The translations under genes and the position numbers were made by a program. The notes under the pieces were generated by a model. The model was not told the DNA's origin. It saw nothing but the letters and a program-made list of their open reading frames with translations, and searched no databases. From the NCBI GenBank assembly GCA_022800665.1, contig JAAWQS010000025.1, positions 1 through 36,325 of the forward strand: 36,325 nt of DNA, in the 5' to 3' direction. Below, one piece after another: positions 1 through 36,325 of this stretch (position 1 is the first letter of the stretch; each line of letters begins with the position of its first letter). Source of the DNA: Oscillospiraceae bacterium (lineage in GTDB: Bacteria > Bacillota > Clostridia > Oscillospirales > Oscillospiraceae).

Positions 1-46
1 GCGAGATTTTGTGTCCATATGGCAGAAGCTGTAGGGAAGGAGAGGT

Positions 47-232
47 ATGGTAGACTACAAGAAAATGTATCTGACGATGTTCAATGCCACCGAGGATGCA
101 ATCAATGCTTTGGAGAACGTCAGACAGGCTCTCATCCAGGCCCAGCGGGAATGTGAGGAAATGTACATATCCGGGCCGGCGCAGGACAAAGAATTGGAGA
201 GCGGCGGAATGGCTGCGTCAGCTGCTACATGA
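47..232 (+). CDS. Small hypothetical protein (61 aa)
   Basis: A short reading frame with a good ribosome-binding site (GGAGAGG about 3-4 bases before the ATG) and a strong terminator hairpin 15 bases after its stop, which together argue that it is a real gene. The first 40 residues are predicted helical, with a heptad-like spread of Leu, Ile and Ala and many charged residues (motifs such as NATEDAI and ALIQAQRE), resembling small accessory or phage-derived coiled-coil proteins of Firmicutes. The last 20 residues are low complexity and Ala/Gly/Ser rich. There is no Cys pair, signal peptide or membrane segment. I do not recognise a family with certainty and assign no function. The region before it (1-46) is too short to show what lies upstream. 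Confidence 0.6.
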   Translation: MVDYKKMYLTMFNATEDAINALENVRQALIQAQRECEEMYISGPAQDKELESGGMAASAAT

Positions 233-246
233 ATACAGGCTAAAAG

Positions 247-283
247 GGAGGGTACCGGTTTTTCGCCGGTACCCTCCTTCTCG
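247..283 (+). terminator. Rho-independent terminator after the 61-aa gene
   Basis: A 12-bp perfect stem (247-258 pairing with 266-277, ends GGAGGG/CCCTCC) with a 7-base T-rich loop, followed by TTCTCG. The stem is strong but the trailing T-run is short. Confidence 0.7.
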
Positions 284-369
284 ATCGGGTCAGACCGTAC
301 TTCCGCTCAGGCAGAAAATTTCAGCAATCCGCTTTTGTACACAATTTGTCAACATTTTAACGGTTAGCC

Positions 370-380
370 TGTGCTATAAT
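370..380 (+). promoter_or_regulatory. Extended -10 promoter for the DegV gene
   Basis: The sequence TGTGCTATAAT holds a perfect TATAAT (375-380) preceded by the TGn extension. No -35 with 16-18 base spacing is convincing (TTGTCA at 346-351 is too far). The 80-base leader that follows contains a small hairpin (CCGGAtgcaagTCCGG near 420-435). The same 11-mer recurs at 16957-16967 and on the minus strand at 31556-31566. Confidence 0.6.
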
Positions 381-460
381 GTCTATGACTCTGCCGCGGT
401 CTGGCCGCAGGCCGCGTTACCGGATGCAAGTCCGGATATACTGAAAAGGATGGATTGTCT

Positions 461-1315
461 ATGAGTAGCATTATTCTTGTCGCCGAGACCGGCGCCGACA
501 TCCCGCCGGAGCTGGCCCAGCGTTATGGCATCCGGATTGTCCCTATGCACGTCTCCTTCGGCAGCGAAACCCGTGACGACGGCACTTTCCCACCAGAGGA
601 AATCTGCGCCTACTACGAACGGACCGGCGTCCTGCCCAAGACCAGCGGCAGCGTGCCGGAGGATTTTATCCGGGTCTTTGACGATATCCACGCCAGTCAG
701 CCGGATGCGCAGATTTTATATCTGGCCTATTCCTCCGTTACCACCTGCTCCTATCAGAGCGCGCAGATTGCGGCGGAGGGCCGGGATTACGTCACCAGTA
801 TCGACACCAAGTTCGTTTCCGCCGGACAGGGCGTGATCGTGCTGAAGATGGCCCAGCTGCTGGAGCAGTATCCCCAGTGGGGTATGGAGGAGGCTGTGGC
901 TGCGGCCAACGCCCTCATCCGCCGGACCAGAATGGCGTTTATCCCCAATGATATGGAGTATCTGCGGGCCGGAGGCCGGGTGAGCAACGCTGCCGCGCTG
1001 TGCGGACGGCTGCTTGGTATCCATCCCCTCATCGAGCTTTTAGACGGATACCTGACCGCGACCAAGAAGCCGCGTGGCAAGATGTCGGTCCTGGCCCCCC
1101 GCCTGGTGTCCAGGTACGCCGAGTCCAACGCCCTGGAACGGGACGAGCTGTGGCTTATCTGGGGGCCGGGCTTCCCGGACGAGGTAAAAGCGGCAGTGGA
1201 GAAGGCCGCGAAAAATTGCGGCTTCCAGAAAGTGACGTGGATGAAGACCGGCGATGTGATTACTACCCACGGCGGTCCCAGCGCGTTTGGAATCGTGGGA
1301 TTCTCAGAGAAATAA
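461..1315 (+). CDS. DegV family lipid-binding protein
   Basis: This is a DegV/EDD-fold protein of the usual length (about 284 aa). DegV proteins bind one fatty acid in a deep pocket between two domains, and in Gram-positives some act as FakB, presenting the fatty acid to the kinase FakA. Visible family features are the N-terminal beta strand ending in AETGADIPPELA, the KTSGSVPEDF segment (the position of the family's TSxPSxxxF), and YLRAGGRVS in the C-terminal half (the family's LxxGGR). I chose the ATG at 461; a TTG six bases upstream (455) is in frame but lies only 4 bases from the AAAGGA site. It is monocistronic, between an extended -10 promoter and a strong hairpin. No fakA gene is present here, so the link to fatty-acid phosphorylation is inferred from the family only. 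Confidence 0.9.
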   Translation: MSSIILVAETGADIPPELAQRYGIRIVPMHVSFGSETRDDGTFPPEEICAYYERTGVLPKTSGSVPEDFIRVFDDIHASQPDAQILYLAYSSVTTCSYQSAQIAAEGRDYVTSIDTKFVSAGQGVIVLKMAQLLEQYPQWGMEEAVAAANALIRRTRMAFIPNDMEYLRAGGRVSNAAALCGRLLGIHPLIELLDGYLTATKKPRGKMSVLAPRLVSRYAESNALERDELWLIWGPGFPDEVKAAVEKAAKNCGFQKVTWMKTGDVITTHGGPSAFGIVGFSEK

Positions 1316-1321
1316 TAAGAC

Positions 1322-1353
1322 AGAAGGCAGGGTGGATGTCCGCCCTGCCTTCT
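1322..1353. terminator. Bidirectional terminator hairpin between convergent genes
   Basis: Perfect 11-bp inverted repeat (AGAAGGCAGGG at 1322-1332 and its complement at 1343-1353) around a 10-base loop. It lies between the DegV stop and the convergent methyltransferase, whose stop codon it overlaps. The minus-strand exit is T-rich (TCTTATTATTT), so it probably serves that direction best. Confidence 0.65.
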
Positions 1354-2005
1354 ATAATCGTTCGATACTTTTCTGCGTGTGGTTTTTATAGGTGCTCCAT
1401 GTCGGTTCATAGTCGCCTGTCGCCTGATTGCCCCACATCGCCCAGCCGTCGCGTTCTCCGCGTGCAAACAGCTCAATGAAGGGACCCGGAGAGCAGCTCT
1501 CGATAATCGGAATAATTTCATCCGGTTTCCGCGAGTGCTCCCGCTTCTGTGCGCGAATCAAATTGACCTGTGACCTTGCAGGGGGAAGGGTTCGGTTATG
1601 GTTCCCCCGGATGCCAAAAAGCAGGATTTCCGTCACATTGCGGAAATAGAAGCCAACGCCCCGTCCGTCAGGCGCGCCATCCTTGCGGATTTTTTCCCAA
1701 ACAATATTCCCTTTATACGCAAACCCCCAAGCTTGCATAACCGCCAAACCATCGGGCAGGAGCGCATTGGGTACCCAAAGATACAGGTGGCTTTTTGCGG
1801 CGGATATCTGGGAGACGGGCAGGGCCTTGATTTCCTCAAGCTCCATGGTTTCATAACGGTTCAGCCGCTTATGCTCCGGCGCAACCTTCCCGGTTCTGTT
1901 CTGGAATCTCCAGGGAGGATCCGCATATACTGTGGCAAATTTTTGATTGCCGCAGAAGCGCAGCAAATCATCCGCCGTGATCTGGGCTGTCTGGGTTGTG
2001 TACAT
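1352..2005 (-). CDS. MT-A70 family adenine-N6 DNA methyltransferase
   Basis: A 217-aa S-adenosylmethionine-dependent methyltransferase of the MT-A70 family. The catalytic motif DPPW follows strand one (VYADPPWRF, about residues 28-35). The SAM-binding side is represented by the late FIELFARGERDGW segment, which is the FxG-like motif I of this circularly permuted class. The family also contains LYLWVPNALLPDGLAVMQAWGF and GNIVWEKIRK, both clear here. In bacteria these enzymes usually act on adenine in DNA, either alone or as the modification half of a type II system. The gene starts inside the 3' end of the upstream BglII-family endonuclease (38-base overlap), so the two were co-transcribed as a restriction-modification pair. 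The endonuclease is now broken, while this methylase looks intact in length and motifs. The recognition sequence cannot be read from the sequence. Confidence 0.85.
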   Translation of the reverse strand: MYTTQTAQITADDLLRFCGNQKFATVYADPPWRFQNRTGKVAPEHKRLNRYETMELEEIKALPVSQISAAKSHLYLWVPNALLPDGLAVMQAWGFAYKGNIVWEKIRKDGAPDGRGVGFYFRNVTEILLFGIRGNHNRTLPPARSQVNLIRAQKREHSRKPDEIIPIIESCSPGPFIELFARGERDGWAMWGNQATGDYEPTWSTYKNHTQKSIERL

Positions 2006-2482
2006 CTATATATCCCTCTTTCCAATCTGTGACGCATCGCTTCTTTATGCCCACTGCCAAAATGGGACATCCGCCATTTCTGCGGGAATCCAGCCGGTAG
2101 CGCAGTTTTCCCATCCAAGTGGTGCTTGCCCCGTATTTCCGTATAATAGGCTTCCACTCGCGGGTTCTGCCATCGTAGTCATACACGGTTTTGAATATTT
2201 CGTTCAGTTCTTCGGCACGGGTAATAATAATGCCAACGCTGACAAGGCCGCAGTCATAGTAGGTGCGCATAGCCAAAAGATCTCGGTCAAAGGTTTGATC
2301 CTTGCTGTTCCATTCCAGGTCAAAAGCAACTCTGTTTTTCAGAAAATCTATATTATGTCCATCTCTGTAACCTCTCCCCATTCCTCCGAAAAGGCTTGCG
2401 TAAGGATTTCCAGAGCGTGATTATAGTTATAAAATTCGAACTTGTCCAAAAGCTCCTGAGAAATATAGTCGTTCGTTTGCAT
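1968..2482 (-). pseudogene. BglII-family type II restriction endonuclease, internally deleted and frameshifted
   Basis: Two reading frames give the two ends of one BglII-family (Endonuc-BglII) protein. The N-terminal piece starts at the ATG at 2482 behind a GAGGGGG site and reads through FEFYNYNHALEILTQAF to VTEMDII, then stops at 2348. The C-terminal piece, in another frame from about 2381, resumes with HNIDFLKNRVAFDLEWNSKD, QTFDRDL, SVGIIITRAEELNEIFK, KYGASTTWMGKL and GGCPILAVGI. In intact relatives about 45-50 residues, including a Gly-rich stretch, separate these parts (recalled from the family). Here TEMD runs almost directly into the HNIDF position, so an internal deletion with a frame change is the simplest reading. 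The putative catalytic ExN segment (LEWNSKD) survives, but no single frame encodes a complete enzyme. A restart at the ATG at 2381 would make only a 137-aa C-terminal piece. Confidence 0.85.
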
Positions 2483-2507
2483 CCGCACAGCCCCCTCTGT
2501 CTTCTTT

Positions 2508-2518
2508 ACTATAGCACA
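2508..2518 (-). promoter_or_regulatory. Extended -10 promoter for the restriction-modification remnant
   Basis: On the minus strand the sequence reads TGTGCTATAGT (TATAGT at 2508-2513 with the TGn extension), 26 bases before the endonuclease start. There is no clear -35. It matches the recurring extended -10 seen elsewhere in the window. Confidence 0.5.
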
Positions 2519-2594
2519 TTTCTGTAAATATTTCACGCTTCTTTTCGCAGGTGGAACAGTGGAAAGGATAAAACTGTAGGAATGCACAATTAAT

Positions 2595-2663
2595 CGGGCG
2601 GACCATGCTCAGAGCGGGTCCGCCCGTACAATATTTGAGGGGACGGGCTGAACCCGTCCCCTC
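2595..2663. terminator. Two tandem GC-rich hairpins
   Basis: Hairpin one pairs CGGGCGGACC (2595-2604) with its complement at 2617-2626. Hairpin two pairs GAGGGGACGGG (2637-2647) with 2653-2663 around a 5-base loop. They fill most of the space between the restriction remnant and the stress cluster, and most likely end minus-strand transcription of the latter, although neither has a long T-run. Confidence 0.5.
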
Positions 2664-2684
2664 TTTCAGGCGCTGCAGTTTTCC

Positions 2685-3014
2685 TCAGTCCAGGATCTCC
2701 ATCAGCTTTCCGCAGCAGAAGGGGATCGGCTCACCGGCCTTGACATGCTGGGTCTTATTGCAGGTAACGCAATAGACGTCGGTGTCATAGGGGGCGCGGA
2801 TTTCCGGCACCTTGTCGGCCTCTTCCTTAGTCAGACCGTCGATGCGGAAGGTAGCGGTCTTGTTCTCGCTGGGAACGTACACACCCAGCGGCTCCAGACG
2901 CTTGTTGCCGCCTACGCAGTTGCCCATCTTGACCCAGAGGGCCTCCAGCTCCGCCGCCTCGGCGGCGTGCTCCGGGGTAATCTCAACAATATCTTTGTTG
3001 ATACGGATTTTCAT
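2685..3014 (-). CDS. Small protein with C-terminal desulforedoxin-like iron site
   Basis: A 109-aa protein with a GGAGGG site before its ATG. Four cysteines sit at C82, C85, C100 and C101, in the pattern C-x2-C-x14-CC-G-x2-M (YCVTCN ... FCCGKLM). This is the pattern of desulforedoxin and of the N-terminal domain of desulfoferrodoxin, which hold one iron by four Cys. Here the motif is at the C-terminus. Residues 1-75 form an unrecognised, acidic, mostly helical-then-beta domain with one extra Cys (C33). It lies directly downstream of reverse rubrerythrin on the same strand (34-base gap), so a role as an electron carrier or accessory in peroxide or oxygen reduction is a fair inference. It lacks the catalytic His/Cys set of superoxide reductase, so it should not be called desulfoferrodoxin. 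Confidence 0.7.
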   Translation of the reverse strand: MKIRINKDIVEITPEHAAEAAELEALWVKMGNCVGGNKRLEPLGVYVPSENKTATFRIDGLTKEEADKVPEIRAPYDTDVYCVTCNKTQHVKAGEPIPFCCGKLMEILD

Positions 3015-3048
3015 GATACAATCCCTCCGCTTTTATTTTTAGAATAAA

Positions 3049-3633
3049 TTATTTGAAGTAACGCTCCAGCAGGCCCTTGAGCGCCTTGCCGTGGCGGGCC
3101 TCATCCTTGGCCATCTCGTGGACGGTGTCATGGATAGCGTCCAGGCCGTTTTTCTTGGCGCAGGCGGCCAGATCGAACTTGCCCTGGGTAGCGCCGAACT
3201 CGCAGTCCACGCGCCAGGACAGATTCTGCTTGGTGTCGCCCATGTTGGCCTCCAGGTCTTTGCCCAGGATCTCGGCAAACTTGGCGGCGTGCTCGGCCTC
3301 TTCAAAGGCGGCCTTCTCCCAGTACAGACCGATCTCAGGATAGCCCTCCCGGTGGGCAATGCGGGCCATGCACAGGTACATACCGACCTCGGCGCACTCG
3401 CCGTTGAAATTAGCCATCAGCTGCTCGAAGATATACTTCTTATCCTCTGCGCTGATATCGGTGTTGTTCTTCACGGTGGCGCCGTACACGCCGAACTCAT
3501 GCTCGGCGGCCAGCTTGACATCGCCCTTCATCTCGGAAAACTTAGAGCCGGGAGCCTTGCAGGTGGGGCAGACATCGGGGGGAGTATCTCCCTCATGGAC
3601 GTAACCGCAGACAGAGCAAACCCACTTCTTCAT
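3049..3633 (-). CDS. Reverse rubrerythrin (N-terminal rubredoxin, C-terminal diiron domain)
   Basis: A 194-aa peroxide- and oxygen-scavenging protein. The rubredoxin-type FeS4 site is at the N-terminus (C6/C9 in CSVC and C22/C25 in CPTC), followed by a ferritin-like four-helix diiron domain. Diiron ligands are seen in ECAEVGMYL, FEEAEHAAKF and DEARHGKAL. This order is opposite to classical rubrerythrin and is that of the clostridial reverse rubrerythrins, which accept electrons from NADH via a rubredoxin reductase to reduce H2O2 and O2 in the cytoplasm, and in Clostridium acetobutylicum are under PerR control (established for the family). The start is supported by AAAGGAGAT before the ATG. 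The gene follows a PerR-like regulator with a short gap that holds its own promoter-like TATAAT, and precedes the desulforedoxin-like gene. Confidence 0.93.
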   Translation of the reverse strand: MKKWVCSVCGYVHEGDTPPDVCPTCKAPGSKFSEMKGDVKLAAEHEFGVYGATVKNNTDISAEDKKYIFEQLMANFNGECAEVGMYLCMARIAHREGYPEIGLYWEKAAFEEAEHAAKFAEILGKDLEANMGDTKQNLSWRVDCEFGATQGKFDLAACAKKNGLDAIHDTVHEMAKDEARHGKALKGLLERYFK

Positions 3634-3664
3634 ACTTGTAAATCTCCTTTACACAACAAAATTT

Positions 3665-3694
3665 ATTATACTTGCATTATAGACACCCGGTCAG
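3665..3694 (-). promoter_or_regulatory. Probable promoter of reverse rubrerythrin
   Basis: On the minus strand, TATAAT (3665-3670) lies 18 bases from a weak -35 CTGACC (3689-3694), which falls inside the end of the regulator gene. A second TATAAT sits in direct repeat at about 3676-3681. AT-rich repeats of this kind could be a PerR target, but I cannot make a clean 7-1-7 PerR box. Confidence 0.45.
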
Positions 3695-4084
3695 GGCGTT
3701 GCTATCAGATAATTCCGCCGTCTGGCAGGCAGGACACAGGCCCCGGTAGACGACGCTGCAGTCCTCCAGCAGATAGCCTGCGGTAGAGGACGGCGGGGCG
3801 ATTTCCACAGCCGGGATATCGGCCACCGCGCCGCACCGGCGGCAGCGGGCGTGGTGATGGGGCGCGGTCTGACCGTCGTAGCGGCTGTCGCAGGCGGCCA
3901 TCTCCAGACGCAGGATTTTTCCCTCCCTGGCCATTTTGGCCAGCACCCGGTATACGGTAGAGCGGCTGATGGTAGGGTGGTTCTGGTGGACCGCCTCATA
4001 TACCATCGCGGCGGTAGGGTGTTCCCTCATTTGGCAGAGGGTCCGGAGGATAATTTCTTTTTGCAGGGTATTTCTTTCCTCCAT
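3677..4084 (-). CDS. Fur/PerR family transcriptional regulator (PerR-like)
   Basis: A 135-aa Fur-superfamily repressor. Residues 1-60 form the winged helix (HPTAAMVYEAV, ISRSTVYRVLAKM). The structural zinc site is C81/C84 (CRRC) and C117/C120 (CPAC). The regulatory metal site can be matched to PerR: H22 (like H37), D70 (like D85), the HHH run at 76-78 (like H91/H93) and D89 (like D104). The Asp at the last position is the hallmark separating Fe/peroxide-sensing PerR from Fur. Gene order with reverse rubrerythrin downstream supports peroxide sensing. The protein is slightly shorter at the N-terminus than Bacillus PerR. It has its own well-formed promoter. Confidence 0.85.
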   Translation of the reverse strand: MEERNTLQKEIILRTLCQMREHPTAAMVYEAVHQNHPTISRSTVYRVLAKMAREGKILRLEMAACDSRYDGQTAPHHHARCRRCGAVADIPAVEIAPPSSTAGYLLEDCSVVYRGLCPACQTAELSDSNALTGCL

Positions 4085-4123
4085 TACTATCGCTCCTAAT
4101 TGGGATTGAGTCCTTACAACGAG

Positions 4124-4152
4124 ACTATACTATAATTCTGCCTCTTTGTCAA
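4124..4152 (-). promoter_or_regulatory. Sigma-A promoter of the PerR-like gene
   Basis: On the minus strand a consensus TTGACA (4147-4152) stands exactly 17 bases from TATAGT (4124-4129), 40 bases before the start codon. It is the best-formed vegetative promoter in the window. Confidence 0.75.
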
Positions 4153-4163
4153 GTAGGGACTTG
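4150..4163. promoter_or_regulatory. Palindrome overlapping the perR -35 box
   Basis: CAAGT-AGGG-ACTTG is a perfect 5-4-5 inverted repeat that overlaps the -35 element. It is a candidate operator, either for autoregulation or for the divergently placed phosphatase gene. It does not look like a PerR box. Confidence 0.4.
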
Positions 4164-4241
4164 TAAATAATCTATGAATGTGGTAAAGTGAGGGACGCTG
4201 TTTGTCATGCCATGATATATATAGGAAAGAAGGAACGCCCC

Positions 4242-5006
4242 ATGTTGGATCAAATCATTGCAATTGTAAAAGAGGCCGGCGGGATTGTCCTCTCCGCCCA
4301 CGACATTGCCGCCCGGACCCATGAAAAATCGTCTGCTGCGGACCTGGTCACGGAATACGACCTGGCCGTGGAAAGCTTTCTGAAAGAACGCCTTCCGCCG
4401 CTGCTTCCCGGCTCCATCTTCTACGGCGAGGAGGAGCGGGAAAACGCCGGACCCAATACCGGCTGGGCCTTTATTGTCGATCCCATCGACGGCACGACTA
4501 ACTTTGTCCGCGGTCTGCGCCAGAGCGCTGTTTCCGTGGGTCTGGCGAAGGACGGCGTTGTGGAATACGGCGTTGTTCTGGACCCCTATAAAGGAGAGCT
4601 GTTCTCCGCCCGGCGGGGCGGCGGCGCGTTTCTCAACGGCGCGCCCATCCATGTTAGCAGCCGTCCGCTGGCCCAAGGCGTATTCGGCATGGGGACCGCC
4701 ATCTACCAGCGGCAGTATCTGGAGCCCACCATGCGCCTGACCCAGCAGCTTTTTGAGCGCAGCTGCGATTTCCGCCGCATGGGCGCGGCGGCGTTGGACC
4801 TGTGCAATGTGGCCTGTGGCCGGACGGAGCTGTTCTTTGAATACAGCCTCTGTCCGTGGGACTACGCGGCGGGCAGTCTGCTTGTCACCGAGGCAGGCGG
4901 CGTCGTCAGCACGCTGGACGGTGCGCCTCTGTCTCTGGACCGCCGGTGCAGCTGCTGGGCCAGCAACCAGGTCAACCGGGATATTCTGGGGGAACTGGAC
5001 ATCTAA
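4242..5006 (+). CDS. Inositol monophosphatase family protein
   Basis: A 254-aa Mg-dependent, Li-sensitive phosphatase of the IMPase/SuhB/CysQ superfamily. The metal-binding motifs are complete: E63/E64 in FYGEEERE, the signature DPIDGTTNFVRG (D80, D83), and WDYAAGSLLVTEAGG (D207) near the C-terminus. The substrate may be inositol-1-phosphate, a sugar phosphate or PAP; the sequence does not decide. The start at 4242 is preferred because GAAGGA lies about 8 bases upstream; an earlier in-frame ATG (4188) has no such site and would add 18 residues without family support. It is followed after 24 bases by the COG4100 lyase on the same strand, probably as an operon. Confidence 0.9.
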   Translation: MLDQIIAIVKEAGGIVLSAHDIAARTHEKSSAADLVTEYDLAVESFLKERLPPLLPGSIFYGEEERENAGPNTGWAFIVDPIDGTTNFVRGLRQSAVSVGLAKDGVVEYGVVLDPYKGELFSARRGGGAFLNGAPIHVSSRPLAQGVFGMGTAIYQRQYLEPTMRLTQQLFERSCDFRRMGAAALDLCNVACGRTELFFEYSLCPWDYAAGSLLVTEAGGVVSTLDGAPLSLDRRCSCWASNQVNRDILGELDI

Positions 5007-5030
5007 AATCACTAAAAAAGGAATATAGAG

Positions 5031-6311
5031 ATGGAATTACTGCAATTATATGAAGAAATGGGACTCAGCGGCGCCGTGTACCGGCGTGGGGAGCAGATCC
5101 TGGAGCAGCTGGAGGAACGCTTTAAGTCCATTGACCGCCGCGCAGAGTACAACCAGGCCAAGGTTCTGGCCGCCATGCAGCGCAGCCGTATCGGAGCCAA
5201 CCACTTTGCCGCCACCACCGGCTACGGCTACAACGACGAGGGCCGGGACCGTCTGGAACAGGTTTACGCAGACGTCTTCCACACCGAGGCTGCTCTGGTC
5301 CGCCCCCAGATCACCTGCGGAACCCACGCGCTGGCCGTTGCCCTCAGCGCGAACCTCCTGCCCGGCGACGAGGCGCTCTCCCCGGTGGGTCTGCCCTACG
5401 ACACATTACAGGAGGTCATTGGCCTCCGCCCCTCCCCCTGCTCCCTGGCGGAATATGGCGTTTCCTACCGGCAGGCGGACCTGAAGCCCGACGGCAGTTT
5501 CGACTATGACGCCATCCGCGCCGCTATCAACGAAAGAACCAGGCTGGTGACGATTCAGCGCAGCAAGGGCTACGCTACCCGGCCCTCCTTCTCCGTGGCC
5601 CAGATCGGGGAGCTGATCGCCTTCTGCAAATCGGTGAAGCCGGACGTCATCTGCATGGTGGACAACTGCTACGGCGAATTTGTGGACACAGTGGAGCCGT
5701 CGGACGCAGGCGCAGACATGGTGGTGGGCAGCCTCATTAAGAATCCCGGCGGCGGTCTGGCCCCCATTGGCGGCTATATCTGCGGCGTCCGGTCTTGCGT
5801 GGACCGCTGTGCCTACCGGCTCTCCGCCCCTGGGCTGGGACAGGAGGTCGGCGCGAATCTGGGTCTGCTCCCTGCGCTGTACCAGGGATTTTTTATGGCC
5901 CCCACCGTGACGGCAGGGGCCTTGAAGGGCGCGATTTTTGCGGCAAGTCTGTATGAGAGCTTCGGTTTCCGGTGCGTTCCCAACAGCGTGGAGCCGCGCA
6001 ATGATATTATCCAGGCGGTGGAGCTGGGCAGCGAAGCGGCTATGCTGGCTTTCTGCAAGGGCATCCAGTCCGCCGCCCCGGTGGACAGCTTTGCCGCCCC
6101 CATCCCTGGGGACATGCCGGGCTACGACAGCCAGGTAATTATGGCGGCGGGGGCGTTCGTGCAGGGCAGCAGCATCGAGCTGAGCGCGGACGGGCCGGTC
6201 AGACCGCCCTATGCGGTGTATTTCCAGGGGGGGCTGACCTGGCAGCACGCCAAGTTCGGAATTCTGCTGTCGGTGCAGAAAATGGCCGACGCCGGTCTGC
6301 TGACGCTGTGA
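5031..6311 (+). CDS. Methionine gamma-lyase-like PLP enzyme (COG4100, YnbB family)
   Basis: A 426-aa fold-type I PLP enzyme of the COG4100 group, annotated in databases as methionine gamma-lyase-like or 'aluminium resistance' protein. It has the N-terminal region with RIGANHFAATTGYGYNDEGRD, the cofactor region QITCGTHALAVAL, the Asp of the MVDNCYGEF segment (about D211), and the Schiff-base lysine K237 in GSLIKNPGGGLAPIGGY. Full length for the family. Its true substrate is not settled in the literature I know, so C-S lyase activity is only a family-level expectation. It follows the phosphatase gene by 24 bases. Its end faces the convergent radical SAM gene with 40 bases between, where I see no clear terminator. 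Confidence 0.88.
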   Translation: MELLQLYEEMGLSGAVYRRGEQILEQLEERFKSIDRRAEYNQAKVLAAMQRSRIGANHFAATTGYGYNDEGRDRLEQVYADVFHTEAALVRPQITCGTHALAVALSANLLPGDEALSPVGLPYDTLQEVIGLRPSPCSLAEYGVSYRQADLKPDGSFDYDAIRAAINERTRLVTIQRSKGYATRPSFSVAQIGELIAFCKSVKPDVICMVDNCYGEFVDTVEPSDAGADMVVGSLIKNPGGGLAPIGGYICGVRSCVDRCAYRLSAPGLGQEVGANLGLLPALYQGFFMAPTVTAGALKGAIFAASLYESFGFRCVPNSVEPRNDIIQAVELGSEAAMLAFCKGIQSAAPVDSFAAPIPGDMPGYDSQVIMAAGAFVQGSSIELSADGPVRPPYAVYFQGGLTWQHAKFGILLSVQKMADAGLLTL

Positions 6312-6351
6312 GCAAGAGACGCCGCGCTTCCCCAACCGGCTTTTCTCCCCC

Positions 6352-7221
6352 TCAAATGCCGCCCCCATCAAACTCCGGCGTAAACTCCGCCTGGGCGGAC
6401 GAGACATCCTGACAATATCCGTCCACAATCCCCACATTCTCCATATATGCCGCCGCAGCCCGGTACTCCCCGCCGGTCACGCGCCGCGCCAGCAGCCCCC
6501 CGGCCCCCGGCTGGGGGGTGTACTGCGCCATCAGGGAGAAGAGCGCCTGTCCCGGCCGGAATGTCCGGGCCACCCAGTCCATGACGGCTTTTGCGTTGTC
6601 CAACGCCCCTGGCAGCAACAGGTGCCGGATCATCACGCCCCGTTTCAGCAGGCCGTCCTCCAGCACGAAATCCCCAGTCTGCCGGTACATCTCGCGGATT
6701 GCGGCGGCGGCATACTCGAAATAGTCCGCCGCGCCGCTGTACCGCGCCGCCAGAGCAGCGTCCGCATACTTCAGATCCGGCAGCCACACCTGCACCCGGC
6801 CCTCCAAACTCCGCAGTGTCTCCACCCGCTCGTACCCGCCGGTGTTCCACACCACGGGTACCGGCAGCGGCGGGTCCAGCGCGGCCCGGATAGCGGGCGC
6901 ATAGAGCGTGGGGCTGACCAGATTGATATTGTGTGCGCCTTGGGCGGTCAGGTCCTCGAAAATTTCCCGCAGCCGGGCGGACGTGACTGTTTTCCCCCAC
7001 CGGCCCCGGCTGATTTTCCCATTCTGGCAGAACACGCATCCCAGCGCGCAGCCGGAAAAGAATACCGCGCCGCTTCCGTTCGTACCGCTGATGCAGGGCT
7101 CCTCCCAGAAGTGCAGGCCCGCGCGGGCTGCCACCGGGAGCGCAGGCATACCGCAGAAGCCTTCTCCCGCCGTCTCTGTGCGGACGGCCCCGCACCGGCG
7201 GGGACAGAGTGTACAGATCAT
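6352..7221 (-). CDS. PflX/COG1313-type radical SAM protein
   Basis: A 289-aa radical SAM protein related to pyruvate-formate-lyase activases. The cluster-binding motif is CX3CX2C in FFSGCALGCVFCQNG. An extra N-terminal Cys set, CTLCPRRCG, and a later GFCGM are typical of the COG1313 'PflX' group. The SAM-contacting region follows as LVSPTLYAP and VVWNTGGYE, and LPDLKYAD is well conserved. I start it at the ATG at 7221, where homology begins (MICTLCPRRCG); the reading frame is open further upstream into the J-protein gene but that part is not protein-like. Its ribosome site is poor (GCGAGAT), which fits translation coupled to the J-protein gene ending 30 bases before. Function unknown; presumably it activates a glycyl-radical or other enzyme not seen here. 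Confidence 0.85.
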   Translation of the reverse strand: MICTLCPRRCGAVRTETAGEGFCGMPALPVAARAGLHFWEEPCISGTNGSGAVFFSGCALGCVFCQNGKISRGRWGKTVTSARLREIFEDLTAQGAHNINLVSPTLYAPAIRAALDPPLPVPVVWNTGGYERVETLRSLEGRVQVWLPDLKYADAALAARYSGAADYFEYAAAAIREMYRQTGDFVLEDGLLKRGVMIRHLLLPGALDNAKAVMDWVARTFRPGQALFSLMAQYTPQPGAGGLLARRVTGGEYRAAAAYMENVGIVDGYCQDVSSAQAEFTPEFDGGGI

Positions 7222-7250
7222 GTTGTATCTCGCTTTCGTATTGTCTGCAA

Positions 7251-8333
7251 TCACGGTTCCGCTTTTTTGCAGCGGTATACGGACACCGTCTTTCCCCCTG
7301 CCGCCGCGGCCCCTGTCAGCTCCATAAGAAGGGCTTCCGCGCGGTCCGCCTCTGATACGCAGTAGACCTGGGCGCCGTCCAGCGTCAGGAAATAGTTCAT
7401 CACCAGCGTCTCCCCGCCGCTGTTCTGACCGGTACACTGCGCCCAGTAGCAGGGCTCCTCCCCGTGCTCCGACAGCCCCACATTGGTAATTGCGTACAGA
7501 CTGGGGTAGTCCTGCGCCGCCAGGGAGACGGCCAAGTCCCGGACCGCGTCCAGACCATGCTGCTCCTCGGATACGGGGCTGTCGCTGGCAGACGGGATTT
7601 CCGCCTCCTGCCGGTTGGCCGGCTGGTCAATGCTGATGGTACCCGGCACAGGCCCCGCCTTCTCATGGGGCTTGAGGAAAAAGAAATAATTGAAAAAGAG
7701 CGCCGTCATCAGAATCCAAAGCAGCAGCAGCGGCGCACGCTCCTCGCGGAATACCCGCTTTTGCCAGGGCGTCCGGCGGGTCTGCACGGGCTTCCGGGGG
7801 GCGGAGCCGTCCCTGTGCTCCCGGTCCTCCTGCAGACGGGCCTGACGGCGTTCTTCGTCCCCCTCGGCCAAGAGCTTCTCATAATCCCAGACCTCCGGCC
7901 CGGCAGACTGCCAGGGGTGGAGACCAAGGGGTTCCCCGCCGCTTCCGCTCAGGATTCTGCTGTAGTCAATCCCTTCGGTCTCCGGCGGCAGGGACTCCGG
8001 AGGGGGACGGGAGGCGCCTTCCTCCGCTAAAAGCGCGTCGTAATCAAATTCCCCGCTCCGCTCCGGTTCCGGTGGCTGGGCAGGGTCCTCTCCAAAGAGT
8101 GTATTGTAATCATAACGCCGCTCCTCCGACGCCGCCTCCTCCATCAGCAGGCGGGCGTCCTGCTCTGCGGCGCGGGCGATCCGGCGGGCAGTCTGATAGG
8201 CGGCGTACAGCTGCTGGAATCCCTCCGGGTCCTCCTCCGGGTGGACGGTCTTCACCCGCTGGGCATAGGCCCGTTTGACTTCGCCGGAACCGCTGGGTCC
8301 CTCCAGGCCCAGCTCGCTCCACGGCCAGCTCAT
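7251..8333 (-). CDS. Membrane-anchored J-like co-chaperone of HscC, with DYxxL repeats
   Basis: A 360-aa protein in four parts. Residues 1-60 are a J-like domain (WPWSELGL, EVKRAYAQRVKTV, then HPEEDPEGFQQLYAAYQ). The canonical HPD that stimulates Hsp70 ATPase is HPE here. Residues 65-160 are an acidic, Pro-rich linker with four spaced motifs: YDYNTLF, FDYDALL, IDYSRIL and WDYEKLL. A basic stretch (175-200) precedes one membrane helix (201-220, LLLLWILMTALFFNYFFFL). The rest (about 225-360) is a small domain facing the other side, with a conserved-looking CYWAQCTG segment. It overlaps hscC by 4 bases (ATGA), so the pair is translationally coupled. In E. coli HscC works with the membrane J-proteins DjlB and DjlC, which supports the role. 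Confidence 0.8.
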   Translation of the reverse strand: MSWPWSELGLEGPSGSGEVKRAYAQRVKTVHPEEDPEGFQQLYAAYQTARRIARAAEQDARLLMEEAASEERRYDYNTLFGEDPAQPPEPERSGEFDYDALLAEEGASRPPPESLPPETEGIDYSRILSGSGGEPLGLHPWQSAGPEVWDYEKLLAEGDEERRQARLQEDREHRDGSAPRKPVQTRRTPWQKRVFREERAPLLLLWILMTALFFNYFFFLKPHEKAGPVPGTISIDQPANRQEAEIPSASDSPVSEEQHGLDAVRDLAVSLAAQDYPSLYAITNVGLSEHGEEPCYWAQCTGQNSGGETLVMNYFLTLDGAQVYCVSEADRAEALLMELTGAAAAGGKTVSVYRCKKAEP

Positions 8334-10048
8334 AGGCTCTCCCAGTCGTCCGGGTCGGAGACGTCGATCTCACCGGTAAACGCCTCCACCTGGTCAAAGA
8401 AATCCGTAATCCGCCGGGCGGCTTTGGCCACGCGCATCGGTTCCTGGCTCTCAATCTGCCGGCCGAACCACTCCAGCATCTCCCCGATCCGCCGCCGGAG
8501 ATCCCCTACCGTCACCGCGTACAGCCGCTCGCCCCTGGCGGAGATGGCGCGGGTGCGCTCCTGATCCCTGGGGTGGAGCTTCAGGCCCGCCAGTTCCTCG
8601 ATCCGCCGCTGTGCCTCGCTGTCGCTGACGCCGTCGTTCTTCAGCAGCAGCCGGGAGGTTTTATCCCCCTCGGAGAGCACCTCCACCTCCAGGATACCGT
8701 TGATGTCGTATGTAAACCGCACCTGAATGGACTGCTGCCCCTTGGGGGCGGGGGGGACGCTGATCTTCAGGGAGCCCAGGAGCATGTTATCCTTGCAGTA
8801 CCGGTTTTCCCCCTGGTAGACGTCCACATCCAGCACCGTCTGGTTATCCCGCACCGTGCAGTACACCCCCATCTTGCTGGTGGGCAGTACGCTGTTGCGC
8901 TCAATGATGGGGGACATCACCGGCTGGCTGGGGACGTTGTGGTTGCAGATGCTGATGCCCAGGGTAAAGGGACACACATCCGTGAGCACCAGCTCCCGCA
9001 GGCCCTCTGCGCGGGCCTTCATCCCCGCGCAGATGCCCGCGCCCAGGGCTACGGCGGTATCCGCCTGGGAGCCGTCGCTGATCTCCCGGCCCAGGGATTT
9101 GGCGATATACCCCCGCACGGCGGGCATACGGCTGGACCCGCCCACCATCACCAGCTCATCCACGGCAAAGGCCGGGGTGCCGCTGTCCACCAGCACCTTG
9201 CGGATGGGGGTGGTCAGCCGCTTGAAGAGAGGACTGCTCTTGCGGATCAGCCATTCGTTGGTCAGGGGCAGCGCATGGTAGCCGCCCTCGCTGTCGGTGT
9301 ACACCATCAGCACCGAACGCTGGGCAGTCAGAGCAATCTTGCAGCTCTCCGCCTGCCGCAGCAGCATCTCCCGCTGCTGCTGGTTCAGCGCCTCGTAATC
9401 CAGCCCGCAGTCGTCGCAGAAGCCCCGGACAATCGCCATATCAAAGTCCCGGCCTCCCAGCCGGTTGTCGCCGCTGACGGCGGTGACGCTCACCACATTT
9501 TCAAAACGCTCCACCAGGCTCACGTCCAGCGTCCCGCCGCCGAAGTCGAACACCAGGCACAGCTTATCCACGCCGCCCTCCCCGATGCGGGCCGACACCG
9601 CCGCCGCAGACGGCTCGTTCACCAGCCGCTCCACCAGCAGGCCCGCCAGCGCGCCCGCCCGCTTGGTGGCCGCCCGCTGGGCCTGGGCAAAGTAGGCCGG
9701 TACGCTGACCACGGCCTCCGTCACCGGCTCGCCCAGCCACGCCTCGGCGTCCTCCCGCAGCTGCCGCAGCACCAGCGCCGACAGCTCCTCCGGCGTGAAG
9801 GTCCTGCCGCCCAGGGTGTAGGTTTTATCCGTGCCGATCTCCCGCTTGAAGCAGGAGGCGGTGCGCTGGGGATGGGAGATCAGCCGTTCCTGGGCGGCGC
9901 GGCCTACCAGCACTGTACCGTCGTCGTCCAGGCTGACTACGCTGGGCGTGAGGTATTCGCCCAGGCTGTTGGGGATCAGCTGCGGCCTGCCGTCACGCCA
10001 GATTGCCGCCAAGCTGTTAGTCGTCCCCAGGTCAATGCCTATGATCAC
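8330..10048 (-). CDS. hscC: HscC-like Hsp70 chaperone
   Basis: A 572-aa Hsp70 of the short HscC type, about 60 residues shorter than DnaK. The nucleotide-binding domain has IGIDLGTTNSLAAIW (phosphate 1), SVPAYFAQAQRAATKRAGALAG, LVNEPSAAA, VFDFGGGTLDVSLV (phosphate 2) and VMVGGSSRMPAV (adenosine). It has the short FKREIGTDKTYTLGG insert region and lacks the full C-terminal lid and the EEVD-like tail. Substrate-binding region: TLGISICNH, IIERNSVLPTSK. HscC proteins do not replace DnaK in general folding and have their own J partners; here that partner is the next gene (4-base overlap). No grpE, dnaK or hrcA and no CIRCE element is near, so this is not the heat-shock operon. Confidence 0.88.
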   Translation of the reverse strand: MIIGIDLGTTNSLAAIWRDGRPQLIPNSLGEYLTPSVVSLDDDGTVLVGRAAQERLISHPQRTASCFKREIGTDKTYTLGGRTFTPEELSALVLRQLREDAEAWLGEPVTEAVVSVPAYFAQAQRAATKRAGALAGLLVERLVNEPSAAAVSARIGEGGVDKLCLVFDFGGGTLDVSLVERFENVVSVTAVSGDNRLGGRDFDMAIVRGFCDDCGLDYEALNQQQREMLLRQAESCKIALTAQRSVLMVYTDSEGGYHALPLTNEWLIRKSSPLFKRLTTPIRKVLVDSGTPAFAVDELVMVGGSSRMPAVRGYIAKSLGREISDGSQADTAVALGAGICAGMKARAEGLRELVLTDVCPFTLGISICNHNVPSQPVMSPIIERNSVLPTSKMGVYCTVRDNQTVLDVDVYQGENRYCKDNMLLGSLKISVPPAPKGQQSIQVRFTYDINGILEVEVLSEGDKTSRLLLKNDGVSDSEAQRRIEELAGLKLHPRDQERTRAISARGERLYAVTVGDLRRRIGEMLEWFGRQIESQEPMRVAKAARRITDFFDQVEAFTGEIDVSDPDDWESL

Positions 10049-10113
10049 CTTTATCCGCCTTCTTCCTGTTTTGGAGAATCGGAGACGCCGGTTCTCCTAT
10101 CATCTGAATTTTA

Positions 10114-10128
10114 CCATATTTTATATGG
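10114..10128. promoter_or_regulatory. Inverted repeat upstream of hscC
   Basis: CCATAT-TTT-ATATGG is a perfect 6-3-6 palindrome lying 66 bases before the hscC start, in the only AT-rich part of its upstream region. It is a candidate operator or covers the -10. The stretch 10049-10288 holds nothing else I can name. Confidence 0.35.
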
Positions 10129-10288
10129 AATTGGAAGAAGAATTTTTCTGAAAAACGGTTGAAAAAGAAGAAATTTTTTCGACGGACCAGGGCGGGGGCG
10201 CTGCCGGCTGAATTTTGTACCGGGTAAAATTGAGGATTGTGGCCGCGGCTCCACGGAAATAGCAGGAATTTTATGGGGGAGATTATCC

Positions 10289-10316
10289 TTGCTTTTTTTG
10301 AAAAAGGGTGTATAAT
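10289..10316 (+). promoter_or_regulatory. Promoter of the TPP-riboswitch operon
   Basis: TTGCTT (10289-10294), a 16-base spacer and a perfect TATAAT (10311-10316) place transcription start at about 10323, just ahead of the riboswitch aptamer. Confidence 0.65.
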
Positions 10317-10339
10317 AGGCCCAAGACAATCAAATAGAC

Positions 10340-10428
10340 AAACGGGAGCTTGTTGGACAGGCTGAGAGGAAGGCGCTGCCTTCGACCGGTGAACCTGATT
10401 TGGATAATGCCAACGTAGGGATGCTTTA
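10340..10428 (+). ncRNA. TPP riboswitch (THI element)
   Basis: The conserved core is clear: GGGAGC near 10344, CTGAGAG at 10362-10368 (pyrimidine-sensing side), and the second half ACCTGATTTGGATAATGCC followed by AACGTAGGGA (10393-10421), which differs only slightly from the family consensus. The aptamer binds thiamine pyrophosphate and shuts off the downstream genes when thiamine is plentiful (established for the class). A terminator-like hairpin follows at 10450-10478, so control is probably by transcription termination. Confidence 0.95.
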
Positions 10429-10449
10429 TGACGCATACAAGTATTTCAG

Positions 10450-10511
10450 CGGAAGCTGCCCATATCCGGCGGCTTCCGTCTTTGATTGCCCTCCAGTAAG
10501 CGGCTGGAGGC
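10450..10511 (+). terminator. Riboswitch expression platform: terminator-like hairpin plus second hairpin
   Basis: An 11-bp stem with one G-U pair (CGGAAGCTGCC at 10450-10460 with GGCGGCTTCCG at 10468-10478) is followed by TCTTTGATT, a weak T-run. A second hairpin, CTCCAG/CTGGAG, follows at about 10492-10511. The first is the likely ligand-controlled terminator. Confidence 0.6.
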
Positions 10512-10553
10512 GTGCAGCGTACTGCGCAGATTGGCAGAGGAGGTTGTGGGAAT

Positions 10554-11213
10554 ATGATGCAGGGGGCAATTTTTGACGTGGACGGCACGCTGCTGGACTC
10601 CATGTCGGTGTGGGCCAATATCGGGGCGGACTACCTGCGCTTCCTGGGGTACGAACCCCGCGAGAATCTGAACGAGACGTTCAAGTCCATGAGTCTGTAC
10701 CAGGCGGCCTGTTACTACCAGTCCGAGTACGGCGTGACGCTCTCCACAGACGAAATTATCGCCGGTGTCAACGACCGGATCGGACAGTTTTACCGGGAAA
10801 GAGCCGGACTGAAGCCGGGTGTTGCCGGTTTCCTCCGGCAGCTGCGGGAAAAGGGCGTAAAAATGTGCATCGCCACCGCAACCGGCCGTCCGCTGGTGGA
10901 AGCCGCTCTGGAGCGGTGCGGCGTACTGGCGTATTTCTCCGACATCTTCACCTGCTTCTCCGTGGGCCACGGCAAGGATGAGCCGGTCATCTACCGCACA
11001 GCTTTGGAGCATCTCCAGACCGGCAGGGCGAAAACCATTGTCTTTGAAGACGCCCTCTACGCCGCCAGAACCGCCAAGCGGGACAATTTCGTCACCGCCG
11101 CCGTCTATGACGCATATGAGAAGCGTCAGGCGGAGCTGCGGGCCGCCGCGGACCTCTACATCACAGATTTTACCGACTGGAAATCCTTTTGGGATTTCGC
11201 CTCCCAGTTATAA
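10554..11213 (+). CDS. HAD superfamily phosphatase under TPP riboswitch control
   Basis: A 219-aa HAD hydrolase. Motif I is FDVDGTLLDS with the nucleophile and acid/base Asp pair; motif II is the ATATGR region; motif III Lys lies around GKDEPVIY; motif IV is VFEDALYAA. An alpha-helical cap lies between I and II (about residues 18-85), as in the beta-phosphoglucomutase-like class. I start it at the first of two adjacent ATGs, 10 bases after GGAGG. It is the first gene after a TPP riboswitch and is followed by thiD after 34 bases. This suggests a phosphatase acting on a thiamine intermediate, such as thiamine monophosphate or a pyrimidine phosphate. That is inference from context; the sequence does not fix the substrate. 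Confidence 0.85.
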   Translation: MMQGAIFDVDGTLLDSMSVWANIGADYLRFLGYEPRENLNETFKSMSLYQAACYYQSEYGVTLSTDEIIAGVNDRIGQFYRERAGLKPGVAGFLRQLREKGVKMCIATATGRPLVEAALERCGVLAYFSDIFTCFSVGHGKDEPVIYRTALEHLQTGRAKTIVFEDALYAARTAKRDNFVTAAVYDAYEKRQAELRAAADLYITDFTDWKSFWDFASQL

Positions 11214-11247
11214 TAACCATGTTTCAAAAGGGCAGGAGGATCATACA

Positions 11248-12090
11248 ATGAGAACAGCGCTATCAATCGCCGGGACGGACCCCAGCGGAGGGGCCGGGAT
11301 TCAAGCCGATCTGAAAACCATGACCATGAACGGCGTTTTTGCCATGAGCGTCATCACCGCTCTGGTCGCACAGAATACCACCGGCGTACGGGCCATTGTG
11401 GAGCTGACCCCTGAATTTCTGGGCCAGCAGATGGACGCGGTGTTTGAGGACATCCCGCCTGACGCGGTGAAAATCGGCATGGCGTCCTCCTGCGGCCTGA
11501 TAGAAGCAATTGCGGAACGGCTGCAATTCTACCACGCCCGGAACATCGTGGCCGATCCGGTGATGGTGACGACCAGCGGAGACCGGCTCATCTCCGAACA
11601 GGCGGTGGATGTCTTGAAAACCCGCCTGTTTCCCCTGGCGGACCTGGTCACGCCGAATATCCCGGAGGCGGAAATTTTGGCCGGCATGTCCATCCGCAGC
11701 AGGGAGGAAATCGAAAGCGCAGCCAAGCGTATCGGCGATACCTATGGCTGCGCGGTTCTGCTCAAGGGCGGGCATCGCATCCATGACGCCAACGATTTTC
11801 TCTATCAGAACGGCGCGGCCCTCTGGCTCATGGGCCGCAGAATCGACAACCCCAATACCCACGGAACCGGCTGCACCCTCTCCTCCGCCATTGCCGCAAA
11901 TCTGGCAAAGGGATTTGCACTGGAGGATGCCGTCCGGCGGGCGAAGGACTATCTCTCCGGCGCACTGGCGGCTATGCTGGACCTGGGGAGCGGTTCAGGA
12001 CCGGTCAATCACGCCTTTGCCCTGGAGGGACCGTTTGCGGAGGAGGCGGGAAGCCGGACTTCCCAGCCGGAAAGGAGACTGCCCGCATGA
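11248..12090 (+). CDS. thiD: Hydroxymethylpyrimidine/phosphomethylpyrimidine kinase ThiD
   Basis: A 280-aa ribokinase-fold enzyme that phosphorylates HMP and HMP-phosphate to HMP-pyrophosphate, the pyrimidine half of thiamine. Key motifs: SIAGTDPSGGAGIQADLKT at the N-terminus, the GMASS segment, DPVMVTTSGDRL, TPNIPEAEIL, LLKGGH, and the anion hole/catalytic NTHGTGCTLSSAIAA near the C-terminus. The start is fixed by AGGAGGA 7 bases before the ATG and by homology. The C-terminal 20 residues after HAFALEGP are extra and basic. It sits second in the riboswitch operon and overlaps the amidohydrolase by 4 bases (ATGA). No thiC, thiE, thiM or thiG is present nearby. Confidence 0.93.
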   Translation: MRTALSIAGTDPSGGAGIQADLKTMTMNGVFAMSVITALVAQNTTGVRAIVELTPEFLGQQMDAVFEDIPPDAVKIGMASSCGLIEAIAERLQFYHARNIVADPVMVTTSGDRLISEQAVDVLKTRLFPLADLVTPNIPEAEILAGMSIRSREEIESAAKRIGDTYGCAVLLKGGHRIHDANDFLYQNGAALWLMGRRIDNPNTHGTGCTLSSAIAANLAKGFALEDAVRRAKDYLSGALAAMLDLGSGSGPVNHAFALEGPFAEEAGSRTSQPERRLPA

Positions 12091-12899
12091 AAATCATCGA
12101 CGCCCACCTGCACATCTTCGCCAGCCCGTCTGCCGAAGAAATGGCGCAGAAGGTAGGCCACCACAACGACATCGCCCATCTCCGCCAGGTCTACGGCCAG
12201 CTGAACATGGTCCACGGCGTTGTCATGGGCAACCACAGTTTGGATACCGCCGTCCACAACTACCCGGCGGATCTCTTCCACTACTGCGCGGGCCTGGACA
12301 GCGGACTGCTGGGAGAGGGCATCCCCCCGGACCTGACGGAGCGGGTGGAGGAGCATCTGAAGCGGGAGAGCTGCTGCGGGGTCAAGCTCTATCCCGGCTA
12401 TAACAAAATCTGGCTCTCCGACCCGCTGTACGAGCCAATCTACCAGCTGGCAGCCCGCTATGACAAGCCGGTGGCGGTCCATATGGGACTGACCGCCTTT
12501 GCCGGAGCGCACCTGAAATACTGCCACCCCCTGGCTCTGGACGAGGTGGCGGCGGACCATCCCCGCACCCGCTTTGTGATGTGCCACTTTGGGAATCCCT
12601 TCTTTGACGCCGCGGCAGCGGTGGTGGAGAAGAATCCCAATGTAGCCGCCGACCTGTCCGGCTTCCTGGATGGCCGGGTGGACATTGCGGAATATTTCCG
12701 CGTCCAGTCAGGCTACGCGGGCCTGCTGCGGACGTGGCTGACCGCTATCAGCTGCTGGGACAAAATTCTGTACGGCACAGACTGGCCCATTGTCAATCTG
12801 GCGGAGTACATCCAATGGGTACGGCGCATCGTCCCTGAGACGTACTGGGACCGCGTATTCTTCCAGAATGCCAACCGCATATACGGTCTGGGCCTATAA
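12087..12899 (+). CDS. Amidohydrolase family 2 (TIM-barrel metal-dependent hydrolase)
   Basis: A 270-aa COG2159-type hydrolase or decarboxylase. Metal ligands: the DAHLH motif at residues 5-9, the later VAVHMGL and FVMCHFG histidines, and the Asp of YGTDWP near the end. A Lys-containing KLYPGYN segment sits where this class has a barrel strand. The gene overlaps thiD by ATGA and is therefore in the riboswitch operon. Its substrate is unknown; hydrolysis of a thiamine breakdown product (pyrimidine salvage) would fit the regulation but is inference. The known bacterial salvage deformylase YlmB belongs to a different family (M20), so this would be a different chemistry. Its stop overlaps the stop of the convergent nucleotidyltransferase by 6 bases. 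Confidence 0.85.
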   Translation: MKIIDAHLHIFASPSAEEMAQKVGHHNDIAHLRQVYGQLNMVHGVVMGNHSLDTAVHNYPADLFHYCAGLDSGLLGEGIPPDLTERVEEHLKRESCCGVKLYPGYNKIWLSDPLYEPIYQLAARYDKPVAVHMGLTAFAGAHLKYCHPLALDEVAADHPRTRFVMCHFGNPFFDAAAAVVEKNPNVAADLSGFLDGRVDIAEYFRVQSGYAGLLRTWLTAISCWDKILYGTDWPIVNLAEYIQWVRRIVPETYWDRVFFQNANRIYGLGL

Positions 12900-13466
12900 T
12901 CCCTCCAGCGTCTCCAGAGCCTGAACGGTGTCCACATCCGCCAGCTCCCAGGCCGGGACCTCCAGCAGCAGCAATCCGTCCAAATGCCGCCGGATCACAG
13001 CCCCGCCGCCCTGATCGCCCTGCAGCTGCCGCAGTTCGGGAAAAAACCGGGCCGGAAAAATGCAGGGATTCCCCCGCGCGCCGTCGTGAGCCACCCCCAC
13101 CAGGCGGTCCGGATGGGCGCGGTAAAAATCCACCGCTGCGGCAGTTGTCTCCCGCCGCAGCAGCGGCTGGTCCGCCACCAGAAACATGGCGGCGGCGCAT
13201 GGCCCCAGGGCGTCCAGCCCCAGGCGGATGGTACGGCTGATGCCCAGGTCCGGACGGTCGTTGCGCACCGGCAGAAAGCCGAACTCCTCCGCCAGCCGTT
13301 CCGCCGCCGGGGACCGGACCACCGCCGCCACCGGTCCGGTCCGGTCCCTGGGTACTGCCTCCAACGCTCGCCGGAGCAGGCTTTTCCCCCGAAACCGGGC
13401 CTCCAGCTTATCCGCTCCGAACCGGCTGGCATTTCCCGCCGCCATTACAATGCAGCCCACCGTCAC
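12894..13466 (-). CDS. MocA-like nucleotidyltransferase (molybdenum cofactor cytidylyl/guanylyltransferase family)
   Basis: A 190-aa Rossmann-like NTP transferase. The N-terminal loop VMAAGNASRFGADKL is the family's LAAGxSxRxGxxK, with Lys contacting the triphosphate. The metal/base region is FLVADQPLL (the D-x-P motif), and GNPCIFPARFF and GDQGGGAVIRR follow as in MocA/MobA. MocA adds CMP to molybdopterin for xanthine-dehydrogenase-type enzymes; the sequence does not prove this substrate. I chose GTG at 13466, behind GAGGAGG with a 9-base gap; an ATG 54 bases upstream adds an Arg-rich stretch with no homology. No Mo-enzyme genes lie in the window. Confidence 0.8.
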   Translation of the reverse strand: MTVGCIVMAAGNASRFGADKLEARFRGKSLLRRALEAVPRDRTGPVAAVVRSPAAERLAEEFGFLPVRNDRPDLGISRTIRLGLDALGPCAAAMFLVADQPLLRRETTAAAVDFYRAHPDRLVGVAHDGARGNPCIFPARFFPELRQLQGDQGGGAVIRRHLDGLLLLEVPAWELADVDTVQALETLEGL

Positions 13467-13499
13467 CGCTCTGCGCCTCCTCTCCCCGTAACGGCAAGG

Positions 13500-13532
13500 A
13501 AACGGCATGACCGCTCTCAAGTCATGCCGTTT
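13500..13532. terminator. Hairpin between two minus-strand genes
   Basis: A perfect 12-bp stem (AAACGGCATGAC at 13500-13511 and its complement at 13521-13532) with a 9-base loop lies just past the stop of the small P-loop gene. The minus-strand exit begins TTTCC; moderately T-rich only. Confidence 0.55.
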
Positions 13533-13550
13533 CTCTATGCATCTATGCTC

Positions 13551-13961
13551 TTACAGATATTTGCGCATGGTTTCCGTCGCGCTCTCCGGGTCGGCGCTGA
13601 TGGTAATGGTGGCCTTTATGTTCAGCGGCGTGCAGAAACCGTCCAGCCAATCCAGGAACGCGCCGGTTCTCTCCAGGTCCTTGCTGTGGGCAATCTTGGA
13701 GAGGTTGTCAATAAAGATGTGGGAAATATCATAATTGCCTGCGTACAGACCGCAGATGAACCCCTGCAGGGCGTCAAAGTTGCCGATAGCGAATTCGGAC
13801 GCATCAACCAGCCGGGTCTGATGGCGCAGATTAAAGCTCATATTCCGGGTCGGCTCGATGCACACCATGCATCCAACCTCAGTTTCAGCGGCGCTGTCCA
13901 TCAGGGCCAGCAGTTGTTTTGTTTTCCCCTCGCCTGAGCCGCTCATAATCAGTTTAACCAT
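13551..13961 (-). CDS. Small P-loop NTPase-like protein (136 aa)
   Basis: A small protein beginning MVKLIMSGSGEGKTKQLL, a clear Walker A (GSGEGKTK, residues 8-15). A Walker B candidate is ISHIFIDNL (about residues 79-87). Beyond that there is no known domain, and at 136 aa it is only a minimal P-loop core without lid or helicase motifs. A conserved-looking ATITISADPES near the end could be a last beta strand with a sensor-like role. The ribosome site (AAGGAGGAG) is strong and it has its own promoter and terminator, so it is a real gene. I do not recognise the family beyond a P-loop ATPase of Clostridia and give no function. Confidence 0.75.
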   Translation of the reverse strand: MVKLIMSGSGEGKTKQLLALMDSAAETEVGCMVCIEPTRNMSFNLRHQTRLVDASEFAIGNFDALQGFICGLYAGNYDISHIFIDNLSKIAHSKDLERTGAFLDWLDGFCTPLNIKATITISADPESATETMRKYL

Positions 13962-14005
13962 ATGAAATCACTCCTCCTTATAATTGGTTGATTCCTGATG
14001 ACTAT

Positions 14006-14034
14006 AGCATAGCACACAATGCGCGGAAACACAA
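14006..14034 (-). promoter_or_regulatory. Promoter of the small P-loop gene
   Basis: On the minus strand, TTGTGT (14029-14034), a 17-base spacer and TATGCT (14006-14011) with a TGn extension. A second TATAGT-like box overlaps just downstream. Confidence 0.55.
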
Positions 14035-14133
14035 CGGTAAAAATTCAGTTTTCATAAAAATTTAACAGGCCTGCGCGAGGGCGCGCTGCGGACTGCGGGA
14101 TGGATACAGGCAAAGGATTCCAGCTGGAAAATC

Positions 14134-14163
14134 TGAATACCTTCCCAATATCTGCGGATACTA
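14134..14163 (+). promoter_or_regulatory. Sigma-G/F-like forespore promoter of spoVT
   Basis: TGAATA (14134-14139), a 17-base spacer and GATACTA (14157-14163) resemble the forespore sigma-G consensus (GHATR and CATnHTA). Bacillus spoVT is known to be sigma-G controlled. It lies 38 bases before the start codon. Confidence 0.55.
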
Positions 14164-14200
14164 TCCATGTTTTCCAAGAAAAACAAGGGAGGAATCAAGC

Positions 14201-14743
14201 ATGAAAGCAACCGGAATTGTGCGCCGGATCGACGATCTGGGCCGGGTGGTGATCCCCAAGGAGATCAGGCGCACTATGCGTATCCGCGAGGGCGACCCGC
14301 TGGAGATTTACACCAGCCGGGACGGGGAGGTTATTTTTAAGAAGTATTCCCTTATGGGCGGTCTGGACGACTTTGCGGCGCAGTTTTGCGAGACGCTCTC
14401 CAAGAGCTGCGGCTCCATCACCGCGGTGACGGACCGGGACTCCATCATCGCCGTCGCCGGCGGCGGCAAGCGGGAGCTGCTGGGTAAGCGGATCAGCCCG
14501 CAGCTGGAGCAGATTATGGAGGACCGCCGGATTTACCAGCACGAGGGGGATGACCGCCGGATCTTCATCACCGACACCGGCGACAAATACTGCGCCGCCG
14601 TGGCCGCGCCCATCATTGCGGAGGGCGATGTGCTGGGACTGGTGCTGTTTGTGGAGGATGGCGAGGCCCTTGTCACCGGCGAGACGGAGTACAAGCTCGC
14701 CCAGACCATCGCCGCCTTTCTGGGCCGGCACATGGAAGCCTAA
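14201..14743 (+). CDS. spoVT: Stage V sporulation protein T
   Basis: A 180-aa forespore DNA-binding regulator. Residues 1-50 are an AbrB-type swapped-hairpin domain (MKATGIVRRIDDLGRVVIPKEIRRTMRIREGD region). Residues 56-178 form the C-terminal GAF domain (ITAVTDRDSIIAVAGGGKRELLGKRIS, APIIAEGDVLGLVLF). Length and domain order match SpoVT of Bacillus and Clostridia, in which it tunes sigma-G-dependent genes. The start follows GGGAGGA by 6-7 bases. A forespore-type promoter lies just upstream. Its presence indicates that the organism is, or recently was, spore forming. Confidence 0.95.
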   Translation: MKATGIVRRIDDLGRVVIPKEIRRTMRIREGDPLEIYTSRDGEVIFKKYSLMGGLDDFAAQFCETLSKSCGSITAVTDRDSIIAVAGGGKRELLGKRISPQLEQIMEDRRIYQHEGDDRRIFITDTGDKYCAAVAAPIIAEGDVLGLVLFVEDGEALVTGETEYKLAQTIAAFLGRHMEA

Positions 14744-14765
14744 CCAGGGCTTGCCGTCACCCATC

Positions 14766-14832
14766 GCCGTCCGGCAGTCCCAGGCGCGTCAATCGGAAAA
14801 ATCTGCCGGCGGATGCCCTGCTGCCGGACGGC
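14766..14832 (+). terminator. Long-range inverted repeat after spoVT
   Basis: A perfect 12-bp stem (GCCGTCCGGCAG at 14766-14777 and its complement at 14821-14832) encloses 43 bases. There is no T-run after it, so termination is only possible, not shown. Confidence 0.4.
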
Positions 14833-14929
14833 CCGCTTTACAATTGACCCAGAATATGGTATGGTATCATCAGATGCGGCCTGCCGGAGCGGTCCGGGGG
14901 CCGTAAACTGAATGATGGAGGGAAGCGCT

Positions 14930-15853
14930 ATGCAAAAACCAGTTCTGGTAGTTCTGGCTGCGGGTATGGGCAGCCGCTATGGCGGGCTGAAGCAGATGGA
15001 CCCGGTGGGTGGACATGGACAGAGCATCATAGACTATTCCATCTATGATGCCCGGCAGGCCGGGTTTGAAACCGTTGTTTTTGTCATCAAGAAGGAGATG
15101 GAGGCAGATTTCCGGCAGGCTGTGGGCGACCGCATCAGCAAGGGGATGCATGTTCGGTATGCGTTCCAGGCTCTGGACGACCTCCCCGCCGGCTACGCCG
15201 TCCCCAACGGGCGGAAAAAGCCGTGGGGCACCACCCACGCGGTCCTGGCCGCCCGGAGCGTGGTGGACGGCCCCTTTGCCGTTATCAACGCGGACGATTA
15301 CTACGGTCCGGAGGCATTCCGGATTATTTACAACTACCTCTCCACCCACGCCGACGAGCCGGACTGCTATCAATACGCGATGATTGGCTACCGCGTGGGC
15401 AACACCGTGACGGAGAACGGCAGCGTGGCCCGCGGCATCTGCCAGGTGGACGGAGACGGGTACTTACAGGACGTGGTGGAGCGCACCTGCATTGAGAAGG
15501 ACGGCCAGGACGCCCGGTTCAGCGTAGACGGCGGCGCAACTTGGGAGCATCTGCCCGCTGCCACGCCGGTGTCTATGAACTTCTGGGGTTTCCAGCACAG
15601 CTTTTTGGAGGAGGCAGAGGCCCGTTTCCCCTACTTCCTGGACAAGATTATGGCGGAGAATCCGGAAAAAGGGGAGTTTTTCCTGCCGCTGCTGGTGGCC
15701 GACCTGCTGGAGCGCGGGAAAGCAAAGGTCCGGGTCCTCTCCTGCGACGAGAAGTGGTTCGGCGTTACATACCGGGAGGACAAGCCGGCGGTCGTCGAGG
15801 CCCTGCGGCAGAAGACGGAAGCCGGACAGTATCCAGAGAATCTGTGGGGGTGA
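14930..15853 (+). CDS. NDP-sugar pyrophosphorylase-like nucleotidyltransferase
   Basis: A 307-aa nucleotidyltransferase of the glucose-1-phosphate thymidylyl/uridylyltransferase superfamily. The N-terminal signature LAAGMGSRYGGLKQMDPVG contains the phosphate-binding loop and the catalytic Arg and Lys; PWGTTHAVLAA binds the base; VINADDYYG carries the metal-binding Asp. A C-terminal region without a left-handed helix domain completes the protein. The sugar substrate is not readable from the sequence. I start at 14930 because GGAGGG lies 9 bases upstream, rather than at the ATG pair at 14912. It is probably monocistronic. Confidence 0.8.
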   Translation: MQKPVLVVLAAGMGSRYGGLKQMDPVGGHGQSIIDYSIYDARQAGFETVVFVIKKEMEADFRQAVGDRISKGMHVRYAFQALDDLPAGYAVPNGRKKPWGTTHAVLAARSVVDGPFAVINADDYYGPEAFRIIYNYLSTHADEPDCYQYAMIGYRVGNTVTENGSVARGICQVDGDGYLQDVVERTCIEKDGQDARFSVDGGATWEHLPAATPVSMNFWGFQHSFLEEAEARFPYFLDKIMAENPEKGEFFLPLLVADLLERGKAKVRVLSCDEKWFGVTYREDKPAVVEALRQKTEAGQYPENLWG

Positions 15854-16024
15854 CTGAGGCGCAGCGTCCGGGCGGAAAGGCCTGGAGAGGCATGGGTTGG
15901 GGGGCGCATGGCTGCCGGCGGGGCCTGCGCAGGGACGAGAATGTTAACTTTTTGTAAAGCAGTGGAAATTTGCGGACAACCGTAGTATGATGGTCAACAC
16001 ACAATATTCGAGAGGGGAATACCC

Positions 16025-16792
16025 ATGATCTTTTATTTTTCCGCCACAGGCAACAGCAAATACGCGGCTGAGCGCATCGCCGCGGCTACGGATGACCGTC
16101 TTGTCTTTCTCCGGGACGCCATCCGCAGCCGCAGCTACCAGTACGACGTATCCCATGAGACCCGCATCGGCTTTGTGGTCCCCACCTATTTCCAGGGCCT
16201 GCCCAGCATCCTGACCTTTTTCCTGAATAAGCTCCGCCTCACAGGCTATGCGGACCAGTATGCCTATGTGGTCCTCACCTGCGGCGAGAGCACCGGCGAT
16301 GCCGCAGGGCAGATGGCCAAGATGCTCCGAAGCAAAGGCGTCACCCTATCCGCCCAATTCGGCATTCCCATGGTGGACAACTACATCCCCATGTTCAAAA
16401 TTGCGGAGGACGGCGTCATTGCGGAACAGCTGGACCTGGCGGACGAGTATATCGACGAAGCGGCACGGGCCATCCGCGCACTGGGAATCGGCGATTACAA
16501 CCGCTGTCAGGGCAGGCTGCCGGCGGTGCGGACCGCCGCGGCCTACCCGCTCTACGCCCATGGCCGGTCTACTAAACCGTTCCTTGTTACCGACGAGTGT
16601 ATTAAATGCGGGCTGTGTCAGGAGATCTGTCCCTGCGGCGCGATTTCCCTCTTTGGCGGCAGGCCGTCGTGGACGAAGCCCCGGTGCGTACAGTGCCTGG
16701 GCTGTCTGCACCGCTGTCCTGCTAAGGCTATCCGCTGGAAGTCGGCGGATGAGGACCGGGGCCGCTACTACAACCCCCGTGTGGAGCCTTAA
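16025..16792 (+). CDS. EFR1 family ferrodoxin (flavodoxin domain plus two 4Fe-4S clusters)
   Basis: A 255-aa fusion. Residues 1-150 are a flavodoxin-like FMN domain, with the phosphate loop FSATGNSKY at the start and the VVLTCGEST loop. Residues 185-240 carry two ferredoxin clusters: CIKCGLCQEICP and CVQCLGCLHRCP. Such EFR1 proteins are common in gut Clostridia; the physiological partner is generally unknown. The architecture suggests transfer of electrons between one- and two-electron carriers in the cytoplasm. RBS GAGAGGGG lies upstream. It stands alone, with a strong terminator behind it. Confidence 0.9.
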   Translation: MIFYFSATGNSKYAAERIAAATDDRLVFLRDAIRSRSYQYDVSHETRIGFVVPTYFQGLPSILTFFLNKLRLTGYADQYAYVVLTCGESTGDAAGQMAKMLRSKGVTLSAQFGIPMVDNYIPMFKIAEDGVIAEQLDLADEYIDEAARAIRALGIGDYNRCQGRLPAVRTAAAYPLYAHGRSTKPFLVTDECIKCGLCQEICPCGAISLFGGRPSWTKPRCVQCLGCLHRCPAKAIRWKSADEDRGRYYNPRVEP

Positions 16793-16830
16793 ACGCGCTT
16801 CTGCCATCTGCGGCAGTGTGGAACGGCGGA

Positions 16831-16875
16831 CCCGCCGGCAGGAAAAAACTGCCGGCGGGCCTACTGTTTTTGTGG
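16831..16875 (+). terminator. Rho-independent terminator after the EFR1 gene
   Basis: An 11-bp perfect GC stem (CCCGCCGGCAG at 16831-16841 with 16849-16859) with a 7-base loop, followed after a few bases by CTGTTTTTG. Confidence 0.8.
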
Positions 16876-16956
16876 AATCTGTTGGGAAATTGGATAAAAA
16901 GTCGTTGAATCCTTAACAGTTCTTTAACAAATTGGTCATAAACAACGGCGCGATTT

Positions 16957-16967
16957 TGTGCTATAAT
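16957..16967 (+). promoter_or_regulatory. Extended -10 promoter of the activase operon
   Basis: TGTGCTATAAT, identical to the DegV promoter core, 70 bases before the start codon. No good -35 with standard spacing (TTGGTC at 16932 is too far). Confidence 0.6.
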
Positions 16968-17036
16968 GCCAGATAAAAGCGCGGCGGCTTCTGTGGGCCG
17001 CCTGTATGTCTAATCGAATCGGAGTAGGATAACAGC

Positions 17037-19973
17037 ATGAAAGAACGCAGCAGGCTGTCCCTCGGCATTGACATCGGCTCGACCACGGCGAAAGTCGTTG
17101 TCGTGGAGGACAAAAAAATCGTATTTGAACAATATCAGCGTCACTTCTCCCAGGTGCGCCGGAAAACCCTGGAACTGCTCCAGGAAGCCGCCGCCCAGGT
17201 GGGGGACCGGCCCTTTACCGCCGCGATTTCCGGCTCGGCGGGCCTGGGCCTGGCCCAGAGCGCGGGCGTTCCCTTTGTGCAGGAGGTGTTCGCCACCGGA
17301 GAGGTGGTCAAACGCCTGCAGCCGGACGCCTCCGCCGTCATTGAGCTGGGCGGGGAGGACGCGAAGATCATCTTTTTTGACGGCGGCATCGACGAGCGCA
17401 TGAACGGCACCTGTGCCGGCGGCACGGGAGCCTTTATCGACCAGATGGCGATGCTTCTGAATGTGACGACGGACGAGCTGGATGAGCTGAGCCTTAAAAG
17501 CGTCCGGCTGTACCCCATCGCCTCCCGCTGCGGCGTGTTCGCCAAGACGGACGTGCAGCCGCTGCTGAACCAAGGGGCCAAGCATGAGGACGTCGCGGCC
17601 AGTATCTATCAGGCCGTGGTGAACCAGACCATCGCCGGACTGGCCCAGGGGCGGCGCATCACCGGCAAGGTTCTGTTTTTAGGCGGGCCGCTGTACTACT
17701 GCAAGGGCCTGCGCCGCCGGTTCCAGGAGACGCTGAAGCTCTCGGACCAGGACGCCGTCTTCCCCTCCTACGGGCGCTTTGCCGTGGCCATGGGCACGGC
17801 GTTGTACGCGGAGGGCTCCGGCGGCATCTATACCATTGCCAGCCTCATGGATAAAATTGAGCGCAGCGCGCCCGTCCGCTCTGAGGCAAACCTCCTGCCG
17901 CCGCTGTTCGCCTCGGAGGAGGAATACCAGGCTTTCCGTACCCGCCATGCCGCCGCCGGCGTTGCCCGGCGGGAGCTTGCGGACTACACGGGAAAAGCCT
18001 GGCTGGGCATCGACTGCGGCAGCACCACCACAAAAATGGCGCTGCTCAGCGGGGAGAGAGAGCTGCTGTACACCTATTACAGCTCCAACCGGGGCGACCC
18101 GGTGGGGATTGTCCGGGAGCAGCTGGAGAAAATCTATGAGCTGTGCGGCGGGCGCGTCTCCATCTGCGGCAGCGCCGTGACGGGCTACGGGGAGGAGCTG
18201 ATCAAAGCCGCCTTCGGCGTGGACCGGGGCGTGGTGGAGACCATTGCCCACTATACCGCCGCCAAATATTTCTGTCCACAGGTGGACTTTATCCTGGATA
18301 TCGGCGGGCAGGATATCAAATGCTTCAAAATCAAAAACGGCGCCATCGATTCCATCATGCTCAACGAGGCCTGTTCCTCCGGGTGCGGCTCGTTTATCGA
18401 AACCTTTGCCCGGTCCATGGGCTGCAGCGTGGCGGAGTTTGCGGAAAAGGGCCTGCACAGCGGCGCGCCGGTGAATCTGGGAAGCCGCTGTACGGTGTTT
18501 ATGAATTCCTCCGTCAAGCAGTCCCAGAAGGATGGGGCTACGGTGGAGGATATCTCCGCCGGACTGTCCGTCAGCGTGGTCAAAAACGCAATCTATAAGG
18601 TTATCCGCGCCGGAAGCGCAAGCGAGCTGGGCGAGCATGTGGTGGTACAGGGCGGCACGTTTTATAACGACGCGGTCCTCCGGGCCTTTGAGCAGGAGCT
18701 GGGCAGGGAGGTGATCCGGCCCGCCATTGCCGGACTCATGGGGGCCTACGGCGCAGCGTTGTACGCCATGGATTTGCAGGAGAGCGGCATCATTACAAAA
18801 AAGGGGCTGGAGGGCTTTGTCCACACCGCCAAAGCCGCCGCCTGCCAGGGCTGCGCCAACCGCTGCCGCCTCACTGTCAACAGCTTCGGCAGCGGCAGCA
18901 AGAAATATATCTCCGGCAACCGGTGCCAAAAGGGACTGGGGCTGTCCGGCGCGGAGGAACTGCCCAACCTGTACGCCTGGAAACGGGATGTTCTGGCCGC
19001 CTGTTCGCCCGGTCCGGACATCCGGGGGACCATCGGCCTGCCGCTGGCTCTGGGGATGTACGAGCTGCTTCCCCTGTGGCACGCCTTTTTCACCGCCCTG
19101 GGCTTCCGGGTGGAGGTTTCCGGCTTCTCCAGCCGCCGTGTGTACGAGAAGGGCCAGTTCTCCATTCCGTCCGACACGGCCTGCTACCCCGCAAAAATTA
19201 TGCACGGCCATATCGAGCTGCTGCTGGAGAAGGGCGTGGACGCCATTTTCTACCCCTGCCTGACCTACAACATGGATGAGCGGGAGAGCGACAACCACTA
19301 CAACTGCCCGGTGGTGGCCTACTATTCAGAGCTGCTCCGGGGCAACATGGACGACCTGGACCAGACGCATTTCCTGTACCCCTTCCTGAATATTAATAAC
19401 AAGAAGGAGCTGTCCAAGGAACTCTCCCGCTGTCTGGACCCCGTATTCCCAGGCATCCCCAAAAGAGACGTCCGCAAGGCCGTGGACCGCGCCTTTGCCG
19501 CCTATGAGACGTATATGCTGGAAGTGCGGCGGCAGGGCGAGCAGGCAGTGGCCTGGGCCAGGGAGCACGGCAAGCGGGTGATGATCCTGGCCGGACGGCC
19601 CTACCACATTGACCCGGAAATCGGACACGGCATCGACAAGCTGGCCTCCTCCCTGGGGTTTGTGGTGGTCAGCGAGGACAGCGTCTGCCATCTGGCGGAC
19701 CCTGCGCCGGTCCATGTGCTCAACCAGTGGACCTACCACGCCCGGCTCTACCGGGCCGCCCGCTACGCCTGCGCGCATCCGGACGTACAGTTGGTGCAGC
19801 TGGTCAGCTTCGGCTGCGGAGTGGACGCCATTACCACCGACGAGGTGCGCCGGATTCTGGAGGAGGCGGGCCAGCTGTATACCCAGATCAAAATAGATGA
19901 AATTACCAATTTGGGCGCGGTGAAAATCCGTCTGCGGAGTTTGATCGGCGCATTGGAAGAAAAAGGAGTGTGA
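17037..19973 (+). CDS. Tandem acyl-CoA dehydratase activase with DUF2229-type C-terminus
   Basis: A 978-aa protein. Residues 8-265 are one BadF/BcrA/HgdC-type ATPase domain (GIDIGSTTAKVVVVED; C126 in NGTCAGGTGAF and C166 in ASRCGVF, the two Cys that in HgdC hold a [4Fe-4S] cluster at the dimer interface). A second copy starts near residue 321 (WLGIDCGSTTTKMALL), with Cys in NEACSSGCGSF and GSRCTVF. A Cys cluster CQGCANRC follows at about 605, then a DUF2229-like region from about 660 (CYPAKIMHGHIELL, YPCLTYN). HgdC-type activases use ATP to inject an electron into 2-hydroxyacyl-CoA dehydratases. The role of the long fused relatives is not established. The next gene, 5 bases on, encodes the part fused to it in many Clostridia. 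Confidence 0.88.
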   Translation: MKERSRLSLGIDIGSTTAKVVVVEDKKIVFEQYQRHFSQVRRKTLELLQEAAAQVGDRPFTAAISGSAGLGLAQSAGVPFVQEVFATGEVVKRLQPDASAVIELGGEDAKIIFFDGGIDERMNGTCAGGTGAFIDQMAMLLNVTTDELDELSLKSVRLYPIASRCGVFAKTDVQPLLNQGAKHEDVAASIYQAVVNQTIAGLAQGRRITGKVLFLGGPLYYCKGLRRRFQETLKLSDQDAVFPSYGRFAVAMGTALYAEGSGGIYTIASLMDKIERSAPVRSEANLLPPLFASEEEYQAFRTRHAAAGVARRELADYTGKAWLGIDCGSTTTKMALLSGERELLYTYYSSNRGDPVGIVREQLEKIYELCGGRVSICGSAVTGYGEELIKAAFGVDRGVVETIAHYTAAKYFCPQVDFILDIGGQDIKCFKIKNGAIDSIMLNEACSSGCGSFIETFARSMGCSVAEFAEKGLHSGAPVNLGSRCTVFMNSSVKQSQKDGATVEDISAGLSVSVVKNAIYKVIRAGSASELGEHVVVQGGTFYNDAVLRAFEQELGREVIRPAIAGLMGAYGAALYAMDLQESGIITKKGLEGFVHTAKAAACQGCANRCRLTVNSFGSGSKKYISGNRCQKGLGLSGAEELPNLYAWKRDVLAACSPGPDIRGTIGLPLALGMYELLPLWHAFFTALGFRVEVSGFSSRRVYEKGQFSIPSDTACYPAKIMHGHIELLLEKGVDAIFYPCLTYNMDERESDNHYNCPVVAYYSELLRGNMDDLDQTHFLYPFLNINNKKELSKELSRCLDPVFPGIPKRDVRKAVDRAFAAYETYMLEVRRQGEQAVAWAREHGKRVMILAGRPYHIDPEIGHGIDKLASSLGFVVVSEDSVCHLADPAPVHVLNQWTYHARLYRAARYACAHPDVQLVQLVSFGCGVDAITTDEVRRILEEAGQLYTQIKIDEITNLGAVKIRLRSLIGALEEKGV

Positions 19974-19978
19974 GGAAG

Positions 19979-21322
19979 ATGACGGACAAAGAAAAAGGCT
20001 ATGTCGTCTTCACCAAAGAGATGAAGGAGACCCACACCATTCTGGTGCCTAATATGCTGCCCATGCACTTCAGGCTCATCGGCAAGGTCATGGAAAAGCA
20101 GGGCTACAAGGTGGAGCTGCTGGAGACCAGCGGACCGCAGATCGCGGAGACGGGGCTGAAGTATGTACATAACGACACCTGCTATCCGGCCATTCTGGTC
20201 ATCGGCCAGCTGCTCGACGCCCTGCAGAGCGGGAAGTACGACCCGGACCGGGTGGCGCTGATTCTGTTCCAGACCGGAGGCGGGTGCCGGGCGTCCAACT
20301 ATATCCATCTGCTGCGCAAGGCGTTGGAAAAAGCGGGACTGGGCCATGTGCCGGTTATCAGCCTGAGTTTGGCGGGGCTGGAGAAACACCCCGGCTTTCA
20401 GCTCAACCTGCCCATACTGCAGAAGATGATGTACGGCGTGCTGTACGGCGACCTGCTGATGAGCCTGGTCAACCAGTGCAAGCCCTACGAGCTGGAGCCG
20501 GGTTCCGCCCAGGCCCTGGCGGACAGCTGGACCGAACGCCTGGCCCGTGAGATGGCGGAACAGGGGGTGCGGTACAAGCAGGTCAAGGCCAATTACCGCC
20601 GGATCCTGGACGGCTTCGCCGGGATTCCCATGCAGAAATCCGAGAAGGTCATGGTGGGCGTGGTGGGAGAGATTTTCGTCAAATACTCCCCCCTGGGCAA
20701 CAATAATCTGGAGCAGTTTCTGGTGGATGAGGGCGCGGAGGTGGTGATTCCCGGACTGCTGGACTTCTGCCTGTACTGCGTCTACAACAATATCCTGGAC
20801 CACAAGCTCTACGGGATGCAGAAGAGCGCGCAGCTGGCCTATCGGATTGCCTGCCGGTTCCTGCTGAATAAGGAGCGGGATCTGATCGCGGCGATGGAAG
20901 CCCATGGCCGGTTTACCCCGCCTACCCTCTTTACCCGCACCATGGAGCTGGTACAGGGAACCATCAGCATGGGGGTCAAGATGGGGGAGGGCTGGCTGCT
21001 GACGGCGGAGATGCTGGAGCTGGCGGATAAAGGGGTCAGCAATATCGTCTGTACCCAGCCCTTCGGGTGCCTGCCCAACCATATCTGCGGCAAGGGTATG
21101 ATGAAGCCCATTAAGGCCAAGAATCCGGATATCAATATTGTAGCGATTGATTATGACGCCGGAGCTACCAGGGTCAATCAGGAGAACCGCCTGAAGCTGA
21201 TGCTGGCCAACGCCAAGCAGAAGCAGCAGTCCGCGCAGCGGGCCGCCGCCAGACCGGCGGTTAAGGAACCGGAAGTCCGGGAGACGGAAGTGCGTCAGAA
21301 GGCGATTCCAAGAGCGGTATAA
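19979..21322 (+). CDS. 2-hydroxyacyl-CoA dehydratase-like protein (COG3581)
   Basis: A 447-aa protein homologous to the C-terminal part of long activase-related proteins and distantly to HgdB-type dehydratase subunits. Cysteines that may ligate an iron-sulfur cluster are in DTCYPAILV, QTGGGCRASNYI, LDFCLYCVYNN and TQPFGCLPNHICGKGM. I prefer the ATG at 19979, 10 bases after GGAG, over the overlapping GTG at 19970. The tail (from about residue 400) is a low-complexity Lys/Gln/Ala/Glu stretch with repeated EVRE/EVRQ, not conserved. It is clearly co-transcribed with the tandem activase. No acyl-CoA pathway enzymes lie nearby, so the substrate is unknown. Confidence 0.85.
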   Translation: MTDKEKGYVVFTKEMKETHTILVPNMLPMHFRLIGKVMEKQGYKVELLETSGPQIAETGLKYVHNDTCYPAILVIGQLLDALQSGKYDPDRVALILFQTGGGCRASNYIHLLRKALEKAGLGHVPVISLSLAGLEKHPGFQLNLPILQKMMYGVLYGDLLMSLVNQCKPYELEPGSAQALADSWTERLAREMAEQGVRYKQVKANYRRILDGFAGIPMQKSEKVMVGVVGEIFVKYSPLGNNNLEQFLVDEGAEVVIPGLLDFCLYCVYNNILDHKLYGMQKSAQLAYRIACRFLLNKERDLIAAMEAHGRFTPPTLFTRTMELVQGTISMGVKMGEGWLLTAEMLELADKGVSNIVCTQPFGCLPNHICGKGMMKPIKAKNPDINIVAIDYDAGATRVNQENRLKLMLANAKQKQQSAQRAAARPAVKEPEVRETEVRQKAIPRAV

Positions 21323-21335
21323 TGGGGCGCATTAT

Positions 21336-21375
21336 GAGGGACTTGCTGTCAGAGCAGACGGCAGGTCCCTCTTTG
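21336..21375 (+). terminator. Terminator of the activase operon
   Basis: GAGGGACTTGC and GCAGGTCCCTC pair with one mismatch around a 17-base loop, followed by TTTGG. Confidence 0.6.
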
Positions 21376-21401
21376 GCCGGGATGCAGAGGTCCTGTCCGG
21401 A

Positions 21402-21434
21402 TAAAAAAGCCAAGTCCGCATCTGCGGACTTGGC
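21402..21434 (-). terminator. Terminator of the liv operon
   Basis: On the minus strand a perfect 12-bp stem GCCAAGTCCGCA/TGCGGACTTGGC with a 2-base spacer is followed by TTTTTT. A textbook intrinsic terminator after livF. Confidence 0.9.
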
Positions 21435-21491
21435 TGCTGCCGGTCAGCGTTCAGTTCGGGCTGTCCTCCCAGCCCCGATCATGGCGGCAGT

Positions 21492-22205
21492 CTAATTTCT
21501 GGCTTTGCCGAGGTAAGCCTCCTTAATGGATTCATCGTTGAGCAGCTCCAGTCCGGCGCCGGACTTGGTAATCACGCCGGTCTCCAGAACATAGGCGTAG
21601 TCTGCGATTTTCAACGCCATATTTGCATTCTGCTCCACCAGCAGGATGGTCACGCCCTGCCGGTTGATCTCCTGGATGATGGTAAAGATATCCTGCACCA
21701 CCAGCGGGGCCAGGCCCAGGGAGGGTTCGTCCAGCATCATCATCTTGGGCCGGGACATCAGCCCGCGCCCTACGGCCAGCATCTGCTGTTCGCCGCCGGA
21801 GAGGGTCCCCGCCAGCTGCCAGTGCCGCTCTTCCAGCCGGGGAAACAGCTCATAGACCCATTTGACATCCTTCTCAATGCCGTCCTTGTCATTGCGCAGA
21901 TAGGCGCCGACCTTCAGATTTTCCAGCACCGTCAGGTTTGGAAAGACCCTGCGGCCCTCCGGAACCTGGGCGATCCCGGCCTCCAGAATCTTATTGCTGG
22001 GCAGGCCCAGCAGTTCCATACCGCCGTATGTAATGGAGCCGGACTGCGCTTTGACCAGGCTGGAAATGGTGCGCAGGGTGGTGGACTTGCCCGCGCCGTT
22101 GGCGCCGATCAGGGTGACGGTTTTGCCGTCCGGGACCTCCAGGCTGATGCCGGACAGAGCCTGGATGCCGCCGTAGGCCACCCGCAGGTTTTCGATTTTA
22201 AGCAT
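21492..22205 (-). CDS. livF: Branched-chain amino acid ABC transporter ATPase LivF
   Basis: A 237-aa ABC ATPase. Walker A GANGAGKSTT, signature LSGGEQQMLAVGRGL, Walker B MMMLDEPSLGL and the H-loop-like Q region (VEQNANMAL) are all present and in order. It is the smaller of the two ATPases of the HAAT importer family. I chose the ATG at 22205 (6 bases after GGGGGTGA) over an in-frame GTG at 22211; either overlaps the end of livG. Last gene of the five-gene operon. The substrate cannot be read from the ATPase. Confidence 0.93.
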   Translation of the reverse strand: MLKIENLRVAYGGIQALSGISLEVPDGKTVTLIGANGAGKSTTLRTISSLVKAQSGSITYGGMELLGLPSNKILEAGIAQVPEGRRVFPNLTVLENLKVGAYLRNDKDGIEKDVKWVYELFPRLEERHWQLAGTLSGGEQQMLAVGRGLMSRPKMMMLDEPSLGLAPLVVQDIFTIIQEINRQGVTILLVEQNANMALKIADYAYVLETGVITKSGAGLELLNDESIKEAYLGKARN

Positions 22206-23043
22206 CTTCACTCACCCCCAAGTATGCGTCAATGACGTGCTGGTTGCTCTGGATCTCCGCAGGCGTGCCGTGGGCGATGAGCTTGCCGAAGTCGAGGACA
22301 TAGATCCTGTCGGAAATATCCATGACAAGGTTCATATGGTGCTCAATGAGCAGAATCGTGGTGTGAAACTGTTCCCGAATCTCGCTGATGAATGTGGTCA
22401 GCTCATCGGTCTCCTGGGGATTCATACCGGCGGCTGGCTCGTCCAGCAGCAGCAGCGTGGGATCGGTAGCCAGAGCGCGGGCAATCTCCAGCCGCCTCTG
22501 CTTGCCATAGGGCAGGCTGGTGGACAGCTCCCCCTTTACATCGTCCAGACCGACCACCTTCAGCAGCTCCATGACCTCCTCCCGCTGCCGGGCCTCCTCC
22601 GCTCTGTTGAGACGGAATGCCGCTGTAAGCAGATTACTGGTCCTGCGCAGATGCTTCGCAATGAGGACGTTGTCAAATACCGTCTGGCTGGACCAGAGGC
22701 GGATGTTCTGGAAGGTGCGGGCCATGCCCCATCCGGTGATCTTGTCCGGCGTCGGCTCCAGAACGTGTCCCGTATATTTGTCCGGATCGCTGCCCTTGTA
22801 CAGCTTTTTCATCTTGCCCTGGGGATGGTTGCGGACAATGGCCCTGCCGTTGAAGGAGACCTGCCCGTTGGTGGGCGCGTAGACGCCGGTGATGACGTTG
22901 AACGCGGTGGTTTTCCCGGCGCCGTTGGGACCGATGAGGGCCACGATCTCCCCCTTGTTGATCTCCATACTGAGATTGTTGACAGCCACCACGCCGCCAA
23001 ACTGCATGGTTACGTTTTCAAGCCGAAGGACGTTCTCCCCCAT
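22198..23043 (-). CDS. livG: Branched-chain amino acid ABC transporter ATPase LivG
   Basis: A 281-aa ABC ATPase with Walker A GPNGAGKTT, signature region LPYGKQRRLEIARAL (a variant of LSGGQ, as is usual in LivG), Walker B LLLLDEPAAGM, and IEHHMNLVM with the switch His. An insertion after Walker A (about residues 70-110, Lys-rich) is longer than in E. coli LivG. The ATG at 23043 lies 10 bases from AGGAGG; a GTG at 23049 that overlaps the livM stop is the alternative. Part of the liv operon. Confidence 0.93.
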   Translation of the reverse strand: MGENVLRLENVTMQFGGVVAVNNLSMEINKGEIVALIGPNGAGKTTAFNVITGVYAPTNGQVSFNGRAIVRNHPQGKMKKLYKGSDPDKYTGHVLEPTPDKITGWGMARTFQNIRLWSSQTVFDNVLIAKHLRRTSNLLTAAFRLNRAEEARQREEVMELLKVVGLDDVKGELSTSLPYGKQRRLEIARALATDPTLLLLDEPAAGMNPQETDELTTFISEIREQFHTTILLIEHHMNLVMDISDRIYVLDFGKLIAHGTPAEIQSNQHVIDAYLGVSEDA

Positions 23044-23045
23044 AC

Positions 23046-24218
23046 TCACTCAGCCTCCTTTGCGGCAGGCGGTTTTCCGCCCAGCTTCTGTTTCAGCCGC
23101 CGGCCCGCCCCCTGTATGTTCAGTTCCCTCTCCCCCATGATTCCCTTGCGGAAAAACAGCACGATAATCATGATGGCAACGGAGAACACGACTTTCCGGA
23201 AGCCGGGGCGCATTATGTTCAGACCCGGAATGAAGTTGGAGGTCTCCATGTCCAAAAAGCGCAGCCACCACTCCGACGCGCCGATGAAAATAAAGGCGCT
23301 GATGCAGGAACCGGTGACGGAGCCGATGCCGCCAATGACGACAATCAGCAGAATTTCATACGTCATGGCCGTCTTAAAGGCCAGCGCCTGCACCGTAGTC
23401 TGGTACATAGCCAGCATTCCGCCGGCGATGCCGGCAAAAAATGCGCTGATGACAAAGGACAGCATCTTGTGGCGGGCCAGATTGATGCCCATGGCCTCCG
23501 CCGCAATCTCATCATCCCGGATGGCCTTAAAGGCCCGGCCATAGGTGGAGTTGATCACCAGGATAATCAACAGAATGCACAGCGCCGCGATGAGAACCGT
23601 CACTGTGGTGGACAGATTCACCGCCACCTTGCCGCCGCTGCGGATATTGAAGTTGTCAAAGTTGGTGAACTTGCGCAGAAGATTGGAGCCGTTGGTGAGC
23701 GGCCCCAGGCCGTCCCACTGGAAAACGGCGCGGATGATCTCGGCAAAGCCCAGGGTGGCAATGGCCAGATAGTCGCTGCGGAACCGGAGCGCCGGCAGGC
23801 CGATCAGCCAGGCGAACACAGCCGCCGCCAGACCGGCGGCGAGCAGTCCCAGCAGTACCCCAAGGATCAGTCCGGCCACGGGACCCAGCGCGGCGGTGAT
23901 GCCCTCCACCAGAGAGAACTGGATGATGCCGCCGTCAAAATACTGGTACACAGCCGCCCGGTCCGCCACGGCAATGTTCAGCATTCCATAGACGTAAGCG
24001 CCGATGAGCATAAAGCCCGCCTGTCCCAGGGAGAACAGCCCTGTGAAGCCGTTGAGCAGGTTCATGGACACGGCGGCCAGGGCGTAGATGGCGCTCTTTT
24101 TCAAGACGGTAAAGAGCATGGAGGAGCTGGGCAGCGCCTGTTCCAGCGTCAGGATTACCGCCAGCAGGGCAATGACAAAGATGATATTTGCCTTGCCGCT
24201 TGTTTTCTGTTGGAGCAT
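23046..24218 (-). CDS. livM: Branched-chain amino acid ABC transporter permease LivM
   Basis: A 390-aa permease with about nine hydrophobic segments. Family hallmarks are GLFSLGQAGFMLIGAY near the N-terminus, the YLAIATLGFAEIIR loop, and the cytoplasmic EAA-like motif GRAFKAIRDDEIAAEAMGIN that docks on LivG/F. A long hydrophobic insertion about residues 85-130 precedes the conserved core. The C-terminal 30 residues are basic and Gly/Pro-rich. Start supported by AAGGAGG 8 bases upstream. It is separated from livH by 12 bases. Confidence 0.93.
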   Translation of the reverse strand: MLQQKTSGKANIIFVIALLAVILTLEQALPSSSMLFTVLKKSAIYALAAVSMNLLNGFTGLFSLGQAGFMLIGAYVYGMLNIAVADRAAVYQYFDGGIIQFSLVEGITAALGPVAGLILGVLLGLLAAGLAAAVFAWLIGLPALRFRSDYLAIATLGFAEIIRAVFQWDGLGPLTNGSNLLRKFTNFDNFNIRSGGKVAVNLSTTVTVLIAALCILLIILVINSTYGRAFKAIRDDEIAAEAMGINLARHKMLSFVISAFFAGIAGGMLAMYQTTVQALAFKTAMTYEILLIVVIGGIGSVTGSCISAFIFIGASEWWLRFLDMETSNFIPGLNIMRPGFRKVVFSVAIMIIVLFFRKGIMGERELNIQGAGRRLKQKLGGKPPAAKEAE

Positions 24219-24230
24219 CTGTGCACCTCC

Positions 24231-25115
24231 TTAAACCTTGTCTGTGGTTTTCTCACCGAAGAGGCCGGTGGGCTTGAAGATCAGGATCACGATCAGCAGC
24301 GCAAAGGTAAACGCATCGGAGAAGGTCGTCAGGTGGAGCGCTTTGATGATGTTCTCGCAGATGCCGATGATGAACGCGCCGATGACAGCGCCGGGGACCG
24401 AGCCGATGCCGCCGAACACAGCGGCAATAAAAGCTTTGATGCCTGGAATTGCGCCCACGGTGGGCGTAACGCCGGTATAGTTGGAGAAGAACAGCAGGGA
24501 GCCTACCGCCGCCAGGAACGAGCCGATGATAAAGGTGACGGAGATCACGGAGTCAATCTGAATCCCCATCAGCAGCGATGTCTCGAAATCCTTGGATACG
24601 GCCCGCATTCCCATGCCCACCTTTGTGTGGTTGATGAGCAGGACCAGCAGTACAATCAGAACAATTGTCAGAACAGGGGTAATCACCGTCACCCGCTTGG
24701 TGGTAGCGCCCAGGACCACCACGGAGTCGCTCAGCCAGGGAATGGCGGGGTACTCCTTGGAAAGTCCGCCGGTCACATACAGGGCGATATTCTGCAGGAG
24801 ATAACTCACGCCGATGGCGGAGATCATAACGGACATGCGGGGAGCCGTGCGCAGCGGCTTATAAGCAATGCGCTCCACGGCGAAGCCCAGCGCAACTGTC
24901 AGCGCCAGGGTCAGTGGGATGGAAGCGTAGAAGGGCATGGAGGCGGACGCATAGACCATCATCAGCCCGGCCACCATGAAGATGTCGCCGTGGGCAAAGT
25001 TGATCAGGCGCAGAATGCCGTACACCATGCTGTAGCCGATGGCAATCAGCGCATACTGACCGCCTACCGAGATACCTGCCAGCAGATAGGGCAGGTTGTT
25101 GGATATCCATTGCAT
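24231..25115 (-). CDS. livH: Branched-chain amino acid ABC transporter permease LivH
   Basis: A 294-aa permease with about eight membrane segments. Hallmarks: GGQYALIAIGYSMVYGILRLINFAHGD at residues 15-40 (part of the family signature), GMGMRAVSKDFETSLLMGI (ATPase-docking loop) and GGIGSVPGAVIGAFIIGI in the C-terminal half. I start at the ATG at 25115, preceded by GGGAGGATT; the upstream in-frame ATG adds 13 unlikely residues. A GC-rich hairpin lies between it and livK. Confidence 0.93.
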   Translation of the reverse strand: MQWISNNLPYLLAGISVGGQYALIAIGYSMVYGILRLINFAHGDIFMVAGLMMVYASASMPFYASIPLTLALTVALGFAVERIAYKPLRTAPRMSVMISAIGVSYLLQNIALYVTGGLSKEYPAIPWLSDSVVVLGATTKRVTVITPVLTIVLIVLLVLLINHTKVGMGMRAVSKDFETSLLMGIQIDSVISVTFIIGSFLAAVGSLLFFSNYTGVTPTVGAIPGIKAFIAAVFGGIGSVPGAVIGAFIIGICENIIKALHLTTFSDAFTFALLIVILIFKPTGLFGEKTTDKV

Positions 25116-25169
25116 ATATGAATCCTCCCATGGCCGTTTGACCGGCTGGGCCAAACAGCAGGATAAATA

Positions 25170-25196
25170 CTGCGGCAGGGCGGCGCCCCGCCGCAG
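25170..25196 (-). terminator. Intercistronic hairpin between livK and livH
   Basis: CTGCGGC...GCCGCAG forms a long GC stem with a small loop and a mismatch, followed on the minus strand by TATTTATCC. It probably acts as a partial terminator or an mRNA-stabilising 3' end, giving more binding protein than permease, as is usual in such operons. Confidence 0.55.
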
Positions 25197-25201
25197 AGCT
25201 G

Positions 25202-26386
25202 TTATTTTACCTTGACCTCGCCGTACATCTCATACTCGCCGCTGGCGGTATTCAGGTGTTTGACAAAGGCGGCGTCGCGGATAGCATCGCCGTTCTCGTC
25301 AAAGGCAATGTGTCCGGTCGCGCCGTCGAAGCTGACGGAGGGCAGGGCGGCCATTACGCCGGCGGGGGCGGTGGAACCGGCGGCCTTCAAAGCCTCAAGA
25401 GCGGCATAGTAGGCGTCGTAGCCCAGGACGGAACAGGCCGCAATGGTGGTGTTGCCGCCATTGTTGGCCATTGCGGTGGCATTGTCCTCCATGTACTTGG
25501 TGAAGCCCGCGTCAAATGCAGGGTCGCCGCCCACCGCATAGAAGGTGGAGCAGTAGATATCCAGGTCCGTCCCCTTGCCTACGCCGGCCACCACGTTGGA
25601 GTCCAGGGTGTCGCCGCCCAGAACGGGCATTCCCAGACCCTGGGTGTTGGCCTGCTCCAGGAACAGCGCCAGGGCCTCCACGGAGATGGGGGCCAGGCAG
25701 ATGTCGCAGCCCTCGTTCTTGGCGGTGGTGATATAGGAAGTAAAGTCGGAGTTGCCCTCCTGGAAGCTCTCCACCACGCAGGAGCCGCCCAGACCCTCAA
25801 AGGCTTCCTTGAAGTAGTTGCCCACGCCCACGGAGTAGTCGTCGCCCAGCTTGGTCAGGATATATGCCTTTTTGGCGCTGTACTCATCCACAGCCAGATT
25901 CGCCAGCACGGTACCCTGGAAGGGGTCCAGGAAGCAGACGCGGAAATAGTGGTCGTTGCCCAGCGTCACCTGGGGATTGGTGCAGCTGACGCCAATAACG
26001 GGGATGCCGGCGTTGCCGAAGGTGTCGGACCCGGCAATGGACACGCCGGAGCCGTAGGACCCCAGGACCACGCTGACGCCGGCAGAGACCAGCTGCGAGG
26101 CGGCGGAGACGGCCTTGTCGTTGGAGCTCTCGTTGTCCACGATCACCAGCTCCACGTTGTATGTCTTGCCGCCGATGTCCACAGTGGGGGTGACATAGTT
26201 GGCGTACTGGGAACCCAGGGTCTCCTGTTTGCCGGGCGCGCCGTTGTCGCCGGACGCGGGCTGGAAGATACCGATTTTCACGGTGTCGCCAGAGGAACCG
26301 GAGGAACCGCTGCCGCCCGTGCTGCCGCAGGCGCACAGAGCCAGTACACACACAGCCATTACCAGAGCAATCATCCTTCTTTTCAT
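25202..26386 (-). CDS. livK: Branched-chain amino acid-type ABC transporter substrate-binding lipoprotein
   Basis: A 394-aa type I periplasmic-binding-fold protein. It has a lipoprotein signal (MKRRMIALVMAVCVLALCAC), with a lipobox ending LCA-C at Cys 20 and a Gly/Ser-rich linker after it, so it is anchored outside the membrane. The receptor family ligand-binding domain follows (VKIGIFQPASGDNGAPGKQ, NESSNDKAVSAASQLVSAGV, GSYGSGVSIAGSDTF, IPVIGVSCTNPQVT). Gly/Ser positions in the first lobe fit an alpha-amino/carboxylate ligand, but which amino acid cannot be told. It is the first and probably most expressed gene of the operon (livK-H-M-G-F). AAGGAGG precedes the ATG. Confidence 0.92.
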   Translation of the reverse strand: MKRRMIALVMAVCVLALCACGSTGGSGSSGSSGDTVKIGIFQPASGDNGAPGKQETLGSQYANYVTPTVDIGGKTYNVELVIVDNESSNDKAVSAASQLVSAGVSVVLGSYGSGVSIAGSDTFGNAGIPVIGVSCTNPQVTLGNDHYFRVCFLDPFQGTVLANLAVDEYSAKKAYILTKLGDDYSVGVGNYFKEAFEGLGGSCVVESFQEGNSDFTSYITTAKNEGCDICLAPISVEALALFLEQANTQGLGMPVLGGDTLDSNVVAGVGKGTDLDIYCSTFYAVGGDPAFDAGFTKYMEDNATAMANNGGNTTIAACSVLGYDAYYAALEALKAAGSTAPAGVMAALPSVSFDGATGHIAFDENGDAIRDAAFVKHLNTASGEYEMYGEVKVK

Positions 26387-26597
26387 TTCTTTACCTCCTT
26401 CAGTTGTTTAGGCCGGCCATTTCTTTCGGCAACTTTGCCAGAAAAGACCGTCGAATTACGCTCCAAATTTATCACAGTTCCACAGCGTTGTCTACCGGCT
26501 CTTTTCCTGCCCTTGGAAAGAAGGATTTGTGGAAACCGGCAAAAACATCCGCAGTACAAAAACAATGCTGCAACCAGTTGTTTTTGCACTGCGGAAA

Positions 26598-26627
26598 ATT
26601 ATAGCTGTTATTGTAAAATAGTACCAA
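26598..26627 (-). promoter_or_regulatory. Probable promoter of the liv operon
   Basis: On the minus strand, TTGGTA (26622-26627), an 18-base spacer and a perfect TATAAT (26598-26603). It lies about 210 bases before livK, leaving a long leader. The rest of 26387-26715 (329 bases) is AT-richer than its surroundings and shows no gene. Confidence 0.5.
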
Positions 26628-26715
26628 TTCCCCTGAAACGCATAATCATCGAATACGAGAAAAAATGCGCAATATCGGATGATAAATCTGACGCCTCCGC
26701 ACCGCCGGGACGCGG

Positions 26716-27423
26716 TTAATCCGGCTGCTTCCTGCCCCGCATCATATAGCTTTTGGGCGTCATGCCGGTGCGCTTTTTGAAGCGGGTATAAAAATTGTTG
26801 AGATTGGGATAGCCGATCATCTCCGAAATCTCCTTGATGCTCTTGCTGCTGTTCTTCATCAGCTCCTTTGCCTTCTCGATCCGCCGCCAGTGGATGCACT
26901 CCACGCAGGACATCCCCATGTGCTTTTTGAACAGGTGGGAGAGGTGGTAGGCGCTGATATAGAATTTCTGGGAGATGCTCTCCAGGGTCAGATTTTCCCC
27001 CAGGTGTCCGTCAATATAGAGCAAAATCTCGTTGACCTGCCAGTTGGAGGAGAACTCCAGCCCTACGGCCCGGTTGATGGACTCAATGAGATTTTCACCG
27101 CTGATGGGCTTGAGCAGCAGGTCGCTGGCTCCCAGGCGCAGGGCAGTCTGGGCATACTCAAAAATGCTGTAGGCGGTCACAATGATGAATTTGGCCCGGC
27201 TCTGTTCCGCCCTGGCCTGTTCAATGACCTCCAGTCCTGTCAGGACCGGCATCTGGATGTCCATGAAAACCAGATCCGGGTCGTATTGCCGGATGGCCTC
27301 CAGCGCGGCCTGGCCGTCGCCCACCTCTGCGGCGATGGATATGGGGAGCTGTTCCTCCTTCAAAAAATACCGGATGAGCTTGCCCACAGCGGGCTCGTCG
27401 TCCGCAATCACTGCATACAGCAT
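26716..27423 (-). CDS. Response regulator with AraC-type DNA-binding domain (YesN-like)
   Basis: A 235-aa two-component regulator. Receiver domain: D8/D9, phosphoacceptor D55 (VFMDIQMP), T83 and K105 (LLLKPISG). A short linker leads to an AraC/XylS domain (about 130-230) with both helix-turn-helix units; the second ends in the classic IGYPNLNNFYTRFKKRTGM with the family's PKSYM. It is transcribed away from the cupin kinase gene through a 133-base shared promoter region and points toward the liv operon 330 bases downstream. The likely cognate kinase is that divergent neighbour. Its ribosome site AGGAGGAACGAACT is strong. Confidence 0.92.
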   Translation of the reverse strand: MLYAVIADDEPAVGKLIRYFLKEEQLPISIAAEVGDGQAALEAIRQYDPDLVFMDIQMPVLTGLEVIEQARAEQSRAKFIIVTAYSIFEYAQTALRLGASDLLLKPISGENLIESINRAVGLEFSSNWQVNEILLYIDGHLGENLTLESISQKFYISAYHLSHLFKKHMGMSCVECIHWRRIEKAKELMKNSSKSIKEISEMIGYPNLNNFYTRFKKRTGMTPKSYMMRGRKQPD

Positions 27424-27447
27424 AGTTCGTTCCTCCTCCTGTTTTCC

Positions 27448-27463
27448 GCCGGTTTTTACCCGG
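27448..27463. promoter_or_regulatory. Operator candidate A in the divergent regulator/kinase region
   Basis: GCCGGTTTTTACCCGG is an imperfect palindrome. A near copy in inverted orientation (GCCGGTAAAACCGGC) is at 27530-27544. The two flank the divergent promoters. Confidence 0.45.
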
Positions 27464-27491
27464 TTGCATTTTTTAGCGGATATGATATCAT
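27464..27491 (+). promoter_or_regulatory. Promoter of the cupin histidine kinase
   Basis: TTGCAT (27464-27469), a 16-base spacer and TATCAT (27486-27491) with TGn before it. The -10 lies in the perfect palindrome ATGATATCAT (27482-27491), which may also serve the opposite strand (with TTAACA at 27503-27508), so the divergent promoters may overlap. Confidence 0.45.
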
Positions 27492-27529
27492 GAAAAACAA
27501 ATTGTTAAAATACAGCAGACGCATACAAA

Positions 27530-27544
27530 GCCGGTAAAACCGGC
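27530..27544. promoter_or_regulatory. Operator candidate B in the divergent regulator/kinase region
   Basis: GCCGG-TAAAA-CCGGC is a perfect 5-5-5 inverted repeat immediately before the kinase ribosome-binding site. It is similar in sequence to site A, so either a protein site or a small leader hairpin. Confidence 0.45.
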
Positions 27545-27556
27545 AGGGAGGCAATT

Positions 27557-28999
27557 ATGGGAAAAGACCGGCAAATGAACTCCTGGGGCTACATCGACTG
27601 GATTCAGCGGGAGCCGTCCGGCGGCGGATTCCCCGCCAGCATCGGGTTCGTCAACCTGCTGCCCGGCAAGCGGCAGGCCGAGCACACCCACCACTCGGAG
27701 GCCCAGTTCCTCTACACCATCACCGGCTATGGGGAGCACATTATCAACGGCAAGCGATACCAGTTCGGCCCCGGCGACCACTTCCTGATGGACAGCGGCG
27801 TGGTACACGCCACCATCAACCGGGGGGAGGAGGTCATGCAGGAGCTGATTGTCTCCATCCCCATCCACCTGTGCCGGGATGTGGCGCCGGTCCAGGACGG
27901 CTCCTCCTTTGACCCGGACTTCGCCCAGGCCGCGCTCCTGGACGGCATCGGCCAGCTCGCCCGCGACACCCTGGACCATGTCAACATGCCGGTGGTCCTG
28001 GCCGGCGGCAGTCAGGACATCATCTACTGCAAGGGTCTGCCGCCCCTGTGCCGGCGATGTGAGGAACCGGCCTGTCCTCTGCGCCGCAGTGTCCACGAGC
28101 TGCACAGCGACCACTGCGCCGCCTGCAGCTCTGTGGTCTGCCCCCGCGGGCTGACGGTGCTGGTGCAGCCGGTGATGCTGGACAACCGGGCCTGCGGCTT
28201 CATCAAGGGCGGACTTTTCCGGCAGTACCCCAATATCCCCGCGGCGGGGGAGGTCTACGATGTGCCGGACTCAACGGTCAACGCCGCCCGCTTTTTCCTC
28301 CAGGATATCAGCAGCTACCTCGCCGCCTTTTACCAGGAGCGCAAACGGCAGCGGCCTCCGCTTCCCGGCCTGCCCGCAGGGGAGGCCGCCGGCATTGTGG
28401 AGCAGCTGCGGACCCACACCCTGAACATACAGATCCGCAACCACCTGCTTTTCAACACCCTGAACTCCATTGCTTCCCTGGCCGTCCGGGACGGCTCCAT
28501 GGACACCTACCGGGCGATCATCGACCTGGCCGAGCTGCTCCGGGGCCTGCTGCGCCGGGAAGGCGCCCGCGTGCCGCTGAGCGAGGAAATTGCCTTTCTG
28601 CAGCGGTATATCAATCTCCAGACCCTCCGCTTTGAGGACGGCCTCCAAGTAACCTGGCGGCGCTGTGCCGCGGCGGAGCGGACCTTCGTCCCCCACAACT
28701 TCCTCCAGCCCATAGTGGAAAACGCCCTGCTCCACGGCTACAACGGCCACGACCGGCGGGAGCTTCTGATTGAAACGGCGCTGGAGGAGGGGCGGAGCGT
28801 GGTACGGGTCCAGGACAACGGCTGCGGCATGGACGCCCAGACGCTGGAGCGTCTGCGAAGCTCCCTGTATTCCGGCGCGGCCCACGGCCTGTCCATGGTC
28901 AACCGCAAGCTGGCCGGCGTCTTCGGCCAGGACTTCCATTTCGACATTGCCAGCCGCCCCGGAGAGGGGACCTGCTGCCGCCTGAGCTTCCCCATTTAA
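27557..28999 (+). CDS. Soluble histidine kinase with cupin and Cys-rich PocR-like sensor domains
   Basis: A 480-aa kinase with no membrane segment or signal, so it senses something in the cytoplasm. Residues 25-105 form a cupin barrel with putative metal ligands H43, H45/H46 and H84 (HTHHSEAQFLYTI, GPGDHFLM, GVVHATI). Residues 125-225 resemble a PocR sensory domain, with C158, C165, C168, C173, C187, C190 and C195, then GLTVLVQPVMLDNRACGFIKGG. The kinase core is of the LytS/YehU type: H296 in RNHLLFNTLNSI (normally NPHFLFN; the Pro is replaced), the N-box IVENALLHG and the G-box DNGCGM. The Cys set could bind a metal or iron-sulfur cluster; cupin plus PocR on a kinase is unusual. It is divergent from the AraC-type response regulator, its probable partner. 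Confidence 0.88.
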   Translation: MGKDRQMNSWGYIDWIQREPSGGGFPASIGFVNLLPGKRQAEHTHHSEAQFLYTITGYGEHIINGKRYQFGPGDHFLMDSGVVHATINRGEEVMQELIVSIPIHLCRDVAPVQDGSSFDPDFAQAALLDGIGQLARDTLDHVNMPVVLAGGSQDIIYCKGLPPLCRRCEEPACPLRRSVHELHSDHCAACSSVVCPRGLTVLVQPVMLDNRACGFIKGGLFRQYPNIPAAGEVYDVPDSTVNAARFFLQDISSYLAAFYQERKRQRPPLPGLPAGEAAGIVEQLRTHTLNIQIRNHLLFNTLNSIASLAVRDGSMDTYRAIIDLAELLRGLLRREGARVPLSEEIAFLQRYINLQTLRFEDGLQVTWRRCAAAERTFVPHNFLQPIVENALLHGYNGHDRRELLIETALEEGRSVVRVQDNGCGMDAQTLERLRSSLYSGAAHGLSMVNRKLAGVFGQDFHFDIASRPGEGTCCRLSFPI

Positions 29000-29074
29000 C
29001 GGCCCGCCTCCGTGCCGGAGTGTGTGCGATTGCAGAAAACCCGTATAAAAAGCGCAAGATCCTGAATAGAAATC

Positions 29075-29089
29075 CCACAGAAAATGTGG
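29075..29089. promoter_or_regulatory. Inverted repeat upstream of the SHMT-like gene
   Basis: CCACA-GAAAA-TGTGG is a perfect 5-5-5 palindrome next to a GATAAT -10-like box, about 65 bases before the start codon. Candidate operator. Confidence 0.35.
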
Positions 29090-29152
29090 ATAATTAAGAT
29101 ATGCGCTGCTTATGTGCTCTGCACACACACAAAATACGGAGGTAACTGGCTT

Positions 29153-30427
29153 ATGAAAGCTACGAAAAAAAATGATCCTGAGCTGTATGGCATTGTCAGG
29201 GAGGAGTACGTCCGCCAGAGATACAACATTGAAATGATCGCTTCCGAGAGCACGGCCCCCATCGAGTGCCTGGAGCTGGCAGGCTGCGTGTTCAACAACA
29301 AGACCACCGAGGGCTATCCCGGCAAGCGGTTCCAGGCCGGTTCCCAGATTGCCGACAAGATGGAGCTGCTGGCGATGGAACGCGGCAAATCCCTCTATGG
29401 CGCGGACCATATCAACGTCCAGCCCTACTCCGGCTCTTCCGCCAACTACGGCGTCTACTCCGCCATGATGCGCCTGGGCCTGATGGAGCCGGGCGACACC
29501 ATCCTCAGCATGAGCCTGGACGACGGCGGCCATCTGACCCACGGCAGTCCCGCCAACTTCATGTCCAAGTTCTTCCGCTTTGAGCACTACGCCCTCAACC
29601 GGGAGTCGGAGCAGATCGACTACGAGGGGCTGGCTGCGAAGGCGAAGGCAGTGCAGCCGAAGCTGATTATCGCCGGCGGCAGCGCCTATCCCCAGCTGAT
29701 CGACTATGAGCGCATCGGCGCGATTGCCAAGGAGACCGGCGCGAAATACATGGTGGATATGGCCCACATCTCCGGCCTTGTGGCGGCGAAGGTGATTCCC
29801 TCCCCGGTCCCCTATGCGGACTTTGTGACGTCCTCCATGGCGAAGACCCTCTGCGGCCCCCGCGGCGGCTTTGTCCTGTGCAAAGGGGAGTATGCCAAGA
29901 AGCTGGATGCCGGTGTGTTCCCCGGTTCTGTCAGCTCCATCCACCTCCAGACCATGGCCGCGAAAGCGTATACCTTCCGGTATGCCGCCAGCGGGGAGTT
30001 CCATGAGATCATGTCCCGCGTTGTAACCAACGCCAAGTATCTGGCCAAGTCCCTCACCGAGAAGGGGTTCCGGGTCGTCTCTGGCGGCACGGAGAACCAC
30101 ATCGTCCTGCTGGACCTGCGCCCCAAGGGAATCTCCGGCAAGGCGTTCCAGGATGCGCTGGAGTATGTGGGCATTACGGTGAACAAGAACATGATTCCCG
30201 GCGACACCGCCTCCCCCAACGTCACCAGCGGCGTGCGCATCGGTCTGACCTCCACTGCCCAGCGGGGTTTCCATACGCCTGATATTGAGGTCATTGCCCA
30301 GATCATGGACAAAGTTGCCAGTCACAGCGATGACCAGGCCGTGCTGGATGCCTGCAAGCAGGAGGCACGGTCGCTGATTGAGAAGTTCCCCCTCTACGAT
30401 GCGGCGTACAACGATTATTTTGAATAA
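29153..30427 (+). CDS. Serine hydroxymethyltransferase-family PLP enzyme with altered active site
   Basis: A 424-aa fold-type I PLP enzyme clearly of the SHMT family (IEMIASES, TEGYPGKRF, NVQPYSGSSAN, DDGGHLTHG, VDMAHISGL, GPRGGFVL, SGVRIGLTSTAQRGF). However several residues fixed in true SHMT differ: the Tyr before AEG is Thr (KTTEGYPG), RYYGG is RFQAG, and the His before the Schiff-base Lys (THK) is Ala in SSMAKTLCGPRGG. The Lys and the Arg that binds the substrate carboxylate remain. In E. coli SHMT the two Tyr and the His shape serine and PLP chemistry, so I expect a related reaction on another beta-hydroxy or alpha-methyl amino acid, not the housekeeping SHMT. The ATG at 29153 lies 10 bases after GGAGG. 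It follows the cupin kinase by 150 bases, same strand. There is no riboswitch upstream. Confidence 0.85.
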   Translation: MKATKKNDPELYGIVREEYVRQRYNIEMIASESTAPIECLELAGCVFNNKTTEGYPGKRFQAGSQIADKMELLAMERGKSLYGADHINVQPYSGSSANYGVYSAMMRLGLMEPGDTILSMSLDDGGHLTHGSPANFMSKFFRFEHYALNRESEQIDYEGLAAKAKAVQPKLIIAGGSAYPQLIDYERIGAIAKETGAKYMVDMAHISGLVAAKVIPSPVPYADFVTSSMAKTLCGPRGGFVLCKGEYAKKLDAGVFPGSVSSIHLQTMAAKAYTFRYAASGEFHEIMSRVVTNAKYLAKSLTEKGFRVVSGGTENHIVLLDLRPKGISGKAFQDALEYVGITVNKNMIPGDTASPNVTSGVRIGLTSTAQRGFHTPDIEVIAQIMDKVASHSDDQAVLDACKQEARSLIEKFPLYDAAYNDYFE

Positions 30428-30477
30428 GCCCGCCGCCTGATCATTCACGCTTACCCTCTCTCCTAATAACGGCTATA

Positions 30478-30531
30478 GATGCCCCGGTCTGCCGCCTTCT
30501 GCCGGCTGCGGATCGGGGCATCGCCTTTTTT
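30478..30531 (+). terminator. Terminator after the SHMT-like gene
   Basis: A 9-bp perfect stem GATGCCCCG (30478-30486) with 30514-30522, a 27-base inner region that can form its own GCCG/CGGC pairing, then CCTTTTTT. Confidence 0.75.
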
Positions 30532-31394
30532 CAGGGGGATGCCTCCGGAATCGCGGTGAAATACCTCACCAGGTACCGCATGAACCGCTCCAACGCCGGG
30601 TGCGGCTGCCGGGCCGGATTTGCCCGCATATAGACATTGCGGTAAATCTGGGGCTGGCGGAAGGGCAGGAAGGTCAGGCTGTCGCTGGAGTAGACCCGCC
30701 AGGTCTGGACCGGCCAGAAGGTAATGCCCAGCCCCCGCTGCACCAGCATCCGGACCAGGAAGGGACTGTCGCACTCGAAATCCACCTCCAGCTTAAATCC
30801 GGAGGCGGTACACAGCCGCTCGATCTGCTCCCGCAGCAGCTGGTCTTCGGTGGGCATCACAATCGGCTCTCGTCCCAGCAGCTCCAGTTCGGCCTCCTTG
30901 TGGAGGCTGAGGGGGGAGGAGACCGGGATTGCCAGCATGATCTCCTCCCGTGTCAGAAACACGGTCCCCATATCGGCAACCTCGTCCGGAGAGGAGAAGA
31001 TGGTGAGATCCGTCTCCTCGCTGCCGGCGGACTGCAAAAGATGGAAACGGGTCTGGGGTTCAATCTGCCGGAACCGGGCCAGAATATCAGGGAGCAGCGC
31101 GGAGGCCGAGAGGACGCGGAGCCGGACCGCATTCTCCTTTTCAGAGGAAAAGGTCTCCGGCAGGGCGTCCACCGCCGAGAGAATCGGCGCAACCTTGGCG
31201 GCAAACAGCCTGCCGTTGGAGCTGAGGCGGATGTGCTTGCCGTTGCGGATAAACAGGTCCGTCTGCAGCTCCGCCTCCAGCCCGGTGATCGCCTTGCTCA
31301 CAGACGATTGGGCGACCATCAGGCGGCGGGATGCCTCGGAGATGTTTTCGCATTTAGCAGCGTAGGAGAAGTAGCGCAGCTGATAAAGTTCCAT
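30531..31394 (-). CDS. LysR-type transcriptional regulator
   Basis: A 287-aa LTTR. Residues 1-60 are the winged HTH (MELYQLRYFSYAAKCENISEAS, VAQSSVSKAITGLEAEL). The effector domain follows as two alpha/beta subdomains (about 88-285). It is divergent from the M20 peptidase-YfcC-AEC operon, the classic arrangement for an LTTR that controls its neighbour; the co-inducer is unknown. The ATG at 31394 is preceded by AAGGAGG. The next 322 bases, up to the peptidase, hold both promoters. Confidence 0.92.
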   Translation of the reverse strand: MELYQLRYFSYAAKCENISEASRRLMVAQSSVSKAITGLEAELQTDLFIRNGKHIRLSSNGRLFAAKVAPILSAVDALPETFSSEKENAVRLRVLSASALLPDILARFRQIEPQTRFHLLQSAGSEETDLTIFSSPDEVADMGTVFLTREEIMLAIPVSSPLSLHKEAELELLGREPIVMPTEDQLLREQIERLCTASGFKLEVDFECDSPFLVRMLVQRGLGITFWPVQTWRVYSSDSLTFLPFRQPQIYRNVYMRANPARQPHPALERFMRYLVRYFTAIPEASP

Positions 31395-31555
31395 AGTTCG
31401 GCCTCCTTGCAAATGAGTATTGGTCCAACGTATCCGGAATTTCATCTATATCAAAAGGGGTAAGCCGGACAACGCCGCCGCACCCGGAGAGGGTCCGTAT
31501 TGTACGGTTTCCCTGCTGAACAATCCTGCTCCCGCCGCATCTCCATTATTTCATT

Positions 31556-31566
31556 ATTATAGCACA
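31556..31566 (-). promoter_or_regulatory. Extended -10 promoter of the LysR gene
   Basis: On the minus strand, TGTGCTATAAT, the same core as at 370 and 16957. There is no clear -35. Confidence 0.5.
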
Positions 31567-31618
31567 TTTTTGCTGTAATGGTAGGCGATTATCCGTTTTT
31601 TTATTATTCATAATTGCT

Positions 31619-31628
31619 ATAACGTTAT
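31619..31628. promoter_or_regulatory. Palindrome between the LysR gene and the peptidase gene
   Basis: ATAACGTTAT is a perfect 10-base palindrome 37 bases upstream of the peptidase -10 and next to the LysR promoter. A candidate LysR operator. The rest of the 322-base intergenic region is AT-rich without a gene. Confidence 0.4.
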
Positions 31629-31661
31629 CAAAAACCGCGAGATACGCCCGCCGGAAATCCA

Positions 31662-31670
31662 TGGTATACT
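31662..31670 (+). promoter_or_regulatory. Promoter of the M20 peptidase operon
   Basis: TATACT (31665-31670) with the extension TGG. There is no good -35, as expected for an activator-dependent promoter. Confidence 0.5.
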
Positions 31671-31716
31671 GTGAGTATCTCCCAAAAAAAGTGTCAAAGA
31701 AAGGAGCGTTTGAGGG

Positions 31717-32910
31717 GTGAATATACAAAAGCAACAGCTGCCGTCCGCATCGGCTTATGTCGAAAACCGAAAGGAGGAAATTCTGAGCCTTCTGCGGGAA
31801 TTTGTGGAGCTGCCCAGCTGCAGCCGGGAGCCGGAGGTCATGCCGGCGGCAGTGGAATGGGTCTGCCGCCTGCTGAGAAACGAGGGGTACCGGGTCCGCA
31901 CCTGGGAGGTGGGCTGCGGCAATTCGCCTGTGATTGTCGCCGACCTGGAGGGACAGGAGGAGGGCCGGCCCGTAATCTTTTCCGGGCACTATGACACGGC
32001 GCTCTACCGGGACCTGTCCGGGCAAAACCCGTTCCGGGTGCAGGACGGCATGGTCTTCGGTACCGGCGTGCTGGATATGAAGGGCGGCATTGTCGTTGCC
32101 CTGTATGCCGTCCGTGCAGCGGTCCAGGCTGGCCTGCGGCGTCCGGTGCGCCTGCTGCTGGCGGGGGACGAGGAGATCAACCATGCGGGCTCCAGGGCCG
32201 CCGGGATTCTCATGGAGGAGGCGGCAGGCGGACTCTGCGCCTTCAATATGGAGACGGGCCTGCGCAGCAACGCGCTGGCGGTTTTCCGAAAGGGCGGTAC
32301 CCGTTGCCGCATCACTGTGACCGGCGTGGAGGCCCACGCGGGGAACGATTTCACCAAGGGCCGCAGCGCCATTGTGGAGATGGCCCGCAAAATAGTGGAG
32401 ATCCACAACCTGACGGACCTCTCCGCAGGTACCACTATGAACATCGGCACCATCCAGGGCGGGACGATCTTCAACGCGGTTCCGGCCAGGTGTGAGATTG
32501 TGGTGGATATGCGGTTTGAGAAAAACGAGGAGATGGAAAAAGCAAAGGAGAATCTGGCGGCGGTCTGCCGGAAGACGTACATCGAGGGGACACAGACCGA
32601 GATGGAGTATATCGACGTCATGCACGTCTTTGAGACCACGGAGGACGGTTTGGCGCTGTGGGACTTCCTGCGGGAAACTGCGGAGGAGGCGGGGCTGCAG
32701 CCGCTGGAGCAGGCCCGTCTGGGCGGCAGCTCTGACGCGGCCTATCTGACCATGGCCGGCGTCCCCACCGTCTGCTCCTGCGGCACAATGGGGGAGTGGA
32801 ACCACACCGTGCGGGAGTACGCCCTGGCAGACTCGCTCTATGAGCGTGCCAAGCTCTTTGCAAACGCGCTTTTGCGCATGGACCGTTTTGAACACAGAAA
32901 TACCCGCTGA
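31717..32910 (+). CDS. M20 family metallopeptidase (carboxypeptidase G2-like)
   Basis: A 397-aa dizinc hydrolase. Metal ligands and base: H91 and D93 (GHYDT), bridging D120 (GVLDMKGG), general base E152 and ligand E153 (AGDEEIN), E179 (NMETG) and H363 (EWNHTVREY). The dimerisation domain is inserted at about residues 190-300 (VTGVEAHAGNDFTKGRSAI). No signal peptide, so it acts in the cytoplasm on an imported amide or dipeptide. The start is GTG, 10 bases after AAGGAG. It is the first gene of an operon with a YfcC transporter (41-base gap) and an AEC transporter. Relatives include glutamate carboxypeptidase and acetylornithine deacetylase; the substrate is not certain. Confidence 0.9.
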   Translation: MNIQKQQLPSASAYVENRKEEILSLLREFVELPSCSREPEVMPAAVEWVCRLLRNEGYRVRTWEVGCGNSPVIVADLEGQEEGRPVIFSGHYDTALYRDLSGQNPFRVQDGMVFGTGVLDMKGGIVVALYAVRAAVQAGLRRPVRLLLAGDEEINHAGSRAAGILMEEAAGGLCAFNMETGLRSNALAVFRKGGTRCRITVTGVEAHAGNDFTKGRSAIVEMARKIVEIHNLTDLSAGTTMNIGTIQGGTIFNAVPARCEIVVDMRFEKNEEMEKAKENLAAVCRKTYIEGTQTEMEYIDVMHVFETTEDGLALWDFLRETAEEAGLQPLEQARLGGSSDAAYLTMAGVPTVCSCGTMGEWNHTVREYALADSLYERAKLFANALLRMDRFEHRNTR

Positions 32911-32951
32911 ATCCGAAATAGCGGCCAGCTACAAAAGAGGAGGAAGAAAAC

Positions 32952-34361
32952 GTGAAAGACCAGAATACGGCGGCAAAAACAAACCGCTCCTTCAAAATGC
33001 CCCACGCATATGTCATTATCGTACTGCTGCTGGCAGTTGTCTCCCTGCTGACCTACTTTATTCCCGCGGGCTCCTACGCCCGCTATGAGGACGAGGCGGG
33101 CCGCAGCGTAGTGGACCCCGGCGCCTTTGCCTATTCGGGGGAATCCAATCCGGTATCCATTCTCCAGATTCCCTCCATGATCGTCAAGGCTATTGAGAAG
33201 AACGCCTCCCTGATCTTTTCCATCATCATTATTGCGGGAGCGCTGGAGATTATACTCTCCACCGGCATGTTCCACGCCTTTTGCAACAAGCTGTCTCGAG
33301 CCTGTGCCAAGAGCGGGAAGGAAATTCTGTTTATTCCCGCCATTACGCTGATCTTTACCCTGATTGGCCTGACCCAGTCCACGGACAAATTTATCGCCTT
33401 CGGCCCTATCGGCGTCATGCTGGCCGTCACCCTGGGCTATGACGCCATTGTGGGGATTGCCATTGTCCTGCTGGGCGTCGGCGTTGGCTTCAGCGTGGGC
33501 GCGCTCCATACCACCACCGCCGTGGCCCAGCAGATTTCCGGTCTGGACCTCTACTCCGGCATCGGGGTGCGGGTTGTTGTCACCATCATTTTCTATTTGA
33601 TTACAACCCTCTACATCTGCCAATACGCCAAGCGGATCAAGGACGACCCCGCCAAGAGCTACCTGCACAATGTGGAAGGCGTGATGGATTTTGACCCCGC
33701 TGAGACGGAAATTGCTATCAACTGGCGTCATTTCCTGGTGCTGGGCATCTTTGCCGCCGGGCTGGGCGTATTGATGTGGGGCTGCCTGAAAAAAGGCTGG
33801 TCCTTCCAGGAGACCTCCATTCTGTTTCTGTGGGTGGGCATCCTCAGCGGTCTGGTCTACGGCATCGGGCCTTCACAGATGTGCAAAACCTTCATCAAGG
33901 GCTGCGGCGGCGCAACCGGCTCGGCGTTGGTGGTGGGCTTCGGCGCGGCGGTCTCCCTGGTACTCAACGAGGCGGGCGTCATTGATACCGTCGTGATGGG
34001 GCTGGCCCAGATGCTCAATGCTGTACCCGGCGCCCTGCGGGGCACGGCTATGTTCGCGGCCAATATCATTATTAACTTCTTCATTCCCTCCGGCAACGGC
34101 CAAGCGGCTGTGGTTATGCCCATTATGGCCCCGCTGTCCGACGTCATCGGCGTTTCCCGGCAGACTGCGGTAATGGCGTTCAAGCTGGGCGACGGTCTGT
34201 GCAACTACGTCCTGCCCCACGCCGCCGCGCTGATGGGCTTCCTGGGCGTCACCGGCGTCCCCTACGACAAGTGGATGAAGTTTATGCTGAAGCTGTTTGC
34301 CATCTGGTTTGCCGCGGGCTGCGTTGTCTGCGCCGTCTGCCAGATCATCGGCTATGTGTGA
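32952..34361 (+). CDS. YfcC family transporter (DcuC/AbgT-like superfamily)
   Basis: A 469-aa integral membrane protein with about 12 hydrophobic segments. It opens with a cytoplasmic basic tail, then MPHAYVIIVLLLAVVSLLTYFIPAGSYARYE, the typical YfcC start. Other hallmarks are the Gly/Ala-rich GIAIVLLGVGVGFSVGALH and the FFIPSGNGQAAVVMPIMAPLSD near the C-terminus. YfcC proteins sit with amino-acid and peptide catabolism genes (often arginine deiminase) and are thought to import amino acids, peptides or dicarboxylates. Here the M20 peptidase in the same operon makes an amino-acid amide or dipeptide the likely cargo. Start GTG, with GGAGGAAG 8 bases upstream. Confidence 0.88.
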   Translation: MKDQNTAAKTNRSFKMPHAYVIIVLLLAVVSLLTYFIPAGSYARYEDEAGRSVVDPGAFAYSGESNPVSILQIPSMIVKAIEKNASLIFSIIIIAGALEIILSTGMFHAFCNKLSRACAKSGKEILFIPAITLIFTLIGLTQSTDKFIAFGPIGVMLAVTLGYDAIVGIAIVLLGVGVGFSVGALHTTTAVAQQISGLDLYSGIGVRVVVTIIFYLITTLYICQYAKRIKDDPAKSYLHNVEGVMDFDPAETEIAINWRHFLVLGIFAAGLGVLMWGCLKKGWSFQETSILFLWVGILSGLVYGIGPSQMCKTFIKGCGGATGSALVVGFGAAVSLVLNEAGVIDTVVMGLAQMLNAVPGALRGTAMFAANIIINFFIPSGNGQAAVVMPIMAPLSDVIGVSRQTAVMAFKLGDGLCNYVLPHAAALMGFLGVTGVPYDKWMKFMLKLFAIWFAAGCVVCAVCQIIGYV

Positions 34362-34389
34362 TCCGGCGGTTCATTGCTGATAAAACGAT

Positions 34390-35304
34390 ATGGAATTAGC
34401 ATTGATTGCACTCCGGCAGACGGCGGTGATGTTTCTGCTGATGGGGATTGGCTGGGCGCTCTGCCGCGGCGGAAAGATCAGCAGGGACGGCAGCAGGGAG
34501 CTGGCAAATCTGCTGCTCTATGTGATTCTTCCCAGCGCCATTTTGAACGCATTCTGCACCGAGTACACGGCTGAAAAAAGCCGCCGCCTGCTCTGCGCCT
34601 TCGGACTCAGTCTGGCAGCCCTGCTGCTGGCGGTTCTGGTTTCCCGGCTGATCTTCCGCAGGCATCCCATCGACCACTTTGGCGCGGCCTTTTCCAACGC
34701 GGGTTTTATGGGCTTGCCCCTGATCCAAGCGCTGCTGGGCAGTGAGGCGGTCATCTACTCCGCCCCCTTCATTGCGCTGTTGAATTTCCTCCAATGGACC
34801 TACGGCGTGTCTGTGCTGACCGGCCAGAAGGGAGGACTGACGCTGCGGAAAACCGTAACAAACCCCATTTTGCTCAGTCTTGCCGCCGGTCTGGCCTGCT
34901 TTTACCTGCGCATCACGCTGCCCGACGTTCTGTCCACAACGGTGTCCTCGGTGGCGGCAATGAACTCGCCGGCTGCCATGATTATCCTCGGCGTCTATCT
35001 GGCGCAGACGGACCTGCGCTCGCTGTTTACAGCCCCCAGGCTGTACGCCAATGCCGCCGTCCGGCTGCTGCTGATCCCTGGTTTGACACTGGCGCTGTTT
35101 GGCCTGCTGCCCGCCTCCTTGCGGGAGGCCCGGCTGGCGCTGCTGATTGCGGCCAGTGCGCCGGTGGGAGCCAACGTGGCCGTTTATGCCCAGCTGAACC
35201 ATTTGGACTATACATATGCCAGCAAAAGCGTGTGTCTGAGCACCCTGCTCTCCATCGGGACTCTGCCGCTGGTAATTGCGCTGGCCGGTCTGTTGTGGCA
35301 GTGA
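34390..35304 (+). CDS. AEC family transporter
   Basis: A 304-aa membrane protein of the auxin efflux carrier family, 10 membrane segments with the internal inverted repeat of the family. Recognisable pieces are NLLLYVILPSAILNAF near the N-terminus, FSNAGFMGLPLIQALLG, MNSPAAMIILGVYLAQTDL, and APVGANVAVYAQ near the C-terminus. In bacteria these carry malonate, malate or other organic acids and amino-acid products. It closes the peptidase operon, 28 bases after yfcC; the ribosome site is poor, suggesting coupled translation or lower expression. A product exporter is a fair guess. Confidence 0.88.
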   Translation: MELALIALRQTAVMFLLMGIGWALCRGGKISRDGSRELANLLLYVILPSAILNAFCTEYTAEKSRRLLCAFGLSLAALLLAVLVSRLIFRRHPIDHFGAAFSNAGFMGLPLIQALLGSEAVIYSAPFIALLNFLQWTYGVSVLTGQKGGLTLRKTVTNPILLSLAAGLACFYLRITLPDVLSTTVSSVAAMNSPAAMIILGVYLAQTDLRSLFTAPRLYANAAVRLLLIPGLTLALFGLLPASLREARLALLIAASAPVGANVAVYAQLNHLDYTYASKSVCLSTLLSIGTLPLVIALAGLLWQ

Positions 35305-35350
35305 GCATACCAGCTGCGGCGGTATGACCAAAGCGGCTGTAGACAAAATA

Positions 35351-35384
35351 AGGCGCTATGCAACCCAAGCGGGAGCATAGCGCC
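35351..35384. terminator. Hairpin after the AEC transporter gene
   Basis: A perfect 11-bp stem AGGCGCTATGC with its complement at 35374-35384. The minus-strand exit is TTATTTTG; the plus side has an A-run, so as a terminator it best fits minus-strand transcription, though no minus gene is seen to its right. It may still end the peptidase operon mRNA by its stem. Confidence 0.5.
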
Positions 35385-35448
35385 TAAAAATATGGTATTG
35401 ACGGGAATAAGTTATCTAATAATATATTATAGCTATATATATCGCTGA

Positions 35449-35802
35449 ATCCAACTTAAGGCAGTCATCGTCGAAATACATCTGATAGAAACCTGTGAAA
35501 GCAATGAGGATTTACGCTTAAAACAAACCGCTTTCACCCGGAAGCGCAGGCTTGGCGCACAAAAGCGCATCTTGCCGCATCGACTGGTAGACGCATTGCA
35601 GCTTGGAATTGATGCTTACTATGATTTTCTCCAGGAAGATCCGGTGAGCAAGCAGGCGTTTTCCAAGGCGCGGTCCAACCTGAATCCAGAATATGTGAGA
35701 AAATTCGCGGATGGAATCGCAGAGATCCATGCGCAGACTTCTGACGCGCCCACCTATGCGGGCATGCGCCTGATTGCCATCGACGGTACGGATATTGCCC
35801 TG
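35449..35802 (+). pseudogene. Truncated IS4-like transposase remnant
   Basis: Open but start-less reading frame containing an IS4-type transposase N-terminal region: QTAFTRKRRLGAQKR, LPHRLVDALQLG, AFSKARSNLNPEYVRKFAD, and the first catalytic-strand Asp in RLIAIDGTDIAL. The alignment stops abruptly at codon 35800-35802; after it comes unrelated sequence that already belongs to the next gene's promoter. The family needs about 250-300 further residues with the second D and E, so this is a dead 3'-truncated copy. The upstream side (35390-35448) is an AT-rich patch with a stop codon just before the frame; I do not find terminal inverted repeats or a target duplication. The remaining stretch 35305-35448 has no gene. 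Confidence 0.75.
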
Positions 35803-35834
35803 GGATTGATTTTATCCCCCAAGGCTATCACTTC

Positions 35835-35864
35835 TGGACAAATACGCTCCACTTGTGTTAATAT
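35835..35864 (+). promoter_or_regulatory. Promoter of the terminal response regulator gene
   Basis: TGGACA (35835-35840), an 18-base spacer and TAATAT (35859-35864) with a TGT extension just before it. Confidence 0.5.
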
Positions 35865-35893
35865 AGGGAAAACGATGAGGCGGTAACAGCCAT

Positions 35894-36325
35894 ATGCAAA
35901 AAATTATGATAATTGAGGATGACCCAGCCATTCGGGAAGAGTTGGCGCTGCTCCTGGAAAACGAGGGGTATGCAACTCTGGTAATTAAGATGTTTACAGA
36001 TATACCTGCTCAAGCAGCGCAGGAACACCCAAACCTTATCCTTTTGGATATCGGACTTCCGGGTAAAGATGGTTTCTCTCTGTGCGCCGCATTGCGGAAA
36101 GTTGTTCCTGCGCCAGTAATTTTTGTTACCAGCCGGGATGCTGGTACGGACGAGGTGCGGGCGCTGAGCCTGGGCGGGGACGACTACATCACCAAGCCAT
36201 ACAGCGTTCCCGTTCTGCTGGCCCGGATCAAGGCGGTTCTGCGCCGGAGCGGCGGCGGACCGGAACAGGCTGATTTGCTGGAGGCCGGTGAACTGCGATT
36301 AAGCCTGACAAAAGGGGTTGTGTCG
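35894..36325 (+). CDS. OmpR-type response regulator, truncated by the window end
   Basis: A frame open from the ATG at 35894 to the last base of the window (144 codons, no stop), so the gene continues beyond it. The receiver domain is complete: D9/D10 (IEDDPAIRE), phosphoacceptor D52 (ILLDIGLPGKDGFSLC), S80 (where Thr/Ser is usual) and K101 (DDYITKPYSV). Residues 112-144 are the linker into a winged-helix output domain (ARIKAVLRRSGGG, then LEAGELRL). This pattern is typical of VanR/BceR-like OmpR regulators, usually followed by a kinase gene and often an ABC exporter; neither is visible. A weak GAGG site lies 13 bases upstream. Confidence 0.85.
   Translation, partial: MQKIMIIEDDPAIREELALLLENEGYATLVIKMFTDIPAQAAQEHPNLILLDIGLPGKDGFSLCAALRKVVPAPVIFVTSRDAGTDEVRALSLGGDDYITKPYSVPVLLARIKAVLRRSGGGPEQADLLEAGELRLSLTKGVVS

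Follow-up and report, generated by a model that had tools for sequence, protein, structure and literature searches.

The window, by which we mean the whole stretch of 36,325 nucleotides that was analyzed, carries on its minus strand a run of five genes for an ABC importer: a livF-type ATPase (21492 to 22211; Pfam ABC_tran), a livG-type ATPase (22198 to 23049; ABC_tran and BCA_ABC_TP_C), livM-type and livH-type permeases (23046 to 24218 and 24231 to 25154; BPD_transp_2 in both) and a substrate-binding protein (25202 to 26386; Peripla_BP_6), which is probably a lipoprotein based on a hydrophobic start containing LCAC, taken by eye as the lipobox. The best NCBIfam models for the livF-, livM- and livH-type products were LivF, LivM and LivH, respectively, with all subunits scoring under the LivF/G/H/M/K cut-offs. 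With two ATPases, two permeases and one binding protein in a single gene run, the complete amino-acid-type importer named in the first-pass annotation is present. Beyond it lie the gene of a 235-residue response regulator (26716 to 27423, minus strand) and, on the plus strand, those of a soluble sensor kinase (27557 to 28999) and an SHMT paralog (29153 to 30427; Pfam SHMT, 415 bits). The LysR regulator gene at 30531 to 31445 (minus strand), divergent from M20 peptidase and DcuC genes, was taken as the right boundary and not counted as part of the set.

DNA similarity to eight congener loci stops at 21214-21244, immediately before liv, and past this point the rest of the window was unmatched in those loci (935 to 15,000 bases examined, two loci, L249 and L255, reaching hardly beyond). 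A binning error of the contig was ruled out, as window positions 10900-21400 match congeners in blocks 4-5 kb long at ~80% identity; a misassembly or misjoin may still lie to the right of ~21.2 kb. An Rfam scan of the window revealed no known riboswitch at liv or SHMT, and FolD, PurU and D-serine dehydratase were absent among the 30 window frames scanned with profile models. Rfam matched the window just once, at a TPP riboswitch away from these genes.

The kinase comprises Cupin_2, a shortened PocR-like Cys-rich region, His_kinase and HATPase_c, and as no membrane span was found (best 19-residue hydropathy mean 1.34) it is, as previously described, a cytoplasmic kinase with a cupin. Its PocR-like part, not noted in the first-pass annotation, was recognized from the alignment, the Pfam PocR match (E 0.12) being below the cut-off; the three aligned cysteines are kept and the stretch after them is missing. 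In a nine-row alignment, residues H43, H45, H84 and N88 of the cupin, C165, C173 and C195 of the PocR-like region and H296 of His_kinase are invariant. The likely partner regulator combines a receiver with an AraC-type HTH by Pfam, in agreement with its earlier designation. Between its gene and liv is an 18-nt inverted repeat (26548 to 26595; 94% complementary, 12-nt spacer) that may be the terminator of the regulator gene or an operator. This interval also has two minus-strand promoter-like sites (26627-26598 and 26494-26466; consensus matches only). No convincing common site for the regulator was found among the upstream regions.

The start of the SHMT gene had been placed at 29084, which is 23 codons too far upstream: the ATG at 29153 is preceded by GGAGGT, and the alignment to the Bst SHMT starts at the second residue of that enzyme. 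The encoded protein deserves the term non-standard SHMT: a set of 54 canonical SHMTs (L179, L224 and L226 left out) has 118 conserved columns, and at 21 of these the window enzyme and its relative from Acetoanaerobium noterae both depart from the canonical state. In Bst numbering, the changes include Y51T, Y60F, Y61Q, H225A, G257S and L259H, with E53, L117, G121, H122, L123, D197, K226, N341 and R357 retained. The canonical signature of Tyr51, Tyr60, Tyr61 and His225, present throughout the complete canonical rows inspected, reads Thr, Phe, Gln and Ala in the window enzyme. Of the hits from two SHMT searches, residue-level reading covered the 11 best of one search after the two of the genome itself (L209-L219) and, of the other, G299, L189, L190 and L193. 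A role as the housekeeping enzyme was rejected as unlikely because 18 of the 25 congeneric genomes have a long-frame SHMT match (at least 880 residues), that of this genome being a GcvT-SHMT fusion. One 914-residue frame (L180) was not accepted as a fusion, as only its residues 514-885 match SHMT and an opposite-strand frame of 463 residues overlies its first part.

Several of these changes are those of α-methylserine hydroxymethyltransferase (mSHMT). According to PMC6411801, SHMT residues Tyr55 and Tyr65 correspond to Thr60 and His70 of mSHMT and determine donor specificity; the window enzyme has the Thr at the first of these (Bst 51), and at the second (Bst 61) the Tyr is lost to Gln, as in A. 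noterae, rather than to the His of mSHMT. Tyr55 of Streptococcus thermophilus SHMT aligns with Bst Tyr51, and its replacement by Thr raised acceptance of D-Ser according to PMC4761611. The folate-site residues match those of the mSHMT of Teo1, with Phe at 60 and E53, L117, G121, L123 and N341 all retained. Tyr60 and Phe351 are linked to folate binding in the title of a cited paper; Phe60 also occurs in mSHMT, and the variable position 351 is Asn in the window enzyme, as in some canonical rows, whereas the mSHMT rows have Ser or Pro there.

Four mSHMT-type enzymes from proteobacteria depart from the canonical state at 12 conserved columns, and the window and A. noterae enzymes both do so at 10 of the 12 (hypergeometric p 2e-7). 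Five columns (T51, F60, S114, S257 and H259) are identical in all six proteins, and the number of changed columns with a common residue rises to eight when a single row from either group is enough. Trees built without the signature columns, on hand-chosen sets of 30 and 27 of 66 rows, reject the window clade and proteobacterial mSHMT as one clade (p-AU 0.0099 and 0.0163) and put mSHMT with alphaproteobacterial SHMT. (Left out of the tree set were C190, a fusion, and L181, L182 and L184, which comprise two fragments and a duplicate of L044.) The window enzyme seems to have acquired its mSHMT-like active site independently of proteobacterial mSHMT; some likelihood of a common origin is left by a quick tree on all columns, which joins mSHMT to the window clade (SH-aLRT 97). 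We refer to the window enzyme, whose mSHMT activity is putative, as mSHMT-like and do not assign it as a member of mSHMT.

The genome (3.3 Mb) has three liv-type binding proteins, that of the window included, and a second SHMT with the Tyr51Thr change sits within another liv operon, together with Dak1 and Dak2, on contig C22, a locus that the first-pass annotation does not mention. Thus neither of the two Tyr51Thr SHMTs in this genome lies away from liv, and two of the three liv loci carry such an enzyme, and among the five members seen of the window SHMT clade two are liv-linked. The two operons are not recent copies, as their binding proteins share 33% and their LivF proteins 64% identity. 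The C22 enzyme belongs to a sister clade and has lost E53 and N341. Amino-acid ABC importers also lie near two of the four mSHMT-type loci examined (Ensifer and Shinella), with none adjoining the enzyme at the other two (Ruegeria and Teo1).

The first-pass annotation had proposed that kinase, regulator, importer and SHMT form a single sense-import-degrade module, and that finding the parts separate in related genomes would tell against it. Separate is largely how we found them, as no other sampled genome showed the five-part set. In A. noterae, which has the closest SHMT (61% identity), 25 kb of sequence gave no liv, regulator or kinase match; the two closest readable liv operons lacked matches to SHMT, regulator and kinase across 17.7-20 kb; and around nine distant kinase homologs, 5.7-20 kb of sequence contained no liv operon and no SHMT match. 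What did recur was a regulator match beside eight of these nine kinases. (A further locus, L172, is not among the nine as it had no kinase match at E 1e-4; the genome-contig scan also gave 52 loci matching the kinase only from residue 238 onward, and the 46 plasmid records matched included none at 80% coverage.) A conserved five-part module is thus not supported, and our literature search found no relevant description of this gene set. The import-and-degrade part of the proposal fares better, and gains support because both Tyr51Thr SHMTs are at liv loci, one of them inside the operon.

Our tentative preference, held at somewhat short of even confidence, is that the locus serves the import and cleavage of an α,α-disubstituted serine to a D-amino acid and methylene-folate. 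The liv-type importer would take up an α,α-disubstituted β-hydroxy amino acid, with α-methylserine and 2-hydroxymethylserine the leading candidates; the SHMT paralog would move the hydroxymethyl group onto tetrahydrofolate, leaving D-alanine or D-serine along with methylene-THF. α-Methylserine was among the compounds suggested earlier, and the residue pattern favors substrates of this type. We infer the substrate, the folate dependence and the carriage of that substrate by the importer; the gene content, the residue pattern, the position apart from proteobacterial mSHMT in trees without the signature columns and the second liv-linked Tyr51Thr SHMT are direct observations. The cupin/PocR-like kinase may sense the substrate or product in the cytoplasm, with the AraC-type regulator then perhaps switching on liv and SHMT; this control is weakly suggested by adjacency in one genome. 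Weighing against the preferred reading are the Gln at 61, the Ala at 225 and the changes at Tyr60 and Phe351, the lack of liv beside the A. noterae enzyme and of the enzyme at the nearest liv relatives, the presence of an ABC importer near no more than two of the four mSHMT-type loci, the absence of a common regulator site, and a possible misjoin near 21.2 kb.

It is quite possible, if still clearly below an even chance, that the kinase/regulator pair controls one neighbor only, either liv or the SHMT gene, which would be compatible with import and cleavage. Kinase and SHMT genes share a strand, with SHMT downstream, and the opposite strand carries liv and the regulator gene, separated by the inverted repeat and the promoter-like sites. 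A regulator match lies beside eight of the nine distant kinases, and at the one locus whose further neighbors were named by Pfam (L164) these are IlvD/EDD and TRAP transporter genes. We consider it unlikely, though not markedly so, that the neighbors are unrelated, a variable region having gathered an SHMT paralog, a two-component pair with another target and an amino-acid importer of the ordinary kind. The end of congener similarity just before liv and the occurrence of kinase, liv and SHMT relatives apart elsewhere are consistent with this, but the presence of both Tyr51Thr SHMTs at liv loci in a genome with three liv-type binding proteins would by our own arithmetic arise only ~1 time in 10,000 if independent.

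A similarly doubtful reading, to which we give slightly less credence, is that liv imports a larger β-hydroxy amino acid (threonine, phenylserine or a sugar-derived amino acid) on which the SHMT-like protein acts without folate, as an aldolase or another type of PLP enzyme. The changes at Tyr60, Tyr61 and His225 and the loss of E53 and N341 in the sister clade of the same genome fit such an enzyme, as do reports that SHMTs cleave several β-hydroxy amino acids without folate (PMC3697235) and that the SHMT-annotated AibC is a decarboxylase without transferase activity (PMC7782822). However, the window enzyme retains E53, L117, G121, L123 and N341, and the same residue pattern is found in the Teo1 mSHMT, which in the view of its authors uses THF. 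E53 is reported to be required for folate-dependent serine cleavage and not for folate-free allo-threonine cleavage (PMC5958214), and is believed by the authors of PMC10397204 to act in both. We regard as improbable an elaboration with two parallel importer-coupled routes for α-substituted serines, in which the window would encode a convergent folate-dependent mSHMT-like enzyme yielding a D-amino acid and methylene-THF, the C22 sister enzyme would convert 2-hydroxymethylserine without folate to dihydroxyacetone (by decarboxylation-transamination) for phosphorylation by Dak1/Dak2 into glycolysis, and such amino acids would be sensed inside the cell by the cupin/PocR-like kinase.

These results suggest that bacteria far from those described in the literature consulted (Pseudomonas, Shinella and Rhodococcus) may use α,α-disubstituted amino acids, and they supply a single candidate each for importer, enzyme and sensor. 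A small, shared set of active-site changes seems to have appeared on two occasions in SHMT; donor specificity could then be read from the sequence, and some genes annotated as glyA could be re-assigned.

Among known systems, the importer has all five subunits of the branched-chain amino-acid importer LivFGHMK, although each falls below its NCBIfam cut-off. The kinase shares the cupin His, the Cys and the phospho-His with cupin-PocR-His_kinase sensors at nine loci of the phylum (eight aligned), but at 23-27% identity, with a shortened PocR part and different neighbors, and with a regulator of 235 residues where seven of the eight distant ones have ~500. With canonical SHMT (GlyA) the window enzyme has Lys226, Asp197, His122, Arg357 and Glu53 in common, and differs at the 21 conserved columns, which are likewise changed in the A. 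noterae homolog (NZ_CP154629.1). The latter shares T51, F60, Q61, A62, S257 and H259, whereas its residue 225 is Thr and not Ala. Compared with mSHMT systems, the window has a liv-type importer and no folD, purU or dsdA among the frames scanned. The enzyme of the TRIS pathway of Pseudomonas hunanensis Teo1, glyA2, is of the same SHMT family at 44% identity, differing in having His rather than Gln at 61 and Thr rather than Ala at 225, yet both proteins have replaced Tyr61 and His225, both carry Y51T, Y60F, G257S and L259H, and both keep E53 and N341.

As the first-pass annotation had stated, the stretch 21492..30427 encodes a liv importer, an AraC-type response regulator, a cupin kinase and an SHMT-family enzyme, and every gene was confirmed by Pfam; the earlier start of the SHMT gene was not upheld and should be 29153. 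Judged by its residues, the enzyme is a variant resembling alpha-methylserine hydroxymethyltransferase (mSHMT). In the numbering of Bst SHMT (chain 1kkj), it has S33, T51, F60, Q61, A62, A225, S257 and H259 vs. the canonical N, Y, Y, Y, G, H, G and L, with E53, L117, G121, H122, L123, D197, H200, K226, N341 and R357 unchanged. Tyr55 and Tyr65 of SHMT have been reported as donor-specificity residues that correspond to Thr60 and His70 of mSHMT (PMC6411801), and the Y55T substitution in S. thermophilus SHMT as raising its acceptance of D-serine (PMC4761611). By alignment, this Tyr55 is Bst Tyr51 (residue 55 is Ser in chain 6ti1), and in a Thermus SHMT Tyr51 is described as holding the PLP phosphate and Tyr61 as contacting the substrate (PMC10397204).

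The comparison comprised four mSHMT-type rows, those of Pseudomonas p1_Teo1 (L186) and of its Ensifer, Shinella and Ruegeria relatives, the relatives being assigned by residues and tree. Plasmid p1_Teo1 serves TRIS degradation, in which mSHMT and D-serine dehydratase are said to "plausibly" convert 2-hydroxymethylserine (PMC10848231). All four rows have T51, F60, H61, T225, S257 and H259. In 54 canonical SHMTs, 118 columns are conserved to 97% or more. The four mSHMT-type rows all depart from the conserved residue at 12 of them, the window enzyme and that of Acetoanaerobium noterae both do so at 21, and the two sets overlap in 10 columns (hypergeometric p 2e-7, with neighboring columns not independent). 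Five of these 10 are identical in all six rows (T51, F60, S114, S257, and H259), and eight share a residue when any row per group counts. Common descent of the two groups would agree with a quick tree of all columns, which joined them (SH-aLRT 97). With 14 signature columns removed, mSHMT grouped with alphaproteobacterial SHMT (support 99), and a single clade of the nine variant rows was rejected in a set of 30 rows (p-AU 0.0099). A careful search with 17 columns removed and the long-branched E53V rows left out (27 rows) again found the six rows not to be one clade (p-AU 0.0163). The simplest reading would be that nearly the same active site arose twice in SHMT, and the likeness of the window enzyme to mSHMT is probably convergent.

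The nearest homologue found, that of A. noterae (61% identity), comes from a record of 2.6 Mb that is classed as a plasmid; a gcvT/gcvP cluster lies ~7 kb off, and leucine-type biosynthesis genes, as read from translations, lie upstream. The window and A. noterae enzymes form one branch (support 100) with a sister clade of three, from contig C22 of the window's own genome and from genomes G045 and G299, which share T51 with them but carry V53 and P117, with either I or K at position 341. Among 398 genomes searched in the phylum, no further member of the window enzyme's clade was apparent, the best 11 matches after the genome's own two genes all being canonical. Above 200 bits, the remaining 24 genomes of the genus yielded six enzymes judged canonical from their residues and a further one split into two fragments. 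The recurring SHMT match in the genus is a frame of at least 880 aa (18 of 25 genomes, own included); in the own genome, where alone the long frames were checked by Pfam, it is an 882-aa GcvT-SHMT fusion followed by a GcvP-type gene (contig C190, L147:5180-7828).

The C22 enzyme is likewise liv-linked: one strand (L146:210-9512) carries, in order, genes for a ROK regulator, a liv binding protein, the E53V SHMT, LivH, LivM, LivG, LivF, Dak1, and Dak2, the last close to the contig end. The genome has three Peripla_BP_6 proteins, and its third liv locus (contig C94) showed no SHMT match in 16 kb. An SHMT is therefore found at two of three liv loci, and both Tyr51Thr SHMTs are liv-linked; by our own arithmetic, the chance of two independent hits is ~1e-4, taking "near" as three ~11-kb stretches in 3,326 kb. 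Recent duplication of the C106 (window) and C22 liv operons was ruled out, as their binding proteins have 33% and their SHMTs 52% identity. In the wider clade only two of five members are liv-linked (A. noterae, G299, and G045, the last on a 7.3-kb contig, showed no such link), which counts against an association of enzyme and liv.

The window is contig C106 in full (36,325 bases). Its genome (3.33 Mb, 194 contigs, completeness 95.4%, contamination 0.18%) would come from a spore-forming anaerobe of the Clostridia, as suggested by SpoVT, rubrerythrin and CoA-activase matches. Congeners match window positions 10900-21400, with the SpoVT and CoA-activase genes, at ~80% identity in stretches of up to 5 kb, and contig C106 therefore belongs to the genus. 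DNA similarity to eight congener loci ends at 21214-21244, directly before liv, with no further match to the right, although two of the eight extend hardly past that point. Elsewhere in the window, a TPP riboswitch (10332-10438, plus strand, 63 bits) precedes a gene with a match to phosphomethylpyrimidine kinase (10978-12090), and, on the minus strand (6352-10048), a 572-aa HSP70-family protein adjoins a 360-aa frame that matches no Pfam family and a protein that matches radical SAM weakly. Directly after the SHMT gene, LysR, M20 peptidase, and DcuC/YfcC-type and Mem_trans-type transporter genes (30531-35304) form a separate-looking uptake cluster.

Hydropathy indicates no membrane span in the kinase; H43, H45, H84, and N88 of its cupin and the phospho-accepting H296 are conserved, and its shortened Cys-rich region aligns with the PocR part of homologues (Pfam PocR alone, E 0.12). 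For its sensory half, 32 of the 393 further genomes that were sampled in the order gave matches, all of them short, weak and at the cupin level, and whole-kinase matches begin at residue 281 or later in 98 other relatives. Long cupin-kinase homologues (23-27% identity) occur at nine loci among 397 other genomes of the phylum; cupin, PocR, and His_kinase were confirmed by Pfam in all three loci scanned, and a regulator-like protein matching the window's response regulator adjoins the kinase in eight of the nine. These loci (L163-L171, e.g., L165:2609-4234) represent a cupin-PocR-histidine kinase family with varied neighboring genes, possibly intracellular small-molecule sensors. From its adjacency, the window's kinase/regulator pair may control the locus. 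A near-perfect 18-bp inverted repeat with a 12-nt loop lies between the regulator gene and liv (26548-26595), with minus-strand promoter-like sites close by; sequence comparison of the locus found no convincing shared regulatory site.

Neither a liv operon nor an SHMT match was found in the 5.7-20 kb read at the nine kinase loci (L165 and L168 being short contigs). The two closest readable liv operons (LivH 75% and 68%), each from another genus of the family, had no SHMT, regulator or kinase match in 20 and 17.7 kb, respectively. The proposal of a conserved sense-import-degrade module of five parts is thus unproven, since the kinase homologues occur without liv and SHMT, and the closest liv operons without the other parts. 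As the parts occur apart in the relatives read, the set is known, among the genomes sampled, from the window genome only, and is probably a local assembly. In the literature library searched, neither the gene set nor a clostridial mSHMT was found.

As proposed here, the liv importer would take up an alpha,alpha-disubstituted serine, from which the SHMT-like enzyme would remove the hydroxymethyl group in a folate-dependent reaction, yielding D-alanine or D-serine and methylene-THF. E53 has been reported as necessary for folate-dependent and unnecessary for folate-free cleavage (PMC5958214), whereas a contrasting view has it acting in both (PMC10397204); the C22 enzyme is without E53. AibC, annotated as an SHMT, is reported to be a decarboxylase (PMC7782822). 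Our boldest reading, based on our own chemistry and offered because Dak1 and Dak2 stand in the C22 gene run, is that decarboxylation-transamination of 2-hydroxymethylserine there would give dihydroxyacetone as the ketone. No folD, purU or dsdA was among the 30 window frames scanned. The mSHMT-type clusters of Ensifer and Shinella contain an amino-acid ABC importer, folD, purU and D-serine ammonia-lyase, whereas the mSHMT-type genes of Ruegeria and Teo1 have no adjoining amino-acid ABC importer; the window locus, like the Ensifer and Shinella clusters, has an importer.
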